Assembly (NCBI RefSeq): GCF_016411865.1
Contig: NZ_JAEKJA010000007.1
Location: forward strand, 62,001 to 126,000
From: Acuticoccus mangrovi
GTDB taxonomy: Bacteria; Pseudomonadota; Alphaproteobacteria; Rhizobiales; Amorphaceae
Reading direction: 5' to 3'
DNA: 64,000 nt
The translations under genes were made by a program, and so were the position numbers. The notes under the pieces were generated by a model. That model did not search any database, was not told the DNA's origin, and was given only the letters and a program-made list of their open reading frames with translations. This document shows, in pieces, positions 1 through 64,000 of this stretch. The stretch's first letter is position 1, and each line of letters starts with the position of its first letter.

Positions 1-2
1 TC

Positions 3-800
3 GCCGGCCAGGCCGGGGTGCGCCACAGCCTCGTCGATCCGCACGCCTACGTGGATTCCAACCTCGTCGGCTTCACCAACATCCTCGAGGGGTGCCGCCA
101 CGGCGAGGTGGAGCACCTCACCTACGCCTCCACCTCGTCGGTCTACGGCGCCAACACCACGATGCCGTTCAGCGAAAACCACGGCGCCGACCATCCACTG
201 CAATTCTACGCCGCGACCAAGCGGGCCAACGAGCTGATGGCGCACAGCTACAGCCACCTCTTCCGCCTGCCGACGACGGGGCTGCGCTTCTTCACCGTCT
301 ACGGCCCGTGGGGGCGGCCGGACATGGCGCTCTTCCTGTTCACCCGCAAGATCCTCGCCGGCGAGCCCATCCCGGTGTTCAACCAGGGCAACCACACCCG
401 CGACTTCACCTATGTCGACGACATCGTGGAGGGGGTGGTGCGGGTGAACGACCACGCCGCCGAGCCCGATCCCGACTGGGACCCGCGCGACCCCGACCCC
501 TCGCGCTCGGACGCGCCCTTCCGCATCTTCAACATCGGCAACAACAACCCGGTGCGCCTCTCCGCCTATATCGAGGCGTTGGAGGAGGCGTTGGGGCGCA
601 AGGCGATCCGCGAGCTGCTGCCGCTCCAGGCCGGCGACGTGCCGGACACCTTCGCCGACGCGTCCCGCCTCGAGGCGGCCGTGGGCTACAAGCCGAAGAC
701 GCCGGTGCGGGAGGGCATCCGCCGCTTCGTCGACTGGTATCTCGACTACTACGGCGAGCGGCGGCCGGAGCCTCGCATGGCCCGCGTGGGCAAGGCGTGA
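3..800 (+). CDS. UDP-glucuronate 4-epimerase-like NAD-dependent epimerase (5' end outside window)
   Basis: Only the last 265 codons are visible; the frame is open to the left edge, so the GTG at 18 is an internal codon and the NAD-binding glycine motif lies outside. Extended short-chain dehydrogenase features remain: the STSSVYG segment and the catalytic YAATK (Y-x3-K) near 207-221, then the [14 protein letters not shown] and RDFTYVDD stretches typical of UDP-glucuronate/galacturonate 4-epimerases. The enzyme would interconvert UDP-GlcA and UDP-GalA in the cytoplasm for polysaccharide assembly, which fits the glycosyltransferases downstream. Another nucleotide-sugar epimerase activity cannot be excluded from the C-terminal part alone. 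Confidence 0.85.
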
Positions 801-846
801 TCGGGCCGGCGCGATCGTCGACGTCGCCGCAACGGGCGTCGCCGGA

Positions 847-2124
847 ATGGGTGTCGGCGCTCGGCTGAGGCCGGCGGTTCGGGCGCTCCTTTCGGGGGGG
901 CACGTCGCCCTGCTGCGCCTATTGAACACCGGGCTGACGCTGGTGTTCGCCATCCTCGCGACGCGCTGGCTGGGGGCGGAGATCTTCGGCGCCTACGTGT
1001 CGCTGATGGCGGTCGCGGGGGTGATCCAGGTCGCGACCTCGCTGGGACTGCCGGCGCTCGTGACCCGCGAGGTCGCCGCCCGCCGCGGCGACGGCGGACG
1101 CGGGGCGCTGCCTCCGCTCGTCCAGGCGGTCCTTCTCATCAACGGCCTCCTCGTCCTCGGCGGGATCGTCGCCACGCTCGCCTTCGGGGCGACGGCGGGT
1201 CTCGTCATGCTCTTCGCCCTCCTTGCCAACCTCGCGGGGGTGCTCGGAGCGGTGCACGGCGGGCGCGAGGCGATCCTCCTCGCCGGGTGGCTCGGCGGGG
1301 TGGTGCGCTTCCTCGTGGCGCTCGCCGCGCTCGCGATCCTCGTCGCGACGACGGCGCCGAGCATCGTCGTGCCGCTCGGCGCGCAGATCGTCGGGGCGCT
1401 CGCTGGGGCGGCGGCGCTCGCCCTCGCGATGCCGCCGCGACGCCTCGGCCTGGCGGCGATCGAGGGGATCGGGGCGCCTTGGTGGTCGGCCGCGCACGGG
1501 CCGATGGTGCGGGCGGGGTTCACCTTCGCCGGGGTCCAGCTCCTCCTCAACCTGACGACCCAGGTCGACATCCTCGTTCTGATGCTCCTCGCGACGCCGC
1601 GCGACGTCGCCCTCTACTATGCGGCGGCGCGGGCGGCGCTGGTGGTGTCCTTCTTCTTCAACGCCGCCGCCCTCCTCGCCGAGCCGCGCCTCACCCGTCT
1701 CCACGCCGCCGGCGACATCGCCGCGGCGCAGGCCCTCGCCCGCCAGACGGCGCGGATGGGGGTGGCGATGACGCTGGTGTCGGTGGTCGCGGCGGCGCTC
1801 CTCGGGCCGTTCTATCTCGGCCTCTACGGCGAGGGGTTCGGGGCGGCCTATCCGGCGCTCGTGGTTGCCGGCGTGGGTTACCTCGGATGGAGCCTCTTCG
1901 GGCCCGCTCAACAGGTGCTGCGGGCGGTGCGGGCGGAACGCGCGCTGCTCGTGGCGACGGCGGTGGCGCTCGCGGTCAACGCGGTGCTGACGGCGGCGTT
2001 GGTGCCGTTCCTCGGCATCCTCGGCGCGGCGCTCGGAACGGCGGCGTCGTTCCTCGTCAACGGTGCGCTGACGGCGCGGGCGGCGCGACGGGCGGGGATC
2101 GCCACGCCGGTATGGGGAGGGTGA
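847..2124 (+). CDS. Polysaccharide flippase, Wzx/MATE-like membrane protein
   Basis: A 425-residue, almost entirely hydrophobic protein with about 12 predicted membrane spans and the N-terminal LNTGLTLVFAILATRWLGAEIFGAYVSLMA pattern (seen in pieces) of the lipid-linked oligosaccharide flippase superfamily. It would move undecaprenyl-linked repeat units across the inner membrane. It follows the epimerase by 46 bp on the same strand and converges on the UDP-xylose synthase gene. The ATG at 847 has only a weak GGA before it. Its TGA lies inside the first, partial unit of a tandem repeat. The substrate cannot be told from sequence. Confidence 0.8.
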   Translation: MGVGARLRPAVRALLSGGHVALLRLLNTGLTLVFAILATRWLGAEIFGAYVSLMAVAGVIQVATSLGLPALVTREVAARRGDGGRGALPPLVQAVLLINGLLVLGGIVATLAFGATAGLVMLFALLANLAGVLGAVHGGREAILLAGWLGGVVRFLVALAALAILVATTAPSIVVPLGAQIVGALAGAAALALAMPPRRLGLAAIEGIGAPWWSAAHGPMVRAGFTFAGVQLLLNLTTQVDILVLMLLATPRDVALYYAAARAALVVSFFFNAAALLAEPRLTRLHAAGDIAAAQALARQTARMGVAMTLVSVVAAALLGPFYLGLYGEGFGAAYPALVVAGVGYLGWSLFGPAQQVLRAVRAERALLVATAVALAVNAVLTAALVPFLGILGAALGTAASFLVNGALTARAARRAGIATPVWGG

Positions 2125-2292
2125 GCGAACGCCTCAGGCGCACGCTCGGCGAACGCGATAGCCTCAGGCGGACAGGCGCTCGGCGAGCGCGAACGCTTCA
2201 GGCCGGCACACGCGCGGCGAGCGCGAACGCTTTAGGCCGGCAGGCGCTCGGCGGGCGCGAACGCTTCAAGCCGGCACGCGCTCGGCGAGCGC
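2121..2292. repeat. 34-bp tandem repeat, about 4.7 copies, across a tail-to-tail gene junction
   Basis: Full units can be laid at 2147-2180, 2181-2214, 2215-2248 and 2249-2282, with partial units at 2121-2146 and 2283-2292. Each starts cggcga/ggcgcga, has a cttcaggc or cctcaggc core and ends in gcgct or cgcg. The unit at 2249-2282 contains the last codons and stop of the minus-strand decarboxylase, and the partial unit contains the flippase stop. The array therefore looks like repeated copying of the decarboxylase 3' end: on the minus strand each unit recreates a reading like Ala-Glu-Arg-x-Pro-Ala. There are no unique spacers, so it is not a CRISPR. Confidence 0.85.
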
Positions 2293-3294
2293 GGCTGTGG
2301 CACCGAGCGGCGCCCTTGCGGCGTCGGCGAGCACGCCGTCGGCGAGACGCTCGCGGAAGGCGGCGATGGTGCGGCGAAGCCCGTCCTCGAGCGGCACGCG
2401 TGGGGACCAGCGCAGCAGCGAGCGGGCCTTCGCGATGTCGGGCCGGCGCTGGCGCGGATCGTCGGCCGGCAGCGGCGCGCGCACCATCGGCAGCGCGGTG
2501 CCGGCAAGCCGCTGGGTCGCCTCGGCGAGGGCGCGGATGGTGAATTCGGCCGGATTGCCGAGATTGATCGGCCCGGTCACCGTGTCGGGCGAGGCCATCA
2601 GCGCAATGAGGCCGTCGACCATGTCGTCGACATAGCAGAAGGAGCGCGTCTGGCTGCCGTCGCCGTAGAGGGTGATGGGCAGGCCCTTCAGCGCCTGCAC
2701 CACGAAGTTCGACACCACCCGCCCGTCGGCGACGTGCATGCGCGGCCCGTAGGTGTTGAAGATGCGGGCAACCTTGATCCGGAGCCCCATCGCGCGGTGG
2801 TAGTCGAAGAACAGCGTTTCGGCGCAGCGCTTGCCCTCGTCGTAGCAGGAGCGGGGGCCGATCGGGTTGACCGAGCCCCAATAGGCTTCCGGCTGCGGAT
2901 GCACCGTCGGGTCGCCGTAGACCTCGCTGGTGGAGGCCTGCAGGATCCGCGCGTCGAGGCGCTTGGCGAGGCCGAGCATGTTGATGGCGCCGATCACCGA
3001 GGTCTTCGTCGTCTGGATCGGGTCGTGCTGGTAGTGCACGGGCGAGGCGGGACAGGCGAGATTGTAGATCTCGTCGACCTCCACGTGGAGGGGAAAGGTC
3101 ACGTCGTGCCGCATGAACTCAAAGCGGGGGTGGGCGTGCAGATGGTCGATGTTGCGCTTGGTGCCGGTGAACAGATTGTCGACGCAGAGGACCTCGTGCC
3201 CCGCCGCGATGAGACGGTCGCACAGGTGAGAGCCGAGGAAGCCGGCGCCGCCGGTCACGAGGATCCGCTTTCGACTGTCGTAGAGGCGTGCCAT
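2266..3294 (-). CDS. UDP-glucuronate decarboxylase (UDP-xylose synthase)
   Basis: This 342-residue extended SDR converts UDP-glucuronate to UDP-xylose through a bound-NAD oxidation and decarboxylation. NAD-binding GGAGFLGSH is at residues 15-23, the T/S-E pair of the active site in STSEVYG at 121-127, and catalytic Tyr151/Lys155 in [19 protein letters not shown] and [14 protein letters not shown] are hallmarks of the UXS family. I start at the ATG at 3294, which has GAGAG nearby upstream, rather than the in-frame TTG at 3309. Its C-terminus runs into the 34-bp repeat, giving a short non-conserved Ala-rich tail. It supplies xylose, or a 4-keto intermediate, for the glycosyltransferases upstream. 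Confidence 0.92.
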
Positions 3295-3366
3295 GGGACT
3301 CTCTCGCAAATATCAATCTATGATTGATTTACCATAGAGTGGAATGACTCTCCTTGGCAAGCTTTC
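3295..3366 (-). promoter_or_regulatory. AT-richer spacer with inverted repeats upstream of the UDP-xylose synthase gene
   Basis: This 72-bp gap is much richer in A/T than its surroundings. It holds a perfect inverted repeat, atcaatc-tat-gattgat at 3312-3328, 18 bp before the start codon, a second small dyad gagt...actc at 3337-3350, and the palindrome ctatgg-tg-ccatag at 3367-3380 overlapping the stop of the preceding glycosyltransferase. The first dyad has the size of a regulator operator; the last may help end transcription. A separate promoter for the decarboxylase is an inference. Confidence 0.4.
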
Positions 3367-4191
3367 CTATGGTGCCATAGCGCGCCGACGCTCCCTGATG
3401 AGGAAGCGAATGGTGGCGAAGTACCAGGCCTTGTAGAACGCGTAGGCGAGCCCGGCGCGCCCGTCGAGAAGGCCGCCCTTGAGAAGGGTGCACAATCCAA
3501 AATAGAGTGGTGCGTACCACCAGGCGTCGAGATGGCGATATTTGAAGCGCTGGCGGGGGGTGAGGGCGGCGGTGTCGCCCGTCTCGAGGGCGAGGTAGCG
3601 GGCGGCCTCCCAGCGGGCGTAGGCGAGGTGGCGGTCGAGGAAGGCGGCGAGGCCGCGCTCGTCGCGGTGGAGGAGCGGCGCCCGGATCGTCTCGGCCGGG
3701 CCGTCGAGCACGGGGTGCTCGTGCACCTCCATGTCGAGCGGGCTCCACTCCCGCTCGTCGATGCGCTCGTAGAGACCGTGGCCGTGGCGGATCAGGGCGA
3801 GCTTGCGCTGCGGTACGCCGTGGCGCAGCGGGCGGCCGAGGAAGGTGTTGCGGTAGCCGAGCCAGTAGCCGGCGGCGCGGCTCTCCGGCAGGCGCGCCGC
3901 GAGCTCGGCGCAGAACTCCTCGGTGACGAGCTCGTCGGCGTCGAGAAAGAGCACCCATGGCGCGGCGATCGGCTCGTTGAGGAGCACGTGGTTGCGCTTT
4001 TTCGGATAGCGCCCGTTCCAGACGAACTCGACCACGCGCGCCCCGGCGGCGCGGGCGATGGCGGCGGTGCCGTCCTCGCTTGCCGAATCCACCACGATCA
4101 CCTCGGCGAAGGGCGAGAGGCGGGCGAGGCACTCCCCGAGGATCGCCGCCTCGTTGCGCACCGGGATGACGACGCTGACGGGCAGCGTCAC
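3367..4191 (-). CDS. Family 2 glycosyltransferase
   Basis: A 274-residue GT-A fold enzyme starting VTLPVSVVIPVRNEA, with the VDSAS nucleotide-binding segment near residue 35 and the metal-binding DAD at 84-86 (LFLDADE). It resembles the WaaE/KdtX type of lipopolysaccharide or EPS transferases (SEDGT, KKRNH, KYRHLDAWW segments). The GTG start at 4191 overlaps the TGA of the acetyltransferase gene (GTGA) and is preceded by GGAGGC, so translation is coupled. The long upstream extension of this frame is not conserved and is an artefact of high GC. The C-terminal hydrophobic part may sit at the membrane. Confidence 0.85.
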   Translation of the reverse strand: MTLPVSVVIPVRNEAAILGECLARLSPFAEVIVVDSASEDGTAAIARAAGARVVEFVWNGRYPKKRNHVLLNEPIAAPWVLFLDADELVTEEFCAELAARLPESRAAGYWLGYRNTFLGRPLRHGVPQRKLALIRHGHGLYERIDEREWSPLDMEVHEHPVLDGPAETIRAPLLHRDERGLAAFLDRHLAYARWEAARYLALETGDTAALTPRQRFKYRHLDAWWYAPLYFGLCTLLKGGLLDGRAGLAYAFYKAWYFATIRFLIRERRRAMAP

Positions 4192-4751
4192 GACCCCGCC
4201 TCCAGCGTGCGGACGGCGACGGGGCGGGCGGGGTTGCCGGCGACGACCGTCGCGGCCGGCACGTTCCGCACCGCCACCGCCCGGGCGCCGACCACCGCCA
4301 TGTCGCCGACCGAGACGCCGGGGCCGACGAAGGCGTCGGCGCAGATCCAGGCGCCGGCGCCGATGCTGATCGGCGGGCGCAGCAAGGGCATCGCCGGGTG
4401 GCGGTGGTCGTGGGTGCCGGCGCAAAGGTGGGCGCCTTGCGACACCGTGGCGTCGGCGCCGATCGTGATGGGGCCGAGCGAATAGAGGATCGCCCGTTCT
4501 CCCACCCCGACGCGGTCGCCGAGGACGAGGCGCCAGGGAACCGCGATGCGCACGCTCGGCGCCACCCGCACGCCCGCGCCGACGCGGGCGCCGAACGCGC
4601 GCAGCATGAGGTTGCGCCAGCCCCACAAAGGGCGCGGCGAGAGGCGGAAGGCGGGCCGGCAGAGCGCCCAGGCGAGCCGCCCCGCGAGCGCCGCATGGCT
4701 CCATGAGCGGGATCGGCGGTTGGCGAGGGTGTCGATCTCGATACCGTCCAT
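4188..4751 (-). CDS. Left-handed beta-helix acetyltransferase (WcaF/NodL-like)
   Basis: A 187-residue hexapeptide-repeat protein with repeated [V/I]-G-x-G-[A/V] turns from about residue 50 on (RVGAGVRVAP, VGVGERAI, ISIGAGAWICADAFVGPGV) and the ending TVVAGNPARPV of sugar O-acetyltransferases. AGTHDH carries the histidine expected for catalysis. It would acetylate a sugar of the repeat unit with acetyl-CoA. The ATG at 4751 has GAGG eight bases upstream and follows the preceding acyltransferase gene by 4 bp. It is the second acyl-transferring enzyme of the operon. Confidence 0.85.
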   Translation of the reverse strand: MDGIEIDTLANRRSRSWSHAALAGRLAWALCRPAFRLSPRPLWGWRNLMLRAFGARVGAGVRVAPSVRIAVPWRLVLGDRVGVGERAILYSLGPITIGADATVSQGAHLCAGTHDHRHPAMPLLRPPISIGAGAWICADAFVGPGVSVGDMAVVGARAVAVRNVPAATVVAGNPARPVAVRTLEAGS

Positions 4752-4755
4752 GGTG

Positions 4756-5760
4756 CTACCTCGGTGTGTCGGTGGTCGGCCGGAGGCGGACCGTCCGGCG
4801 GGAGAGGCGGGCGAGAAGCGGCGTTTCCACATGCCGGTGGAAGGCGATCCCGGCGACGAGCGTCGCCGCGACGAGGAGCGGCAGGCTGCCGAGGGTGGCG
4901 GCGATGGGCACGGGCGTCCGCGCCGCGAGCTTCAAGAGCGCCGAGAGGACCGGGCCGTGCGTGAGATAGAGGGCGTAGGAGGCGCCGCCGAGCGCCACGA
5001 GGACGGCGGGCACGGCGAGGCGCCCCGCCGCCTCGCAGGCGGCGAGGCCGGCGAGGAGAGCGGCCGCCCCCAGGCCGGCGATGATCGGCGATCCCCCCGT
5101 CAGCGCCGCCGCCAGGAAGACCGTGGCGCCGAGGAGGGCGACGGCGGCGGGCGCCTTCACCGCCGGCAGCACCACCCGCGCCGCCATGCCGAAGCCGAAG
5201 AGGAGGTTGATCTCGGCGAACGCGTAGGTGTCGCCCTCACCGAGGGCGCAGACGGCGAACCACAGCCCGAGCGCCGCGACGCCGACGCCGCGGTGGAGGA
5301 TCGCGAGGCCGAAGAGGGCGTAGAACAGCACCTCGTGGAAGAGCGTCCAGGCGACGGTGAGGGGCGTCGGGTCGGCCGGGCCGGCGAGGACGACGGCGGC
5401 GAGAAGGGTGGCGGGCTCGCGGAAGGCGGGCAGGCCGAAGGTCGGCACCAGGACGAAGGCGGGCAGGATCGCCGCGAGCACCACCCAATAGGGCAGATAG
5501 ATCCGCCGGGCGCGGCGCAGAAGATAGGCGCGCAGGCGCTCCGGCCGGCCGATGTCGGCACCGTGGGCGTGGGCGATGACGAAGCCCGACAGCACGAAGA
5601 AATAGTCGACGCCGCTCTGGCCCGCCATCAGCACGGCCTGCAGCGCGGCGGGGCGGTCGGCATCTGGCGTCGCCGCCGCGGCGTGGAACAGCGCCACGGC
5701 GAGGGCGGCGAGGCCGCGGCCCGCCTCGAGCGAGGCGAGACGGGGTGCGGCGGCGCTCAT
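4756..5760 (-). CDS. Integral membrane acyltransferase 3 (OafA/ExoZ-like)
   Basis: A 334-residue protein with about ten membrane spans. The N-terminal LEAGRGLAALAVALFH has the R...H motif used by acyltransferase-3 proteins, followed by the SGVDYFFVLSGFVI and RRARRIYLPYW segments diagnostic of the family. It probably moves an acetyl or other short acyl group across the membrane onto lipid-linked or extracellular sugar. The ATG at 5760 overlaps the TGA of the glycosyltransferase before it (ATGA). The regulatory or OafA-type SGNH domain is absent. Confidence 0.88.
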   Translation of the reverse strand: MSAAAPRLASLEAGRGLAALAVALFHAAAATPDADRPAALQAVLMAGQSGVDYFFVLSGFVIAHAHGADIGRPERLRAYLLRRARRIYLPYWVVLAAILPAFVLVPTFGLPAFREPATLLAAVVLAGPADPTPLTVAWTLFHEVLFYALFGLAILHRGVGVAALGLWFAVCALGEGDTYAFAEINLLFGFGMAARVVLPAVKAPAAVALLGATVFLAAALTGGSPIIAGLGAAALLAGLAACEAAGRLAVPAVLVALGGASYALYLTHGPVLSALLKLAARTPVPIAATLGSLPLLVAATLVAGIAFHRHVETPLLARLSRRTVRLRPTTDTPR

Positions 5761-7001
5761 CCGACCCGCACCATCGGCGGCGGCGCGACGCCCCGGGTCG
5801 ATCCGCCCGCGACGATCCAGCGGTAGACGGCGACGTGGGCGCGGGCGACGGCGTCGGCATCGTGCCGGGCGCGCAGCAGGGCGCGGCCGCGCTCGCCGAT
5901 GGCCGCGAGCCGGGTCGGCGGCAGCGCCAGCGTCTGCGTGAGAACTGCCGCCATGCGGGCGGGATCCGGCGCGATCTCGACGGCGGCGCCCACGGCGAAG
6001 GCGTGCGGCATGTGGCAGGCCGCCGTCATCAGCACCGGGCAAGCGGCGGCCCACGCCTCGAGCACCGCCATCGGCAGGCCCTCGGAGGTGGAGGGGAGCA
6101 CGAACGCGTCGGCGTGGGCGAGGGCGGCGCGCTTTTCTCCGCCGTGGAGCGGCCCGGCGAGGTGGGCGCGGCCGGCGAGGCCGTGCGCGGTGATGGCCTC
6201 GCGCAGCTCGGTGGCGTGGCCCGCTTCGTCCCACCCGGCGATGACGAGGTGCCAGGTGGCAGCGACGTCGGCCCCGAGGCGGGCCCAGGCTGCAAGGAGC
6301 GGCAAGAGCCCCTTCTTTGGATGGAGCCGACCGAGAAAGAGGAGGATGCGGCGCTCGGGCGGAAAGCCCGCCGGCCGTGGTGGGAGCGGGGCCGGCGTCT
6401 CGGGTGCGAGGCCGTTGGCGATGACGGCGATCGGCGCGGTGAGGCCGACCCTGCGGATCGCCTCCGCCTCGGCCTCGTTGAGGGCGTGGAGGCAGTCGGC
6501 GCCGGCGAGGTTGTCGTCCTCGTAGAGGAGCCGGGCGAGGCGCTTCTTGAGGGGAGAGCGGGCGAGGGCCGGCGGGTCGAGCATGCCGCGCGGGGAGATG
6601 ACGACGCCGCCGCCGGTGCGCTTGCGCCACTGCGCCACCGCGCGCGAGTGGGGCTGCCACAGGCCGTGCTGGTGGACGACGTCGAAGCGCGCGTCGAGGT
6701 GCCTCGCCAACGCCGGGGCGTAGGCGAGGCCGGCGGGGCCGCGGCGGGGAGCGGCGGCGGGCATGAGGGGAGCCCAGGCGGCGAGGTCCTCCGCCATTTC
6801 GGCGGGCGAAGGGTCGGCGACGCCGAGGACGGTGATCCGGTGGCCGGCGCTCGCGAGTGCCCGCGCCGTTCCGCGCACCGAATGGAACAGGCCCCCGGCG
6901 CGCCGCGTGAGGCTGCCGGTCACGACGGCGAGGGTGAGCGGCGGCCCGTCGTCCGGGAAGGGCGGAGCGAGTGGGGCGGTGAGGGTGTCGGCCGAGGTCA
7001 T
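5757..7001 (-). CDS. Family 4 glycosyltransferase
   Basis: A 414-residue GT-B retaining transferase. The N-terminal Rossmann half has GGLFHSVRGTARALASAGHRITV and the VVHQHGLWQP segment; the C-terminal half has FLGRLHPKKGLLPLLAAW and the E-x7-E donor-site motif in SEGLPMAVLEAWA. This is the WcaI/WbaZ style of enzyme that transfers hexoses or deoxyhexoses. It overlaps the downstream acyltransferase gene by four bases. Upstream lies a 114-bp palindromic spacer, so it may start a sub-transcript. The acceptor is unknown. Confidence 0.87.
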   Translation of the reverse strand: MTSADTLTAPLAPPFPDDGPPLTLAVVTGSLTRRAGGLFHSVRGTARALASAGHRITVLGVADPSPAEMAEDLAAWAPLMPAAAPRRGPAGLAYAPALARHLDARFDVVHQHGLWQPHSRAVAQWRKRTGGGVVISPRGMLDPPALARSPLKKRLARLLYEDDNLAGADCLHALNEAEAEAIRRVGLTAPIAVIANGLAPETPAPLPPRPAGFPPERRILLFLGRLHPKKGLLPLLAAWARLGADVAATWHLVIAGWDEAGHATELREAITAHGLAGRAHLAGPLHGGEKRAALAHADAFVLPSTSEGLPMAVLEAWAAACPVLMTAACHMPHAFAVGAAVEIAPDPARMAAVLTQTLALPPTRLAAIGERGRALLRARHDADAVARAHVAVYRWIVAGGSTRGVAPPPMVRVG

Positions 7002-7014
7002 GAGCCGATGCCGC

Positions 7015-7118
7015 TAGAGCATCCCGCGCTCGATCGAGCGCGGACGAGATGCTCTATCCCGTTGAACGGAAGAACGCTTTCCTCCGCACGTGCTTCCCCT
7101 CGAGGGGGACGTGCTCTA
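7015..7118. repeat. Double palindromic intergenic element (REP/RIME-like)
   Basis: Two imperfect hairpins stand side by side: tagagcatc...gatgctcta at 7015-7056 with the inner palindrome gcgctcgatcgagcgc, and gcacgtgcttcccc...ggggacgtgctcta ending at 7118. They are joined by a segment containing cgttgaacgga. The outer tagagca/tgctcta ends resemble the dispersed palindromic elements known from many Hyphomicrobiales genomes. The right end overlaps the TAG of the glycosyltransferase at 7116-7118, so the element supplies that gene's stop codon and could stabilise or terminate the upstream transcript. Confidence 0.7.
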
Positions 7119-8321
7119 ACCGACATGGGCGATGATCCGGCGGCCGAGAACGCCGAAGAGGGCGCGGTCCAACACCAGCGGTGCCTGGCGGCGCCGGCGC
7201 GTGACGGCGGTCTCGACGGCGCCCGCCAGGCCGTCCGCGAAGCGCTCCACGCCCCAGGGGGCGATGGCCGCGCGGGCGGCGAGCCCGCGAGCGCGTTGCG
7301 TCGCGGCGGGCATCGCGAGGAGATAGGTGATCGCCTCGGCAAGGCTCGCCTCGGTGGGATCCACCATCACGCCGCCTTCGCTGATCACCGAGCGGGCGAC
7401 GCCGGCGCGGTTCGACACGATCACCGGCACCGCTGCGGCCATCGCCTCGTTGACGACGAGGCCCCATTGCTCCGTCGTCGCCGGGTGCACGAACGCCTCG
7501 GCGAGGCCGTAGAGGGCGGGCAGCGCGGCATATTCCTCGAAGCCCGGAAGGTGGACGCGGCTCTCGACCCCCGCCGCGCGGGCCGCCGCCTCGATCGCGG
7601 CGCGCTCCGGCCCGTCGCCGAGGATCACGAGATCGGGACCGTCGCGACCGGCGGCGCGGGCGAAGGCGTGCACCAGGGTGGGGAAGTTCTTCTTGGCGAC
7701 GAAGCGGCCCGAGGCGAGGAGGTAGCGCGGCGGCAGGCCGAGCGCGGCGCGCGCGCCGGGCCGGGCGCGGGCGGCGTCGGCACCGGCCGCGAAGTGGGCG
7801 TTGTCCACCGCGTCGTAGCCGAGATGGATGCGGCGTGGGCCGAGGCCGAGATCGTGGAGATAGGCGGCGTGAGGCGGGCCGCCGACGAGGGCGGCGTCGA
7901 CATGGGCGAGGATCCGCCGCTTCGCCGCCTCGCGCAGGGGGTGGCGCAGCGCGTCGTCGGCCATCGATTCCGACAGCATGACCGTCGGCAACCCCCGGCG
8001 GCGGGCGTAGGCGAGGGCGGCGAGGCTTTCCGGGCTCGCCCATCCCGTCACCGCCACGACGTCGGGCTCGGCGGCGTCGAGCGCGGCGGCGAGGCGGCGG
8101 GCGAGCGCCCCGCTGGCGACGTCGCGCAGATAGCGGCGACGGTCGGGGTAGAGCCGCACGGCGTTGGGGTCGGCCGACAGGAAGCCGGCGAAGGGGCCCT
8201 CGTCGGTGCCGGCGATCGTCGTCAGTCGGCCGAAGCGGGACCGGGCCGCCGCGAGGCGGGCGGCGTGGTAGTGGCCGAGCTGACGCACGACGAGCGCGAG
8301 GCTGATTCGATCGGGGCTCAT
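7116..8321 (-). CDS. Family 4 glycosyltransferase
   Basis: A 401-residue GT-B enzyme. Visible are SESMADD and the YDAVDNAHF acceptor/donor cleft segment, LLASGRFVAKKNFPTLVHAF at the start of the C-terminal domain, and the E-x7-E motif in TEQWGLVVNEAMA. This clade often transfers a sugar in O-antigen or EPS assembly. The ATG at 8321 overlaps the FkbM gene stop (ATGA). A longer in-frame extension upstream lies inside the FkbM gene and is not conserved. Its stop lies in the palindromic element, so the last residues may have been remodelled by that insertion. Confidence 0.86.
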   Translation of the reverse strand: MSPDRISLALVVRQLGHYHAARLAAARSRFGRLTTIAGTDEGPFAGFLSADPNAVRLYPDRRRYLRDVASGALARRLAAALDAAEPDVVAVTGWASPESLAALAYARRRGLPTVMLSESMADDALRHPLREAAKRRILAHVDAALVGGPPHAAYLHDLGLGPRRIHLGYDAVDNAHFAAGADAARARPGARAALGLPPRYLLASGRFVAKKNFPTLVHAFARAAGRDGPDLVILGDGPERAAIEAAARAAGVESRVHLPGFEEYAALPALYGLAEAFVHPATTEQWGLVVNEAMAAAVPVIVSNRAGVARSVISEGGVMVDPTEASLAEAITYLLAMPAATQRARGLAARAAIAPWGVERFADGLAGAVETAVTRRRRQAPLVLDRALFGVLGRRIIAHVG

Positions 8322-9265
8322 GCGGGGGCTCCCTGTTCGAGGCCGAGGAGGGTGGCGAGGCGGTTTCCCGCGAGGGCGCGGGCGAGGGCGCGACCCGGCT
8401 CGCCGCCGGCGGCGCGCAGGCCGAGATCGCGGACCGCCGCGGCGTCGAGATAGGCGCGGCGGACGGCGACCCAGTTGGATTGGCTGAAGCTGTCGAGCAT
8501 CGGGTGGTAGCCGCAGGCTTCGAGGCCACGCGGCAGCAGGCGGCACACGAGGTAGGCTTCACCGAAGAGCTGGAAGAAGGCCCGCAGCGACTGATGCGCG
8601 GCGAGGGTGAACTGGTTCACCTCGAACTGCACGAGGTCGATGGCGCCGCGGCCGAGGGCGCCGGCGAAGCCGCTCGCCACGGCGAGATCGTGCCCCTCGG
8701 CGTCGATCTTCAGGATGGTGAGGTGGGAAAGGCCGAGCCGGGCCATCTCCCGGTCGCCGGTCGTGGCGGGAACCTCGATGGGCTCGATCGGGTGACCGTC
8801 CTGGTAGCAGGCGATGTCGTAGACCGAGGAGATGCTCGGATTGTCGAGCACCGCGTTGAGGCGCAGCGAGCCGGGGCTCGCCGAAAGGGCGGCTTCGACG
8901 AGGATCGCGCGCGGGTCGTTCGTGCGTGCGGCGAGGGCGCGGAAGGTCGCCGGCACCGGCTCGTAGCAGACGACGCGCCGGGCGGTGCGGTGGGCGAGCA
9001 ACCCCTCGACCCACTCGCCCCGATTGGCGCCGACGTCCATCGCGTCGACCGGGCCGCGGGCGGCGAGGCGGCCCTGAAGCCAGCGCTCGCCGTTGGTGGT
9101 CATGTCGACGTCGTGATTCTCGAACGCGCGGACGATCCGGCGCGCCACGGTGTAGAGGGCGAAGGCGCCGAGACGGCGCTGCTTCACCGTGCCGTCGATG
9201 GCGCGGGCGAGGAGGGCCTTCACCGGGCGGGCGGCGGGGCGCAGGGATGCTGTCGACGTGCTCAT
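8318..9265 (-). CDS. FkbM-family SAM-dependent methyltransferase
   Basis: A 315-residue protein with the FkbM core: SAM-binding motif I DVGANRGEW at 77-85, CYEPVP, and the LKIDAEGHD motif typical of the family. It probably O-methylates a sugar hydroxyl of the growing polysaccharide, a common non-reducing-end or decorating step. It shares four bases with the next glycosyltransferase and is one base from the gene before it, so it belongs to the same coupled operon. A 50-residue C-terminal extension rich in Ala/Arg follows the domain. The methylated position cannot be deduced. Confidence 0.88.
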   Translation of the reverse strand: MSTSTASLRPAARPVKALLARAIDGTVKQRRLGAFALYTVARRIVRAFENHDVDMTTNGERWLQGRLAARGPVDAMDVGANRGEWVEGLLAHRTARRVVCYEPVPATFRALAARTNDPRAILVEAALSASPGSLRLNAVLDNPSISSVYDIACYQDGHPIEPIEVPATTGDREMARLGLSHLTILKIDAEGHDLAVASGFAGALGRGAIDLVQFEVNQFTLAAHQSLRAFFQLFGEAYLVCRLLPRGLEACGYHPMLDSFSQSNWVAVRRAYLDAAAVRDLGLRAAGGEPGRALARALAGNRLATLLGLEQGAPA

Positions 9266-9266
9266 C

Positions 9267-10325
9267 TCAGGCGGCCGCCTCGATCGCCCCGGCGAGCGGG
9301 ACGGCGCGGGCGCTCCACATCAGCGTGTCGGCACGCCGCTCGTGGCGCGCCGGCGCGGCGAGGGCGCTGTCGATCGCCTCCACCAGGTGGTGCGGCGGCA
9401 GCACGGTGAGGCCGGGCGCGGCGAGGCGGTTGATCTGATCGCACGCGTTTGTCGCGAACACCGGCGCGCCGGTCGCGAGATGATCGTAGAGGCGCATCGG
9501 CGAGGCGGCATGGTTGAGGGCGGTCGGCGCGTAGGGGATGAGGCCGGCGTCCACCGCATGGGCGTAGCGATGCATCTCGTCGTGCGGCAGGGGCCCGGTG
9601 ACGACCACCTTCGGGCTGTCGAGCCAGGGCGCACGCCGGGCCGCACCGGCGGAGACGGGGCCGGCGACGAGCAGGGTGCCCACCCTGTCGAGCGCGGCGA
9701 CGCGGGCGACGAGGTCGAGATCGAGCCGCTCGGAGAGACCGCCCAGGATGCCGACGACCGGCCTCTTGCGGTCGGCGAGCTCCGCCGGCCGTCCGCCGGG
9801 CCGGGTCGCGAAGCGCGGCTCAGTGGCGTTGGGCGAGACGAGGGTGCGCGCCGGATCGATCCCGTGCTCGGCGATGGCGCGTTGGCGCAGCGCCTCCGAC
9901 ACGTAGACGTTGAGGACGGCGCGGCGGGCGAGTTCGGCCTCCGCCTCGGCGACCGCCCGCCAGCCGCGATAGGCGCGATAGTCGTCGGCGGTGTAGGTGA
10001 CGACGGGAAAGTGCTCGCCGAGGAAGCGGGCGAGGGGGCGGTAGGCGGGCGAGGAGAAGACGAGCACCGGCCGCTCGCCGAGCGAGGCGGCGAGGCGTCT
10101 CACGAGGCGCGCGAGCAGGCGCTGGCCGATGTCGGCGGTGCCGGAGGCCCAGCCGCGGGGCAGGCGGATGGCGAAGGTGGTGAGCGGCCCCGCCTCGCTG
10201 AAGCGCGGCACGGAGGGGACGAGCCCGGCTTCGGGCACCACCGCGGCCGTCGCGACACGGGCGGCGAGGGCTTCGGCGATGCGGCGATGCCACAACGTGT
10301 TGGTGTCGAGGAAGAGAAGGGTCAT
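9267..10325 (-). CDS. Glycosyltransferase, GT-B fold (family 4-like)
   Basis: A 352-residue protein starting MTLLFLDTNTLWHRRIAEAL. It has the ADDYRAYRGW and NVYVSEALRQRAI segments found in UDP-galactopyranose/TuaH-like transferases, VGILGGLSERLDLDLV opening the C-terminal domain, and SPMRLYDHLATGAPVFA where family 4 enzymes carry the E-x7-E region, here with weaker conservation. A role in EPS chain building is inferred from fold and position. The ATG at 10325 was chosen because upstream residues of the open frame are low-complexity Arg/Pro. An 88-bp gap separates it from the preceding gene. Confidence 0.75.
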   Translation of the reverse strand: MTLLFLDTNTLWHRRIAEALAARVATAAVVPEAGLVPSVPRFSEAGPLTTFAIRLPRGWASGTADIGQRLLARLVRRLAASLGERPVLVFSSPAYRPLARFLGEHFPVVTYTADDYRAYRGWRAVAEAEAELARRAVLNVYVSEALRQRAIAEHGIDPARTLVSPNATEPRFATRPGGRPAELADRKRPVVGILGGLSERLDLDLVARVAALDRVGTLLVAGPVSAGAARRAPWLDSPKVVVTGPLPHDEMHRYAHAVDAGLIPYAPTALNHAASPMRLYDHLATGAPVFATNACDQINRLAAPGLTVLPPHHLVEAIDSALAAPARHERRADTLMWSARAVPLAGAIEAAA

Positions 10326-10413
10326 GGCGTCGTCTCTCGCGTGCCTGCACCGCCGGCCGCGCGTGGCGGGACGGGAGCCGATGGACGGGAATGGGGCGGA
10401 GGAGGTCGGTGGA

Positions 10414-11580
10414 TCACGGCGCCGCCCTCCGGACGGCGCGGCGCAGGGCGCGCTGGTGCGTCGCCCCGACCGCCGCCGCGATCCGCCCCGGGTCGAAGTG
10501 TTGGGCGATGTCGCTGCGGCCTTCCTCCACCATGCGTCGGCGCTCGGCGGGAGCGTCGAGAAGGGCGGCGACGGTGGCCGCGAAGGCGGGGCATCCACCG
10601 CCGGCGATCGGCGCGACGCCCCGGCAGCGCGCCGCGACCTCGTCGGCGCCGGATCCGCCCAGGAGCGCGGCCACCGGCACGCCGTGGGCGACGGGCTCCA
10701 AGAGGCGCAGGCCGAACGGCTCGCAGGGCGCCGCGATCACCGCCAGATCGAGGCCGCGCCAGAAGGCCTCGACGTCGGCGACGAAGCCGACGAGGTGGAC
10801 GTGGGACTGAAGGCCGCGCGCGTAGATCTCCGCCTCGAGGCCTGGCCGCAACGGCCCCTCCCCGGCGACGAGGAGGCGGAAGGGGACGCCGCGATCGCGC
10901 AGCGCGGCGGCGAGGGGGACGAGCGCTTCGACCCCCTTGCCGCGGACGAGGCGCGTCGCCGTGCCGATGGTCGGCATGCCGTCGCCCGGCACGCCGTTGC
11001 CCGGCGTTGCGTGGCGAGCGGCGTCTTCATCGGGCAGCGGCAGGGGGTTCGCGATCACCGACAGCCGCGTTCTGAGCCCCGCCGCGCGCCAGGCGTCCGC
11101 GACCCAGTGGCTGACGGCGATGGCATGATCGGCGCGCAGCGCGATGTGGCGGCTCAGAACCGCGCCGAGACGGGCCCGCGCCGAGCCCTCCGTGAGGGAT
11201 GGCGGCAGGCCGTGCAGATGGATGACGAGGGCCGTCGACTTCGGCAGAGCGAAGACGAGCGCCGGCGGTGGCAGATGGAGCTGCACCACGTCCGGACGGA
11301 TGTCGGCGACCACGGCGCGGAAGGCGCGCAGGCGCGAGCGCATCGAGCCGCCACGCGTGACCGCGTCGACCCCGGCCCGCCGTGCCGCGGCGGCCGCCTC
11401 GACCGCGTCGCCCAGGAAGAGGAGATGCGCCGCGCCGCCCGCCGCAATGGCCGCCGCCGCGAGGTCGATCGCGACGCGCTGGGCCCCGCCGAAGGGAGCC
11501 CCGGGCGCCACATGAAGCACCCGCGGCAAGTCCTGCCGTCCACCGTCGCCCGTGCCGGGTCGGAGGACGGCGGCGTTCAT
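10414..11580 (-). CDS. Family 4 glycosyltransferase
   Basis: A 388-residue GT-B enzyme with HVAPGAPFGGAQRVAIDLA at the N-terminus, VVQLHLPPPALV, the VSHWVADAW segment, TATRLVRGKGVEALV at the domain boundary and CEPFGLRLLEPVAHG as the E-x7-E donor motif. It should add one sugar to the repeat unit. The ATG at 11580 overlaps the TGA of the polymerase gene (ATGA), tying the two together translationally. A GDGMP/GNGVP low-complexity stretch near residue 210 is probably a surface loop. Confidence 0.86.
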   Translation of the reverse strand: MNAAVLRPGTGDGGRQDLPRVLHVAPGAPFGGAQRVAIDLAAAAIAAGGAAHLLFLGDAVEAAAAARRAGVDAVTRGGSMRSRLRAFRAVVADIRPDVVQLHLPPPALVFALPKSTALVIHLHGLPPSLTEGSARARLGAVLSRHIALRADHAIAVSHWVADAWRAAGLRTRLSVIANPLPLPDEDAARHATPGNGVPGDGMPTIGTATRLVRGKGVEALVPLAAALRDRGVPFRLLVAGEGPLRPGLEAEIYARGLQSHVHLVGFVADVEAFWRGLDLAVIAAPCEPFGLRLLEPVAHGVPVAALLGGSGADEVAARCRGVAPIAGGGCPAFAATVAALLDAPAERRRMVEEGRSDIAQHFDPGRIAAAVGATHQRALRRAVRRAAP

Positions 11581-12908
11581 GACCGATCGGGTCCGCGTGG
11601 CGCGCGGGGCAGGATGAATTGGCGCCGCCCGGGTTCGGCGCGGCGCCCCGTCCGCACGGCGGCGGCGATCAGCACCAGCGCGCCCACGTAGAGGACGATC
11701 ATGTTGAAGAAGTAGCTCGCGTAGAAGGCCGGCGTCAGCACCGCCGGGGCGAGGCCGGCGGCGTAGAAGGTCGCCGCGCCGACGCCGCCGCGCTGGGCGC
11801 GCGCCCACCACCGTCCCATGATGAGGGCGATCGCGAAGAACACCAGCGCCCCGAGGAAGCCGAACTCCAGATAGGCCTCGCCCATTCCGGTCGGCATCGT
11901 GCCGATGCGCCAGGGAATGTCGAAGGCGGCGAGGATGCGTTCGGCTGGGTCGATGGGGAACATCAGCGCGTTCTTCACGTCCGCCCCAACGATCTGCGCC
12001 GGCACCCACTGGAACACGAAGCGGTTCCAGCTGATGGCGCCGAGCGTGTGCTCGCCGAGCTCGTTGGCGAGCCGCACCAGGGTGAAGGCGTTGTAGAGCT
12101 CGGGCGTCGTCGCCCGCGTGGCGAACGGGGTGTACGACCAGAAGTCGATCGCCAGTATGTCGCTGAGACTGGGGAGGGTGACATTGCCCGCCTCATCCTG
12201 CCGGGCCGCCGCCCTCAGCGCGCCGACCGCAAAGACCAAAATCATGCCGAGGGGCAGACCGCACATGATGGCGAACCGAGGCACCAGCGTGCGCCGCACG
12301 AACCACAGGGCGAGCACGGCGCAGGTGAAGGCCTCCAGCATCCCTCTGCGTCGAAAGTGAATGAAGATGATCGGAAAGTAAAGCCCGATATTGACCGCGA
12401 GTAATGCGGTCGTCAGGTGCGTCTTTTTCTTCAAGAAAAGTGAAATGGAAAGAAAAAGAGAAATGACTTTCAGGTTGCCAAAAAAATACAAAATCGTGAG
12501 AGGGCCGCTCCACTGGTGGGCCATGCGCTCGTCGACGTCGGTGGCGCCGATGGCGAGGGCCATGGCCGCCGCGACGATGGTGATCACCACGGTGATGCGC
12601 TCAACCTCGCGCCCGCTCAGGAGGTTGGCGGGCATCGCCCCGCCGCGGCCCATCTGCAGCCCGGCGCGCCAGCCGAGCAGCACGGCGACGAGGCTGAGCA
12701 GGCAGAAGGCATAGAGCGTCAGGAGCGCGCCGATCTCGTAGGCCCCGACCCACTGGCGGATCTGCCAAAGCTGCGGGACCACCCAGAGGGTGAACACCGC
12801 GCCGATCAGCGTCGGCAGCTGCATGTAGCCGGAGCGGCGAACCAAGAGGCCGATGCACAGGACGGCCAAGGAGCTGGTCGCGAGGAGAACGAAGGCGAAG
12901 GGTTCCAT
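11577..12908 (-). CDS. O-antigen/EPS polymerase-like integral membrane protein (Wzy-type)
   Basis: A 443-residue protein with about 10-12 hydrophobic spans and a large soluble loop (about residues 230-330) containing many Trp/Phe/Arg residues, the architecture of Wzy polymerases and O-antigen ligases. No short signature is decisive, so the call rests on topology and on being first in a glycosyltransferase operon. ATG 12908 has GGAG seven bases upstream. The stretch 12340-12500 is strikingly AT-rich and encodes Lys/Phe-rich sequence (SLFLKKKTHL), unlike the flanking codons; polymerases are often the most divergent and most transferred genes of such loci. Confidence 0.7.
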   Translation of the reverse strand: MEPFAFVLLATSSLAVLCIGLLVRRSGYMQLPTLIGAVFTLWVVPQLWQIRQWVGAYEIGALLTLYAFCLLSLVAVLLGWRAGLQMGRGGAMPANLLSGREVERITVVITIVAAAMALAIGATDVDERMAHQWSGPLTILYFFGNLKVISLFLSISLFLKKKTHLTTALLAVNIGLYFPIIFIHFRRRGMLEAFTCAVLALWFVRRTLVPRFAIMCGLPLGMILVFAVGALRAAARQDEAGNVTLPSLSDILAIDFWSYTPFATRATTPELYNAFTLVRLANELGEHTLGAISWNRFVFQWVPAQIVGADVKNALMFPIDPAERILAAFDIPWRIGTMPTGMGEAYLEFGFLGALVFFAIALIMGRWWARAQRGGVGAATFYAAGLAPAVLTPAFYASYFFNMIVLYVGALVLIAAAVRTGRRAEPGRRQFILPRAPRGPDRS

Positions 12909-13113
12909 GGAGGGCTCCGGCGGCGGCGATCGGTGGCGGGCGGCAGGGCCGGCCCGCATCGCAGGCCCCTACATGCGCCGCCCGGCCGCGCGAAGACAAC
13001 GGGGGAGCGCCAATCCGCGCCCGTCGACACCGCCCGGGCGACGGTTCCGGCCGGCTTATCCCCGCTCGGCGGGCCGACGACTATCCTACGCCATCGCAAC
13101 CATAGGGTGAAGC
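12909..13113. promoter_or_regulatory. Divergent spacer between polymerase operon and beta-helix gene
   Basis: This 205-bp gap between head-to-head genes must hold promoters for both the minus-strand polysaccharide operon and the beta-helix gene. It is mostly GC-rich, with a modest AT shift near 13080-13112 (ctatcctacgccatcgcaaccatag) just before the GGTGA preceding the ATG at 13114. I see no convincing -35/-10 pair or strong dyad. Confidence 0.3.
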
Positions 13114-14838
13114 ATGCTTGGGATCAGTCTGTCCGTGTCGGGGGCGCCGTCGACGACCCTCGGCCCCGCCTTCGACCTCTGCGTGGACGCGGAGAACGGC
13201 GACGACGGCAACGACGGCAGCATGGCCGCGCCGTTTGCCACGCTCGCCAAGCTCGCCAGCGTGTCCACGGCGGACGACCGCGTGGGCCTCAAGCGCGGCT
13301 CGCGCTTTCGCGAGACCTTTTCGGCCGTCTCGGCGCGCGGCATCGGCGCCTACGGCGATCCCGCCGATCCGCCGCCCTTCATCGACGGCTCCGACGTGGT
13401 CGCGGCGACGATCACGGCGCACGCCACCCACGCCGACGTCTACGAGGTGACGATCACCCACTCCGAGGCACCCTATTTCGCGGGGTCCTACGTGGAGTCC
13501 AACGGGCCCCACTTCGCGCTCTGGTGGGAGCCGACCGGGGGCACGCAGCTCGGCGAGTATCTGGAACCCTACTACGGGGCCGCCGACATCGCCGCCGGCG
13601 AAGCCTTCGTCGCCGCCAACCCCGGTCGCATGTTCGTGCACAAGGACGGCTCCACCAATCCCGACGCGCGCACCGAGGCGAGCGGCCAGACCTTCCGCTA
13701 CGTCTTCCAGCTCGCCGACAGCGGCGATCCGCGGACCGGCGGCGCGCTCCACAACGCCGCGCGTGCCGAGCTCTTCGAGCATCCGGGCGGCACGGTGAGC
13801 GACCTCGTCTTCGGCCGCAACATCCGCAAGGACTGCACCTACGCGGTCACCCAGAACTTCGTCGCCGGCGATCCGGTGCCCGTCTATCGCCGCTGCGCCT
13901 GGATCGACGTCGGCTGCCACGCGAGCCTCGGCGTGTGCCACGGCCACGACCTGCTGTTCCTCTCGCGCACCCCCGGCGCGGCGACCCAGGGCGCGGCCTT
14001 CCACTGCTATCACGACACCTACGCCGCGGCGACGCCGCAGCTGAAGCGCGCCCGCATCGTCGGCTTCTCCAAGGCCGTCTACAGCCACGGCTCGGTCGGC
14101 GGCAACATCCTCGACGGCATGGTGGTGGAGCGCGTGCGGGCCGAGGGCTGCCGCGCCTTCGCCTACGGGCCACCCTCCAGCGGCAGCCTCGTGGTGCGCG
14201 ACGGGGTGCTGATCGACGGCGTGAACTTCGTCCAGGGCTCGATGACGGCCGACGTCGACGGCTTCCTCTTCGTCACCATCACCGGAGCGAGCCCGTTCGG
14301 CCGCGCCCTCTTGTCGGAGACGGTGAAGAACGGCATCGATCCGGTCTTCCGCAACGGTTTCGCGGTGTTCCGCAACGACACCCAGTCGGGCGACAAGCGC
14401 TGCCTGGAGTTCGAATCGGCGACCCCCGCTAACAACGGGCGGCTGACGCTGCAGAACGTGACCGTCGCGGGCCTGTCGCGGGCGCTCGTCTACCACAACC
14501 TCGCCCCCATCACGCTCGAGGAGAGCGCCATCGGCGCGATGTCGACCACCGACCGGACGCCGAACACGGGCTTCGTCGGCATCGCCTCGCAATTCGGCAT
14601 TCCGGGAAGCGCCTACGACACTCTCGCCGAGATCCAGGCGGTCGCCTCCGGCGTCGATGGCGACTGCCTGCTGGAGCAGGCCGAGCCGCTCGCCTTCGAC
14701 GGCGATCCGACGGCCACCCCCTATGCGCCGACCATCTCGACGCCGGCGATCGTCGCCGCGGACATGGGCGTCGATCCGGCGGTGATCACCGCTCTCCTCG
14801 CGATGGACGTGCCGAGCGAGGCGGACTTCGGCCGCTGA
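13114..14838 (+). CDS. Right-handed parallel beta-helix protein of unknown function
   Basis: A 574-residue protein. Residues 22-50 (LCVDAENGDDGNDGSMAAPF, then TLAKL) are the usual N-terminal cap of pectate-lyase-like beta-helix proteins. The body shows irregular coil repeats such as VRDGVLIDGVNFVQG and TLQNVTVAG. About nine cysteines are present and no signal peptide or membrane span is visible. Family knowledge suggests a polysaccharide lyase, hydrolase or surface adhesin; its place divergent to the polymerase operon suggests action on the polymer. The GGTGA before ATG 13114 supports the start. No catalytic residues could be assigned. Confidence 0.6.
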   Translation: MLGISLSVSGAPSTTLGPAFDLCVDAENGDDGNDGSMAAPFATLAKLASVSTADDRVGLKRGSRFRETFSAVSARGIGAYGDPADPPPFIDGSDVVAATITAHATHADVYEVTITHSEAPYFAGSYVESNGPHFALWWEPTGGTQLGEYLEPYYGAADIAAGEAFVAANPGRMFVHKDGSTNPDARTEASGQTFRYVFQLADSGDPRTGGALHNAARAELFEHPGGTVSDLVFGRNIRKDCTYAVTQNFVAGDPVPVYRRCAWIDVGCHASLGVCHGHDLLFLSRTPGAATQGAAFHCYHDTYAAATPQLKRARIVGFSKAVYSHGSVGGNILDGMVVERVRAEGCRAFAYGPPSSGSLVVRDGVLIDGVNFVQGSMTADVDGFLFVTITGASPFGRALLSETVKNGIDPVFRNGFAVFRNDTQSGDKRCLEFESATPANNGRLTLQNVTVAGLSRALVYHNLAPITLEESAIGAMSTTDRTPNTGFVGIASQFGIPGSAYDTLAEIQAVASGVDGDCLLEQAEPLAFDGDPTATPYAPTISTPAIVAADMGVDPAVITALLAMDVPSEADFGR

Positions 14839-14849
14839 CGGAGCGGCCG
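14829..14849. terminator. GC-rich hairpin at tail-to-tail junction
   Basis: Perfect 8-bp stem cggccgct/agcggccg with a 5-nt loop, overlapping the beta-helix stop codon (14836-14838) and lying before the convergent dehydrogenase stop. No T-run follows on either strand, so it would be a weak intrinsic terminator or an RNA 3'-end stabiliser. Confidence 0.5.
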
Positions 14850-14866
14850 GCGGCGTCAGGGCCCGA

Positions 14867-16183
<1,317 letters not shown>

Positions 16184-16341
16184 GTCGGCGCGGGACGAGG
16201 CTCGGCTGAGCCATTTTGACGCCGCGGCGTCAAGGCCGGAACGGATGTAGTTGTATCGCAGTTGCGTTTTATGGATCGAATCTTGCTTTAATATTCCAGA
16301 ATTTGAGGGCGCGCCGGAGCGCGTGGGACGACGGGGCCTCC
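16184..16341. promoter_or_regulatory. AT-rich divergent promoter region
   Basis: The spacer between the head-to-head dehydrogenase and epimerase genes drops sharply in GC from 16245 to 16312. On the plus strand it contains ttgcgt at 16262 and a taatat at 16289-16294, with a spacing (21 bp) too long for a good sigma-70 pair, and ttgctt at 16283. A promoter here is likely from composition and gene layout; the exact boxes are uncertain. Confidence 0.4.
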
Positions 16342-17355
16342 ATGAGGACGATCATCTTCGGCGGAGCGGGTTTCGTCGGTCTCAACATCGCCGAAGCTCT
16401 GCTGCGGCGCGGCGACGACGTGATGCTGGTCGATCGTACGCCGGTCCCGGCGACGGCGCGCGCCTGGCTCGGGAGGCTCGACGGGCGGCTGACGATGAGG
16501 GTCGGCGACGTCACCGATCCCCTCGACGTCGCCGGCGCGATGGCGCACGGCGCCGATGCCGTCGTCTACGGCGCCGCCATCACCGCCGGGCCGAAGCGCG
16601 AGGCGGTGGAGCCGGAAGGCATCTTCGCCGTCAACGTGTCGGGCTTCGTGCGCGTCTTGGAGGCGGCGCGGGGACGCGGCGTGCGGCGCGTCGTGAACCT
16701 CTCTTCCTCGGCGGCCTACGGCGCGGCGGCGTTCCGCTCGTCCGATCCGCTCCAGGAGAGCACGACGATCCCCGACCCCAACAACCTCTACGGCATCTCC
16801 AAGTTCGGCTCCGAGCGGATCGCCGACCGGCTGCGGCACCTTTGGGGGATGGACTTCGTCAACGTGCGTCTCTCGGCCGTGTTCGGCCGCTGGGAGCGCG
16901 CCACCGCCGTGCGTGATACGCCGAGCCCGCCGCATCAAGTGCTCAACGCGGCGCTCGCCGGCCGTCCGGCCCTGATCCCGCGGCGCGATCGGCGCGACTA
17001 CGTCTACGCTCCCGATGCCGCGAAGGCCGTCGTCACCCTGTGCGACGCGCCGCGTCTGCCGTCGGCGCTCTACAACGTCTCGTCCGGGGCGAGCTGGTCG
17101 CTCGTCGACTTCGCGGCGGCGCTCGCCGAGCGCATCCCCTTCGAATATCGCCTCTGCAACGAGGGCGAGACGCCGACGATCGATCTGCACATGGAGGCCG
17201 ACAGGGCGCCGATGTCCATCGAGCGGCTTGCCGCCGAAACCGGCTTTCGGCCCGAATTCGGCCTGCACGAGGCGGTGGACGACCTCGTCGGATGGCTCGA
17301 CGGGCCGGGGCGGACCTATCTGCGGACCACCGGCGAGGCGCTCTCTAGCCGCTGA
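16342..17355 (+). CDS. NAD-dependent nucleotide-sugar epimerase/dehydratase
   Basis: A 337-residue extended SDR: FGGAGFVGLN (G-x2-G-x2-G) at 6-15, the NLSSSAAYG segment carrying the catalytic Ser, and Y-G-I-S-K as the Y-x3-K pair. C-terminal substrate-binding sequence YNVSSGASWSLVDFAAAL replaces the usual GNP region. It probably acts on an NDP-sugar, perhaps the product of the divergent dehydrogenase (UDP-HexNAcA 4-epimerase would fit). ATG 16342 is chosen; the frame stays open to 16216 but the extra 42 residues are Lys-poor, non-conserved and overlap the AT-rich promoter zone. Confidence 0.82.
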   Translation: MRTIIFGGAGFVGLNIAEALLRRGDDVMLVDRTPVPATARAWLGRLDGRLTMRVGDVTDPLDVAGAMAHGADAVVYGAAITAGPKREAVEPEGIFAVNVSGFVRVLEAARGRGVRRVVNLSSSAAYGAAAFRSSDPLQESTTIPDPNNLYGISKFGSERIADRLRHLWGMDFVNVRLSAVFGRWERATAVRDTPSPPHQVLNAALAGRPALIPRRDRRDYVYAPDAAKAVVTLCDAPRLPSALYNVSSGASWSLVDFAAALAERIPFEYRLCNEGETPTIDLHMEADRAPMSIERLAAETGFRPEFGLHEAVDDLVGWLDGPGRTYLRTTGEALSSR

Positions 17356-17410
17356 CCCGGAGGCCGCTGACTCCGCCGGCCGCTGACCCTGTGAGCCGCG
17401 CTGGCCCGCA
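17348..17410. repeat. 15-16-bp tandem repeat at a tail-to-tail junction
   Basis: Three good copies of gccgctgac(c/t)c... at 17348-17362, 17363-17378 and 17379-17394 and a decayed fourth at 17395-17410. The first copy contains the last Ser-Arg codons and TGA of the epimerase, so the array repeats that gene's own end, as the 34-bp array at 2.1 kb does for the decarboxylase. Confidence 0.65.
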
Positions 17411-17416
17411 GGGCAG

Positions 17417-17436
17417 GCCGCCGCTCAGGCGGCGGC
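17417..17436 (-). terminator. Hairpin with the aminotransferase stop codon in its loop region
   Basis: Perfect 8-bp stem gccgccgc/gcggcggc with loop tcag; the minus-strand TGA (17425-17427) sits at stem end and loop. It is formed partly by the C-terminal Ala codons. It could terminate or stabilise the aminotransferase transcript; no U-tract is seen. Confidence 0.45.
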
Positions 17437-18606
17437 GCGGTTCCTGAGGAAGCCGTCGATGCGCTGCATCGCCTCCAGGATGCGGTCCTTGGCGGCGGCG
17501 TAGGACACCCGCACATAGCCCTCGCCGAGGATGCCGAAGTCGGGACCGCCGATGAGGGCGACACCGGCCTCGCGCAGCAGCGCATCGGCGAAGGGCTTGG
17601 CCTGCCACCCGGTCGCCTTGATGTTGGGGAAGGCGTAGAAGGCGCCCTTCGGCGTGGCGCAGGAGACGCCGGGGAGCGCGTTGAGGGCGTCGACCACCGC
17701 GCGGCGACGGTCGTCGAAGGCGGCCACCATCTCGCTCACCGCGTCCTGCGGGCCGGTGAGGGCGGCGATGCCGGCATACTGGGCCGGGGCGTTGACGCAG
17801 CTCCAGGCGTTGACGGCGAGCTTGCGGGCGTTGTCGTAGAGCGACTTCGGCCACAGCGACCAACCGAGGCGCCAGCCGGTCATGGCGTAGGTCTTGGAGA
17901 AGCCGTCGAGCAGGATCAGCTGGTCGCGCAGCTCCGGAAAGGCGCCGAGCGACACGTGGGGCAGCCCGTCATAGGTCATGCGGCCGTAGATCTCGTCGCT
18001 CATCACCGCGACGTCCGGACGGGCGGCGAGGATCTTCGCGAGCTTCGCCACGTCCTCCGGCGGGGTGACGCCGCCGGTGGGGTTCGCCGGCGAGTTGACG
18101 ATGACGAGGCGCGTCCGGTCGCTGATGAGCGCCTCCACCTCTTCCGGCGCGAAGGCGAAGCCGTTCTCCTCGCGGATCGGCAGCGGCACGGGGGTGGCGC
18201 CGGTGAACTCGATCATCGAACGGTAGATCGGGAAGCCTGGGTCCGGATAGAGGATCTCCACCCCCGGCTCGCCGAACATCATGATCGCCATGTACATCGT
18301 GACCTTGCCGCCCGGCACGATCATGATGTGGTCGGCGTCGGTGGCGACGCCGGTGCGCATGGCGATGTCGTTCGCCACCACCTCGCGGAGCTCGGGGATG
18401 CCGGTGGCGGCGGTGTAGCCGTGATGGCCGTCGCGCAGCGCCTTCACCGCGGCTTCCACGATGTGCGGCGGGGTGGGGAAATCGGGCTGCCCGATGCCCA
18501 GATTGATGATGTCGCGCCCCTCCGCGGCGAGCGCGTTGGCGCGGGCGAGAACCGCGAACGCGTTCTCCTCGCCGATGCGGTCGAAGCCGGCCACTGTGTG
18601 CAGCAT
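17425..18606 (-). CDS. Class I/II pyridoxal-phosphate aminotransferase
   Basis: A 393-residue fold-type I aminotransferase of the aspartate/aromatic (AspC-like, subgroup Igamma) kind. PLP lysine Lys238 lies in SKTYAMTGWRLGW, with Asn175 (NSPANPTGG), Asp204 and Tyr207 (SDEIYG) holding the cofactor and the LGIGQPDF substrate loop at 36-43. It would transfer amino groups between a 2-oxo acid and an amino acid in the cytoplasm. It is separated by 60 bp from the exporter gene upstream. The precise amino acid is not clear from sequence. Confidence 0.88.
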   Translation of the reverse strand: MLHTVAGFDRIGEENAFAVLARANALAAEGRDIINLGIGQPDFPTPPHIVEAAVKALRDGHHGYTAATGIPELREVVANDIAMRTGVATDADHIMIVPGGKVTMYMAIMMFGEPGVEILYPDPGFPIYRSMIEFTGATPVPLPIREENGFAFAPEEVEALISDRTRLVIVNSPANPTGGVTPPEDVAKLAKILAARPDVAVMSDEIYGRMTYDGLPHVSLGAFPELRDQLILLDGFSKTYAMTGWRLGWSLWPKSLYDNARKLAVNAWSCVNAPAQYAGIAALTGPQDAVSEMVAAFDDRRRAVVDALNALPGVSCATPKGAFYAFPNIKATGWQAKPFADALLREAGVALIGGPDFGILGEGYVRVSYAAAKDRILEAMQRIDGFLRNRAAA

Positions 18607-18666
18607 GTTCTATCCTCCCGGGGCGGTCGTCTTAGCGGCCTCGGCGGGCCTCTGCCAAGGGGCGCC

Positions 18667-19581
18667 TCAGCGGATCGGCGGGGTGCGGTTCACCACCGTC
18701 TGCCCGCGCACGCGCTCGCGGTGCAGAATGTAGAGGCCGGACGCGGCGATGATGAGGGTGCCGGCGACCGTCCACCGGTCCGGCGTGTCGTTGAAGACGA
18801 CGTAGCCGAGCGTGATCATCCAGAACATCTGCATATAGATGAACGGGGCGAGCAGGGAGGCGCTGGCGATGCGATGGGCGATCACGAGCGCGCCGTGGCC
18901 CGATGCGCCGAGCGCCCCCATGAGGAAGGCGAGGACCCACTGCCAGCCGTGCAGGCTGGTGAGGGCCCCGTAGGAAAACGGCGACAGCACCACCACGCCG
19001 ACGAGGGCGGACAGCATCAAGAGGCCCATCGCCGATTCGGTGCGCCGCATGATGCGCGTCATCATGGTGTAGCTCGCGAAGCAGAGCATCGAGAGCACCG
19101 AGAGGCCGGCGGCCCAGTGCATCGCCCCGGTGCCCGGCCGCAGCACCACCAAGACGCCGATGAAGCCGACGATGACGGCGCACCAGCGGCGCACGCCCAC
19201 CTGCTCGCCGAGCACTGGTCCGGCGAGTGCGGTCACCACCATCGGCGCGGCGAAGGTGATGGCGCTGGTCTCGGCGAGCTGCAGATATTGCAGGGCCCAG
19301 AAGTTGAAGAAGGTGGCGCCGAGAAGGGTGAGGCCGCGCACCGTTTGGAGGATCGGCTTGCGGGTGCGGAAAGGCGAGAAGTCCCGCCAGACGCGCAGGA
19401 AGATCGCCAGCAGCAGCACGTGCGTCGCATAGCGGAGCCAGACCACCTCGACCGAGGCGATCGAGCGGCCGAGATATTTCGCGGTCGCGTCGAGGCAGGC
19501 GAACATCGACACCGCGAAGATCATCAGGAGGATGCCCCTGATGGCGGCGCCGGCCTCCGTGTCGGCAGGCGCGAGCGGCAC
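18667..19581 (-). CDS. EamA/DMT-superfamily membrane transporter
   Basis: A 304-residue protein with ten membrane spans arranged as two EamA repeats, of the RhaT/SAM-uptake-like branch (FACLDATAKYLGRS near the start, LAETSAITFAAPMVVTALAG at the end of the first repeat). Such proteins export or import amino acids and related metabolites. It starts with GTG at 19581, directly after the TAA of the MarR gene, so the two are almost certainly cotranscribed and the regulator may control the exporter. No substrate can be assigned. Confidence 0.82.
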   Translation of the reverse strand: MPLAPADTEAGAAIRGILLMIFAVSMFACLDATAKYLGRSIASVEVVWLRYATHVLLLAIFLRVWRDFSPFRTRKPILQTVRGLTLLGATFFNFWALQYLQLAETSAITFAAPMVVTALAGPVLGEQVGVRRWCAVIVGFIGVLVVLRPGTGAMHWAAGLSVLSMLCFASYTMMTRIMRRTESAMGLLMLSALVGVVVLSPFSYGALTSLHGWQWVLAFLMGALGASGHGALVIAHRIASASLLAPFIYMQMFWMITLGYVVFNDTPDRWTVAGTLIIAASGLYILHRERVRGQTVVNRTPPIR

Positions 19582-20073
19582 TTAGGCCGTCACGTCCTCG
19601 AGGTCGTCGTCTTCGTCGATGTCGTCGGCGTGGGCGATGCCGTTGGCGGCGAGCAAATTCTTTTCCATCTTCCGCAATAGCTTGCGGATCCGCCGACGGT
19701 CCTTGTCGTCGAACCCTGCGAGCGCTTCCTTCTCGAGCCTTTTCCAGGTCTTATCCACGTCGCCGATGATGGCACGACCGGGCTCGGTGAGGAAGACCCG
19801 TGCGAGCCGTCCGTCCTGCTCGGAGGTCTGGCGGACGACGAAGCCGTGCGCGGCGAGGCGGGTCACCATCTTCGTCACGGTGGGAGGCTGCACGCCGAGG
19901 GTGGCGGCGAGCTCGCTCATCGTCTGCCCGTCCTGCCCGCCGAGCGCCTTCAGGACCACCTCCTGGCCCGGGTAGAGGCCGAGAGCGGACAGGTGCGCGC
20001 CCGCTCGGCTGCGCTGCGCCTTGGCCGCCTGGGCGAGGCGATGGGTTGCTGACTTCGAATGATCGAACGGCAT
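19582..20073 (-). CDS. MarR-family transcriptional regulator
   Basis: A 163-residue winged-helix protein: TMSELAATLGVQPPTVTKMVTRLAAHGFV is the recognition helix region (about residues 51-79) and SEQDGRLARVFLTEPG the wing, followed by a dimerising helical end and a very acidic tail (DDIDEDDDLED). MarR proteins repress until a small ligand binds. ATG 20073 is preceded by GAGGG at good distance; the frame extends upstream but without conservation. Being first of the pair with the EamA exporter, it likely controls that gene and itself. Confidence 0.88.
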   Translation of the reverse strand: MPFDHSKSATHRLAQAAKAQRSRAGAHLSALGLYPGQEVVLKALGGQDGQTMSELAATLGVQPPTVTKMVTRLAAHGFVVRQTSEQDGRLARVFLTEPGRAIIGDVDKTWKRLEKEALAGFDDKDRRRIRKLLRKMEKNLLAANGIAHADDIDEDDDLEDVTA

Positions 20074-20229
20074 GGGACCCTCTAGGCTCCGGCTCGTCGA
20101 CACGGCGAGGGGCGGCGCCGGCACCGGAATTTTGCCGGCTGAATAGGCCGCTCCTTGCGCCGGGGCAAGCGTAGCGAAGGGAAAAATACATCACAAAGCG
20201 GGAAAAAGGCGCTCTGTGTGCGCCGAGGG
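20074..20229. promoter_or_regulatory. Spacer upstream of the MarR gene
   Basis: In this 156-bp gap, 20180-20215 is A-rich on the plus strand (gaaaaata and ggaaaaagg blocks around tcacaaagc). Read on the minus strand, two near-identical tttttccc blocks stand about 20 bp apart, a pattern that could be a direct-repeat operator or upstream promoter element for the MarR gene. This is a visual impression only. Confidence 0.3.
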
Positions 20230-20823
20230 TCACAACGCTGCCATCATCCCGCGAACCCGTGCGGCGTAGGTGGTGCGGGCCTCCGGCGTCGAGGAATCGA
20301 TGCGGTAGAGGGCGGCGTAGCGGGTGCGCGCGCGCGGATGGCAGATGTAGCGGAAGCCGCGCAGCAGCGTGCGCCGCCCCGGCTCGCCGACGAACTTCGA
20401 CTGCCAGAAGGTGGCTCCGCAGGTGGTGACCGCGGCGATGGTGGTGATGTTGTGGAGGAGCGGTTGCATCGGCCGGTCCTCGGTCGGCATCGCGAAGGTT
20501 GCATGCGGCACCATCACCCGGTCGAGCCAGCCCTTCAGCATCGCCGGCAGCCCGAACCACCACGTCGGGTAGACGAACACGATGGTGTCGCACCAGCGCA
20601 GCGAGGCGATGTAGTCGGCGACCGGCCGCTCGTTCTCGCCCTCGGTATGGTAGCCGAGGCGCTCCTCAAGGCTCATCGCCGGGTCGAAGCCTTCGGCGTA
20701 GAGGTCGTGCACGCGGCACTCGCGGCCGGGGCGGGCGAGCCCCGTCGTCACTTCGGCGAGGAGATGGGCGCCGAAGCTCTGCGGGTTGGGGTGGCAGAAG
20801 ACGACGAGGGCGCGCTGGGTCAT
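20230..20823 (-). CDS. NAD(P)H:quinone reductase-type flavoprotein (flavodoxin fold)
   Basis: A 197-residue FMN/FAD flavodoxin-like protein of the NQO1/KefF/MdaB type: VVFCHPNPQSFG binds the flavin phosphate, FVYPTWWFGLPAMLKGWLDRV is the hallmark second segment and AAVTTCGATFW the third. It would pass two electrons from NAD(P)H to a quinone or other acceptor. Its ATG overlaps the TGA of the FAD-linked oxidase gene (ATGA), making it the last gene of the operon and perhaps a partner in redox chemistry on the imported substrate. Confidence 0.85.
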   Translation of the reverse strand: MTQRALVVFCHPNPQSFGAHLLAEVTTGLARPGRECRVHDLYAEGFDPAMSLEERLGYHTEGENERPVADYIASLRWCDTIVFVYPTWWFGLPAMLKGWLDRVMVPHATFAMPTEDRPMQPLLHNITTIAAVTTCGATFWQSKFVGEPGRRTLLRGFRYICHPRARTRYAALYRIDSSTPEARTTYAARVRGMMAAL

Positions 20824-22211
20824 CGCGCGAGCGTCGGGAAGAGGTAGGGCTTGCCGTAGTCGAAGTCGGGATTGTCCCAGGCGATCATCTTGCCCGGATT
20901 GAGCAGCCCCTTGGGATCAGCGCGCCGCTTGAAGGCGAGCTGCACCGCGTCGGTCTCCTTCATGCCGCCCTCTTCCAGCGTGTAGCGGTGGGGGTTGAAG
21001 ATCGGGCAGCCGTTGTCCTCGTGGATCGCCACGATCTCGTCGAGCCGTGCCTCGGTGGTGTAGCGGATCAGCGGCAGGCCGAAGCAGCCGACGGCCCCGT
21101 CGAAGCGGACGAACTCCAGGTGGGTGGGCGCCTCGTCGCCGAAGATCTCGGCGATTCTCAGGACCTTCCCGCAGATGTCGGGCTGCGGATAGAGCACCTG
21201 CAGATAGGTGATCGCCGGATCGACGCGCAAGGCGCGCAGCGTGGTGTGGTTCCACGACAGTTCGAAGGCGGCCGGCAGGCGCGCCCGCGTCGCCTCGTCG
21301 AGCTGGTCGGAGCGCAGCGTCACCGTGCCGCCGGCGCGGGCGGCGAGACGGGCGACGTCGTCGACGGCGAAGGGAGCGGCGACGACGATCGCCACCGCCT
21401 CGCCCGCCGGCAGGTAGGGAGCGTGGCGCTTGAAGTAGCCGGCGACGCTCGCGTCCACCACGGCGACGTTCTTCAGCAGCAGCCCGTCGGCGGCGGCGAG
21501 CGTCTCGCCGTAGCGCACCGCCCCTTCCAGCGTCGGAAAGGTGGCGAGAAGGTCGACCCAGGCGTAGGCCGGGGCCAGCGGCATCTCCACCTCGGTGATG
21601 ACGCCGGTGGTGCCGTAGGCGTGGCTCGCCTTGGCGATGTCGTCGCCGGTGAGGTCGACGACGGACGGGATCGAGCCGTCGAGGGCGGCAAGGCGCAGGC
21701 GGATGATGTTGCCGGCGTCGCGCAGGCCGCCCCAGCGGATCGAGCCGACGCCGCCCGAGCCGCCCGCCACGAAGCCGCCGATCGAGGCGGTGTGGTAGGT
21801 GGAGGGCGAGAGCCGCAGCTCCTGCCCGCTCGCCCGCGTCGCCTCGTCGATCTTGGCGAGGATCGCGCCGGGCTCGGCCACGACGCGCCCCTCGCCGATC
21901 TCGATGACGCGGTCGAGCGCCGAGACGTCGATCACCAGGCCGCCGGCGAGCGGCATCGCCTGGCCGTAGTTGCCGGTGCCGGCGCCGCGCACCGTCACCG
22001 GCACGTCGTTGCGCCACGCGGAGCCGAGGGCCGCGTGCAGCTCGTCGACGCTGCGCGGCGTCGCGACGAGGTCGGCGGCCACCGCGTCGAGCTGGCGCTT
22101 CAGGACCGGCGAGTACCAGTAGAAGTCGCGGCTCTTCTGCTGGAGGATGCGGGGGTTCTCCTCGAGCGGCACCTCACCGTCGAGCTCGGCCTTCAGCGCG
22201 GCGATGTCCAT
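20820..22211 (-). CDS. FAD-linked oxidase (VAO/GlcD-like family)
   Basis: A 463-residue flavoprotein with an N-terminal PCMH FAD-binding domain (VPVTVRGAGTGNYGQAMPLAGG near 71-92, ASIGGFVAGGSGGVGSIRWG) and a C-terminal substrate-binding part ending in NPGKM(I)AWDNP, the usual DPKGLLNPGK closing motif. Family members oxidise hydroxy acids, alditols or amines. The ATG at 22211 lies 18 bp inside the end of the amidohydrolase gene. In this operon it may oxidise the product of that amidohydrolase. The N-terminal stretch before residue 50 (KSRDFYWYSP) is typical of the proteobacterial clade found beside ABC importers. Confidence 0.85.
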   Translation of the reverse strand: MDIAALKAELDGEVPLEENPRILQQKSRDFYWYSPVLKRQLDAVAADLVATPRSVDELHAALGSAWRNDVPVTVRGAGTGNYGQAMPLAGGLVIDVSALDRVIEIGEGRVVAEPGAILAKIDEATRASGQELRLSPSTYHTASIGGFVAGGSGGVGSIRWGGLRDAGNIIRLRLAALDGSIPSVVDLTGDDIAKASHAYGTTGVITEVEMPLAPAYAWVDLLATFPTLEGAVRYGETLAAADGLLLKNVAVVDASVAGYFKRHAPYLPAGEAVAIVVAAPFAVDDVARLAARAGGTVTLRSDQLDEATRARLPAAFELSWNHTTLRALRVDPAITYLQVLYPQPDICGKVLRIAEIFGDEAPTHLEFVRFDGAVGCFGLPLIRYTTEARLDEIVAIHEDNGCPIFNPHRYTLEEGGMKETDAVQLAFKRRADPKGLLNPGKMIAWDNPDFDYGKPYLFPTLAR

Positions 22212-23446
22212 AGGGCATCCAGTTCGCAATAGTCGGGAGGGGAGGCGTCGATCACGGCGCCGGCGCGGATCACCGTGCGGTCGATCTGCGGCCGGCTGAA
22301 GAGCTCCGTGGAGTGGCGGGCGCTGAAGAGCACGAGGTCCGCCGGTGCACCGGGAGCGATGCGGCCGTGCTCGGCGAGACCCATGATGGCGGCTGGGGTG
22401 GTGGAGAAGGCGCGCGGCCACAGCCCCACCGGGTGGTCGAGGTGGAGCACGCGCGTCGCCTCGCGCCACACCTCGACCATGTCGAGGTCGCCGTAGGCGT
22501 AGAACGGGTCGCGCGTGTTGTCGGAGGCGATGGCGACGCGGATGCCCCGGGCGGCCATCTCGTGCACCAGCGTGCCGCCGCGGATGCGCGGCGTGCGCCC
22601 GGCGTGGCGGTCCTGCAGATAGAGATTGCAGAGCGGCAGGCTGACGATCGCGAGGCCCGCCTCGGCCACGAGGTCGAGCGTGCGGGCGGCGTCCGCCTCC
22701 GGCCGGGCCATCTGCGAGCAGCAGTGGCCGCAGGTGATGGTGCCGGAGAAGCCCACCGCGATCGCCTGCCGCGCCACCTCCTCAAGCACGTTGACGGACG
22801 GGTCGAGTGTCTCGTCGACATGGAAGTCGAGGTCGAGGCCGCGATCCTCGGCGGTCACGAGCAGGCGGCGGATGCGCTCGGCGATGTCCGCCTCGGGGGT
22901 CAGCACCGCGCCGACGAGGCCGCCGAAGCCGGTGATCTTGTCGAACAGCGGGCCGAGATCCTCCGCCATCGAGGCGGCGTTCATGAGGCTCACGCCCTGG
23001 AGCGTGACGCGGTCGGCCCACGCCGCCCGCACCTCGGCGAAGACCGGCCAGGAAATGTCGTCCTGCGGCGGGATGGAATCGATGTGGGTGCGGATCGCCG
23101 CCGTGCCGTAGGCGTAGGCGGCGGCGAGGCCGAACTCCATGCGGGCGCGCACGTCCGCCGCGCTCCAGTGGGCGACGCGGTCCTCGCCCGTCGCCTGAAG
23201 CGCGCTCATGAACGTCCCGTCGGGGTTCGCCTGGCGCGGCCAGATGTGTCCCTTGTCGAGATGGGTGTGCATGTCGACGAAGGCGGGCACCAGAATGCCG
23301 CCGCGGGCGTCGATGTCGCCGCCTTGCCCGGCGGCCGGCTCGACAAGGGCGACGCGGCCCGCCTCGACGCTCACGTCGAAGAGGGCGAGGTCGTCGCCTG
23401 GACCCTCCTGGAAGGCTTCGGGAATGGCGGCGTTGGCGACGATCAT
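22193..23446 (-). CDS. Amidohydrolase, cytosine deaminase (CodA)-like
   Basis: A 417-residue metal-dependent hydrolase of the cytosine deaminase/isopropylammelide clade. The mononuclear metal site reads His60 and His62 (MHTHLDKG), His209 with catalytic Glu212 (HVDE), His241 (CGHC) and Asp309 (SDNTRDPF). It should deaminate or hydrolyse a cyclic amidine or imide such as a pyrimidine, hydantoin, triazine or creatinine-like ring in the cytoplasm. ATGA overlap couples it to the permease gene. The substrate channel residues differ from E. coli CodA, so cytosine itself is not assured. Confidence 0.85.
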   Translation of the reverse strand: MIVANAAIPEAFQEGPGDDLALFDVSVEAGRVALVEPAAGQGGDIDARGGILVPAFVDMHTHLDKGHIWPRQANPDGTFMSALQATGEDRVAHWSAADVRARMEFGLAAAYAYGTAAIRTHIDSIPPQDDISWPVFAEVRAAWADRVTLQGVSLMNAASMAEDLGPLFDKITGFGGLVGAVLTPEADIAERIRRLLVTAEDRGLDLDFHVDETLDPSVNVLEEVARQAIAVGFSGTITCGHCCSQMARPEADAARTLDLVAEAGLAIVSLPLCNLYLQDRHAGRTPRIRGGTLVHEMAARGIRVAIASDNTRDPFYAYGDLDMVEVWREATRVLHLDHPVGLWPRAFSTTPAAIMGLAEHGRIAPGAPADLVLFSARHSTELFSRPQIDRTVIRAGAVIDASPPDYCELDALWTSPR

Positions 23447-24279
23447 CGACGGCCCCGGTCCATGGCGCTTTCGTGCCACTTCCCGAGGATGCGGTTGGAG
23501 AGCACGCTGAGCGACACGTAGATCAGTATGCCCGTCGCGGAGATGAGGACAAGAGCGGCGAAGAGGCGGGGGATGTTGAGGCGATAGCCCGACTCGATGA
23601 TGCGCGAGGCGAGGCCCGTGCCGAAGCCCGAGGCGCCGGCCACGAACTCGGCCACCACCGCGCCGATCAGGGCGAGACCGCCGGCGATGCGCAGCCCGCC
23701 GAGAAAATAGGGCATCGCCGCCGGGAGCTGCAGATAGCGCAGCGTCTGCCAGCGGCTCGCGCCGTAGAGGCGGTAGAGGTCGCGCAGGTTGCGGTCGGCG
23801 GAGTTGAGGCCCAGCGTGGTGTTGGACAGGATCGGGAAGAAGGCGACGATCCAGGCGCAGATCAAAAGCTTCGCGAGGTCGTTGCCGACATAGATGTTGA
23901 TCAGCGGGAAGATCGCCACGATGGGCGTCACCTGCAGCACCACGGCGATGGGGAAGAAGGAATATTCCACGATCCGCGACTGCGTGAGGGCGATCGCGAG
24001 GGCGACGCCGCCGATCGTCGCGAGCGCCAGCGCCAGCAGCGTGATGAGCAGCGTGTTGAGGAGCGAGGGTCCGAGAACCCCGAAGTCGGCGACGATCGTC
24101 CACACCACGAGGCCCGGTCGCGGCAGGATGTAGGTGGGGATCTCGTTCGCCGTCACGACGAAGTCCCAGCCCACGACGAGGGCGGCGAGCACCGCGAAGG
24201 GCAGGCCGATGCGCAGCCACTTGTCGAGCCGCCGCCGGCGCGCCTCGCGCGAACGGGCGGGCGGCGCGGCGGCGCTCAT
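23443..24279 (-). CDS. ABC transporter permease (NitT/TauT, BPD type)
   Basis: A 278-residue inner-membrane protein with six spans, homologous to SsuC/TauC/ThiX permeases. The cytoplasmic EAA loop, which contacts the ATPase, is around DLYRLYGASRWQTLRYLQLPAAMPYFLGGLR. ATG 24279 overlaps the ATPase gene stop (ATGA) and its own stop overlaps the amidohydrolase start. It forms the channel of the importer with the ATPase at 24276-25076 and the binding protein at 25084-26091. Confidence 0.9.
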   Translation of the reverse strand: MSAAAPPARSREARRRRLDKWLRIGLPFAVLAALVVGWDFVVTANEIPTYILPRPGLVVWTIVADFGVLGPSLLNTLLITLLALALATIGGVALAIALTQSRIVEYSFFPIAVVLQVTPIVAIFPLINIYVGNDLAKLLICAWIVAFFPILSNTTLGLNSADRNLRDLYRLYGASRWQTLRYLQLPAAMPYFLGGLRIAGGLALIGAVVAEFVAGASGFGTGLASRIIESGYRLNIPRLFAALVLISATGILIYVSLSVLSNRILGKWHESAMDRGRR

Positions 24280-25076
24280 TCCCCCATCGCCTCGTGGAGG
24301 GCGGCGGAGGTGGCGCTGGCGATCTCGCCATAGTGCGCCGAGGTGCGGAAGGCGGCGGTACGCGGCGAGGGCTCGTCGACCACCACCTCCGTTGCGACGT
24401 GCCCCGGCCGCCCGGTCATCACCGCGATGCGGGTGGAGAGGTAGACGGATTCGAACACCGAGTGGGTGACGAAGACGATCGTCCACGCCTTCTCCGCCCA
24501 TAGGTGCAACAGGTCGTCGTTGAGGCGGAAGCGGGTGATCTCGTCGAGCGCGGCGAACGGCTCGTCCATCAGGAGCACCGAGGGCTCGGTGGCGAGAGCA
24601 CGGGCGATCGAGACGCGCATCTTCATGCCGCCGGAGAGCTCGCGCGGGTAGGAGGTGGCGAAGTCGGCGAGCCCCACGCTCTCGAGCGCGGCCATGATGC
24701 GCGGTCCGGCGTCGGCCCGCGACACGCCTTTGAGGCGCAGCGGCAGCCACACATTCTCGAACACCTTGGCCCACGGCATCAAGGTGGGCTCCTGGAAGAC
24801 GAAGCCCACGTTGCGCGCCCGCTGCGCCGCGCGGCCGGCAACGCCGTCGTGCCAGTCGATGACGCCGGTGGTCGGCTCGTCGAGCCCCGCGACGAGCCGC
24901 AGGATGGTCGACTTGCCGCACCCCGACGGGCCGAGCAGGCTCAGGAACTCGCCGCGGCCGACGCTGAGGTCGACGCCGGCGAGCGCCTCGGTGCCGTTGT
25001 CGAAGGTCTTGCCGACGCCGGCGAGGGTCACGATGGGCGGCCGCTCGGCGGCGGCCGCGGAGGGATTGGCGATCAC
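24276..25076 (-). CDS. ABC transporter ATP-binding protein (NitT/TauT type)
   Basis: A 266-residue ATPase: Walker A GPSGCGKST at 49-57, signature LSGGMKMRVSIARA, Walker B LLMDEPFAALDE, and the switch His in VFVTHSVFE. The KMRV signature variant, with FVFQEPTLMPW as Q-loop, is characteristic of SsuB/TauB/ThiZ-like importers. It begins at GTG 25076, 7 bp after the binding-protein gene. It drives uptake for the catabolic enzymes encoded next in the operon. Confidence 0.92.
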   Translation of the reverse strand: MIANPSAAAAERPPIVTLAGVGKTFDNGTEALAGVDLSVGRGEFLSLLGPSGCGKSTILRLVAGLDEPTTGVIDWHDGVAGRAAQRARNVGFVFQEPTLMPWAKVFENVWLPLRLKGVSRADAGPRIMAALESVGLADFATSYPRELSGGMKMRVSIARALATEPSVLLMDEPFAALDEITRFRLNDDLLHLWAEKAWTIVFVTHSVFESVYLSTRIAVMTGRPGHVATEVVVDEPSPRTAAFRTSAHYGEIASATSAALHEAMGE

Positions 25077-25083
25077 CAGGGGC

Positions 25084-26091
25084 TTATTCGCCGGTCAGCG
25101 CCTTCTTCACGTCGAGCCCCACGCCCTTGTCCACGAACTCGAGCGTATAGATCGACTTCACGTCGATGCCCTTCGGCGCGACGCCCGCCGCCACCATCTT
25201 GTCGTAGAAGCTCGCGAACCGCTCGTCGGTCATGGCGCCGATGCCGAGCTCCAGCGCGTCGCCGGAATCGACGATGCCGTACTCCTTCATCTTGTCGACC
25301 GAATAGTCGAGCTGCGCCTGCGTCATCTCCGGATTGGCCTCAAGGATCAGCGCGTCGGCGGCGGAGCGGTCGCCGTAGAGATAGTTGTACCAGCCGATCG
25401 CCGAGCCATCGACGAAGCACTGCACCATCTCCGGGCTCTCCTCCGCGGTCTTCGCCATCACCTCCACCGTGGTGGCGTAGGTGTCGAAGCCGTAGTCGGC
25501 GAGCAGGAAGATCACCGGCTTGAAGCCGCCTTGCGTCTCGATCGCGTAGGGCTCGGACGTCACGTAGCCCTGCTGGCCGGAGCGCGGATTGGCGAGGAAG
25601 GGGGCCGGGTTGAAGGTGTAGGGTTTGCGCTGATCGGCGCTGAAGCCATACTCGCTGATCATCCATTGATAGTAGGACTGGAAGCCGTTCTCGCCGATCA
25701 GGAGGTCGATGGTCTTGAGGCTGTCCCAGGTGTCGAGGCCCTGATCGGGATGGGTCATCAGGACCTGCGGCTCCTTCTGGAAGTGCGCCGCGACGACCTT
25801 GAGGGGGATGCCCTGCTCGGCCGCGTTGAAGGCCTGGAGAAGGTTGCCGCCCATGTGGAACTGGATGCGGCCGGCGAGGAGGAGGGCGCGGTTGTTCACC
25901 TGCGGCCCGCCGGGGGCGATGGTCACGTCGAGCCCGCACGCCGCGTAGGTGCCGTCGGCGACGGACTGGTAGTAGCCGCCGTGCTCGGCTTGGGGCAGCC
26001 AGTTGGTGCCGAACGTCACTGCGGTGAGGTCCTGGGCGTGAGCGGTGCCCGCGGTCGCTGCGGCAAGCGCCAATATAAAAATGCGCGTCAT
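25084..26091 (-). CDS. Periplasmic substrate-binding protein (NMT1/THI5-like)
   Basis: A 335-residue exported protein with a signal peptide ending in TAHAQ. The mature part (TNWLPQAEHGGYYQS, GLDVTIAPGGPQVNN) matches the NMT1/THI5 fold that binds pyrimidines (ThiY), riboflavin-like or other flat heterocycles. Of two nearby ATGs, the one at 26091 has AGAGGG at proper distance; the one at 26097 touches it. As first gene of the operon it sets the specificity; with a CodA-like amidohydrolase downstream, an N-heterocycle is the best guess. Confidence 0.88.
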   Translation of the reverse strand: MTRIFILALAAATAGTAHAQDLTAVTFGTNWLPQAEHGGYYQSVADGTYAACGLDVTIAPGGPQVNNRALLLAGRIQFHMGGNLLQAFNAAEQGIPLKVVAAHFQKEPQVLMTHPDQGLDTWDSLKTIDLLIGENGFQSYYQWMISEYGFSADQRKPYTFNPAPFLANPRSGQQGYVTSEPYAIETQGGFKPVIFLLADYGFDTYATTVEVMAKTAEESPEMVQCFVDGSAIGWYNYLYGDRSAADALILEANPEMTQAQLDYSVDKMKEYGIVDSGDALELGIGAMTDERFASFYDKMVAAGVAPKGIDVKSIYTLEFVDKGVGLDVKKALTGE

Positions 26092-26249
26092 GTCCATCCC
26101 TCTGGTGTCCGGCCGTATGCCGACTTTCGGCCATGGTTAGCATCGCCGCTCGGTGCCGCCAACGGGCGGCGCACCCGGCGAGCTCGCCGATCGCGAGCAA
26201 TTCTCGTGCCGTGCTGGACGGGCGGTCGCCGCTCGACTAGCGTCGCATC

Positions 26250-26639
26250 ATGCTCACGCGTCACACCCCCACGACCATCCGCCGCCCGTTCTCCAACTAC
26301 GCCCACGCGGTGGAGGTGCCGGCCGGCATGCGGCTTCTCGTCCTGTCCGGCCAGCTCGGCATCGGGGCCGACGAGGCGGTGCCGATCGGCGCGGAGGCCC
26401 AGGCCGAGCTGTGCTTTCGCAACATCAGCGCCATCCTCGCCGAGGCGGGGGCGGACGCCTCCAATCTCGTCCGCCTCAACGCCTACGTGGCGGGCCGGGA
26501 GCATCTCGCCGGCTACATGGCGGCGCGCAACCGCTTCGTGGGCGACAAGCCCGCGCCGGCCTCCACGCTGATGATCGTCTCGGGCTTTGCGACCGAGGCC
26601 TTCGTGGTGGAGGTGGAGGCGATCGCCGCGCTCCCCTGA
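26250..26639 (+). CDS. Rid (YjgF/YER057c/UK114) family protein lacking the RidA arginine
   Basis: A 129-residue single-domain protein with VLSGQLGIGADEAVPIG, the NISAILAEAGADASNLVRLNAYV helix-strand pair and the ending FVVEVEAIAAL of the Rid family. The arginine that gives RidA its imine deaminase activity (PAR near position 105) is not present: the motif reads PAST at 103-106. It therefore belongs to a non-RidA subfamily whose role is less known. It is divergent from the NMT1-type operon by about 160 bp and may process a reactive intermediate of that pathway. Confidence 0.82.
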   Translation: MLTRHTPTTIRRPFSNYAHAVEVPAGMRLLVLSGQLGIGADEAVPIGAEAQAELCFRNISAILAEAGADASNLVRLNAYVAGREHLAGYMAARNRFVGDKPAPASTLMIVSGFATEAFVVEVEAIAALP

Positions 26640-26704
26640 CGCGACGTCGCGACGGGCGGCGGCCGGAACCATCGGCCGTCGAGGCGGTTCCCCGCCCTGA
26701 CGCC

Positions 26705-26728
26705 GAGGGGCCCGCCGCCAGCGGGCCT
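26705..26728. terminator. Hairpin after the Rid gene
   Basis: gaggggcccgc/gcgggcctc forms a 9-bp GC stem with a 2-nt bulge and a 5-nt loop, 65 bp beyond the Rid stop. No T-tract follows. It could end the Rid transcript before the small exported protein gene. Confidence 0.4.
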
Positions 26729-26750
26729 CGTCCACAGGGAGCCCGCCGAG

Positions 26751-26990
26751 ATGACACGCACCGTGACCGCCGCCACCTGCCTCTCCGTACTGGCGCTCGG
26801 CGCCGTGACGGCCGCGCTCCCGGAGCCGGAGGAGGGGACGGCCCCCACCGCCTCGCCGATGTCCTCTCCCGCGTCCGCGCCGATGTCCGCGCCGATGTCC
26901 TCGCCGGTGGCCGCGACGCCCGAGGCGGCGGCCGAAGCGGCACCGTCGCCCGACCGCCGGCGATCGCCCTCGGAGGTCCACCGGCCGTGA
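26751..26990 (+). CDS. Small exported Pro/Ser/Ala-rich protein, unknown
   Basis: A 79-residue frame with a plausible signal peptide (hydrophobic run TCLSVLALGAVTAAL after MTRTVTAA) followed by a disordered region with four M-S-x-P type repeats (SPMSS, SAPMSAP, MSSP) and an Arg-rich end. GGGAG lies about 14 bases before the ATG and GAG directly before it. The repeats arise from reiterated gcgccgatgtcc-like codons. I do not recognise a family. It may be a real short secreted peptide or a non-coding GC-rich frame. Confidence 0.4.
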   Translation: MTRTVTAATCLSVLALGAVTAALPEPEEGTAPTASPMSSPASAPMSAPMSSPVAATPEAAAEAAPSPDRRRSPSEVHRP

Positions 26991-27068
26991 CGCGGCGCTT
27001 TACGGCCCCCGCTCCCCGGCCATAGGCTGCGGCCCGACCGACCCCGATACCGCCGAAGGACTTCGCCG

Positions 27069-27863
27069 ATGGCCCCGCCGCTGCCGCGCCCCTATTGGGC
27101 CGACATGACCGCGCTCGACTTCTCCACCGACACCGACGGCTGGGTCGCGGTGATCCCCACCGCCGCCATCGAGCAGCACGGCCCGCACCTGCCGCTCGGC
27201 ACCGACACCATCATCGGCGAGGGCATGGTGCGGACGGTGGTGGAGCGCCTGCCGGCCGATCTTCCGGCGACCTTCCTGCCCATCCAGGCGATCGGCAAGT
27301 CCAACGAGCACATCGCCTATCGCGGCACCCTCACGATGTCGTGGGAGACGGCGATCAAGGCGTGGATCGAGATCGCCACCTCGGTGGCGCGGGCGGGGAT
27401 CCGGCGGGTGGTGTTCGTGAACTCCCACGGCGGCAACACCGCGATGCTCGACGTGGTGACGCGCGAGCTGCGGGTGCGCTTCGACATGCTCGCCGTCCAC
27501 ACCGCCTGGTTCCGCTTCGGCGACGCCGACCTCGTCGACGATGCCGAGCGGGCCGTCGGCATCCACGGCGGCACGCTCGAAACGGCGCTGATCCAGCATT
27601 TCCGGCCCGATCTCGTGCGCGAGGAGCACATCGCCGACTTCCCGAGCGCGCAGACCGGCCTCAAGGCCGAGTTCACCCACCTCACCGCCCACGGCACTCA
27701 CCCGTTCGCCTGGAAGTCCGGCGACCTCAATCCGCACGGAGTGGTGGGCGACGCCACCAAGGCGACGCCGGCGATGGGTGCCCAGCTCGCCGCGCACCAC
27801 GCCGACGGATTTCTCGCGCTGCTGCGCGACGTCGCCCGTATCGATCTCGCCGTCCTGAAATAA
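27069..27863 (+). CDS. Creatininase-family amidohydrolase (paralogue 1)
   Basis: A 264-residue member of the creatininase/MftE/ArfB superfamily. Metal ligands Glu35 and His37 (AIEQHGPHLP), Asp46 (GTD) and His120 (NSHGGN) are present, as is the downstream HGGTLETA motif with Glu171. The NGHYEN of true creatininase is replaced by NSHGGN, so the second-metal Glu is missing and this is not a classical creatininase but an amide or formamide hydrolase of unknown substrate. It lies 106 bp before an oligopeptide-type importer operon on the same strand. Confidence 0.86.
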   Translation: MAPPLPRPYWADMTALDFSTDTDGWVAVIPTAAIEQHGPHLPLGTDTIIGEGMVRTVVERLPADLPATFLPIQAIGKSNEHIAYRGTLTMSWETAIKAWIEIATSVARAGIRRVVFVNSHGGNTAMLDVVTRELRVRFDMLAVHTAWFRFGDADLVDDAERAVGIHGGTLETALIQHFRPDLVREEHIADFPSAQTGLKAEFTHLTAHGTHPFAWKSGDLNPHGVVGDATKATPAMGAQLAAHHADGFLALLRDVARIDLAVLK

Positions 27864-27969
27864 GCCTCCGGGCGCGGCAAGACGACTGGACGTCTCGCCG
27901 GCCCTATGCCTAGGCTTCTCGAGGTGATCAAGCAGAGGCGCAAGAATAAGCGCCCAGGGGGAGAGGGCT

Positions 27970-29559
27970 ATGATGCGCGGACTTGCGGCGACGATCGTGC
28001 TCGTGGGCCTGGGCGGTGCCGCCTGGGCCAGCGACGACACCACCTTCCGCTACGCCTTCCAAGGCGAATTGTCGGGTCTTGACCCCTACACCCTCAACGA
28101 GACGTTCTCGCTCGGCACGCTCGCCAACGTCTACGAGGGGCTGATCCGGCGCGGGCCTGACATGGAAATCATCCCGGGTCTCGCCGAGAGCTGGGAGGTG
28201 GTGGACGACACCACCTGGCGCTTCCACCTGCGCCGAGGCGTCACCTTCCACAACGGCAACCCCTTCACGGCCGACGACGTGCTGTTCTCGGCCGAGCGTG
28301 TGGTGTCGGAGGGCTCCGACCTCGGCGCCCGCATCCCGCCCGGCGCCCAGTTCGTGAAGCTCGACGACTATACGGTGGAGGTGCGCCTGGCGACGCCCAA
28401 CCCGATCCTCCATTCCGAGTGGGACGCCTGGGCGATCATGGACAAGGAATGGGCCGAGGAGAATGGCGGCGTCGCCGTCACCTCCGCCTCGGCCGAGACG
28501 CCCAACTACGCCGCCCTCCACGCCAACGGCACCGGCCCGTTCAAGGTGGTGAGCCACGAGGTGGGGGTGAAGACGGTCTTCGAGGCCAACGAGGACTGGT
28601 GGAACTGGGGTGACCGCTCGTTCAACATCGACCGGGTGGAGTTCACCCCCATCGCCTCCGATGCGACGCGCGTCGCCGCCCTTCTCTCCGGCGAGCTCGA
28701 CATGGCCTACCCGATCCCGGTGCAGGACATCCCGCGCGTCTCCGCCAATCCCGGCACCGAGGTGCTGACCGGGCCGGAGCTGCGCACCATCTTCCTCGGC
28801 TTCGATCAGGATCGCGACGAGCTGCTCTATTCCGACGTGAAGGGCACGAACCCCTTCAAGGACGTGCGGGTGCGCAAGGCGGTCTATCTCGCCATCAACG
28901 AGGACGCGATCGCGGCGAAGATCATGCGCAACCTCGCGACGCCGTCGGCGCTGATGATCTCACCGTCGCTCTACGCGCGGTCCGGCGAGTTCGAGCGCTT
29001 GCCCTACGATCCGGAGCAGGCCAAGGCGCTCCTCGCGGAGGCCGGCTATCCGGACGGCTTCAGTGTCGGCATGGACTGCCCCAACGACCGCTACGTCAAC
29101 GACGAGCAGATCTGCCAGGCGGTGGTGGCGATGCTCGCCGGCATCGGCATCGACGTGGAGCTCAACGCCCAGCCGAAGGCGAAATTCTTCGGCAAGGTGC
29201 TCGCGTCGGGCGGCTACGACACCTCCTTCTACCTGCTCGGCTGGACGGCGGGCTCGCTCGATTCGCACCACGTCATCTTCAACCTCAACACCTGCCGCAA
29301 CGCCGACGGCACCGAGGGCGGCGCCTTCAACCTCGGCAACTACTGCAACCCCGAGGTCGACGCGCTCGGCGCGAAGATCCTCGTCGAGAACGACCCCGTG
29401 ATGCGCGACCAGATGATCTTCGACGCCTTCACCATCATCCACGACGAGGTGTCCCATGTGCCGCTGCACCAGCAGGGCCTCGCTTGGGGCAAGGCGGCCG
29501 GCGTCGCGCTCGTCCAGCGCCCCGACAACAAACTGCTGTTCGACTACGTGAAGAAGTGA
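27970..29559 (+). CDS. Family 5 extracellular solute-binding protein (peptide/nickel type)
   Basis: A 529-residue periplasmic protein with a signal peptide (LVGLGGAAWASDD). SBP family 5 sequence is clear: GELSGLDPYTLNET, VYEGLIRRGPDMEIIPGLAESWEV and FHLRRGVTFHNGNPFTADDVLFS near residues 90-117. It captures oligopeptides or a similar bulky solute for the permeases that follow. A strong GGGGAGAGGG precedes ATG 27970. The first gene of a six-gene operon ending at 34347. Confidence 0.92.
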   Translation: MMRGLAATIVLVGLGGAAWASDDTTFRYAFQGELSGLDPYTLNETFSLGTLANVYEGLIRRGPDMEIIPGLAESWEVVDDTTWRFHLRRGVTFHNGNPFTADDVLFSAERVVSEGSDLGARIPPGAQFVKLDDYTVEVRLATPNPILHSEWDAWAIMDKEWAEENGGVAVTSASAETPNYAALHANGTGPFKVVSHEVGVKTVFEANEDWWNWGDRSFNIDRVEFTPIASDATRVAALLSGELDMAYPIPVQDIPRVSANPGTEVLTGPELRTIFLGFDQDRDELLYSDVKGTNPFKDVRVRKAVYLAINEDAIAAKIMRNLATPSALMISPSLYARSGEFERLPYDPEQAKALLAEAGYPDGFSVGMDCPNDRYVNDEQICQAVVAMLAGIGIDVELNAQPKAKFFGKVLASGGYDTSFYLLGWTAGSLDSHHVIFNLNTCRNADGTEGGAFNLGNYCNPEVDALGAKILVENDPVMRDQMIFDAFTIIHDEVSHVPLHQQGLAWGKAAGVALVQRPDNKLLFDYVKK

Positions 29560-29591
29560 ATGGGAGCGGCGGGCGGCGGGACCGCTGAGGC

Positions 29592-30569
29592 ATGATCGCG
29601 TTCATCGTGCGGCGCATGGTGCAGGCCGTCGTCGTCATGCTGGTGGTGGCGTTGCTCGCCTTCATGATGTTCCGCTACGTCGGCGATCCGATCAACCAGA
29701 TGGTCGGGATCGACACCTCGCCGGCGGCGCGCGAGGCGCTGCGCCAGCGCCTCGGCCTCGACGATCCGATGCCGCTGCAGTTCGCCCGCTTCGTGGCGAA
29801 CGCGGCGCGTGGCGACTTCGGCGTCTCCTACCAGTTCAAACAGCCGGTGGCGGACCTTCTCGCCGCCCGCCTGCCGGCGACGCTGGAGCTGTCCATCGCC
29901 TCGGCCCTCTTCGCCCTCCTCGTCGGCATCCCGATGGGGGTCTACACCGGCCTCAACCGCCACGCGCCGCTCGCCAAGCTGTTCCTCGCCGTCTCCCTCG
30001 TCGGCATCTCGCTGCCGACCTTCCTCATCGGCATCCTCTTCATCTTCGTCTTCGCGGTGCACCTGCGCTGGCTGCCCTCCTTCGGGCGGGGCGAGGTGGT
30101 GGACCTCGGCTTCTGGACCACCGGCCTCCTCACCGTGTCCGGCCTCAAGGCGCTGATCCTGCCGGCGATCACCCTCGGCCTCTTCCAGATGACGTTGATC
30201 ATGCGCCTGGTGCGGGCGGAAATGCTCGAGGTGATGCGCGCCGACTTCATCCGCTTCTGCCGCGCGCGGGGGCTGACGGCGCGGGCGATCCACTTCGGCC
30301 ATGCGCTCAAGAACACGCTGGTGCCGGTCATCACCGTCACCGGGCTGCAGCTCGGCTCCGTGATCGCCTTTGCCATCATCACCGAGACGGTGTTTCAGTG
30401 GCCGGGCATGGGGCTCCTGTTCCTGCAGGCGGTGCAGAATGTCGATATCCCCATCATGGCGGCCTATCTGATGCTGATCGCGGCGCTCTTCGTCGCGATC
30501 AACCTCGTGGTCGATCTCCTCTACGTGGTGGTCGATCCGCGCATCCGCCTCGCGGGGCGGGCGACATGA
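29592..30569 (+). CDS. ABC permease, DppB/OppB type
   Basis: A 325-residue inner-membrane protein with six spans. It has the N-terminal first span MIAFIVRRMVQAVVVMLVVALLAF in pieces, the IDTSPAAREALRQRLGLDDPM loop and the EAA motif in ARGLTARAIHFGHALKN. This is the longer permease of peptide-type importers. It overlaps the DppC gene by ATGA and is 32 bp from the binding-protein gene. Confidence 0.92.
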   Translation: MIAFIVRRMVQAVVVMLVVALLAFMMFRYVGDPINQMVGIDTSPAAREALRQRLGLDDPMPLQFARFVANAARGDFGVSYQFKQPVADLLAARLPATLELSIASALFALLVGIPMGVYTGLNRHAPLAKLFLAVSLVGISLPTFLIGILFIFVFAVHLRWLPSFGRGEVVDLGFWTTGLLTVSGLKALILPAITLGLFQMTLIMRLVRAEMLEVMRADFIRFCRARGLTARAIHFGHALKNTLVPVITVTGLQLGSVIAFAIITETVFQWPGMGLLFLQAVQNVDIPIMAAYLMLIAALFVAINLVVDLLYVVVDPRIRLAGRAT

Positions 30570-31495
30570 GCGAGCTGCCGGCCGTCGCCCCGCGGGGCCG
30601 CCTCGCCGACTCCGACCTCCTCGCCGCCTTCCTGCGCTCGCGCGTCGCGATGCTCGCGGCGCTCGCGACGCTGCTGATCTTCGCCGCCGCGGCCTTCGCG
30701 CCCCTCATCGCGCCGCACGATCCCTACGACCTCGCGTCCCTGTCGCTCCTCGACAGCCTGACGCCGCCGGCCTGGCGCGCCGGTGGGACCACCACCTATC
30801 TCCTCGGCACCGACGACCAGGGGCGCGATCTCCTCTCCGCCCTCCTCTACGGCACGCGCATCTCGCTCGCGGTGGGGTTCGCCTCGGTGACCTTCGCGGC
30901 GGTGCTCGGCATTTCGCTGGGGCTCGTCGCGGGCTATGTTGGCGGGGTGGTCGACGCGGTCATCATGCGCATAGCCGACGTGCAGCTCACGTTTCCGGCG
31001 ATCCTCATCGCTCTCCTCATCGACGGGACGGTGCGGGGGTTGCTGCCGGGGCTGACGCGCGAGGAGTCGGCGTTCGGCGTCCTGGTGCTGTCCATCGGCC
31101 TCTCGTTCTGGGTGCAATATGCCCGCACCGTGCGCGGCTCCACCCTGGTGGAGGCCAGCAAGGAATACGTGCTGGCGGCGCGCCTCATCGGCCTCTCGCC
31201 CGTCACCATCATGGCGCGCCACATCCTGCCCAACGTGCTGGGGCCGGTGCTCGTCATCGCCGCCATCAATCTGGCGCTCGCCATCATCACCGAGGCGACG
31301 CTCTCCTTCCTCGGCGTCGGCATGCCGCCGACACAGCCCTCGCTCGGCATGCTGATCCGCGTCGGCCAGGATTATCTCTTCTCCGGCGAGTGGTGGATCA
31401 TCGTGTTTCCGGGGGCGATGCTCGCGATCCTGGTGCTGTCGGTGAACCTCCTCGGCGACTTTCTGCGCGACGCTCTCAACCCGAAGCTGCGATGA
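30566..31495 (+). CDS. ABC permease, DppC/OppC type
   Basis: A 309-residue partner permease: N-terminal LLAAFLRSRVAMLAALATLLIFAAAAFAPLIAPHDPYD (seen in parts), LLGTDDQGRDLLSALLYGTRISL and the EAA loop VLAARLIGLSPVTIMARHILPN are all diagnostic. ATG 30566 overlaps the DppB TGA and its stop overlaps the methyltransferase-like gene (both ATGA), so the three are translated in a coupled way. Confidence 0.92.
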   Translation: MSELPAVAPRGRLADSDLLAAFLRSRVAMLAALATLLIFAAAAFAPLIAPHDPYDLASLSLLDSLTPPAWRAGGTTTYLLGTDDQGRDLLSALLYGTRISLAVGFASVTFAAVLGISLGLVAGYVGGVVDAVIMRIADVQLTFPAILIALLIDGTVRGLLPGLTREESAFGVLVLSIGLSFWVQYARTVRGSTLVEASKEYVLAARLIGLSPVTIMARHILPNVLGPVLVIAAINLALAIITEATLSFLGVGMPPTQPSLGMLIRVGQDYLFSGEWWIIVFPGAMLAILVLSVNLLGDFLRDALNPKLR

Positions 31496-32286
31496 CGATG
31501 CTCGTGTCCACCCTCGGCACGGCACCCGACCCTGCCGCGCCCCCACCCCCCGCCGCCTCCGCCGAGGCGGCCCACGCCGCCGCTCTCGCCGCGGGGGCCG
31601 ATGCCGTGGTCACGGCGACGCGCAACACCCCGCGCTGGCTGATGAACCGGAACGGCCGCGGGACGGCGTGGGGGGAGATCAACCGCGCCCTCCTCGCCGC
31701 CGCGGACGCTGCCCGCGAGCGGGAAAATCCGGGAGCGCTCATCGTCGGCGCCGTCGGCCCGGTGCATCGGGAGGGGATCGACCGTGTGGTGCCGGAGGCG
31801 GAGCTCGAAGCGGCCCACGCCGAGGCGGCGTTGATGGTGGCGGGCGCCGTCGATGCGATCCTCGTCGACGGCGCGGAGACGGCGGCGGAGGCGGTGGTCG
31901 CCGCGCGCGCCGCGCTCGCCACCGGCAAGCCGGTCTGGGTGGGGCTGCGGCCCCGCTTCGACGAGGGGCGCGAGCTCTTCTGCGGCACGCCGGTCGAGGA
32001 GGCGGTGGCGCGGCTCGGCTGCCTGCCGGTGAAGGCGATCCTCGTCACCGGCGTTTCCGCCGCGGCGGCCCGAACCGCGCTCGAGACGCTGAAGGAGCGG
32101 CCGGATGTGCCCCTCGGCGCGCTGCCGGACGCCGGGGCGCCCGACGGCGCGGCGACCCGTCCCGACGACTTCGCCGCCGAGGTGGAGGCGATGCTCGCCG
32201 CGGGAGCCCGTCTCGTCGGCGGTGGCGTCGGGGTGGGGCCGAAGCATCTCGCCGCGCTGCGGGCGATGCTGGACGCCAGGCGATGA
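31492..32286 (+). CDS. Homocysteine S-methyltransferase-like protein without zinc cysteines
   Basis: A 264-residue TIM-barrel-like protein. It follows the Hcy-methyltransferase (BHMT/MetH/MmuM) pattern along its length: ALAAGADAVVTAT, ILVDGAETAAEA, GKPVWVGLRP, CGTPVEEAVARL, and the closing ARLVGGGVGVGPKHLAALRA. In active enzymes three cysteines bind zinc, one after a beta strand (NC) and two in GGCCG; here the matching places read VTG and GGGVG, and the N-terminal DGAMGT strand is shortened. It is therefore probably not a cobalt/zinc-type methyltransferase; a binding or altered catalytic role is likely. ATGA overlaps on both sides embed it in the importer operon. Confidence 0.68.
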   Translation: MTMLVSTLGTAPDPAAPPPPAASAEAAHAAALAAGADAVVTATRNTPRWLMNRNGRGTAWGEINRALLAAADAARERENPGALIVGAVGPVHREGIDRVVPEAELEAAHAEAALMVAGAVDAILVDGAETAAEAVVAARAALATGKPVWVGLRPRFDEGRELFCGTPVEEAVARLGCLPVKAILVTGVSAAAARTALETLKERPDVPLGALPDAGAPDGAATRPDDFAAEVEAMLAAGARLVGGGVGVGPKHLAALRAMLDARR

Positions 32287-33272
32287 CGCCGGTTCTGCGC
32301 GTTACAAATCTTCGCGTGAGCTTTCCGACGCGACGCGGCGTGCTGACGGCGGTCGACGGTGTCTCCTTCGAGATCGCCGCCGGCGAGGTGTTGGGCGTCG
32401 TCGGCGAGTCGGGCGCCGGCAAGTCGCTCACCGGGGCCGCCGTCATCGGCCTCGTCGACCTGCCGGGGCGGCTTGCGGGCGGCGAGGTCCATCTCGCCGG
32501 CGAGCGCATCGACATCCTCTCCGAGGCCGAGATGCGCAAGGTGCGCGGGCGGCGCATCGGCATGATCTTCCAGGACCCGCTGACGAGCCTCGATCCGCTC
32601 AAGACCATCGGCCAGCAGCTCACCGAGACGATCCGCACCCATCTGCCGTTGGGGCGGCGTGCGGCCCGGCGGCGCGCCGTCGAGCTCCTGGAGGAGGTGG
32701 GGATTCCCGCCGCCGCCCAGCGCATCGACGCCTATCCCCACGCCTTCTCGGGCGGCATGCGGCAGCGCGTGGTGATCGCCTTGGCGCTCGCCGCCGAGCC
32801 CGCCCTCGTGATCGCCGACGAGCCCACCACGGCCCTCGACGTCTCGGTGCAGGCCCAGATCATCGCCGTGCTGAAGCGGATGTGCCGCGAGCACGGGGCG
32901 GCGGTGATGCTGATCACCCACGACATGGGGGTGATCGCGGAGACCGCCGACCGCGTGGCAGTGATGTATGCCGGGCGTATCGTGGAGGTGGGGCCGGTGG
33001 CCGATGTTGTGCGCCGGCCGCTCCACCCCTACACGGCCGGCCTGATGGCGGCGATCCCGAGCCTTGCGCATCGCACCGAACGCCTTGCGCAGATCCCCGG
33101 CGCGATGCCGCGCCTCGACGCCATTCCGCGCGGCTGCGCCTTCCATCCGCGGTGCGCCGAGGCGTTCGCCAAGTGCGTGCTCGCCCGGCCCGAGCCCGCC
33201 GTCGTCGGTGCGAGCCGCGTCGCCTGCTTCCTGCACGAGGCGGCGCCGGAGCCGGCACTGGCCACCACATGA
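32283..33272 (+). CDS. Oligopeptide ABC transporter ATPase, DppD/OppD type
   Basis: A 329-residue ATPase with Walker A GESGAGKSL at 41-49, signature FSGGMRQRVVIALAL, Walker B LVIADEPTTALD and LITHDMGV. The C-terminal oligopeptide extension GCAFHPRCAEAFAKC has the cysteine cluster typical of OppD/DppD, which often holds an Fe-S or metal site. ATGA overlap with the gene before. It pairs with the ATPase at 33325. Confidence 0.92.
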   Translation: MTPVLRVTNLRVSFPTRRGVLTAVDGVSFEIAAGEVLGVVGESGAGKSLTGAAVIGLVDLPGRLAGGEVHLAGERIDILSEAEMRKVRGRRIGMIFQDPLTSLDPLKTIGQQLTETIRTHLPLGRRAARRRAVELLEEVGIPAAAQRIDAYPHAFSGGMRQRVVIALALAAEPALVIADEPTTALDVSVQAQIIAVLKRMCREHGAAVMLITHDMGVIAETADRVAVMYAGRIVEVGPVADVVRRPLHPYTAGLMAAIPSLAHRTERLAQIPGAMPRLDAIPRGCAFHPRCAEAFAKCVLARPEPAVVGASRVACFLHEAAPEPALATT

Positions 33273-33324
33273 GGGGGAGCGCCCCACCCGCGCGAGGCGG
33301 CGCGTGCCGGTGGATGGCGGGGCC

Positions 33325-34347
33325 ATGACCGACCCCGTCGCCGGCGATCCTCTCGTCGCGGTAGAGGGGCTTGCGAAGGCCTTCGACGTCTCCGCCCCCT
33401 GGCTCGACCGCACCCTCGGCGGCGAGGGGCGACGGCTTCTGCGCGCCGTCGCCGACGTTTCCTTCACCATCGGGCGAGGCGAGACGTTCGCGCTCGTCGG
33501 CGAGTCGGGGTCCGGCAAGTCGACCATCGCCCGCCTCGTGGTCGGGCTGATCGAGGCCGATCGGGGCACCGTCACCATCGACGGCGTCGCCATCGGGCGC
33601 GTCTCCATGGGCAGGGCGTCGCGCGCCCTCAAGACGCTGCGTCGGCGGATGCAGATGATCTTTCAGGACCCCTTCGCGAGCCTCAATCCGCGGATGCGGG
33701 TCGACGCCATCGTGGGGGAGCCGATGCGCGCCTTCGGTCTCGCCCGCGGCCGGCGGCGGCGCGAGAGGGTGGCCGCCCTCCTCACCGCGGTGGGGCTCGA
33801 TCCGCTCGACGGGCGGCGCTTTCCCCACGAGTTCTCCGGTGGTCAGCGCCAGCGCATCTCGATCGCCCGGGCGCTCGCCTCAGAGCCCCTCTTCCTCGTC
33901 TGCGACGAGCCGACCTCCGCCCTCGACGTGTCCGTGCAGGCGCAGATCCTGAACCTTCTGAAGGACCTGCAGGCCGAGCGTGGCCTCACCTTCCTGTTCA
34001 TCAGCCACAACCTCGCCGTGGTCCAGCACATGGCCGACCGGGTGGGGGTGCTCTATCTCGGCCGACTCGTGGAGGTGGCGCCGGTCGAGACGGTGTTCGT
34101 CGCCCCGCTCCACCCCTATACGCGCATGCTGCTCGACGCGGTGCCCGACCTTTCCATGAGCTCGCGCGACCGGCTCAGGGCGACGGGGGAGATCGCCAAC
34201 CCCATCGATCCGCCGCCCGGCTGCGCCTTCCATCCGCGCTGCCCGCTCGCCGACACGCGCTGCCGGACTGAGCCGCCGCATCTTCTCGCCGCAGGCTCGG
34301 GTTTCGTTGCCTGCCATGCCGTGGCGGAGGGGCGGGCGGCGTTGTGA
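33325..34347 (+). CDS. Oligopeptide ABC transporter ATPase, DppF/OppF type
   Basis: A 340-residue ATPase: Walker A GESGSGKST at 59-67, Q-loop MIFQDPFASLNPRM, signature FSGGQRQRISIARAL, Walker B LVCDEPTSALD and C-terminal GCAFHPRCPLADTRC. The insert LDRTLGGEGRRLLRAV before Walker A is usual for OppF proteins that take a pump-specific leader. ATG 33325 follows GGCGGGG and lies 52 bp after the DppD gene. The importer is thus complete: one binding protein, two permeases, two ATPases. Confidence 0.92.
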   Translation: MTDPVAGDPLVAVEGLAKAFDVSAPWLDRTLGGEGRRLLRAVADVSFTIGRGETFALVGESGSGKSTIARLVVGLIEADRGTVTIDGVAIGRVSMGRASRALKTLRRRMQMIFQDPFASLNPRMRVDAIVGEPMRAFGLARGRRRRERVAALLTAVGLDPLDGRRFPHEFSGGQRQRISIARALASEPLFLVCDEPTSALDVSVQAQILNLLKDLQAERGLTFLFISHNLAVVQHMADRVGVLYLGRLVEVAPVETVFVAPLHPYTRMLLDAVPDLSMSSRDRLRATGEIANPIDPPPGCAFHPRCPLADTRCRTEPPHLLAAGSGFVACHAVAEGRAAL

Positions 34348-34438
34348 TCGGGCCCGGCCCGTGCTAACCGGCGCGCCATGACGCACCGACGATCGCCCCG
34401 CTGACCGAACCATAGACTGGCCAAGAGGCCATACCGTC

Positions 34439-34942
34439 ATGCTGCGCGAGCGTCCCATGCCTCCCGATCTCGTTCTTCGGCCCGAGCTGCCCTCGGACGA
34501 CGATGCCATCGAAACCCTCTACGAGGTCGCCTTCGGGCCGGGCCGCTTCGCACGCACCGCCTATCGGCTGCGTGACGGGGTGCCGCACGACACCGGCACC
34601 AGCTTCGTTGCCGATCGCAACGGCCTCGTCATCGGGGCGATCCGCCAGACGCGGGTGAGGGTGGGGGGCGTGCCCGCCTTCCTCCTCGGCCCGCTGGCGG
34701 TGGCGGAGACGGCGGCGAAGCAGGGGATCGGACGCGCCCTCCTCACCCGCTGCATCGAGGCCTCGCGCGATACCGAGGCGGTGGCGATCGTCCTCGTGGG
34801 GGATCCGCCCTTCTACGGCCCGTCGGGCTTCGTGCAGGTGTGGGACGAGATCCTGATGCCGGGACCGGTGGAGCGTCACCGCCTGATGGCGCTGCCGCTC
34901 AAGGGCACGGTCGCTGGCCCGCTCCTCGCCGACGCGTGGTAG
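34439..34942 (+). CDS. GNAT-family N-acetyltransferase (YhbS-like)
   Basis: A 167-residue acetyl-CoA-dependent transferase. LGPLAVAETAAKQGIGRALLTRCIEAS supplies the Q/R-x2-G-x-G/A acetyl-CoA loop (QGIGRA near 97-102), and VLVGDPPFYGPSGFVQV the late strand with the conserved Tyr/Gly-Phe. YhbS-like proteins acetylate small amines, lipids or protein N-termini. ATG 34439 and ATG 34457 are both possible; neither has a strong ribosome site. It is 91 bp after the importer operon and may be separate from it. Confidence 0.8.
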   Translation: MLRERPMPPDLVLRPELPSDDDAIETLYEVAFGPGRFARTAYRLRDGVPHDTGTSFVADRNGLVIGAIRQTRVRVGGVPAFLLGPLAVAETAAKQGIGRALLTRCIEASRDTEAVAIVLVGDPPFYGPSGFVQVWDEILMPGPVERHRLMALPLKGTVAGPLLADAW

Positions 34943-34994
34943 AAGGGGCGGCCCGCCGGCGAACCGTACGGGCGCCGACAGGCCGAGAGTTGGT

Positions 34995-35022
34995 CGTGGG
35001 CGCCGGCCGAGCGGCGCCCACG
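34995..35022. terminator. Perfect 10-bp hairpin between convergent genes
   Basis: cgtgggcgcc/ggcgcccacg forms a perfect stem with an 8-nt loop, just before the minus-strand stop at 35024-35026 and 52 bp after the GNAT stop. Symmetry allows it to act for both directions, although there is no long U-tract. Confidence 0.6.
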
Positions 35023-35023
35023 G

Positions 35024-37087
35024 TCAATGACCTTCGCGCCACCAGGTGCCGCCGACGGCGGCGATCAGGAAGGCGAGGCCGAGGAAGCCCGCGAAGAGCG
35101 GCAGACGGTCGACGCCGACGAGCTCGCTCGCCTCGGACTGGCGCAGCCCCAGCCAGTCGCTGCCGGCCATCGCGCGGCCCTCCGTGCGCATCAAGATGCG
35201 CGGGGTGTCGGCGACGTCGTTGACGCGGCGGACCGAGCCGCGCGTCGCCTCGGCGATCGGGGCGAGCCGCTCGGTGTCGGAGCGCAGGTCCCGCGCCTCC
35301 AGCGGATTGGCCGGGCCGACATGGCCGAGCGCCGTCAGCGTCCCGTCGGTGGCGCGGTAGAGGCCCATTTCCGGATCCGCGATGTCGGCGGTCCAGAGGC
35401 CGGGGGCCGATTCCTCCAGCGTCACGTCCTGCGTCTCGCCGGAGGGGGTGGTGAGGGTCACCGGCGCGACGCCGTCGGCGAGCGTCTGCCGCTCGATCGT
35501 GAGCGATCCCGCCCCGGCGTCGAGCCGCAATGCCTCCTCCTCGAGCTCCGGCTCCTTCATCAGCCAGTGGGAGAGGCGACGCATCAGCGGCACGTGCGGG
35601 CCGCCGCCGTCGAAGCCGCGAGCCCACAGCCAGATGTGGTCCGACATCATCATGGCGACGCGGCCCTCGCCCTCGCGCGACAGGGTGAGGAGGGGGCTCG
35701 CGTTGGCGCCCGTCATCACCGTCTCGCCGGCGACCGGGATGGTCTCCACCTGACGGAACCAGTCGCTCCAGGCCGGCGGGCTCGCCTCGCTCCCCGGCAG
35801 CTCGCGGGTGACGGGGTGGCGCGCGCCCCGCTCCGACACCGCCGGCCGGAACGGCGCCTCGATCACGTCGCCGGAGGGGGCGGCGGGAAGGGCGGCGGCG
35901 AGCGGCGTATGGTAGATGGAGCGCGGCCCGGCATAGTCCGGCCCCGCCGCGATCAGCACCGCCCCGCCGTTCAGGACGTATTGGGCGATGTTGTCGAAAT
36001 AGAGCGACGGCAGCACGTTGCGGCGGTGATAGCGATCGAAGACGATGAGGTCGAACTCGTCGATCTTCTGGCTGAACAGCTCGCGGGTCGGGAAGGCGAT
36101 CAGCGACAGCTCGTTGATCGGCGTGCCGTCCTGCTTCTCCGGCGGGCGCAGGATGGTGAAGTGGACGAGATCCACCGAGGCGTCCGACTTCAGGAGGTTG
36201 CGCCAGGTGCGCTCGCCCGCGTGCGGCTCGCCGGAGACGAGGAGCACGCGCAGATTCTCCCGCACGCCTTCGACGATGGCGACGGCGGTGTTGTTGACGT
36301 CGGTGAGCTCGCCCGGCACCGACGGGACGGCGAACTGGAAGAAGTTGTCGCCGCCGTGCTTGATCGGGGCGGCGACCTCCACCTCCTCGCCCACGGTGAC
36401 GGTGCGCGTCTCCACCACCTCGTCGTCGATGCGCACCTCGAGCGGCACGCTGGTCTCGGCCGCGCCGGCGTCCTCGACGCGCACCTTGATCGTCTGGGTC
36501 GAGCCCACGAGGCCGAAGCGCGGGGCGGCGACGATCTCGATGCGGCGGTCGCGCTCGTCCTCCTCGCCCACCACGAGGGCGTGGAGGGGGGCGTTGAAGG
36601 GGGCGGTCTCGGGCACGTCGTGCACCTGTCCGTCGGTCACCATCACGGCGCCGGCGATGCGGTCGGGCGGCACGTCGCCGAGGAGATCGGCGAGCGGGCC
36701 GAAGAGGGCGGTGCCGTCCTGGTCGGCGGGCGGGCGGTCGACGGTGAGGGTGCGCACCTCGAGACCCGGGGTCGCCTCCAGGCGGCGCGTCAGGTCCGCG
36801 GCCACTCGGTCGGTCGCGGCGAGGCGGCCGGCGGTGCGCTGGCTCTGCGAGCGGTCGACCACCACCGCGACCACGCCGTCGAGCGGCTCGCGGATCTCGC
36901 GCTGCAGGGCGGGGTTGAGGAGGGCGATGGCGAAGAGCGCCACCGCCACGAGGCGGAAGGCCGAGCCGCGTACGTGCCGCACCACGCCGAGCCCCGCGAG
37001 CGTCAGCCCGACGACCGCGAAGGCGGCCACGAGCCACACCGGCACGAACGGCGAGAAGGCGACGGAGACGTCCATCAAGCCGCTCAT
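35024..37087 (-). CDS. Large membrane protein of the MoxR/DUF58 module (glutamine-amidotransferase-like/VWA-like)
   Basis: A 687-residue protein: two N-terminal membrane spans (about 13-60), a region with VVAVVVDRSQSQR resembling the first VWA strand with its D-x-S-x-S motif, beta-sandwich-like middle, a class I glutamine-amidotransferase-like segment (FDLIVFDRYHRR, YVLNGGAVLIAAG) and a last span near the C-terminus. Proteins of this type are inner-membrane partners of MoxR chaperones and are thought to help mature or stress-protect envelope components. ATG 37087 overlaps the stop of the DUF4159 gene (ATGA). Confidence 0.75.
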   Translation of the reverse strand: MSGLMDVSVAFSPFVPVWLVAAFAVVGLTLAGLGVVRHVRGSAFRLVAVALFAIALLNPALQREIREPLDGVVAVVVDRSQSQRTAGRLAATDRVAADLTRRLEATPGLEVRTLTVDRPPADQDGTALFGPLADLLGDVPPDRIAGAVMVTDGQVHDVPETAPFNAPLHALVVGEEDERDRRIEIVAAPRFGLVGSTQTIKVRVEDAGAAETSVPLEVRIDDEVVETRTVTVGEEVEVAAPIKHGGDNFFQFAVPSVPGELTDVNNTAVAIVEGVRENLRVLLVSGEPHAGERTWRNLLKSDASVDLVHFTILRPPEKQDGTPINELSLIAFPTRELFSQKIDEFDLIVFDRYHRRNVLPSLYFDNIAQYVLNGGAVLIAAGPDYAGPRSIYHTPLAAALPAAPSGDVIEAPFRPAVSERGARHPVTRELPGSEASPPAWSDWFRQVETIPVAGETVMTGANASPLLTLSREGEGRVAMMMSDHIWLWARGFDGGGPHVPLMRRLSHWLMKEPELEEEALRLDAGAGSLTIERQTLADGVAPVTLTTPSGETQDVTLEESAPGLWTADIADPEMGLYRATDGTLTALGHVGPANPLEARDLRSDTERLAPIAEATRGSVRRVNDVADTPRILMRTEGRAMAGSDWLGLRQSEASELVGVDRLPLFAGFLGLAFLIAAVGGTWWREGH

Positions 37088-39834
37088 TGGCCGAGGCGCT
37101 CCAGCAGCGCCGGGATGTGCACCTGATCGGCCTTATAGTTGCCGGTCATGGTGTAGATCGCGATGTTGATGCCGGCCCGCAGCGCGATCTCGCGCTGGTA
37201 GGGGTCGTTCGGAACCGTCGGGAACATGTAGCTGCCGTCCTCCGCGATCGCCCAGGCGCCCGCGAAATCGTTGGCGGTGATGATGATCGGCGACACGCCG
37301 TCGCCGGCGCGGGCCGGGCGGTCTTCCATCTCCTCGGTGGTGAGGGCCTCGACCCACAGGGGCGAGCCGGACCAGCGGCCGGGAAAGCCGGAGAGGAGGT
37401 AGAAGGTCTTGGTGAGCACGTGGTCCTGCGGCACCGGCTCGAGGGGCGGAATGTCGAGCCCGTCGAGGATCCGGCGCAGCGCCATCGTGGAGGGTGAGGT
37501 GGTGTTGAGCACGGCGCCGCCCTGGTCGCGGGTGTCGAACAGGATCGTTCCGCCGTTCTTCATGTAGGCGTCCACCTTGGCGATCGCCGTGTCGGAGGGG
37601 CGCGGGGTCGACGGCGAGAGCGGCCAGTAGAGGAGAGGGAAGAAGGCGAGATCGTCCGTCTCGATGTTGACCGACATGGGCTCGGCGGGCTCCACCGCAG
37701 TGCGGCGGGTGAGTGCCTCCGACAGGCCCTTGAGGCCGGCCTCGCTGATCCTGTCGAGCTCGGCGTCGCCCGTCGCCACGTAGGCGAGGCGGGTGTGCAG
37801 CGAGGCGCGCATCGCGAATTCGAGGGCGGCGGGGCTCAGCTCCTCGGCGGCGGCGCGGTCGGGCACGAGGGGGATCAGGGCGAGGAGCACGAGGCCCGCC
37901 GCGACCGCACTGCGCCGCAACGCCCCCATCAGGATCAATATGGCGAGGGCGTCGACGAGGAGGAGAACCGCAGCCATGGTCAGGAACATGCCTTTCAGCT
38001 CAGTGGGTCCGTCGGTGGTGTAGCTGGCGACGGCGGCGTTCGGCAGCGCGTCGGGGGTGAGGGCGGTCAGCGTCTCGCCGTCGGCGAGGAGGTTGACCGC
38101 GCGGAAGGCGCCGTCCGCGCCGTAGAGACCGGGCGGATGGCGGGGGCCGAGGACGGCGTTGCCGGCGGGCAGCGGTTCCACCTTGGAGCCGGGCGCCACC
38201 AGGCGGCCGGCGCCGTCGAGCACCCGATAGGGCGGCAGCGCGGGCCGGCCCTCCGCGCTCGCCTCACCCCCCATCGTGGTGGAGGAGAGGGAGACCACCG
38301 CCCGCAGCATCTCCACGAAGCTGCCGGACAGCGGCAGGGTCGACCAGCTCGTGTCGGCGGTGACGTGGAAGAACACCACCCACCCCGCGCCGATGCCGCG
38401 GCCGGTGACGAACGGGGTGCCGTCGCCGAGGCTGGCCCAGGTGCGCTCGGTGAGCGCGATCGACGGCTCGGCGAGGAGCTGGCGGCGCACCGTCACGTCG
38501 TTGGGCACGGTGAGGTCGGCGAACGGGCCGTTGGCGGCGAAGTCGGTGAGCGGCTGCGGATCGTTCCACGAGAGGGTGCCGCCGAGGGTGCGGGCGCCCT
38601 CGCGCATCGGCACGGGAACGAGGTCGTCCATTCCGTCGGCGGTGCGCGAGCCGGCGAAGCGGATGAGCACGCCGCCGGCGTTGATCCAGCGGGCGAGGGC
38701 GTCCTGCGTCGAGGGGAGGAGGGTGCCGACGTCGGCGAGGACGATGACCGAGGTGCCGGCGTCGATGAGCTCGTTCACCGCGCTCGGCAGGTCCCGCGCG
38801 GTGGGCACGCGCAGGTCCGACGACGGCGCCAGCGCGGCCCGCAGATAGTGGAGCGGCGACAGGAGGGGCTGGGCCTGGTCGAACGAGGCGCCCGAGATCA
38901 GCCCCACGGTGCGGCGGCGGAAGCGCTCGTCGAGCAGGCGCACGGCGGCGGCGTTGCGCTCGCCGCCCACCGTCACGCGCATCGCATCGTTGCGCAGCTC
39001 GGTGGGGAGGGCGAGGTCCACGGTGGCGCTGGTGGCGCCGGGGCCGAAGGTGGCGGCGCCCTCGCCGAGGACGAAGCCGCGCTGGTCGAGGATGCGCACC
39101 TGGCGCGGCAGCGGGCCGGGGAAGGCGTCGCTCACCAGCGTCACGGCCATGCCGTCGGCCGTCGCCGTCACGTCGGACACGCCCACGAGGCGGCCGCTCT
39201 CGGGCAGGAACACGCGCACCGGGGCGGCGCTCGCCGCGTCGAGGGCGGCGAGGAAGGCGGTGTCGTCGTCGCCGGCGAGGCCGTCGGAGAGCCAGGCGGC
39301 ACCGCCGACCTCGATGCCGGCGAGCCGTTCGGCGAGGGCGCCGCGCTGGGCAGGCCACGGCTGCGGCGAGAGGCTGCGCAGGAGCTCGCGCGCCTCCTGC
39401 GGGCTCTGGCCGGTGAGGGCGGGGGCGGGATCGGCGGTCCCGACCAGGATCACGGCGCGGTTCGCCGCCTCCGCCGCGGCGATCTGGCGCTCGGCGAGGG
39501 CGACGCGGCTGTCCCAGTCGTCGGCCGCGGCGAAGGTGTCGTCGATCGCGATCAGCATCGGCCCGTCGCCGGCGGCGATCGGCGCATCGGGCCTCAGCAC
39601 CGGCTGGGCGAGGGCGATGATCACCAAGGCGGCGAGCATCAGGCGGATCAGCATCAGCCACCAGGGCGTGCGCGACGGCGTCTCTTCACGCTTCGTGAGG
39701 CCGAGGAGAAGGCGGGTCGGTGCGAAGGTGATGTCGCGCGGGCGCGGCGGGGTGGCGCGCAACAGCCACCACAGCACCGGCAGGAGCAGCAGCGCCCAGA
39801 GCACGGCGGGGGCGCCGAAGGCGAGGTCGGTCAT
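37084..39834 (-). CDS. BatA-like/DUF4159 double-domain membrane protein
   Basis: A 916-residue protein. The N-terminus (FGAPAVLWALLLLPVLWWLLRATPP) is the aerotolerance BatA-type two-span start, followed by a VWA-like region without a full metal site, two membrane spans near 620-680, and a C-terminal DUF4159 domain (about 700-916; FFPLLYWPLSPSTPRPS, DAYMKNGGTILFDTRDQ). It is an established companion of MoxR and DUF58 in alphaproteobacteria. The start at ATG 39834 overlaps the DUF58 stop; the open frame upstream is only a GC artefact. Confidence 0.85.
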   Translation of the reverse strand: MTDLAFGAPAVLWALLLLPVLWWLLRATPPRPRDITFAPTRLLLGLTKREETPSRTPWWLMLIRLMLAALVIIALAQPVLRPDAPIAAGDGPMLIAIDDTFAAADDWDSRVALAERQIAAAEAANRAVILVGTADPAPALTGQSPQEARELLRSLSPQPWPAQRGALAERLAGIEVGGAAWLSDGLAGDDDTAFLAALDAASAAPVRVFLPESGRLVGVSDVTATADGMAVTLVSDAFPGPLPRQVRILDQRGFVLGEGAATFGPGATSATVDLALPTELRNDAMRVTVGGERNAAAVRLLDERFRRRTVGLISGASFDQAQPLLSPLHYLRAALAPSSDLRVPTARDLPSAVNELIDAGTSVIVLADVGTLLPSTQDALARWINAGGVLIRFAGSRTADGMDDLVPVPMREGARTLGGTLSWNDPQPLTDFAANGPFADLTVPNDVTVRRQLLAEPSIALTERTWASLGDGTPFVTGRGIGAGWVVFFHVTADTSWSTLPLSGSFVEMLRAVVSLSSTTMGGEASAEGRPALPPYRVLDGAGRLVAPGSKVEPLPAGNAVLGPRHPPGLYGADGAFRAVNLLADGETLTALTPDALPNAAVASYTTDGPTELKGMFLTMAAVLLLVDALAILILMGALRRSAVAAGLVLLALIPLVPDRAAAEELSPAALEFAMRASLHTRLAYVATGDAELDRISEAGLKGLSEALTRRTAVEPAEPMSVNIETDDLAFFPLLYWPLSPSTPRPSDTAIAKVDAYMKNGGTILFDTRDQGGAVLNTTSPSTMALRRILDGLDIPPLEPVPQDHVLTKTFYLLSGFPGRWSGSPLWVEALTTEEMEDRPARAGDGVSPIIITANDFAGAWAIAEDGSYMFPTVPNDPYQREIALRAGINIAIYTMTGNYKADQVHIPALLERLGQ

Positions 39835-40805
39835 CCGCGACGCTCCTGGTGGGCCGCGCCCTCGCCGGCGAGCCCGTTGCGCAAGGCAAGCAAGGCCGGG
39901 GCGGCGGACCGGTCGGTGTGGTGGATGATGAGCGAGCTGCCGAGCCGACGGGCTTCGGCGGCGAGGGCTTCCTTGTGGGCGGCGAGCGTGTCGCGGTAGC
40001 CGGCGCGCCAGGCCTCCGCCTTGCCGACGAGGAAGGCGAAGCCCGTCTCGGGGTCGACGAAGCGGTTGCGGCCGTCGAAGGGGAAGGTCTCCTCCACCGG
40101 ATCGAGCACCTGCACGAGATGGGTGCGCGCGCCGCGGCCGGCGAGGGCGTGGAACACCGGGCGCCAAGTGTCGATGGGATCGAGGAAGTCGCCGATGAGG
40201 ACCACATCGGAGTAGCGGCGCACGGCGTCGAGCCGCGGCGTCGCCTCCTCGTCGGCGGTGGCGGCGGTCTCGCTGAGCGCCTCGGCGATGCGATCGGCGG
40301 CGTTGCGCTGGGCGGACGGCGGCGGGCCGCCGGCGAGGCCGATCCGCTCGCCGCCGCGGCCGAGGAGATCGGCGAGGGCGAGGAGGAGGACCACGGCGCG
40401 CTCCTCCTTGGAGGCGGTGGCGAGGCGCGAGCGGGCGCGCATGGAGGCCGTGCGGTCGGCCCAGAGGGTGACGCTGTGGGCCGACTCCCATTCGCGCTCG
40501 CGCACCAGAAGGGTGTCGTCGCGGGCGGAGCGGCGCCAGTCGATGCGGCGGGCGGGTTCGCCGAACTCGAAGGGGCGGAACTGCCAGAAGGTCTCGCCGG
40601 GGCCGGCCCGGCGGCGGCCGTGCCAGCCCGCGGCGACCGACGCCGCCACGCGCTTCGCCTCCACCAGGAGGTCCGGAAGGTTTGCCGAGGCCGACTTGGC
40701 GGCGATCATCGCCGCGTCGGCCGGCGGGTGCGACGCCTCGGATTCTGGGCGTCTGAGCCGCTCGAACACTATGGGCCTCTTCAGCTCGACATGCGCTCGG
40801 GCCAC
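39831..40805 (-). CDS. DUF58 domain protein
   Basis: A 324-residue protein with the DUF58 core WQFRPFEFGEPARRIDWRRSARDDTLLVRERE (seen as FRPFEFGEPARRIDW then SARDD) and a VWA-like C-terminal half beginning VTLWADRTASM, which keeps D-x-[S/T]-x-S only in part. DUF58 proteins are client or adaptor partners of MoxR ATPases. It starts at GTG 40805; an ATG at residue 33 is an alternative. ATGA overlap with the downstream gene shows a coupled operon. Confidence 0.88.
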   Translation of the reverse strand: MARAHVELKRPIVFERLRRPESEASHPPADAAMIAAKSASANLPDLLVEAKRVAASVAAGWHGRRRAGPGETFWQFRPFEFGEPARRIDWRRSARDDTLLVREREWESAHSVTLWADRTASMRARSRLATASKEERAVVLLLALADLLGRGGERIGLAGGPPPSAQRNAADRIAEALSETAATADEEATPRLDAVRRYSDVVLIGDFLDPIDTWRPVFHALAGRGARTHLVQVLDPVEETFPFDGRNRFVDPETGFAFLVGKAEAWRAGYRDTLAAHKEALAAEARRLGSSLIIHHTDRSAAPALLALRNGLAGEGAAHQERRG

Positions 40806-40966
40806 GCCGCCGCAGGGCGACGTCGCCGTTCGCTCGACATTGTCGTTCCTGGGGCATCCCGCCCCGCCCGGCGCGCCGTCATCGCGCGCCGCGTCACTGC
40901 TGCGCCGCCGCGGAGGCGGACGCGGGTCGTGCCGGGGCGCGGCGCGACGGCCGCCACCCCGACAAT

Positions 40967-41968
<1,002 letters not shown>

Positions 41969-42141
41969 GACTTACCCCTTTGGGCCGCGGTCGGAGTCTG
42001 GCCCACCTTCCACTAAAAGCAAGGTCCGGGCCGGCGTCGCCTAACCATTTGTCCATGGTCTGGCGGGGTGGCTGTTTTGGATTAGGTTGGGTAGAGCGTT
42101 GCGCATCGCACGTGGGGTTGCAACGGAAGGGCTGCGGCCAG
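41969..42141. promoter_or_regulatory. Divergent promoter region of the MoxR and DUF1285 operons
   Basis: This head-to-head spacer is less GC-rich than neighbours around 42012-42085 (ctaaaagcaaggt, ctaaccatttgtccatggtctgg, gttttggattaggttgggta). The dyad accat...atggt at 42045-42063 lies near its centre. Promoters for both directions are expected, but I cannot define boxes with confidence. Confidence 0.3.
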
Positions 42142-42744
42142 GTGGCGCAGGACGACAACGAGACGATGGATTCCCCTGCCGGTCCGCTCGCCGCGCTGAT
42201 CGCGCGGGCGGCGGAGCTCGGTGGTGGAGCGGCACCGGTCGAGCGCTGGAACCCGCCCGACTGCGGCGCCATCCCCATGGAAATCAAAGAGGACGGCACG
42301 TGGCACTACAACGGCTCGCCGATTACCCGCGAGCGTCTCGTGAGGCTCTTCGCCTCGGTGCTGCGGCGCGAGGCGGACGGCAGCTTCGTGCTCGTCACGC
42401 CGGTGGAAAAGATGACCATCGCCGTGGCGGACGCACCGTTCGTGGCGGTGGAGCTCGTCGCGGAGGGCGAGGGCGCCTCCCGCAGCGTGACGGTGCGGAC
42501 GAACGTGGGCGACGTGGTGAGGGTCGATCCCGACCATCCCCTGCGCGTGGCGCAGGATGCCGCGCACGACGGCTTCGTGCCCTATGTCAGGGTGCGGGGC
42601 GGGCTCGAGGCGCGCCTCACCCGCGCCGCGGCGCTGGAGCTCGCCGAGCTCGCCGAAGCGGGGAGCGATGCGCCCGACGCCCCGCTCGGCATCTGGAGCG
42701 GCGGCACCTTCTTCCCGGTCGCCTCGGCGGAGGCGGCGCGATGA
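42142..42744 (+). CDS. DUF1285 family protein
   Basis: About 200 residues with the DUF1285 fingerprint: VERWNPPDCGAIPMEIKEDGTWHYNGSPITRERLVRLFASVLRREADG (seen in parts), FVLVTPVEKMTIAVADAPFVAV and DHPLRVA. Structures of this family show two beta-rich subdomains; the function is unknown. GTG 42142 has GGAAGG 11 bases upstream and is preferred; ATG 42166 is the alternative. In alphaproteobacteria the gene often sits, as here, between a MoxR gene and a CoA pyrophosphatase gene. Confidence 0.85.
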   Translation: MAQDDNETMDSPAGPLAALIARAAELGGGAAPVERWNPPDCGAIPMEIKEDGTWHYNGSPITRERLVRLFASVLRREADGSFVLVTPVEKMTIAVADAPFVAVELVAEGEGASRSVTVRTNVGDVVRVDPDHPLRVAQDAAHDGFVPYVRVRGGLEARLTRAAALELAELAEAGSDAPDAPLGIWSGGTFFPVASAEAAR

Positions 42745-42886
42745 GCGGGTGGGTGCGGTGACGAGCGGCGAGGAACGGTCGGACGGCCGGGCGTTGCCCG
42801 ACGGCGAGGGTGTGCCCCACGGCGACGACGCTGCCCTCGGCGAGAGCACGGGCCATGGCGAGCATGTCGCCCAAGGCGAGGAGACG
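42745..42886 (+). other. Repetitive spacer before the Nudix gene
   Basis: After the DUF1285 stop comes about 140 bp with reiterated ggcga/gacgg and gagcacggg words, including ggccatggcgagcatgtcg. It stays in frame with the Nudix gene from a GTG at 42758, and the encoded residues would be Gly/Glu/Asp/His-rich low complexity. I regard it as untranslated leader or a rapidly changing N-terminal extension rather than a separate gene. Confidence 0.4.
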
Positions 42887-43582
42887 ATGGAGGCGAGGGC
42901 GCTCGCCGCGGAGACGGCGGGGCCACCCACGGTGTATCCGCCGGCCGACGACGATACGGAGCTTGCGAGAGTGTTGGAGCGGGCGGCTGGGCTATATCCG
43001 CCGCTCGAGCCGCTGCCCGTCGATGCGCCGGTGTTCGGCGACCACGTGCTCAACCCGGACCTCGCGCCGTCGGCCGACACGCCACCGCCGCGCCATGCGG
43101 CCGTGCTCGTCGCCCTTGCGGCCGATGACATGGGGCGTCTCAGTTTGATCCTCACGGAGCGTGCCACCCATCTGAAGGCCCACGCCGGCCAGATTGCATT
43201 GCCGGGGGGAAGGATTGAGCCTGGCGAGAAGCCTGCCGAAGCAGCCTTGCGCGAGGCTGAGGAGGAGATCGCCTTGCCCCGTCATGCGGTGGAGCCCATC
43301 GGCCTCGTCGACGCCTATGTGACCCGCTCCGGCTTCTTCGTGGTTCCCGTTCTCGCCCGACTGCGCGAGACGGTCCGCCTGGTGCCCGAGCCCGGCGAGG
43401 TGGCCGCCGCCTTCACCATGCCGTTCGGCTTCGCCCTCAGCGACGCCAACCGGCGCGAGCGCACCATGGAGCGCAACGGCGCCACCCGCCGCTACTACGA
43501 GACGATGTACGGACGCCATCGCATCTGGGGGGTGACGGCGGGCATCCTGAAGCTCGTCAGCGAGCGGCTCGACATCCGATGA
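42887..43582 (+). CDS. Nudix hydrolase, CoA pyrophosphatase (NudL-like)
   Basis: A 231-residue hydrolase that would split coenzyme A into 3',5'-ADP and phosphopantetheine. The Nudix box runs 108-130 (GGRIEPGEKPAEAALREAEEE, with IAL closing; the usual Gly before the last residue is Ala) and is preceded by the CoA-specific LTERATHLKAHAGQIALPGG pattern. ATG 42887 has GAGGAG close upstream; a GTG at 42758 would add 43 low-complexity residues. Its TGA overlaps the DUF6111 ATG (ATGA). Confidence 0.88.
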   Translation: MEARALAAETAGPPTVYPPADDDTELARVLERAAGLYPPLEPLPVDAPVFGDHVLNPDLAPSADTPPPRHAAVLVALAADDMGRLSLILTERATHLKAHAGQIALPGGRIEPGEKPAEAALREAEEEIALPRHAVEPIGLVDAYVTRSGFFVVPVLARLRETVRLVPEPGEVAAAFTMPFGFALSDANRRERTMERNGATRRYYETMYGRHRIWGVTAGILKLVSERLDIR

Positions 43583-43845
43583 TCCGCATCATCATCACCC
43601 AGCTGGTGCTGTTCGCGCTGCCGTTCGTGGCGTTCTTCGTCTATCGCCTCACGACGCACGGGTGGACCGGCGCGCGGGTCGCCACCATGGGGCGGGCGGC
43701 GTTCGCCCTCACCGTCATCGGCGGCCTCCTGGTGATCGGCGGCTTCGTCTATTTCGCGATGACGAGCGGCACCAGCGAAGGCGTCTACGTGCCGGCCCAG
43801 TACCGCGACGGCAAGCTCATCCCGGGAGGCTTCCGGCCGCGCTGA
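43579..43845 (+). CDS. DUF6111-like small membrane protein
   Basis: An 88-residue protein with two membrane spans (TQLVLFALPFVAFFVYRLT, then FALTVIGGLLVIGGFVYFAM) and the conserved ending YVPAQYRDGKLIPGGF. The family is found in alphaproteobacteria beside CoA pyrophosphatase and CCA-adding enzyme genes and has no known function. The ATGA overlap with the Nudix gene indicates coupled translation. No CCA-adding enzyme gene follows here. Confidence 0.78.
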   Translation: MIRIIITQLVLFALPFVAFFVYRLTTHGWTGARVATMGRAAFALTVIGGLLVIGGFVYFAMTSGTSEGVYVPAQYRDGKLIPGGFRPR

Positions 43846-43944
43846 GGCGGACCTCGGCGCAACCGTCGGCGCCGCGGCAAAGCCGTGCGCAAGGCATCGA
43901 GTCTAGACCTCGCTCAGAACGGCACCAGCGTGAGACTGAGATCG

Positions 43945-46257
43945 ATGGCAGACGGTCGCTCCCCGAGATTCATTAACAACATCGGCATTTCCTGGAAGCT
44001 CAGCTTCATGGTGGCGCTGCTCGTCGGCCTCTTCGTGGTGGTGGCGGTCGGGGCCCATCACAGCATCGACCGGGTCGACGCGCTGTTCGCGACCTATCGG
44101 GGGGCGACGGGAAAGCAGATCTTCGCCCACGAGCTGGAGGAGAACACGTTCGCCGCCCGCTTCTCCGTCGCCGAATATGTCGCCGACCTCAGCGATGCCA
44201 AACCGCAGGAGGCGAAGGCCAACATCGCCCGCCTTCAGGAGCAGGCCACCGAGGCCGGCGCGTTCCTGAGCGGTGACGCCAAGGACGAGGAGGAGGTCGG
44301 GCTCCTGCAGACGAAGGTCGCCGACTATGCGCGCCAGTTCGACGCCGTCGTGGCGCTGCAATCCAAGCGCGACACCCAGCTGAAGGAGCTCGCCGGCCAG
44401 AGCGGGCGAATCCACGGGCGCATCGATCTTCTCATCCGCGAGTCGCAGCGCCTTCAGAGCGCCAACGCCATGCTCCACGCCGCCGCGGTGAAGGAGGCGA
44501 GCCTCCTCGCCGAGATCGCCGCGATGGACTTCATCACCGACCCCACCACGTCGGGGGGGCGGGACAGGGCGATCGCGCAGGTCGCCAATGCGCGCGTGGC
44601 GCTCGGCCGCTATCGCGACACGGCGGGGCGCAGCGAGCGCATCACCGAGCTCGATCGGGCGCTGCTCACCTATCAGGACCACATCGCCCAGGCCGCGGAG
44701 ACGGTCCAGCTGCGCACCGACCTCGTCAATGGCCCGATGCAGCTTCTCGCCGGTGAGCTCGTGTCGATCGCCCGCTCGATCGACGGGCGAGCCGACAATC
44801 TCCAGCTCCAGGTCGACGCCGCGTCCGATGGCGAGATGGCGCAGACGCGCGACCTGCTATTCTATCTCGCGGTGGTCGCGACGATCGCGGCGGTTCTCGT
44901 CGGCATCTACATGGTGCGCAGCGTGACCGCGCCGATCGGTCGGCTGACCCAGCGCATGGCCGCCCTTGCGAGCGGCGACACCGAGTTCACCATCCGCAAC
45001 CGCAACAGCCGCGACGAGTTCGGCCGCATGTGGAGCGCGCTGCGCAGCCTGCTCGAGACCAGCAAGGTCGCCTATCTGCGCGCCCGGATGATCGAGCAGA
45101 TCCCGCTCGCGGTGATGGTCGCGGACCCCGACGACGACTTCAAGATCACCTTCATGAACGAGGCGACGGTGCAGCAGCTCGAGAAGATTAGCGATCTGCT
45201 GCCGTGCCCGATCGACGACATCATCGGCCGCTCGATCGACGTCTTCCACACCAACCCGGCGCACCATCGGGCGATCCTCAGCGATCCGACGCGGCTGCCG
45301 TGGAAGGCGACCATCAATCTCGGCGGGCGCGAGTATCTCAACCTCAACATCTCCGCGGTCTACAGCCGCAACGGCCACTATGTCGGTACCCTGTTGACGT
45401 GGGGCATCGTCACCGCTCAGGTCAGCTGCACCCGCTCCTTCGAGACCAACATCAAGGCGACCGTGGAGCAGATCGGCACCACCTTCCGCGGCATGCACTC
45501 CCAGGTCCGCGGCATCGTCGAAAGCGTTGAGGCGACCCAGGGGCAGCTCAACTCCGGCGCGGCGGCGGTCACCGAGGCGTCCTCCAACGTCCAGATGGTC
45601 GCCTCGGCGGCCGAACAGCTCGCCTCTTCGATCACCGAGATCTCCGAGCGTCTCGCCCGCTCCACCCAGCGCGCCTCGGAGGCGGCGACGGAGACCGCGT
45701 CGGTCGCCAAGCGCGCCCAGGAGCTCGCCACGGCGAGCGAGCGGATCACCGAGGTGGTGGAAGCGATCTCGGAGATCGCCGGCAAGACCAACCTCCTCGC
45801 CCTCAACGCCACCATCGAGGCGGCGAGCGCGGGCGAGGCCGGCAAGGGCTTCGCGGTGGTGGCGCAGGAGGTGAAGAACCTCGCCGCCCAGACCGCGCGC
45901 GCCACCGAGGAGGTCGCCCAGCAGACCGAGAGCATCCAGGCCCAGGTCCACGTGGTGGTGAAGGGCATCACCGAGGTGTCCCAGGTGATCGAGGAGATTC
46001 GCGAGACCTTCGTGTCGGTGGCCGCGGCGGCGGAAGAGCAGCAGGCGGCAACGCACGAGATCACCGTCAACGCCCAGCACGCGGCCGACGGCGTGGGCAC
46101 CGCGAACTCGACCATCCGCGAGGTGGAGGGGCTGTCGACGTCGAACCTCGATGCGGCGCACTTGCTGATCCGCGCCGCCGAAGAGCTGAGCCAGGCCAAC
46201 GACAACCTGTCGCGCGGCTCGAGCGAGTTCCTCGACACCATGAAGAAGGCGCTGTAG
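43945..46257 (+). CDS. Methyl-accepting chemotaxis protein with PAS domain
   Basis: A 770-residue chemoreceptor: span 1 at about 19-37, a helical periplasmic domain to about 304, span 2 at 306-326, HAMP ([15 protein letters not shown]...), a cytoplasmic PAS domain at about 378-492 ([30 protein letters not shown]) and a C-terminal signalling domain whose hairpin tip is [34 protein letters not shown]. The tip lets it contact CheA/CheW. It has no C-terminal CheR/CheB pentapeptide. ATG 43945 is preferred over an upstream GTG at 43885. The PAS domain between HAMP and tip suggests a second, cytoplasmic input. Confidence 0.9.
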
Positions 46258-46603
46258 CCGCCCTCTCGGCGGCGCCCGAGCATTCAGGCGGCGCCCGAGC
46301 ATTCAGGCGGCGCCCGAGCAGTCAGGCGGCGCCCGAGCATTCAGGCGGCGCCCGAGCATTCAGGCGGCGCCTGGGCAATTCAGGCGGCGCCCTGGCATTC
46401 AGGCGGCGCTTCGGCATTCCGGGGAACCCAGGCACCTCGGCGGCGCCCTGGCATTCCGGCAGCGCACCGGCACCCCAGCGGGGCCCGGCATCCCAGCAGC
46501 GCCCCGGCATCCTCGCGGCACCACGGTGATCGTCGGTCGGCGCTTCGCCGGTCGCACGGCCGTCGACGGCGCGGCCGGCCGCTGCCCGCAGGTGCTCCGC
46601 GGC
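46258..46603. repeat. 19-bp tandem array (about 13 units) filling a tail-to-tail junction
   Basis: Starting 10 bp after the chemoreceptor stop, unit ggcggcgcccgagcattca is repeated without change at 46268-46286, 46287-46305, 46325-46343 and 46344-46362, with one substitution at 46306-46324. Then come increasingly diverged units (20 bp at 46363-46382; 46383-46401; 46402-46420) and decayed ones to about 46519. The unit length is not a multiple of three, so it is unlikely to encode a protein; on the minus strand every unit contains TGAATG. The remaining part (46520-46603) is plain GC-rich spacer with no gene seen. There are no spacers, so it is not CRISPR. Confidence 0.9.
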
Positions 46604-47737
46604 CTACTCGAACGCGCTGAGGAGTGGGGTCGGAAGGCCCCCGCCGGCGAGGCGGGAGCCGAACCAGGCCGCCGCGCCACGCCACCTCTCGAGGCCGGCG
46701 CGGGCGTTCGCCATCGCGGCCACTTCGGAGCGCCAGTCGGCGGGATGGGCGATGGCGCCGTAGTAGCGCTCGGCGAGAACGAGGTGGGCGGTGAAGCGGT
46801 CGGCAAGCTGCCGGTCCATCCGGCGCCGGGCGGCGAGCTGGCCCGCAAGGTCCTGACGCGCGAGGCCGGCATAGGCCTCGGCGGCGAAGAGGACGTGGCC
46901 GAGACCGTCGCCCGCCAGCGGGTCGAGCGCCATCCGCTCCTCCCCGAGACAGAGCACGGAGCTGTCGCCGAACTGCGGCGCCGCCGGCGTGGAGCGGTGC
47001 GGCGGCGTGTGTAGAACGGCGGCGCCGGACCCCGTCACCACCTCCAGCGCGTGGTGGGCGATGCCCGTGGCGCTCGCCGTGTCGCCGCCGGCGCACACCA
47101 CCTGCATCACCACCCCGTTCGCCGGGTGGCGGGCGATGGTCGCCCAGCCGCCCGGGCCCGCCACCACGTGCATGACCGGCTCGCACGACAGCGCCGCGGC
47201 GAGCCCCGACCACTCCACCATCCGCCGGGTCCCGAGGAGGGCGCCACCGTTGGCGCGCCGGCCGCGGGCGAAGACCGCGACGGTGGCACCGCCCCCCGCG
47301 CCCGAACCCGGCGCCGGTGCCGCGGGATGGCGGGCGAGGGCGGCGACGAGATCGGCGGAGGTGACGAGCACGCCGCGGCACGCGATCCGTGCCGCCGGTC
47401 CCGCCCCCCACATCTGGCGGCGCTCGGCGATCGGCTGCCCCGCCTTCAGGATCGCCGCGGCCATCTCGTTGCCGAGGCGGCGGGCGATGGCGCGGAGCGT
47501 CGCTTCCGACACGAGCACATGGTGACCGTCGCCACCGAGGGCGGCGAGGCTCGCGCGCTCGACGGCTTGGCCGGCATTGGCGAACACGGCGGCCGCCAGC
47601 GCCGCGGCCGGCCCGCGGCCGACCACCTCCCACGCCGCGCTCACGGCCAAGTTCCGAGAAGAGCAGGGAACGGCATCGGGCCCGGCCGGCGCAGACACCG
47701 GCACTCCCACGCCGAATACGGCAACATCATGGCGCAA
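46604..47737 (-). CDS. Degenerate FAD-dependent monooxygenase-like protein (LodB/tryptophan-halogenase-like)
   Basis: A 377-residue frame. The C-terminal part resembles flavoprotein monooxygenases: ALDPLAGDGLGHVLFAAEAY corresponds to the D-P-x-G-x-G FAD motif, GGWATIARHP to the GW...P strand, and VAVFARGRRANGGALLGTRR to the DG-motif region. But the N-terminal dinucleotide loop reads FGVGVPVSAPAG instead of G-x-G-x2-G, much of the first domain is missing, and the start must be TTG 47737. It may be a decaying gene or a very divergent member. The usual LodA-type partner is absent. Confidence 0.45.
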   Translation of the reverse strand: MRHDVAVFGVGVPVSAPAGPDAVPCSSRNLAVSAAWEVVGRGPAAALAAAVFANAGQAVERASLAALGGDGHHVLVSEATLRAIARRLGNEMAAAILKAGQPIAERRQMWGAGPAARIACRGVLVTSADLVAALARHPAAPAPGSGAGGGATVAVFARGRRANGGALLGTRRMVEWSGLAAALSCEPVMHVVAGPGGWATIARHPANGVVMQVVCAGGDTASATGIAHHALEVVTGSGAAVLHTPPHRSTPAAPQFGDSSVLCLGEERMALDPLAGDGLGHVLFAAEAYAGLARQDLAGQLAARRRMDRQLADRFTAHLVLAERYYGAIAHPADWRSEVAAMANARAGLERWRGAAAWFGSRLAGGGLPTPLLSAFE

Positions 47738-47896
47738 TCCAACAGTTTAACAAAAACGGCAAGAAATTTTTACACAATACAATAAAGTTCAATGGAGAAC
47801 GGCTGGTCAAAGTACGGATAAAAACACCAGAAATACTTCACGCACGCCGAGTATAGTGAGAACTCCGCGGTTTGGGAAGCGGCGCCGGTGCGGGAG
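47738..47896 (-). promoter_or_regulatory. AT-rich island between LysR and flavoprotein-like genes
   Basis: About 110 bp (47740-47860) with long A/T stretches (tttaacaaaaacgg, aagaaatttttacacaatacaataaag) in a very GC-rich surrounding. This is the sharpest drop in GC outside genes in the window. It probably carries a promoter reading leftwards, but it may also mark a recombination or insertion scar next to the degenerate gene. No clear dyad was seen. Confidence 0.4.
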
Positions 47897-48823
47897 TTAC
47901 CGCGTGGGATCGGCGCCCACCGGCCAGTCGGCGGCGGCCTGAGCGCGGAAGCGCTCCACGAGCCACGCGCCCGCCGGGCCGGGCGGCGTATCGGTGCGGT
48001 AGACCACGTCCATCACGTAGTCCGCGGCGATGGTGTCGGGCATCTCGAGGCGCACGAGGCGGCCTTGGGCGAGATCGTCGCGGATCATCGGCTCGGGCAT
48101 GTTGCCCCAGCCGATGCCGGCCTTCAGCAGCATGTGCTTGGCGCCGAGGTCGCCGAGCCGCCAGGTGCGGCTGCTCATCACGGCGAACTCGCGCCCCCGC
48201 GTCAGCTCCGAGCGGTCGGTGAGCACCAGCTGGACGTGGTCGCGCCCCGCGCCGGGCCGGTCGGCCGAGGCCTCGGTCAGCGGATGGCCGGGGGCGGCGA
48301 CCGGGATCATCGGCACCTGGCCCACCCGCACCCGCTCCAACCCGTCCATCGCCTCCAGCGGCCCCGTCACACCGATGGTGGCGACCCGGTCGAGCACGAG
48401 CTTCGTCACCGCGCCGAGCGTCTCGACATAGAGGTGGAGAAGCACCGTTGGGAAGCGCTCGCTGAAGCTCGTCAGCGCGTCGACCAGCCGCTCTTCCGGC
48501 AGCATCACGTCGATCACCACATGCAGCTCCGCCTCGAGACCTTCGAGGATGCTGCGGCTCCTGGCGCGCAGATTGTCGACGCCGTTGAGGATCGCGCGCG
48601 CCTCGGCGAGCACCATCCGCCCGGCGTCGGTGAGCTGCGGCTTGCGCGTGCCGTGGCGGTCGAAGAGGACGAGGCCGAGCTGGGTTTCGAGGTTGGCGAT
48701 GGTGTAGCTCACCACCGAGGTGGCGCGGTGGAGCCGCCGTGCCGCCCCCGCGAAACTCCCCGCCTCGACGACCGCGAGGAAGACGCGCAGCTGGTCCAGC
48801 GTCGGCGTTCCGACGGTTGCCAT
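47897..48823 (-). CDS. LysR-type transcriptional regulator
   Basis: A 308-residue regulator: winged HTH at 8-66 (LDQLRVFLAVVEAGSFAGAARRL, RATSVVSYTIANLE, then LGLVLFDR) and a periplasmic-binding-like effector domain. ATG 48823 has GAGGA seven bases upstream. LysR proteins usually control a divergent or nearby operon; here it follows the AraC gene by 32 bp on the same strand and may be cotranscribed with it, with the sulfatase module or the flavoprotein-like gene as possible targets. Confidence 0.9.
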   Translation of the reverse strand: MATVGTPTLDQLRVFLAVVEAGSFAGAARRLHRATSVVSYTIANLETQLGLVLFDRHGTRKPQLTDAGRMVLAEARAILNGVDNLRARSRSILEGLEAELHVVIDVMLPEERLVDALTSFSERFPTVLLHLYVETLGAVTKLVLDRVATIGVTGPLEAMDGLERVRVGQVPMIPVAAPGHPLTEASADRPGAGRDHVQLVLTDRSELTRGREFAVMSSRTWRLGDLGAKHMLLKAGIGWGNMPEPMIRDDLAQGRLVRLEMPDTIAADYVMDVVYRTDTPPGPAGAWLVERFRAQAAADWPVGADPTR

Positions 48824-48855
48824 ACCGATTTCCTCGAACGATGAGCGGGGGAAAA

Positions 48856-49923
48856 CTACTCCTCGGTCGAACGTCGAGCAATCGCTCTCGTCCGAGGGTC
48901 GCCGACGGTCACCTTGCGATATTCGGACGGCGGCAGCTGCGTCCACCGCTTGAACGCGCGGGTGAAGCTCGGATGCTCCTCGTAGCCGAGGCTCAGCGCG
49001 ATATCGACGACGGGAAGCGTCGTCTCGCGCAGCAGGCTCGCCGCGCGCGCGTGGCGGGCGACTTCGACGATCTCGCGATAGGTGTAGCCGATGTGGCGCA
49101 GGCGCCGCTGCAGCCCCTGCACGCTGAGGCCGGCGAGACGGGCGGCGCCGTCGATGTCGGTGCGCCCGTCGAGCAGGCGCAGGGCGACGATCGCCGAGAT
49201 CGCGCGGGCGGGCTCCGGCGCGTTGGCGAGCACCGTGTCGGCCGCCAGCTCGCGCAGCGTCACCAGCCGCCGGCTCTCGCCGAAGGGTGTGGTGCGGCGC
49301 TGCGCCAGCTCGCGCTGCGACAGCTGAATGCCCACGCCCGGCCGATCGAACCGGATCGGCACGCCGAGGTGCTCTTGGAGGAGGTCGGCGGTCCGATCGG
49401 ACCCGTAGTTCACGTCGACCGTCTGGGGGCGCCACTGTGCTCCGAGAAACTGGCGGGCGAAGTCGATCATCGGCATGATCACGTGGTCGGAGTGGTGCAT
49501 GCTCGGCCCCTTGAGACGCGGCGGGACGTAGCGCAGCAGCGTGTGGTCTGCCCCGTCGGCAAGCTCCATGTGGCCCACCGTCTGCTGGTTCCAGCTCGTC
49601 TTGGTGAGGCGTATCAGGCCGCTGCGCAGATCGTCCGCGGCAAGGGCATACTCCACCCACATGCCGAAGCCGGTGGAGCGCATGCGCTCGCCCACCTGCA
49701 GCCCGAAGGTGCGGTCCTCGAGGAGCTGGCCGGTACGGGCGAAAATCCCCTGAATCGCCGAAATAGGGACCGGCGTGTGGGGTTCGTCGATGACGCCGAG
49801 CGGGACGCCTTCGCTCCGGAAGATCCGCTCCAACATGCGATGGCCGGCGCGCTCTTCCAGCATCGCGGGGAGAGGCCCCAAGCCGCGTGCCCGGGTCAGC
49901 GCGATCGCATTGGTATCGGACAA
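48856..49923 (-). CDS. AraC-family transcriptional regulator (OruR/ArgR-like N-terminal domain)
   Basis: A 355-residue regulator with a C-terminal double HTH (about 250-340; DGAARLAGLSVQGLQRRLRHIGYTY and VDIALSLGYEEHPSFTRAFKRWTQLPPSEYR) and an N-terminal AraC_binding_2/arabinose-like sensing domain. No ATG fits; the TTG at 49923 is supported by GGAGAG about six bases upstream. It is divergent from the arylsulfatase module across a 545-bp region and is the best candidate for its activator. Confidence 0.87.
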   Translation of the reverse strand: MSDTNAIALTRARGLGPLPAMLEERAGHRMLERIFRSEGVPLGVIDEPHTPVPISAIQGIFARTGQLLEDRTFGLQVGERMRSTGFGMWVEYALAADDLRSGLIRLTKTSWNQQTVGHMELADGADHTLLRYVPPRLKGPSMHHSDHVIMPMIDFARQFLGAQWRPQTVDVNYGSDRTADLLQEHLGVPIRFDRPGVGIQLSQRELAQRRTTPFGESRRLVTLRELAADTVLANAPEPARAISAIVALRLLDGRTDIDGAARLAGLSVQGLQRRLRHIGYTYREIVEVARHARAASLLRETTLPVVDIALSLGYEEHPSFTRAFKRWTQLPPSEYRKVTVGDPRTRAIARRSTEE

Positions 49924-50468
49924 ATATCGCTCTCCGAATGACGCAATATGCTAAGCTCTTTGTATAAACACTGGCAATGGTCCCGCTGCTCGACACGCTA
50001 GAGCACCGGCCGCAGCCGGAGAAACGTGTAGGTTGTGCGATGGCTGTTGCCGTAAAAGTAGACTTAGCCAAAGTATTTAAAGCCAACAATCAGCAGGGCC
50101 GGGGATGCGGTGCGTACGCGCGAGAGGCGCCGCGCCGCGATTGCGCGACCCGGCCCGTCGGCACCGTCGCCCGGGCCGTGATCGGGCCGACCTCCGGCCG
50201 CACGATCGCACCTCACGACACGGCGCTTGCGAACGCGACGCATGACGTCTCGGGCCGCCCGATCCGCGGCGGCCGGACCCTCCGAAACGACACGGTCGCA
50301 TCGCCGCGCGGGGCGCTTCGTGTGTCGTCGCCGGAATGGGAAGAGGGGGTCGGCGCGCCATGGCCGGCCCTTTCGTGGATCAACACGCAGCCGGCACGAC
50401 ACGAGCGGTGGCCGGGCAACGGTCGGCGGGTGTGTGCCGACAGAACACGGAACGAGGGATAGAGAGTT
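49924..50468. promoter_or_regulatory. 545-bp intergenic region upstream of the arylsulfatase operon
   Basis: No convincing gene is found here. The left part (49924-50095) is AT-richer, with aatatgctaagctctttgtataaaca next to the AraC start and gtaaaagtagacttagccaaagtatttaaag at 50053-50083. The right part is GC-rich without codon signal. Close to the sulfatase start, cggcac (50392) and gtgccg (50434) could pair around a long loop, then GAGGGATAGAGAG serves as ribosome site. The length suggests several regulator sites for the divergent AraC protein. Confidence 0.4.
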
Positions 50469-52103
50469 ATGATGAGAACGTTAGTATGGGCGGCCGCGAT
50501 CGCGACAGCGGTCGGCGGGCCGGCCATGGCTCAGGACGCGAAGAAGCCGAACATTCTCCTGATCGTGTCCGACGACACCGGTTGGGGTGACCTCGGTCCC
50601 TATCTCGGCGGCGAAGGGCGCGGCATGCCGACCCCGAACTTCGACGAGCTCGCCGCCGAAGGCATGACCTTCACCAACTTCTACGGCCAGCCGAGCTGCA
50701 CCCCCGGCCGCGCCGCGATCCAGACCGGCCGCATCCCGAACCGTTCGGGCATGACGACGGTGGCGTTCCAGGGCCAGGGCGGCGGTCTTCCGGCCGCGGA
50801 ATGGACCCTCGGCTCGGTGCTGAAGGAAGCAGGCTACAAGACCTACTTCACCGGCAAGTGGCACCTCGGCGAGAGCGACTATGCGCTCCCCAACGCCCAG
50901 GGCTACGACGTGATGAAGTACGCCTTCCTTTATCACCTCAACGCCTACACCTACACCGACCCCAAGTGGCACAAGGCGATGTCCGCGGAACAGCGCGAGA
51001 TGTTCCAGAAGGTCACCAAGGGCGCACTGTCCGGTAACGCCGGTGAGGCCGCCAAGGAAGTCTTCAAGGTCAACGGCGAATACGTCGACACCCCGGACAA
51101 GGGCGTGGTCGGCATTCCCTATCTCGACAAGTACGTCGAGCAGGCCGCCGTCGAGTTCCTCGAAGACGCCGCCAAGGACCCCTCCGAGCCGTTCTTCATC
51201 AACGTCAACTTCATGAAGAACCACCAGCCGAACATCCCGGCGCCGGAGTTCGAGGGCAAGTCCACCATCAAGACCGACTATGCGGACGCGGTGATCGAGC
51301 TCGACACCCGCGTGGGCAACGTTCTGAAGAAGCTCGACGAGCTCGGTCTCGCCGACAACACGCTGGTGTTCTACACCGTCGACAACGGTGCCTGGCAGGA
51401 CGTGTACCCCGACTCCGGCTACACCCCGTTCCGCGGCACCAAGGGCACCGTGCGTGAAGGCGGCAACCGCGTTCCCGCGATCGTGCGCTGGCCGGGCCAC
51501 GTCAAGGGTGGCGTCGTCAACCACGACATCAGCGGCGGTCTCGACCTGATGGCGACCTTCGCCTCCGTCGCCGGCACCACGCTGCCCGAGAAGGATCGCG
51601 CCGGCGAGCCGATCATCTTCGACAGCTACGACATGACCCCGGTGTGGACCGGCACGGGCGAAGACCCGCGTACGGAGTGGTTCTACTTCACCGAGGACGA
51701 GCTTTCCCCGGGTGCGGTGCGCGTGGGCATGTTCAAGTACGTGTTCAACCTTCGTGGTGACGATGGTGCCGCGACCGGTGGCCTCTCGGTCGACACCAAC
51801 CTCGGCTGGAAGGGTGCCTCGAGCTACATCGCGACGGTGCCGCAGGTGTTCAACCTCCTCGCCGACCCGCAGGAGCGCTACGACATCTTCATGACCACCT
51901 TCACCGAGAGCACCTGGACGACGGTGTCGGCGAACGAAGTGGTGGCAAAGCTCCTCAAGAGCTACGTGAAGTATCCGCCCCGCAAGCTGCAGAGCGAGAC
52001 CTACACCGGTCCCCTCACCATCACCGCCTATCAGCGCTTCCAGTGGGCGCGTGAGCAGCTCGCCAAGGGTGGCGTGAGCATCGGCCTGCCCACCGGCAAC
52101 TGA
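50469..52103 (+). CDS. Periplasmic arylsulfatase (type I, formylglycine-dependent)
   Basis: A 544-residue exported sulfatase with signal peptide (VWAAAIATAVGGPAMAQ). Asp35-Asp36 (VSDDTGWGD) bind calcium, Cys77 in SCTPGRAAIQTGR is the C-x-P-x-R site converted to formylglycine, Arg81 stabilises it, and Lys130/His132 (TGKWHLG) complete the centre. It cleaves organic sulfate esters outside the cytoplasm. Codons include more GGT, CGT and CTT than neighbours, pointing to high expression. Start ATG 50469 has a strong purine-rich site. No formylglycine-generating enzyme gene lies in the window. Confidence 0.93.
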   Translation: MMRTLVWAAAIATAVGGPAMAQDAKKPNILLIVSDDTGWGDLGPYLGGEGRGMPTPNFDELAAEGMTFTNFYGQPSCTPGRAAIQTGRIPNRSGMTTVAFQGQGGGLPAAEWTLGSVLKEAGYKTYFTGKWHLGESDYALPNAQGYDVMKYAFLYHLNAYTYTDPKWHKAMSAEQREMFQKVTKGALSGNAGEAAKEVFKVNGEYVDTPDKGVVGIPYLDKYVEQAAVEFLEDAAKDPSEPFFINVNFMKNHQPNIPAPEFEGKSTIKTDYADAVIELDTRVGNVLKKLDELGLADNTLVFYTVDNGAWQDVYPDSGYTPFRGTKGTVREGGNRVPAIVRWPGHVKGGVVNHDISGGLDLMATFASVAGTTLPEKDRAGEPIIFDSYDMTPVWTGTGEDPRTEWFYFTEDELSPGAVRVGMFKYVFNLRGDDGAATGGLSVDTNLGWKGASSYIATVPQVFNLLADPQERYDIFMTTFTESTWTTVSANEVVAKLLKSYVKYPPRKLQSETYTGPLTITAYQRFQWAREQLAKGGVSIGLPTGN

Positions 52104-52118
52104 GGCTTCGACGATCCG

Positions 52119-52146
52119 CTCCGTCCCGTCGTCGCACGGGGCGGAG
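52119..52146 (+). terminator. Hairpin between sulfatase and HAD genes
   Basis: ctccgtcccg/cggggcggag makes a 10-bp stem with one G-U pair and an 8-nt loop, 15 bp after the sulfatase stop and followed by cctcccaaattt. It may partly terminate or protect the highly expressed sulfatase mRNA while allowing read-through into the HAD gene. Confidence 0.5.
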
Positions 52147-52181
52147 CCTCCCAAATTTCAACCCTTCAGGGGGCAACAACA

Positions 52182-53177
52182 ATGCGCAAAAATCGCTTTT
52201 TGTCGGTGCTCGCGGCGCTCGCCGTGGTCGTCACCTCGACGGGGTTCGCTCTCGCCGACACCGATCCTTTGCCGTCGTGGAACGAGGGAGCCACGAAGAC
52301 GGCCATCGTCGATTTCATGACCGCCATCACCACCGAGGGCGGACCGGACTACGTCGCGCCGGCCGATCGCATCGCGACCTTCGACAACGACGGAACGCTG
52401 TGGAGCGAGCAGCCGATGTACGTGCAGCTCGCCTTCGCGCTCGACCGGGTCAAGGCGCTCGCCCCCGAGCACCCGGAGTGGAAGGACGAGGAGCCCTTCA
52501 AGTCGGTCCTCGACGGCAATCTCGAGGCGCTCGCCGCCTCCGGGCACAAGGGCCTGCTCGAGATCATCGCCGCGACCCATGCGGGCATGTCGACGGACGC
52601 GTTCACCGAGATCGTCACCGACTGGATGGCGACGGCGAAGAATGCGAAGACCGGCAAGCTCAGCACCGAGATGATCTTCCAGCCGATGCTGGAGCTCATC
52701 GCCTACCTCAAGGCCAACGAGTTCGACGTCTTCATCGTCTCGGGCGGCGGCATCGCTTTCATGCGGCCCTGGACGGAAACGGTCTACGGCATCGCCCCGC
52801 CCAACGTGGTCGGGTCGTCGATCGCTCTGAAATATGACGACACCGACGGCGCACCCAAGATCATGCGGGAGGCCGAGCTCAACTTCAACGACGACGGACC
52901 CGGCAAGCCCGTCGGCATCGAGAGCCACATCGGCAAGCGCCCCATCGCCGCCTTCGGCAATTCCGACGGCGATTTCGAGATGCTCGAGTGGACCACGTCC
53001 GCGGACGGCCGCCGTCTCGGCATGATCGTGCACCACGACGATGCCGCTCGCGAGTTCGCCTACGACCGCAAGTCTCACTTCGGCAAGCTCGACCGTGCTC
53101 TGGATGCCGCACCGCAAGAAGGATGGACGCTCATCAGCATGAAAGATGACTGGAAGACGATCTTTCCGGCCGAATAA
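52182..53177 (+). CDS. Exported HAD-superfamily phosphatase
   Basis: A 331-residue protein with signal peptide (SVLAALAVVVTSTGFALA). HAD motif I is DNDGT with Asp68 and Asp70, motif II has Ser187 in VSGGG, and motif IV is GNSDGDFEM with Asp262/Asp264; the phosphoserine-phosphatase-like cap lies between I and II. It should hydrolyse phosphate monoesters in the periplasm. GGGGGC precedes the ATG. With the sulfatase it could release both sulfate and phosphate from the same class of external substrate. Confidence 0.87.
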   Translation: MRKNRFLSVLAALAVVVTSTGFALADTDPLPSWNEGATKTAIVDFMTAITTEGGPDYVAPADRIATFDNDGTLWSEQPMYVQLAFALDRVKALAPEHPEWKDEEPFKSVLDGNLEALAASGHKGLLEIIAATHAGMSTDAFTEIVTDWMATAKNAKTGKLSTEMIFQPMLELIAYLKANEFDVFIVSGGGIAFMRPWTETVYGIAPPNVVGSSIALKYDDTDGAPKIMREAELNFNDDGPGKPVGIESHIGKRPIAAFGNSDGDFEMLEWTTSADGRRLGMIVHHDDAAREFAYDRKSHFGKLDRALDAAPQEGWTLISMKDDWKTIFPAE

Positions 53178-53190
53178 GTTGTAAGAGTCG

Positions 53191-53231
53191 AGCGACCTCG
53201 AAGAGAACTTGTCGCCCTCCGAGAGGTCGCT
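53191..53231 (+). promoter_or_regulatory. Long-loop inverted repeat upstream of outer-membrane protein gene
   Basis: agcgacctc (53191-53199) and gaggtcgct (53223-53231) are perfect 9-bp arms around a 23-nt loop, placed 30 bp before the next start codon. It may be a terminator, an attenuator or part of the leader. No T-run follows. Confidence 0.4.
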
Positions 53232-53261
53232 TGGGCCGTCGTGTTCGGAAGGAACAGAGTG

Positions 53262-54044
53262 ATGTATCGCTGGTTGAAAGCACTTCCAATCCTGGTGCTG
53301 TGGGCTGGGTCGGCGGCCGCTGCCGATCTCACGCCGCCGGCACCGGAGCCGCCCGCGCCGGAGGTGTTCGACAGCCGGTGGAGCGTCGCCGGAGGCGCAT
53401 ATCTGTGGGCCGCGAGCCTCGATGGTCGGGTGGGCGCGGGCTCCGTCGGCCCCGGCGACGTGCACGCGAGCTTCGGCGACATCTTCAAGAACCTCGACAT
53501 GGCGTTCATGGCCGCCGGCGAGGTGCGCTACGACCGGTTCGGCGTGTTCGCCGACCTCGTCTATACGCGCGTCTCCGCCGACGGCACCGATCCCGGTAGC
53601 GGCATCTACCTGAAGGCGACCAACAGCGTGGTGGTCGGCACGCTGCTCGGCGAGGCGCGGGTCTTCGAGCAGGGCAAGACGTCGGCCGACGTGATGGCCG
53701 GCGCCCGCCTGTGGAGCGTCTCGGCCAAGCTGACCGGCACGCCGCCCGGCGGCCCGAGCCAGAGCGTCTCCGGCGACGAGGTGTGGGTCGATCCGATGGT
53801 CGGCGTGAAGGGCCAGCTCCAGGGGAACTCGCCCTGGTACGTCATGGGCTGGGCGATGATCGGCGGCTTCGGCGTCAGCGCCGACCTCGACTGGGACGTG
53901 ATGGGTGGCGTCGGCTACCGCGTCACCGACCACATCTCGCTCCTCGCCGGCTACCGCGCGCTCGGCGTCGACTATTCGCACGGCAACTTCACCTACGACG
54001 TGGTCGAGCACGGCCCTGTCGTTAGTGCGGTGCTGCGCTTCTGA
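53262..54044 (+). CDS. Outer-membrane beta-barrel protein
   Basis: A 260-residue protein with signal peptide (ALPILVLWAGSAAAAD), a Pro-rich linker (PPAPEPPAPE) and eight or so amphipathic strands with Gly/aromatic alternation (WSVAGGAYLWAASL, VFADLVYTRVS, GWAMIGGFGV, LLAGYRALGVDYS), ending in Phe as needed for Bam insertion. It resembles small OmpA/OmpW-like barrels annotated as OM proteins beside arylsulfatases. ATG 53262 has GGAAGGA upstream; the GTG at 53241 is not needed. Probably a diffusion pore or surface protein for the module. Confidence 0.8.
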   Translation: MYRWLKALPILVLWAGSAAAADLTPPAPEPPAPEVFDSRWSVAGGAYLWAASLDGRVGAGSVGPGDVHASFGDIFKNLDMAFMAAGEVRYDRFGVFADLVYTRVSADGTDPGSGIYLKATNSVVVGTLLGEARVFEQGKTSADVMAGARLWSVSAKLTGTPPGGPSQSVSGDEVWVDPMVGVKGQLQGNSPWYVMGWAMIGGFGVSADLDWDVMGGVGYRVTDHISLLAGYRALGVDYSHGNFTYDVVEHGPVVSAVLRF

Positions 54045-54089
54045 GGCAGGAGACGCCGGCAGCCACTGTCGGCCCCGAGCGTAGTGGAG

Positions 54090-54114
54090 CATGCCGGCCG
54101 CGACGGCCGGCATG
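54090..54114 (+). terminator. Strong 10-bp hairpin after the first outer-membrane protein gene
   Basis: catgccggcc/ggccggcatg is a perfect stem with a 5-nt loop, followed by a T-containing tract (ggggtttgttgtgtg). This is the best intrinsic-terminator candidate of the module and separates it from the next barrel gene. Confidence 0.6.
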
Positions 54115-54177
54115 AGGGGTTTGTTGTGTGTCGGCGGCCGGTCAGCGCGCGGCGCGATCGCCACGGGGGGGATGACA

Positions 54178-54990
54178 ATGAGCGTTGCTGCAATGGCCGG
54201 GCGGACGGGACGTCGATGGGCGAGGGCGGTCCTCGCCGTCGGAGCGCTGCTGACGGTATCGGCCGCCGCGGCGCAGGACGCCGACGAGCTCGCCAAGAAG
54301 CTCTCCAACCCCGTCGCCAGCCTCATCAGTGTGCCGTTTCAGTACAACATCGACTTCGGCCTCGGGCCGGACGGCGACGGCGTCAACCAGACGCTGAACA
54401 TCCAGCCGGTCCTGCCGATCAGCCTCAACGAGGACTGGAACCTGATCTCCCGCACCATCGTCCCGGTGCGCTGGGTGACGGACGTCTACGCCCGCGACGT
54501 GTTCGGCCTCGGCGACACCACGCAGAGCTTCTTCCTCTCGCCCAAGGCGCCCGGACCGGGCGGCCTGATCTGGGGCCTCGGGCCGGTGATCTACCTGCCG
54601 ACGGCGACGGACAAGCTCCTCGGCACCGGTCAGGTCGGTCTCGGCCCCACCGGCGTGGCGCTGCTGCAGGAGGGGGCGTGGACGATCGGCACGCTCGCGA
54701 ACCACATCTGGAGCCTCGACGACAACACCGAGGTGAACTCCACCTTCGTCCAGCCCTTCCTCTCCTACGCCTTCGGCCACGGTCAGACGCTGACGCTGAA
54801 CTCCGAAACGACGTTCGACTGGAACTCGGATCAGGCGACCGTGCCGATCAACGTCATGTACACCAAGGTGTTCTCCGCCGGGCAGCAGCCGATGAGCTTC
54901 CAGCTCGGCGGCCGCGTCTACGCCAACCGGCCGAAGGACGGTCCGGACTGGGGCGTGCGCGCGACGATGACGCTGCTCTTCCCGAAGTAG
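54178..54990 (+). CDS. Outer-membrane channel-like protein (phenol-degradation MetA-like, often called neuromedin U)
   Basis: About 270 residues with a signal peptide (AVLAVGALLTVSAAAAQ) and a beta-barrel body: SNPVASLISVPFQYNIDFG, LNIQPVLPISLNEDWNLISRTIVPV, TQSFFLSPKAPG, LGTGQVGLGPTGVAL and the ending ATMTLLFPK. This family is thought to form outer-membrane channels for hydrophobic or aromatic compounds and is commonly near sulfatases. A GGGGGG run lies six bases before ATG 54178; ATG 54172 is an alternative. It ends 4 bp before the convergent glutamine synthetase-like gene. Confidence 0.8.
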   Translation: MSVAAMAGRTGRRWARAVLAVGALLTVSAAAAQDADELAKKLSNPVASLISVPFQYNIDFGLGPDGDGVNQTLNIQPVLPISLNEDWNLISRTIVPVRWVTDVYARDVFGLGDTTQSFFLSPKAPGPGGLIWGLGPVIYLPTATDKLLGTGQVGLGPTGVALLQEGAWTIGTLANHIWSLDDNTEVNSTFVQPFLSYAFGHGQTLTLNSETTFDWNSDQATVPINVMYTKVFSAGQQPMSFQLGGRVYANRPKDGPDWGVRATMTLLFPK

Positions 54991-54994
54991 CGCC

Positions 54995-56395
54995 TCAGAG
55001 GAACTCCACCATCCGCGCCCGCTCGCCGGCGTCGACGGCGTAGAAGTCGCGGTCCCACTCCTTGAGCTTCCAGTCGAGGAAGATGCCGGCCATCTCCTCG
55101 CCGAGCGTCGCCGGCACCAAGGGGTCGGTCTCGAACGCCTGGAGCGCCTCGAGGAGGGTGCGCGGCAGCCGCATCACGCTGCCGCCGCCCGCGAGCGCGA
55201 TCCGGCCGGTGGCCGAGGGGGCGCCGAGCTTCAGATAGAGGTTGTCGTTCATCGGCGCGCCCGGGTCGGCCGCCGCGGCGACGCCCTCGAGACCTGCCGC
55301 CAGCGACAGCGCCGCCCCGAGATAGAAGTTGCAGGCAATGTCCGGCGCGCGGTTCTCCACGCACGGCCGGTTCATCGGCAGGCGCAGCATCGCCGAGCGG
55401 TTGTTCTTGCCGTAGGCGGTGAGAACGGGCGCCCAGCTCATGTCGGCCATCTGCCCCTGGGCGACGAGCCCCTTATAGGAGTTGTGGGTGGGGCAGGTGA
55501 CGGCCGTCAGCGCCGGAGCGTGCGCCAGGAGACCCGCCACGAAGTGATAGCCGATGTCGGGGAAGGGGATGCCGTGGCGCCCCGCGAGCCCGGCCGCATC
55601 GCCGTCGCCGGCGAAGAGATTGTCGCCGGTCTCGGGACGATAGAGCGACATGTTGAAGTGGGCGCCGGAGCGGAAGTCGCTCGAGAAGGGCTTCGGCATG
55701 AAGCTCGCGACGAGGCCCATCTCCTGGGCGATCGCCTTCGCCATGTAGCGGAAGAAGATCAGCCGGTCGCACATCGTCAGCGCGTCGGCGTAGGCGAAGT
55801 CGAGCTCGTGCTGGCCCTGCCCGCCCTCCGCGTCGAACGAGTAGACGTCCCAGCCGAGGGCGTTCATCGCCTCCACCATGCGGTCGAGGAAGGGCATCGA
55901 CTGCATGATCTGATGCACGTCGTAGCCGGGGCAGAGGCCGAGATGCTGGCGTTCCTGCACGCCGGTGACGTCGTCCCCCGTGCGGCGGAACACGTAGAAC
56001 TCCGTCTCCACGCCGAGGTTCATGCCGTAACCCGCCGCCCGCGCCGCCGCGAGGGTGCGCTTCAAGATGGTGCGGCTGCAGTTGGGGTAGGGCGCGCCGT
56101 GGAAGGTGAGGTCGCCGGCGAACCAGGCGAAGCGGGTGTCCCACGGCAGGATCATCAGGCTGTCGAGGTCGGGGACGACGGCGCACTCGTCCTTCTCCGG
56201 CCCGATCAGCCCCATCCCCTCCATGGCGCCGACGGTGAAGAGCTCCGAGCCGGCGCACATGTTCTCGAAGTGGGACAGCGGTACCGCCTTCGCCTTGGGC
56301 ACGCCGTGGATGTCGACATAGGTCGCGAGGCAATATTTCACCCCCGCGTCCTGAAGCGTGCGGCGGACGTCGGCGACGCGGCGGGGGTCGTTCAT
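54995..56395 (-). CDS. glnT: Type III glutamine synthetase/gamma-glutamylmethylamide synthetase-like ligase
   Basis: A 466-residue ATP-dependent ligase joining glutamate to an amine. Metal and glutamate ligands can be seen: Glu130/Glu132 (VETEFYVF), Glu190 and Glu197 (AEGGQGQHELDF), His246 (SGAHFNMS), and the late RxExR-like VENRAPDIACNFYLGAA. The GAHFNMS and NSYKGL segments place it in the GlnT/GMAS branch, not GlnA; GMAS makes gamma-glutamylmethylamide from methylamine. It is divergent from a creatininase gene by 126 bp, and close to the importer operon, suggesting glutamylation of a small amine released from the imported compound. Confidence 0.85.
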   Translation of the reverse strand: MNDPRRVADVRRTLQDAGVKYCLATYVDIHGVPKAKAVPLSHFENMCAGSELFTVGAMEGMGLIGPEKDECAVVPDLDSLMILPWDTRFAWFAGDLTFHGAPYPNCSRTILKRTLAAARAAGYGMNLGVETEFYVFRRTGDDVTGVQERQHLGLCPGYDVHQIMQSMPFLDRMVEAMNALGWDVYSFDAEGGQGQHELDFAYADALTMCDRLIFFRYMAKAIAQEMGLVASFMPKPFSSDFRSGAHFNMSLYRPETGDNLFAGDGDAAGLAGRHGIPFPDIGYHFVAGLLAHAPALTAVTCPTHNSYKGLVAQGQMADMSWAPVLTAYGKNNRSAMLRLPMNRPCVENRAPDIACNFYLGAALSLAAGLEGVAAAADPGAPMNDNLYLKLGAPSATGRIALAGGGSVMRLPRTLLEALQAFETDPLVPATLGEEMAGIFLDWKLKEWDRDFYAVDAGERARMVEFL

Positions 56396-56521
56396 CGGAA
56401 GCCTCGGTGGATCGATCGCGGTTCGCCGCCTCGAAGCAATGTCGAGGCCAGCCCGTCGCGATCACCGGCGGTTTCATGGCACGCGCGTTGCAACGCGTGC
56501 GAAGCATCGGCGGAGGGACGG
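56396..56521. promoter_or_regulatory. Divergent spacer between ligase and creatininase genes
   Basis: This 126-bp head-to-head spacer must drive the ligase leftwards and the creatininase-importer operon rightwards. It contains the palindromic gcacgcgttgcaacgcgtgc at 56480-56499 (perfect 10-bp half-sites), a strong candidate operator about 20 bp before the creatininase start, and the GGAGGG ribosome site at 56511. Confidence 0.6.
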
Positions 56522-57283
56522 ATGGCGCGCTGGGACTTGATGACGAGCGAGGAGATCGGTGCGATGATCGCGAAAGGCCGCGATCTCGCGATCCTGCCCG
56601 TCGGGGCCACGGAGCAGCACGGCCCGCACCTCGCCGCCGGCTGCGACACGATCTCGGCCGAGACGCTCGCGACCCTCGCCGCCGAGAAGGCCGACGTGTT
56701 CGTGCTGCCCGGCCTCGCTTACGGCTGCTCGCTCGGCCACACCGCGAAGTGGCCCGGCACCTTCTCGCTGCATCCCACCACGCTCACCCAGGTCGCGGTG
56801 GAGGTCGGCCGCTGGGCGGCGGCGAACGGGTTGAAGAAGCTGCTCTTCCTGTCCGGCCACGGCACCAACGACGCGCCGCTGAGGAGCGCCATCCTCCAGC
56901 TGCGCTACGAGTTCGCGCACGTGCGCTTCGCCACCATGGGCCTGTGGGACATCTCCCCCCGCGTCGGCGCGCTCTATTGGCGCGACGGGGCCGACATCCA
57001 CGCCAACCGCGGCGAGACCTCGATCCTCCTCCACCTGCGCCCGGAGATGGTGCGCATGGAGCACGCCTTCGACGTGCCGGACGTGACCCCTGGAACGCAC
57101 TTCTCCTACGCGATGCCCGCCACCACGCCGACCGGCGTCGTCGGTGCCCCCTCCGAGGCGAGCGCCGAGGATGGGGCGATGATGGTGGAGACCATCGTCA
57201 CCGATCTCGCCGAATGGCTGACCGAAGCGCTCGCGGAAGACTGGCCCGCAGTGCCGCCGGGGCCGGGCGATGCCACCCATTAG
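56522..57283 (+). CDS. Creatininase-family amidohydrolase (paralogue 2)
   Basis: A 253-residue member of the family with Glu31, His33 (TEQHGPHL), Asp42 (GCD), His113 (SGHGTN) and Glu165 (HANRGETS). Like paralogue 1 it lacks the Glu of NGHYEN, having Thr, so the second metal site differs from that of creatininase. Start ATG 56522 has GGAGGG. It lies 22 bp before the importer binding-protein gene and so probably cleaves the imported amide or a later intermediate. Confidence 0.87.
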   Translation: MARWDLMTSEEIGAMIAKGRDLAILPVGATEQHGPHLAAGCDTISAETLATLAAEKADVFVLPGLAYGCSLGHTAKWPGTFSLHPTTLTQVAVEVGRWAAANGLKKLLFLSGHGTNDAPLRSAILQLRYEFAHVRFATMGLWDISPRVGALYWRDGADIHANRGETSILLHLRPEMVRMEHAFDVPDVTPGTHFSYAMPATTPTGVVGAPSEASAEDGAMMVETIVTDLAEWLTEALAEDWPAVPPGPGDATH

Positions 57284-57305
57284 TTCACCAACGAGGTTGC
57301 CCCCC

Positions 57306-58373
57306 ATGAAGCGACTGATCATCGCGCTCGCCGCCGGCGCCGCGCTCCTCACCGCCCCGGTTGCGGGCGCCCTGGCGCAGGAGAAGACCTATAGGGTCGG
57401 CTACAACATCTATGTCGGCTTCATGCCCTACGGCTGGATGGCCGAGACCGGCATCCTCGACAAGTGGGCCGAGAAGTACGGCGTCAAGATCGAGATGATC
57501 CAGGTGAACGACTATGTCGGCGGCATCAACCAGTTCGTCGCCGGCGACCTCGACGCGATGGCCGTCGCCTCCATGGACGGGCTGACCATCCCCGCCGCCG
57601 GCGGTGTCGACACCACCATCGCCCTCGTCGGCGACTACTCCAACGGCAACGACGGCATCCTGTCGAAGACGCTCGACAGCGTCACCGCCCTCAAGGGCGA
57701 GACGATCCACCTCTTCGAGCTCACCGTGTCGCACTATCTCCTGTCGCGCGCGCTCGAGGAGAACGGCCTCTCCCTGCGCGACGTCAACACGGTGAACATC
57801 ACCGACGCCGACATCGCCCCCGCCTATATCGGCTCCGACGAGGTGAAGCACGCGGTCGCCTGGAACCCGATGCTCCTCGCCATGAAGAACGGCGTCGAGG
57901 GCTCCACCATGGTGTTCGATTCCTCCTCGACCCCCGAGGAGATCGTCGACGTGATGCTGTTCCACACCGAGACGGTGGACGAGGACCCGGCCTTCATCAA
58001 GGCGGTGGTCGGCGCCTGGTACGAGGCGATGGAGATCATGTCGGGCGGCGACGACGCGGCCGAGAAGATGATCGCCGAGCTCGCCGACATGTCGGGCGGC
58101 TCGGTGGAGGACTACAAGGCCCAGCTCGATTCCACCAAGATGTACTATACGCCCGCCGAGGCGCTCGAGTTCATGACCTCCGACCAGCACAAGACCACCT
58201 GGGACTTCGTGCGCAAGTTCTCCTTCGAGGTCGGCCTCTTCGGCGAGAGCGCGCCGGACGAGAACTTCGTCGGCATCGAGTTCCCCGACGGCTCCGTGCT
58301 CGGCGACGAGAACAATGTGAAGCTTCGCATCAACTCGACGTTCACCAAGATGGCCGTCGACGGCGAGCTCTGA
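57306..58373 (+). CDS. Substrate-binding protein of urea-carboxylase-associated type ABC importer
   Basis: A 355-residue exported protein (signal IIALAAGAALLTAPVAGALAQ). The mature part starts YRVGYNIYVGFMPYGWMAETG, with IEMIQVNDYVGGINQFVAGDLDAMAV and ALVGDYSNGNDGI, matching the binding proteins encoded next to urea (now guanidine) carboxylases rather than nitrate or taurine ones. It should capture a small cationic or urea-like molecule. ATG 57306 lies 22 bp after the creatininase gene, in the same operon. Confidence 0.85.
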   Translation: MKRLIIALAAGAALLTAPVAGALAQEKTYRVGYNIYVGFMPYGWMAETGILDKWAEKYGVKIEMIQVNDYVGGINQFVAGDLDAMAVASMDGLTIPAAGGVDTTIALVGDYSNGNDGILSKTLDSVTALKGETIHLFELTVSHYLLSRALEENGLSLRDVNTVNITDADIAPAYIGSDEVKHAVAWNPMLLAMKNGVEGSTMVFDSSSTPEEIVDVMLFHTETVDEDPAFIKAVVGAWYEAMEIMSGGDDAAEKMIAELADMSGGSVEDYKAQLDSTKMYYTPAEALEFMTSDQHKTTWDFVRKFSFEVGLFGESAPDENFVGIEFPDGSVLGDENNVKLRINSTFTKMAVDGEL

Positions 58374-58433
58374 TCCGTCCCGGCTCCGGCGTGCCGGGGC
58401 CGGTCCCTCTCGCGGAGTAGCGCGGCAGGCACC

Positions 58434-59255
58434 ATGAAACGCGCCATCAACTACGTTCCGTCCCGCCCGTCCGCGATCCTCCTCGCGCTGCTGCCGTTCG
58501 CGCTGGTCCTCGTGATCTACGCCATCGGCTCGGAGGTGCGGCTCGCCGACAATCCGTCCGACAAGCTGATGCCGTCCTTCGGCACCTTCGCCGACGCCAT
58601 CGATCGGCTCGCCTTCCAGGAGAATCGGCGCACCGGCGAGTACGTCTTCTGGACCGACACGGCGATCAGCCTGCAGCGGATCTTCGTCGGCCTCGCCATC
58701 TCCACGGTGCTGTGCATCGTGGTCGGCATCCCGGTCGGCTTCCTGCCCTACCTGCGGAGCGCGTTCGGGGCGTTCATCTCCGCCTTCTCGCTGATCCCGC
58801 CGCTCGCGGTGCTGCCGATCCTCTTCATCATCTTCGGCCTCGGCGAAACCTCCAAGATCGTCCTCATCGTGTTCGGCGTCGCCCCCTTCCTCGCCCGCGA
58901 CGTCGCGCTCACCGTGGCGCAGATCCCGCGCGAGCAGATCGTCAAGGCGCAGACGCTCGGCGCCTCCACCTGGCAGATGATGACGCTCGTCGTCTTTCCG
59001 CAGGTGCTGCCGCGCCTCTTCGATTCGCTGCGCCTCTCCCTCGGCGCGACCTGGCTCTTCCTCATCGCGGCGGAGGCGATCGCGTCGGAGGGCGGGCTCG
59101 GCTACCGCATCTTCCTCGTCCGCCGCTATCTGTCGATGGACGTGATCCTGCCCTACGTCGCCTGGATCACCTTGCTGGCTTTCCTGATGGACTACGGGCT
59201 GGTGCTCGCCTCGCGCGCCTCCTCCCGCTGGTACCACATCGGTCGGGGCGCCTGA
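58434..59255 (+). CDS. ABC transporter permease of the urea-carboxylase-associated type
   Basis: A 273-residue membrane protein with six spans. The long loop after span 1 (SDKLMPSFGTFADAI, RRTGEYVFWTDTAISLQRIFVG) and EAA motif region KAQTLGASTWQMMTLVVFPQVLPRLFDSLR are shared by permeases of this group. Its TGA overlaps the ATPase ATG (TGATG). It forms the channel for the binding protein at 57306. Confidence 0.9.
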   Translation: MKRAINYVPSRPSAILLALLPFALVLVIYAIGSEVRLADNPSDKLMPSFGTFADAIDRLAFQENRRTGEYVFWTDTAISLQRIFVGLAISTVLCIVVGIPVGFLPYLRSAFGAFISAFSLIPPLAVLPILFIIFGLGETSKIVLIVFGVAPFLARDVALTVAQIPREQIVKAQTLGASTWQMMTLVVFPQVLPRLFDSLRLSLGATWLFLIAAEAIASEGGLGYRIFLVRRYLSMDVILPYVAWITLLAFLMDYGLVLASRASSRWYHIGRGA

Positions 59256-60121
59256 TGACCCACATCGCGATCCGCCACCTCACCAAGGAATACGGCGCGG
59301 CCACCATTCTCGACAACGTGTCGGTGGAGCTGCCCGACCACGAGTTCTGCGTGGTGCTCGGCCCGTCCGGCGCCGGCAAGACCACGCTCCTGCGCATCCT
59401 CCTGTCGCAGGAGGCGGCGACGCGCGGGGAGGTGCTGATCGACGGCAAGCCCATCGACTCCGAGCCTCAGCCCGACCGCGGCGTCGTCTTCCAGCGCTAC
59501 TCGGTGTTTCCGCACAAGACGGTGCTCGCCAACGTCATGATGGGGCCGCAGCTCGCCGCCGCGCCGGTGACGGGGCGGATGTGGGGGCAGAAGCGCCGGG
59601 CGCTGCGCGAGCGGGCGCTGGCGCTCCTCGACGAGGTGGGCCTCGCCGCCCATCTCGACAAATATCCGACGCAGCTGTCCGGCGGCATGCAGCAGCGCCT
59701 CGCCATCGCCCAGGCGCTCATCATGGAGCCCAAGGTGCTGCTTCTCGACGAGCCTTTCGGCGCGCTCGACCAGTCCACCAAGAAGGCGATGCATCGCCTC
59801 ATCCTCGACCTCTGGCAGAAGAACAAGATGACCATCGTGATGGTCACCCACGACATCCAGGAGGCGTTCACCCTCGGCACGCGCATCCTGATGGTCGACA
59901 AGCGCCGCCGCGATCCGCAGGCACCGGAGGCCTACGGCTCGACGATCACCGAGGACATCCGCCTCGACCCCGCCAAGAAGCCGCCGCTCTCGGTGGTGGA
60001 GGGCGAGGGCGACGGGGAGGACGCCCACTCCATGCGCGCGATCTTCGCGCAGTGGCGTGCCCGGGCCGGCGACGCCGTGATATCCGACGAGGTCGCGGAG
60101 GGGCTGAAGGCGGTCGTTTGA
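59255..60121 (+). CDS. ABC transporter ATPase of the urea-carboxylase-associated type
   Basis: A 288-residue ATPase: Walker A GPSGAGKTT at 36-44, Q-loop VVFQRYSVFPHKTVLANV, signature LSGGMQQRLAIAQAL, Walker B LLLDEPFGALDQ and VTHDIQE. The C-terminal 60-residue extension with GSTITEDIRLDPAKKPPLS is typical of this subgroup. TGATG overlaps link it to the permease before and the dehydrogenase after, so importer and enzymes are made together. Confidence 0.92.
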   Translation: MTHIAIRHLTKEYGAATILDNVSVELPDHEFCVVLGPSGAGKTTLLRILLSQEAATRGEVLIDGKPIDSEPQPDRGVVFQRYSVFPHKTVLANVMMGPQLAAAPVTGRMWGQKRRALRERALALLDEVGLAAHLDKYPTQLSGGMQQRLAIAQALIMEPKVLLLDEPFGALDQSTKKAMHRLILDLWQKNKMTIVMVTHDIQEAFTLGTRILMVDKRRRDPQAPEAYGSTITEDIRLDPAKKPPLSVVEGEGDGEDAHSMRAIFAQWRARAGDAVISDEVAEGLKAVV

Positions 60122-60840
60122 TGGAATTGACGGGAGTGCGCGCCCTCGTGACGGGGGGCGCTCGAGGGATCGGCGCGGCGATCGTGCGCGAGCTCGCCGC
60201 ACGCGGAGCGCGCGTCGCGGCGGTCGACATCGACTTCGACGGCACGCAGACCATGGCGCGCCGTACCGACATGACCGACGAGGCCGACGTGGTCGGCGCC
60301 GTCGCCTGGGCCGCCGACATCCTCGGCGGGCTCGACGTGCTCGTGAACAACGCCGGCATCGTCATCGAAAAGCCGCTGCTCGACACCACCGCGGCCGACT
60401 TCGACCGGGTGATCGCGGTGAACCTCCGGGGCGTCTTCCTCGCCGGGCGCGAGGCCGCGCGCCACTTCGTGACCCGGCCCGCGGGCACCTCGCCCGGGCG
60501 CATCATCAACATCGCCTCCGAGCTCGCCCATCTCGGCCGGTCCGAATATTCGCCCTATTGCGCCTCCAAGGGCGGCGTCATCAGCCTCACGCGCTCCTGG
60601 GCGCGCGAGCTCGCGCCGCGCGTGCTCGTCAACGCCGTCGCCCCCGGCCCGACGGACACCGACATGCTGCGCCGCGAGCGCCAATATGCCGAGCTGAAGG
60701 CGACGGCGGAGGGCATCCCGCTCGCCCGCCTCGGCGAGGCTGGCGACATCGCCCGCGCCGTCGCCTTTCTCGCCAGCGCCGATTCCGCCTTCATGACGGG
60801 CTCCGTCGTGGACGTGAACGGCGGCGCCGCCATGTATTGA
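60121..60840 (+). CDS. Short-chain dehydrogenase/reductase (SDR 1)
   Basis: A 239-residue classical SDR. NAD(P)-binding TGGARGIG at 11-18, NNAG at 77-80, catalytic Ser133, Tyr146 and Lys150 (SEYSPYCASK). The acidic Asp36 in VDID after the second strand favours NAD+, so oxidation of an alcohol is likely. The ending FMTGSVVDVNGG is standard. Directly coupled to the ATPase gene. The substrate is not known; possibly a hydroxylated intermediate of the catabolic pathway. Confidence 0.9.
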   Translation: MELTGVRALVTGGARGIGAAIVRELAARGARVAAVDIDFDGTQTMARRTDMTDEADVVGAVAWAADILGGLDVLVNNAGIVIEKPLLDTTAADFDRVIAVNLRGVFLAGREAARHFVTRPAGTSPGRIINIASELAHLGRSEYSPYCASKGGVISLTRSWARELAPRVLVNAVAPGPTDTDMLRRERQYAELKATAEGIPLARLGEAGDIARAVAFLASADSAFMTGSVVDVNGGAAMY

Positions 60841-60851
60841 GGGAGGGGCCG

Positions 60852-61625
60852 ATGGTCATGCTGCCGGGGATCGCCGACAAGGCCACGCTGGTGACGGGGT
60901 CGAGCCGCGGCATCGGCTACGCCGTCGCCGAGGCCTTCGTCACGGCCGGCGCCAAGGTCACCCTGCTCGCCGAGACGCAGGAGGTGGTGGACGCCGCCCG
61001 GCGCCTGGAGGAGGCCCACGGCACCGACGTCGGCTCCATCGTCTGCGACGTGCGCGAGGCGGCGAGCGTCGCCGGCGCGCTGCGCCGCTTCGGCCCGCTC
61101 GACATCCTCGTCAACAATGCGGGCCTCGAGCGCGAGACGCGGCTCGACGACCCCTCCGCCGTCGCCATGGTGTCCACCATCATGGACATCAACGTGACCG
61201 GGATGTTCCGCGTCACCCACGCCATGCTGCCGATGATGAAGCCCGGCGGGGTGATCGTGAACACCGCCTCCGAATGGGGCCGCTACGCGCCGGGCGGCTA
61301 CTCCGCCTACGCCGCCTCCAAGCACGCCGTCATCGGCCTCACCCGCTCCTGGTCGCGCGAGCTCGCCGAAAGCGGCATCCGCGTCAACGCGGTGTGCCCC
61401 GGCTGGGTCGGCACCGAGCCGGCGATGCGCACGCTGCGCACGATGGCCGAGCGGCGCGGCGTCACCGAGGCGGAGATGACCGCCGAGATCGAGGCCGGGC
61501 AGGACATCAAGGGCGTGATGGAGCCCGCCGACGTCGCCGGCCTCTACCTGTTCCTCGCGAGCGATCTCGCCGCCAACATCACCGGCCAGGCGGTCCATGT
61601 GGACCGCGGCAAGTTCCAGGCCTGA
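60852..61625 (+). CDS. Short-chain dehydrogenase/reductase (SDR 2)
   Basis: A 257-residue classical SDR with TGSSRGIG at 15-22, NNAG at 88-91 and catalytic Ser140, Tyr153, Lys157 (YSAYAASK). No acidic residue follows the second strand (LLAETQ), so cofactor preference is unclear. It follows SDR 1 by 11 bp and precedes the DUF1989 gene by 11 bp. Two different SDRs in one short operon suggest two successive redox steps or one heteromeric enzyme. Confidence 0.88.
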   Translation: MVMLPGIADKATLVTGSSRGIGYAVAEAFVTAGAKVTLLAETQEVVDAARRLEEAHGTDVGSIVCDVREAASVAGALRRFGPLDILVNNAGLERETRLDDPSAVAMVSTIMDINVTGMFRVTHAMLPMMKPGGVIVNTASEWGRYAPGGYSAYAASKHAVIGLTRSWSRELAESGIRVNAVCPGWVGTEPAMRTLRTMAERRGVTEAEMTAEIEAGQDIKGVMEPADVAGLYLFLASDLAANITGQAVHVDRGKFQA

Positions 61626-61636
61626 AGGAGAACGAT

Positions 61637-62356
61637 GTGCAGCCCCACGACGGCTTTGGCCCCGGCGCGTTCTGGCCTACGGAGGACGAGCTCGCCTCCA
61701 CCGGCAACACCACGCTGAAGCACCCGGTCTCGCTCGACGGGACGCCCGAGATCGGCAAGCGCTACACGGTGCCCGCCCGCCAGGGCCTCGCCGTGCGCCT
61801 CAAGAAGGGCGAGCAGGTGCGGGTGATCAACACCCACGGCACGCAGGTCGTCGATTCCTGGGCCTTCAACGCCGCCGACCCGACCGAGTTCATGTCCATG
61901 GAGCACATGCGCCAAGGGATCAACGGCATCATCCCTAAGCCCGGCGACGGCCTCATGACCAACAAGCGCCGGCCGATCCTCACCTTCCTGGAAGACACCT
62001 CGCCCGGCATCCACGACACCATCATCGCCGCCTGCGATATCTGGCGCTACCGCAATCTCGGCGTAGAGGGCTACCACGACAGCTGCACCGACAATCTCAG
62101 GATGGCACTGGTGGCGATCGGCTTTCCCGTCGCGGAGGTGCCCTCGCCCTTCAACCTCTTCATGAACATCCCGGTGCGGCCGGACCACTCGATCGGCTGG
62201 GAGCCCACCGTGTCGAAGCCGGGCGACAGCGTGACCTTCCGGGCGGAGATGGACCTCGTCTACGCCGTGTCCGCCTGCCCGCAGGACATCGTGCCGATCA
62301 ACGGCGCGGGCCTCGCCCCCGTCGACGCCCATCTCGAAGTGCTGGCGGAGGCCTGA
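61637..62356 (+). CDS. DUF1989 (urea/guanidine-carboxylase-associated) protein
   Basis: A 239-residue protein with the DUF1989 patterns YTVPARQGLAVRLKKGEQVRVINTHGTQVVDSWAF, then SMEHMRQG, and CDIWRYRNLGVEGYHDSCTDNL (each seen in part), which carries the family Cys and His residues. Two related subunits form carboxyguanidine deiminase (CgdAB) beside guanidine carboxylase; here there is only one. GTG 61637 is chosen because GGAG stands six bases upstream and the nearby ATG is out of frame. It ends 2 bp before the creatininase gene. Confidence 0.86.
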   Translation: MQPHDGFGPGAFWPTEDELASTGNTTLKHPVSLDGTPEIGKRYTVPARQGLAVRLKKGEQVRVINTHGTQVVDSWAFNAADPTEFMSMEHMRQGINGIIPKPGDGLMTNKRRPILTFLEDTSPGIHDTIIAACDIWRYRNLGVEGYHDSCTDNLRMALVAIGFPVAEVPSPFNLFMNIPVRPDHSIGWEPTVSKPGDSVTFRAEMDLVYAVSACPQDIVPINGAGLAPVDAHLEVLAEA

Positions 62357-62358
62357 TC

Positions 62359-63126
62359 ATGACCGTGCGAATGGCCGACATGGCCTGGCCCGAATACGAG
62401 AAGCGCATCAAGGCCGGCGCGGTGGTGATCCTGCCGGTGGGCTCGATCGAGCAGCACTCCTACCACCTGCCGCTCGGCGTCGACCGCTACCTTCCCGCCC
62501 TCGTCGCGGAGCGGGCGGCGGAGGAGCTCGGCGCGATCGTCGCCGAGCCGGTGCTCTACGGCGCCCGCTCGCAGATGCGCATGGGCGGCGGCCAGACCTA
62601 TCCCGGCACCACCAGCCTGTCGCCGGTGACGCTGATGCACGTCATCCGCGACGTGCTCACCGCCTTCATCGCGCACGGGGCCAAGAAGATCGTGGTGTGC
62701 AACGGGCACTACGAGAACATGATGTTCACCTTCGAGGGCATCGACATGGCCCTCAAGGACGCCAAGATGCTCGGCGTCGACGACGTGCGCGTGATGCGGT
62801 TCGAATATTGGGACTACATGACCCGCGAGACCATCGACGCCCTGTTCCCCGACGGCTATCCGGGGATGGAGCTGGAGCATGCCGCGCTCATCGAGACCTC
62901 GCTGATGCTCCACTTCCGCCCCGACCTCGTCGACATGAGCAAGCTGCCCAACGAGAGCGCCGGGGACTTTCCCGCCTACGACATCTTTCCCGCCACGCGG
63001 GAGGGGGTGCCGCCCTCGGGCGCCCTGTCGCCGCCCAACCGGGCGCGGGCGGAGTACGGGGCGCGGATCGCGGGCGACTGCGTGAAGGGCATCGTCGCCG
63101 ACATTCGCAAGGTGTTCGGCGCCTGA
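62359..63126 (+). CDS. Creatininase (creatinine amidohydrolase), paralogue 3
   Basis: A 255-residue protein that fits true creatininase along its whole length: Glu31 and His33 (SIEQHSYHLPLGVD), Asp42, His117 and Glu119 in NGHYEN, and Glu179 in HAALIETSLML. Trp151 (EYWDY) and the endings FPAYDIFP and SGALS are also creatininase-like. These are the two-metal ligands for hydrolysing creatinine to creatine. Paralogues 1 and 2 lack Glu119. As last gene of the operon it gives the best clue to the pathway; a closely related cyclic amide cannot be excluded. Confidence 0.88.
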   Translation: MTVRMADMAWPEYEKRIKAGAVVILPVGSIEQHSYHLPLGVDRYLPALVAERAAEELGAIVAEPVLYGARSQMRMGGGQTYPGTTSLSPVTLMHVIRDVLTAFIAHGAKKIVVCNGHYENMMFTFEGIDMALKDAKMLGVDDVRVMRFEYWDYMTRETIDALFPDGYPGMELEHAALIETSLMLHFRPDLVDMSKLPNESAGDFPAYDIFPATREGVPPSGALSPPNRARAEYGARIAGDCVKGIVADIRKVFGA

Positions 63127-63218
63127 GGCAAAGGGCGACGCGTGATCCGCCTTGCGAAGGTGGGAAGGCTGTGCTCACCCTTGCCACACGCAAGAATAGG
63201 CGAACAGGGGAGTTCTCC

Positions 63219-64000
63219 ATGAAGACCAGCATGATGGCGCTCATCGGTGCCGCCGCGCTCGCCGCGGCCACCCCGGCTCTGGCCGACGATGCCAAGATCG
63301 GCGTGCTGCTCGGATTCACCGGCCCGCTCGAGAGCCTCGCGCCCGACATCGCCTCCGGTGCCGAGCTCGCGATCTCCGAGGTATCGGAATCCGGCAAGCT
63401 GCTCGACGGCACCACCGTCACCGCCGTCCGCGGCGATTCCACCTGTATCGACGCCGGCGCCGCGACGGCCGCCGCCGAGCGCCTCATTACCTCCGATGGC
63501 GTCGCGGGCATCGTCGGCGCCATGTGCTCCGGCGCGACCACCGCGGCGCTGCAGAATGCGGCCCTGCCGAACGGCGTGGTAATGATTTCCCCGTCCGCCA
63601 CGTCGCCGGCCCTCTCCACGGTGGAGGACAACGGCCTCTTCTTCCGCACCGCCCCGTCCGACGCACGTCAGGGCGAGATCATCGCCGACATGCTGACCGA
63701 GCGCGGCATCAAGGAGGTGGCGCTCACCTACACCAACAACGACTACGGCAAGGGTCTCGCCGACGCCATCGCGGGGGCCGTCGAGAAGGCCGGCGGCACG
63801 ATCACCATCAACGCCCCCCACGAGGACGGCAAGGGCGACTACTCCGCCGAAGTCGCGGCGCTGGCGGCGGCCGGCGGCGAGATGCTGGTGGTGGCCGGCT
63901 ACCTCGACCAGGGCGGCAAGGGCATCATCCAGGCTTCGCTCGATTCGGGCGCGTTCGACACCTTCCTGCTGCCCGACGGCATGGTCGGCGAGGCGCTCGT
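63219..64000 (+). CDS. Branched-chain-amino-acid-type ABC substrate-binding protein (3' end outside window)
   Basis: The first 260 codons of a periplasmic binding protein: signal peptide (MMALIGAAALAAATPALAD), then IGVLLGFTGPLESLAPDIASGAELAISEV, VTAVRGDSTCIDAGAAT and VVMISPSATSPALS, the LivJ/LivK type I fold. Cys residues in DSTCID and GAMCSGA may form a disulfide. ATG 63219 has GGGGAG seven bases upstream. It is 92 bp after the creatininase gene and may start a new importer operon for amides or amino acids. Confidence 0.88.
   Translation, partial: MKTSMMALIGAAALAAATPALADDAKIGVLLGFTGPLESLAPDIASGAELAISEVSESGKLLDGTTVTAVRGDSTCIDAGAATAAAERLITSDGVAGIVGAMCSGATTAALQNAALPNGVVMISPSATSPALSTVEDNGLFFRTAPSDARQGEIIADMLTERGIKEVALTYTNNDYGKGLADAIAGAVEKAGGTITINAPHEDGKGDYSAEVAALAAAGGEMLVVAGYLDQGGKGIIQASLDSGAFDTFLLPDGMVGEAL

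Follow-up and report, generated by a model that had tools for sequence, protein, structure and literature searches.

In Acuticoccus mangrovi, we identified a nine-gene cluster that probably imports and breaks down a guanidine-like nitrogen compound. Our main reading, to which we give a probability of roughly 0.4, is that, in this genus alone, an importer and a DUF1989 enzyme have been fused with two catabolic modules that recur elsewhere, and that the resulting cluster acts on a guanidino compound, though not on free guanidine itself. Module A comprises a GMAS-like ligase and a creatininase-family hydrolase (cre1). Module B comprises two SDRs and a creatininase-clade hydrolase (cre2). We infer the substrate and all of the reactions of the pathway.

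Gene content and distribution of the cluster

The window that we analysed is a 64,000-nucleotide stretch of one contig. Its open reading frames and family models define a cluster of one minus-strand ligase gene and eight plus-strand genes (Table 1). The genes, order, and coordinates given in the first-pass annotation hold, and the families were confirmed with NCBIfam and Pfam. The TGATG couplings that it described are present at the permease/ATPase and ATPase/SDR1 junctions only; the other plus-strand junctions have gaps instead (22, 60, 11, 11, and 2 bp in gene order, all at most 60 bp). Because of these overlaps and short gaps, we suggest that cre1 to cre2 form one transcript.

Table 1. Features of the cluster, with positions in the window
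Feature	Position	Strand	Family or motif
GMAS/type III GS-like gamma-glutamyl-amide ligase (predicted), module A	54995..56395	-	PF00120; TIGR03105 452.3 bits
Divergent intergenic region between GS-like gene and cre1, 126 bp, presumed promoter region	56396..56521	.	
cre1, creatininase-family hydrolase, module A	56522..57283	+	PF02633
uca-type periplasmic binding protein (SBP; urea/guanidine-carboxylase-associated importer)	57306..58373	+	TIGR03427 421.1 bits
ABC permease	58434..59255	+	PF00528
ABC ATPase	59255..60121	+	PF00005
SDR1, module B	60121..60840	+	PF13561; NNAG and YxASK motifs
SDR2, module B	60852..61625	+	PF13561; NNAG and YxASK motifs
Single DUF1989 protein, GTG start	61637..62356	+	PF09347
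cre2, SDR-linked creatininase-clade hydrolase	62359..63126	+	TIGR04448 314 bits

The intergenic region contains no Rfam family at the gathering score, a scan of it for the sigma-70 consensus found none, and a promoter/terminator scan gave nothing above shuffled sequences. We left out the LIV-type transporter that begins at 63219 because it follows a gap of 92 bp, its SBP has no tblastn match in the locus from G006 (another genome of the genus), and its score is merely that of a generic LivJ-like protein. A third creatininase-family gene lies at 27069-27863 of the window. The operon contains no ureohydrolase or oxygenase, and a Pfam search of its genes found no creatinase-like gene.

The SBP passes the TIGR03427 cutoff (333.9 bits) and was the only copy above it that we found in G000. 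A carboxylase had been noted as missing. It is indeed absent from the operon, but the genome does have a carboxylase locus: contig C14 encodes a urea-carboxylase-family protein and a pair of DUF1989 proteins, with a guanidine-I riboswitch. The C14 pair scores 322.7 bits for UAAP2, which is over the cutoff, and 177.4 bits for UAAP1, which is under it (205.95). Between 50000 and 64000 of the window, no Rfam family, guanidine riboswitches included, matched at the gathering score, so we rejected free guanidine as a riboswitch inducer of the operon.

We saw the full layout only in the window's genus: two of eight genomes have it complete, and in another the contig stops before the layout does. The order of the operon is preserved in G006 (58-84% identity) and, as far as the contig end, in G001, where the frame after DUF1989 belongs to the carboxymuconolactone-decarboxylase family. 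One locus (L215) has the GMAS-like and cre1 genes (75% and 84% identity) without the rest of the operon. Outside the genus, modules A and B recur mostly apart: in the order search, among 289 genomes, module A was found in 6, SDR-linked module B in 13, and both in 2 (p = 0.025). That each module turns up again elsewhere argues against chance association. Because the modules are mostly apart, however, support for a single joint pathway, as the first-pass annotation had proposed, is weak; what is supported is that these genes belong to recurring modules. (Neighbour genes taken from the earlier of two gene callers, which performed badly on GC-rich loci, are approximate. Neighbours without a family search were named by eye; a family check of some of these agreed, except for the UAAP1-like score on C14 and the frame in G001.)

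The modules and the DUF1989 protein

The GMAS-like ligase falls narrowly under the TIGR03105 cutoff of 469.6 bits, and its best solved relative is the glutamate-methylamine ligase 9qur (290 bits). A family search found no N-methylglutamate synthase partner genes among the genes of the operon. In all 13 loci with a cre1 homologue, a GS-like gene is no more than 0.9 kb away, and the pair occurs in three orientations. Eleven of these loci, which come from 10 genomes, are outside the genus. The amine capture that had been attributed to the GMAS-like enzyme is possible, but such a constant neighbour favours a cycle over simple capture: we infer that the ligase and cre1 make and then hydrolyse a gamma-glutamyl amide, as their pairing suggests. 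Compared with P. putida creatininase, whose numbering we use throughout, cre1 keeps E34, H36, D45, and H120 and has T in place of E122. The cre1 homologues in L100 and L101 lack H120 as well. Given these missing residues, the activity of cre1 is uncertain. It scores below the cutoffs of TIGR03964, TIGR04448 (116 bits; cutoff 235), and IolN, and a search of the plasmid collection with it at E = 1e-40 found nothing.

SDR1 and/or SDR2 homologues adjoin 25 homologues of cre2 besides the window's own. Outside the genus, SDR1 is 43-52% identical to the SDR that adjoins the cre2 homologue, and SDR2 is 48-53% identical to the partner SDR. Many genomes have the arrangement SDR-SDR-cre2, frequently accompanied by LysR, an NMT1-type importer (with NMT1/SsuA-type binding proteins), and ureohydrolases; in the window's operon, the order of the SDRs is swapped. 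Of 16 SDR-linked loci, 12 have a ureohydrolase close to SDR-cre2. The one that we compared with solved structures, from L121, is closest to 3-guanidinopropionase (3nip, 443.8 bits). Rieske genes are near module B in 5 of the 16 loci, and an FMN monooxygenase is near it in L136. The uca importer is present in only two of the 16 loci outside the genus (L121 and L136), plus a 45% identical SBP at the edge of L179. In the single-contig genome G407, a guanidine-I riboswitch, UAAP1, UAAP2, a urea-carboxylase-family protein, allophanate hydrolase, and a uca importer adjoin a group with LysR, an NMT1-type importer, SDR2-SDR1-cre2, a ureohydrolase, an amino-acid-type ABC transporter, and DUF1989. A Salipiger plasmid carries a uca importer, an FMN monooxygenase, a creatininase, and two SDRs in a row. 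These ureohydrolases of the guanidino-acid type, and the adjoining carboxylase cluster of G407, are in keeping with the guanidino substrate proposed at first; creatinine, which was also named there, is not supported.

As the first-pass annotation had it, the second creatininase has all of the visible metal ligands: residue tables show that cre2 keeps E34, H36, D45, H120, and E122, as well as H178. It also shares W154 with P. putida creatininase (1j2t), which is its nearest solved relative, and it is over the cutoff of TIGR04448, NCBI's creatininase model (314 vs 235 bits). Position 174, a conserved active-site Trp in the P. putida enzyme, is Met in cre2. None of the 26 SDR-linked rows has W174, against 26 of the 31 remaining rows, a set to which P. 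putida belongs. SDR-linked members have M, T, I, F, or Y there, and they keep the metal ligands, except for one H120N (L136). The three counted creatininases that adjoin M24 creatinase-like genes (L122, L134, and L135) have W174 and group with P. putida; cre2 and the other SDR-linked members lie outside this starred group in a quick tree, whose deep branches are weak. Because W174 is absent and because of this placement, creatinine itself is an unlikely substrate. A literature search that paired "creatininase" with "Trp174" gave no match, and the solved members of the creatininase family include a sequence with F at this position.

In this count, "SDR-linked" means a match to SDR1 or SDR2 of the window at 42% identity or above, on the same strand and within 1.7 kb. 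The cre2 homologue in L173 has W174 and directly adjoins an SDR; this SDR is 38% identical to SDR1, which is under the limit, so L173 was counted as unlinked. The count omits L137 as a separate locus (it is the window's own copy), repeats of genome places already tabulated (L105-L111, L113-L118, L120, L125, L130, and L178-L192), the near copies of L122 (L123 and L110), and two G046:C285 matches without a fetched locus. Four of 21 plasmid matches were entered (H1, H2, H3, and H8).

The single DUF1989 protein matches PF09347 (167.5 bits) and the structure 3oru (238 bits), and there is no second CgdAB-type subunit alongside it in the operon. We rejected a UAAP1 or UAAP2 identity, as it scores below both curated cutoffs (60.4 vs 205.95 and 102 vs 284.7 bits, respectively). 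C133, C150, and C214 align with the zinc cysteines of TMAO demethylase, and a His (H-x-x-C150) and an Asp (C214-x-x-D) match its candidates for binding a second metal; PMC12560246 describes the zinc cysteines and proposes His and Asp for the second metal. In three Labrys loci, DUF1989 adjoins a GpuA-like gene (73-74%). Ureohydrolases are within 6 kb of DUF1989 in only 5 of 57 loci. One locus (L002) has a 75% identical DUF1989 without the operon, on a 7.1-kb contig.

A proposed pathway and its rivals

We propose that the uca-type ABC importer would take up a guanidino compound (not free guanidine) and that oxidation of a guanidino alcohol or hemiaminal by the SDRs would yield a cyclic or N-acyl guanidine. 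In some relatives, a Rieske or FMN monooxygenase perhaps makes the substrate of the SDRs. With its creatininase-type metal site and a reshaped pocket, cre2 would split the acylguanidine bond to give a guanidino acid, or free guanidine and an acid. DUF1989 may take nitrogen off the guanidino product where relatives have a ureohydrolase, and any free guanidine that is released could be handled by the C14 carboxylase locus. The amine part would be handled by the GMAS-like ligase, which would join it to glutamate as a gamma-glutamyl amide for later hydrolysis by cre1. A broader proposal is that there is a widespread undescribed pathway, in which an SDR pair forms an acylguanidine lactam and a Trp174-less creatininase clade opens it to a guanidino acid, on which either a ureohydrolase or one DUF1989 enzyme then acts, plus an undescribed pairing of a GS-like ligase with a creatininase-family hydrolase around gamma-glutamyl amides. 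We make this proposal tentatively and consider it somewhat doubtful.

The oxygenases near module B (Rieske in 5/16 loci, FMN monooxygenase in L136) and its position beside the carboxylase cluster of G407 would also fit a demethylation of the methylguanidine type. An N-alkylguanidine would become a hemiaminal, an SDR would form an N-acyl (e.g. formyl) guanidine, cre2 would deacylate it, and the guanidine would pass to the C14 locus. A long-lived hemiaminal of this kind, N-(hydroxymethyl)guanidine, is described for Vreelandella in PMC12508155. But the window's operon lacks an oxygenase, and the ureohydrolases (12/16 loci) and the second SDR would be left unexplained; we consider this route unlikely. 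It is also improbable, in our view, that two or three unrelated modules were merely joined in one genus and form no single pathway. The limited spread within the genus (two of eight genomes, and a third interrupted), the separation of A and B elsewhere, and the isolated pair in L215 speak for it; the suggested cre1-cre2 transcript and the conserved gene order in G006 (58-84% identity) argue otherwise.

A substrate that is not a guanidino compound is quite unlikely. SDR oxidation and hydrolysis would then follow IolN-type chemistry, with a cyclic ketone, lactam, or imide as the substrate, or the compound would derive from a sulfonate or amine. IolN is a model for creatininase-family hydrolases that does match cre2, and NMT1/SsuA-type binding proteins accompany module B. 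However, the match is weak, and we rejected cre2 as an IolN-type C-C hydrolase (82 bits, far below the cutoff of 245); the neighbourhoods also contain ureohydrolases and guanidine-pathway genes. True creatinine catabolism, with cre2 as the creatininase and the other genes handling creatine, is very unlikely. The TIGR04448 score, the nearest solved relative, and the intact metal ligands speak for it. Against it are the Met at position 174, the lack of a creatinase-like gene in the operon, and the creatinase-linked proteins of L122, L134, and L135, which have W174 and fall into the P. putida group, apart from the window's cre2.

Comparison with known systems

cre2 resembles creatininase (TIGR04448; 1j2t) in its fold family, metal ligands, H178, W154, and score. 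It differs in that all 26 SDR-linked members counted lack W174, and in its neighbours: an SDR pair and often a ureohydrolase take the place of a creatinase-like gene. If our main reading is correct, then recurring genes that are named "creatininase" by NCBI's equivalog model act on a different guanidino compound.

The guanidine carboxylase pathway comprises the carboxylase, the CgdAB/UAAP pair, allophanate hydrolase, and the uca importer. The window shares a uca-type importer and a DUF1989 protein with this pathway, which adjoins the module B system in G407. But the window's operon lacks the carboxylase, allophanate hydrolase, and the guanidine riboswitch, and its DUF1989 protein is single and below the UAAP1/2 cutoffs. 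Demethylation of methylguanidine by MgdH/MgdL in Vreelandella (PMC12508155) extends guanidine metabolism to a substituted guanidine, as the window's genes might; MgdH/MgdL are a 2-OG dioxygenase and a lyase, whereas the window has SDRs and a creatininase-clade hydrolase. The same paper calls the natural sources of substituted guanidines elusive (PMC12508155). Our proposal, if true, would add to the ways in which bacteria are known to use these compounds.

As in the pathways that gamma-glutamylate amines (GMAS/NMG, PuuA-PuuD, IpuC, and AtdA1-AtdA2), a GS-like ligase adjoins a gene from a hydrolase family, and an oxygenase is sometimes present as well. The hydrolases PuuD and AtdA2 are of the glutamine-amidotransferase type. 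In contrast, the window's hydrolase belongs to the creatininase family, and the operon lacks N-methylglutamate synthase. If the proposed cycle is real, then a hydrolase partner of the GS-like ligase has so far gone unrecognised.

Finally, the window's DUF1989 protein has the three zinc cysteines and the neighbouring His and Asp of the DUF1989 domain of TMAO demethylase, but it is a stand-alone protein of 239 amino acids without the GcvT domain. If it acts as we propose, then DUF1989 would gain a role beyond the CgdAB pair and TMAO demethylase.

Gene content and distribution of the operon

The first-pass annotation had laid out nine genes for this operon, and that layout was borne out when we re-checked the positions and backed the families with NCBIfam and Pfam. 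A GMAS-like ligase lies on the minus strand, and the plus strand carries cre1 (creatininase family), an SBP, a permease, an ATPase, SDR1, SDR2, a DUF1989 protein, and cre2 (also creatininase family). Because the gaps between neighboring plus-strand genes are -1 to 60 bp from cre1 through cre2, these genes are likely to form a single transcript. For the ligase, the nearest solved relative is glutamate-methylamine ligase 9qur (290 bits); for both cre2 (231-232 bits) and cre1 (a weak match, 90 bits), it is the creatininase of P. putida. For the DUF1989 protein, it is DUF1989 3oru (238 bits), followed by TMAO demethylase (51 bits). Genes for a LIV-type ABC transporter start 92 bp 3' of cre2; its SBP was named by family search and the remaining genes by eye, and this SBP has no match in the locus from G006, another genome of the genus.

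Coordinates of the features discussed
Feature	Position	Strand
GMAS-like ligase	window 54995-56395	-
cre1	window 56522-57283	+
cre2	window 62359-63126	+
LIV-type ABC transporter genes	window 63219 to L088:5290	+
Third creatininase-family protein	window 27069-27863	+
Cytosine deaminase cluster	window 20820-26639	
Creatininase homologue on another contig (L130)	G000:C65:41457-42176	
Argininosuccinate-lyase-like gene (G351)	L119:1-1173	
Ligase and cre1 pair in a genome of another family (G949)	L215:8346-10817	

Among the eight genomes of the genus (G000-G007), G006 carries the full operon order (L090, L001). G001 keeps the order through DUF1989; its contig then ends in a carboxymuconolactone-decarboxylase-family frame, and a cre2 may or may not lie beyond it. 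The cre2 and cre1 models had no match in the other five at the limits used. A search with the DUF1989 protein gave matches in 25 of 61 genomes, with the operon context in the window's genus only. Similarly, across 57 genome-contig loci with DUF1989 relatives (several are short contigs), the operon was found only in L001 and L003, which are from G006 and G001. L002 has a 75% identical DUF1989, and the operon is absent from its 7.1 kb.

Two modules that recur in other genomes

Outside the genus, parts of the operon recur as module A (a GS/GMAS-like ligase with cre1) and module B (the SDR pair with cre2). We considered a cre2 to be SDR-linked if a homolog of SDR1 or SDR2 (at least 42% identity) was on the same strand within 1.7 kb. 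In 289 genomes of the order from outside the genus, module A was found in 6, SDR-linked module B in 13, and both in 2 (p = 0.025).

Relatives of cre1 are present in 6/385 genomes of the class (E 1e-40) and, using a seven-row alignment, in 9/297 genomes of the order (E 1e-50); both counts include the genus. We examined every cre1 site from these searches besides the window: 13 loci, of which 11 are from 10 genomes outside the genus. All 13 have a GS-like gene 28-846 bp from cre1. It is 44-76% identical to the window's ligase in 12 of them; L216 instead carries, in that position, a distant GS-like gene of 31% identity and another of 27%. One other frame intervenes in L100 and L216. The orientation varies (divergent, convergent, or same strand), and the proximity is constant. 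Rieske-domain or luciferase-like monooxygenase genes are nearby in L091, L101, L103, L217, and L219. We infer that the ligase and cre1 form a gamma-glutamyl-amide cycle in which cre1 would carry out the hydrolysis. In P. putida numbering, cre1 retains E34, H36, D45, and H120. Its catalytic activity is nevertheless uncertain because E122 is replaced by T, and the copies in L100 and L101 also lack H120. In L215, from a genome of another family, the GMAS is 75% and cre1 84% identical to the window's, and the divergent layout is alike; the other operon genes are absent. These identities and the layout suggest horizontal transfer of module A.

Relatives of cre2 (E 1e-60), some of them not SDR-linked, are present in 12/398 genomes of the phylum and 27/297 of the order. 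By tblastn against the fetched loci, SDR homologs directly adjoin many of them (43-53% identity outside the genus). The commonest order elsewhere is SDR2-SDR1-cre2, versus SDR1-SDR2-DUF1989-cre2 in the window. In four genomes from outside the class (L140, L141, L143, and L145), a short locus has only the SDR1-type gene.

We clustered the neighbors at 20 loci, of which 16 are SDR-linked (L119, L120, L121, L136, and L178-L189; L119 ends early, on a 3.8-kb contig). The SDR-linked loci contain a LysR gene of one cluster (12/16), an NMT1-type SBP (10/16), at least one ureohydrolase (12/16), a Rieske oxygenase (5/16), or a close DUF1989 (3/16). Family searches on representatives confirmed the LysR, NMT1, permease, and Rieske names. 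In 8 loci the ureohydrolases are a tandem pair with intact metal motifs (GGDH, DAHxD, and DxDxxDP). The ureohydrolase from L121 best matches 3-guanidinopropionase 3nip (443.8 bits), then guanidinobutyrase (315.5 bits), then agmatinases; it also exceeds the cutoff of the NCBI model for agmatinase (204.5 vs. 174.3 bits). According to an excerpt of PMC9772407, a human member of this superfamily that is annotated as agmatinase in fact prefers linear guanidino acids. Separately, the gene immediately 5' of SDR2-SDR1-cre2 in L119, which is truncated where the contig ends, is argininosuccinate-lyase-like (273.6 vs. 279.5 bits).

Trp174 and the substrate of cre2

Trp174 of creatininase, which we take to be a residue that holds creatinine, is absent from all 26 SDR-linked cre2 rows in our alignment, including the window's (M, T, I, F, or Y instead). 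It is present in 26/31 non-SDR-linked rows, including P. putida (Fisher p = 2.6e-11, ignoring relatedness); the other five have L or R and have lost W154 too. L173 is a counter-example: its cre2 keeps W174 and directly adjoins an SDR, which at 38% identity is under the 42% limit chosen for the count and was scored as unlinked. The printed rows retain E34, H36, D45, E122, and H178; of the SDR-linked rows, L136 alone has N at H120. The PDB set holds creatininase sequences altered at 154, 174, and 122, so these sites had been picked for study.

In a quick tree, whose deepest branches are weak (73%), the SDR-linked label requires 2 changes, and 0/500 shuffles were that low. L122, L134, and L135, whose creatininases adjoin M24 creatinase-like genes, share a starred group with P. 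putida; the window lies outside this group. L133, which is unlinked and keeps W174, is placed on the window's side. Given the Trp174 pattern and this grouping, the NCBIfam name "creatininase" probably does not give the substrate of cre2 here.

Other creatininase homologs were seen along the way. One on another contig of the window's genome (L130; alignment row L150) keeps W174, has Y at W154, and lies among amidohydrolase-like and importer genes; L124 looks similar. Those of L128 and L129 lack W154 and W174 (P/L), with a DUF1989 (54-55%) encoded on the other strand at a distance of some 8 kb; they are possibly a third subfamily. The window's third family member (best model TIGR03964, 105 vs. 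172 bits) is followed by genes that resemble, by eye, an oligopeptide-type ABC transporter.

Guanidine-related neighbors and a proposed route

On the one contig that makes up genome G407, a guanidine-I riboswitch, UAAP1, UAAP2, a urea-carboxylase-family protein, allophanate hydrolase, and a urea/guanidine-carboxylase-associated (uca) importer are followed by a LysR-like gene, an NMT1-type importer, SDR2, SDR1, cre2, a ureohydrolase, an amino-acid-type ABC transporter, and a DUF1989 (59%); some neighbors were named by eye. On a plasmid of Salipiger sp. CCB-MM3, a row of genes runs from a uca importer through an NtaA/DmoA FMN monooxygenase and a creatininase to two SDRs. In L104, the module A pair is flanked on one side by a uca-like SBP, which at 143.7 bits falls short of its family cutoff (333.9 bits), and on the other by a guanidine-II riboswitch together with UAAP1, UAAP2, and a carboxylase. 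At three Labrys loci, a DUF1989 relative (59-60%) adjoins a 73-74% identical copy of a GpuA-like gene. Within 6 kb of DUF1989, a ureohydrolase was found at 5 of the 57 loci, a polysaccharide-deacetylase-like gene at 4, and a Rieske gene at 4, so no such gene was seen in most of these contexts.

The window's own genome has a guanidine system on contig C14. Its urea-carboxylase-family protein scores 1716.6 bits with TIGR02712 (cutoff 1303.85), and its guanidine-I riboswitch scores 87.2 bits. It also has a UAAP2 protein that exceeds the cutoff of its model (322.7 bits) and a UAAP1-like protein that, at 177.4 bits, is below the 205.95 cutoff. No Rfam family matched window positions 50000-64000 at its gathering score, so, going by the sequence, no known guanidine riboswitch switches the operon. 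The window's SBP is the sole protein over the TIGR03427 cutoff that we found in this genome, so the importer may serve both the operon and the C14 locus. Other contigs of this genome also encode two relatives of the ureohydrolases (50% and 38%), which could serve the operon's pathway. Elsewhere in the window, a cytosine deaminase (PRK07583, 575 vs. 403 bits), a FAD/GlcD-like protein, a Rid-family protein, and importer genes (by eye) look like another nitrogen-heterocycle pathway.

From the gene content and residue patterns, we propose that the operon probably works as follows. The importer would take up a compound, which the SDRs would oxidize to an acylguanidine or lactam; cre2 would open this, and DUF1989 would take nitrogen off the product, the point at which relatives would use ureohydrolase. 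The ligase and cre1 would handle a gamma-glutamyl amide as a side branch, and modules A and B may or may not serve one compound. A methylguanidine-like route is a close alternative; the hemiaminal N-(hydroxymethyl)guanidine is long-lived (excerpt of PMC12508155).

In excerpts of open-licence papers on creatininase with SDR, ureohydrolase, glutamine synthetase, or guanidine, and on DUF1989, neither module is described. Excerpts of papers citing Schneider 2020 (PMC11271267, PMC12186494) describe CgdAB as carboxyguanidine deiminase. By model score, the window's DUF1989 protein is neither UAAP1 nor UAAP2. TMAO demethylase has a zinc Cys triad, and a His and an Asp are proposed to be near its second metal (excerpt of PMC12560246). 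The window's DUF1989 protein resembles it in having all three zinc cysteines as well as the matching His and Asp.
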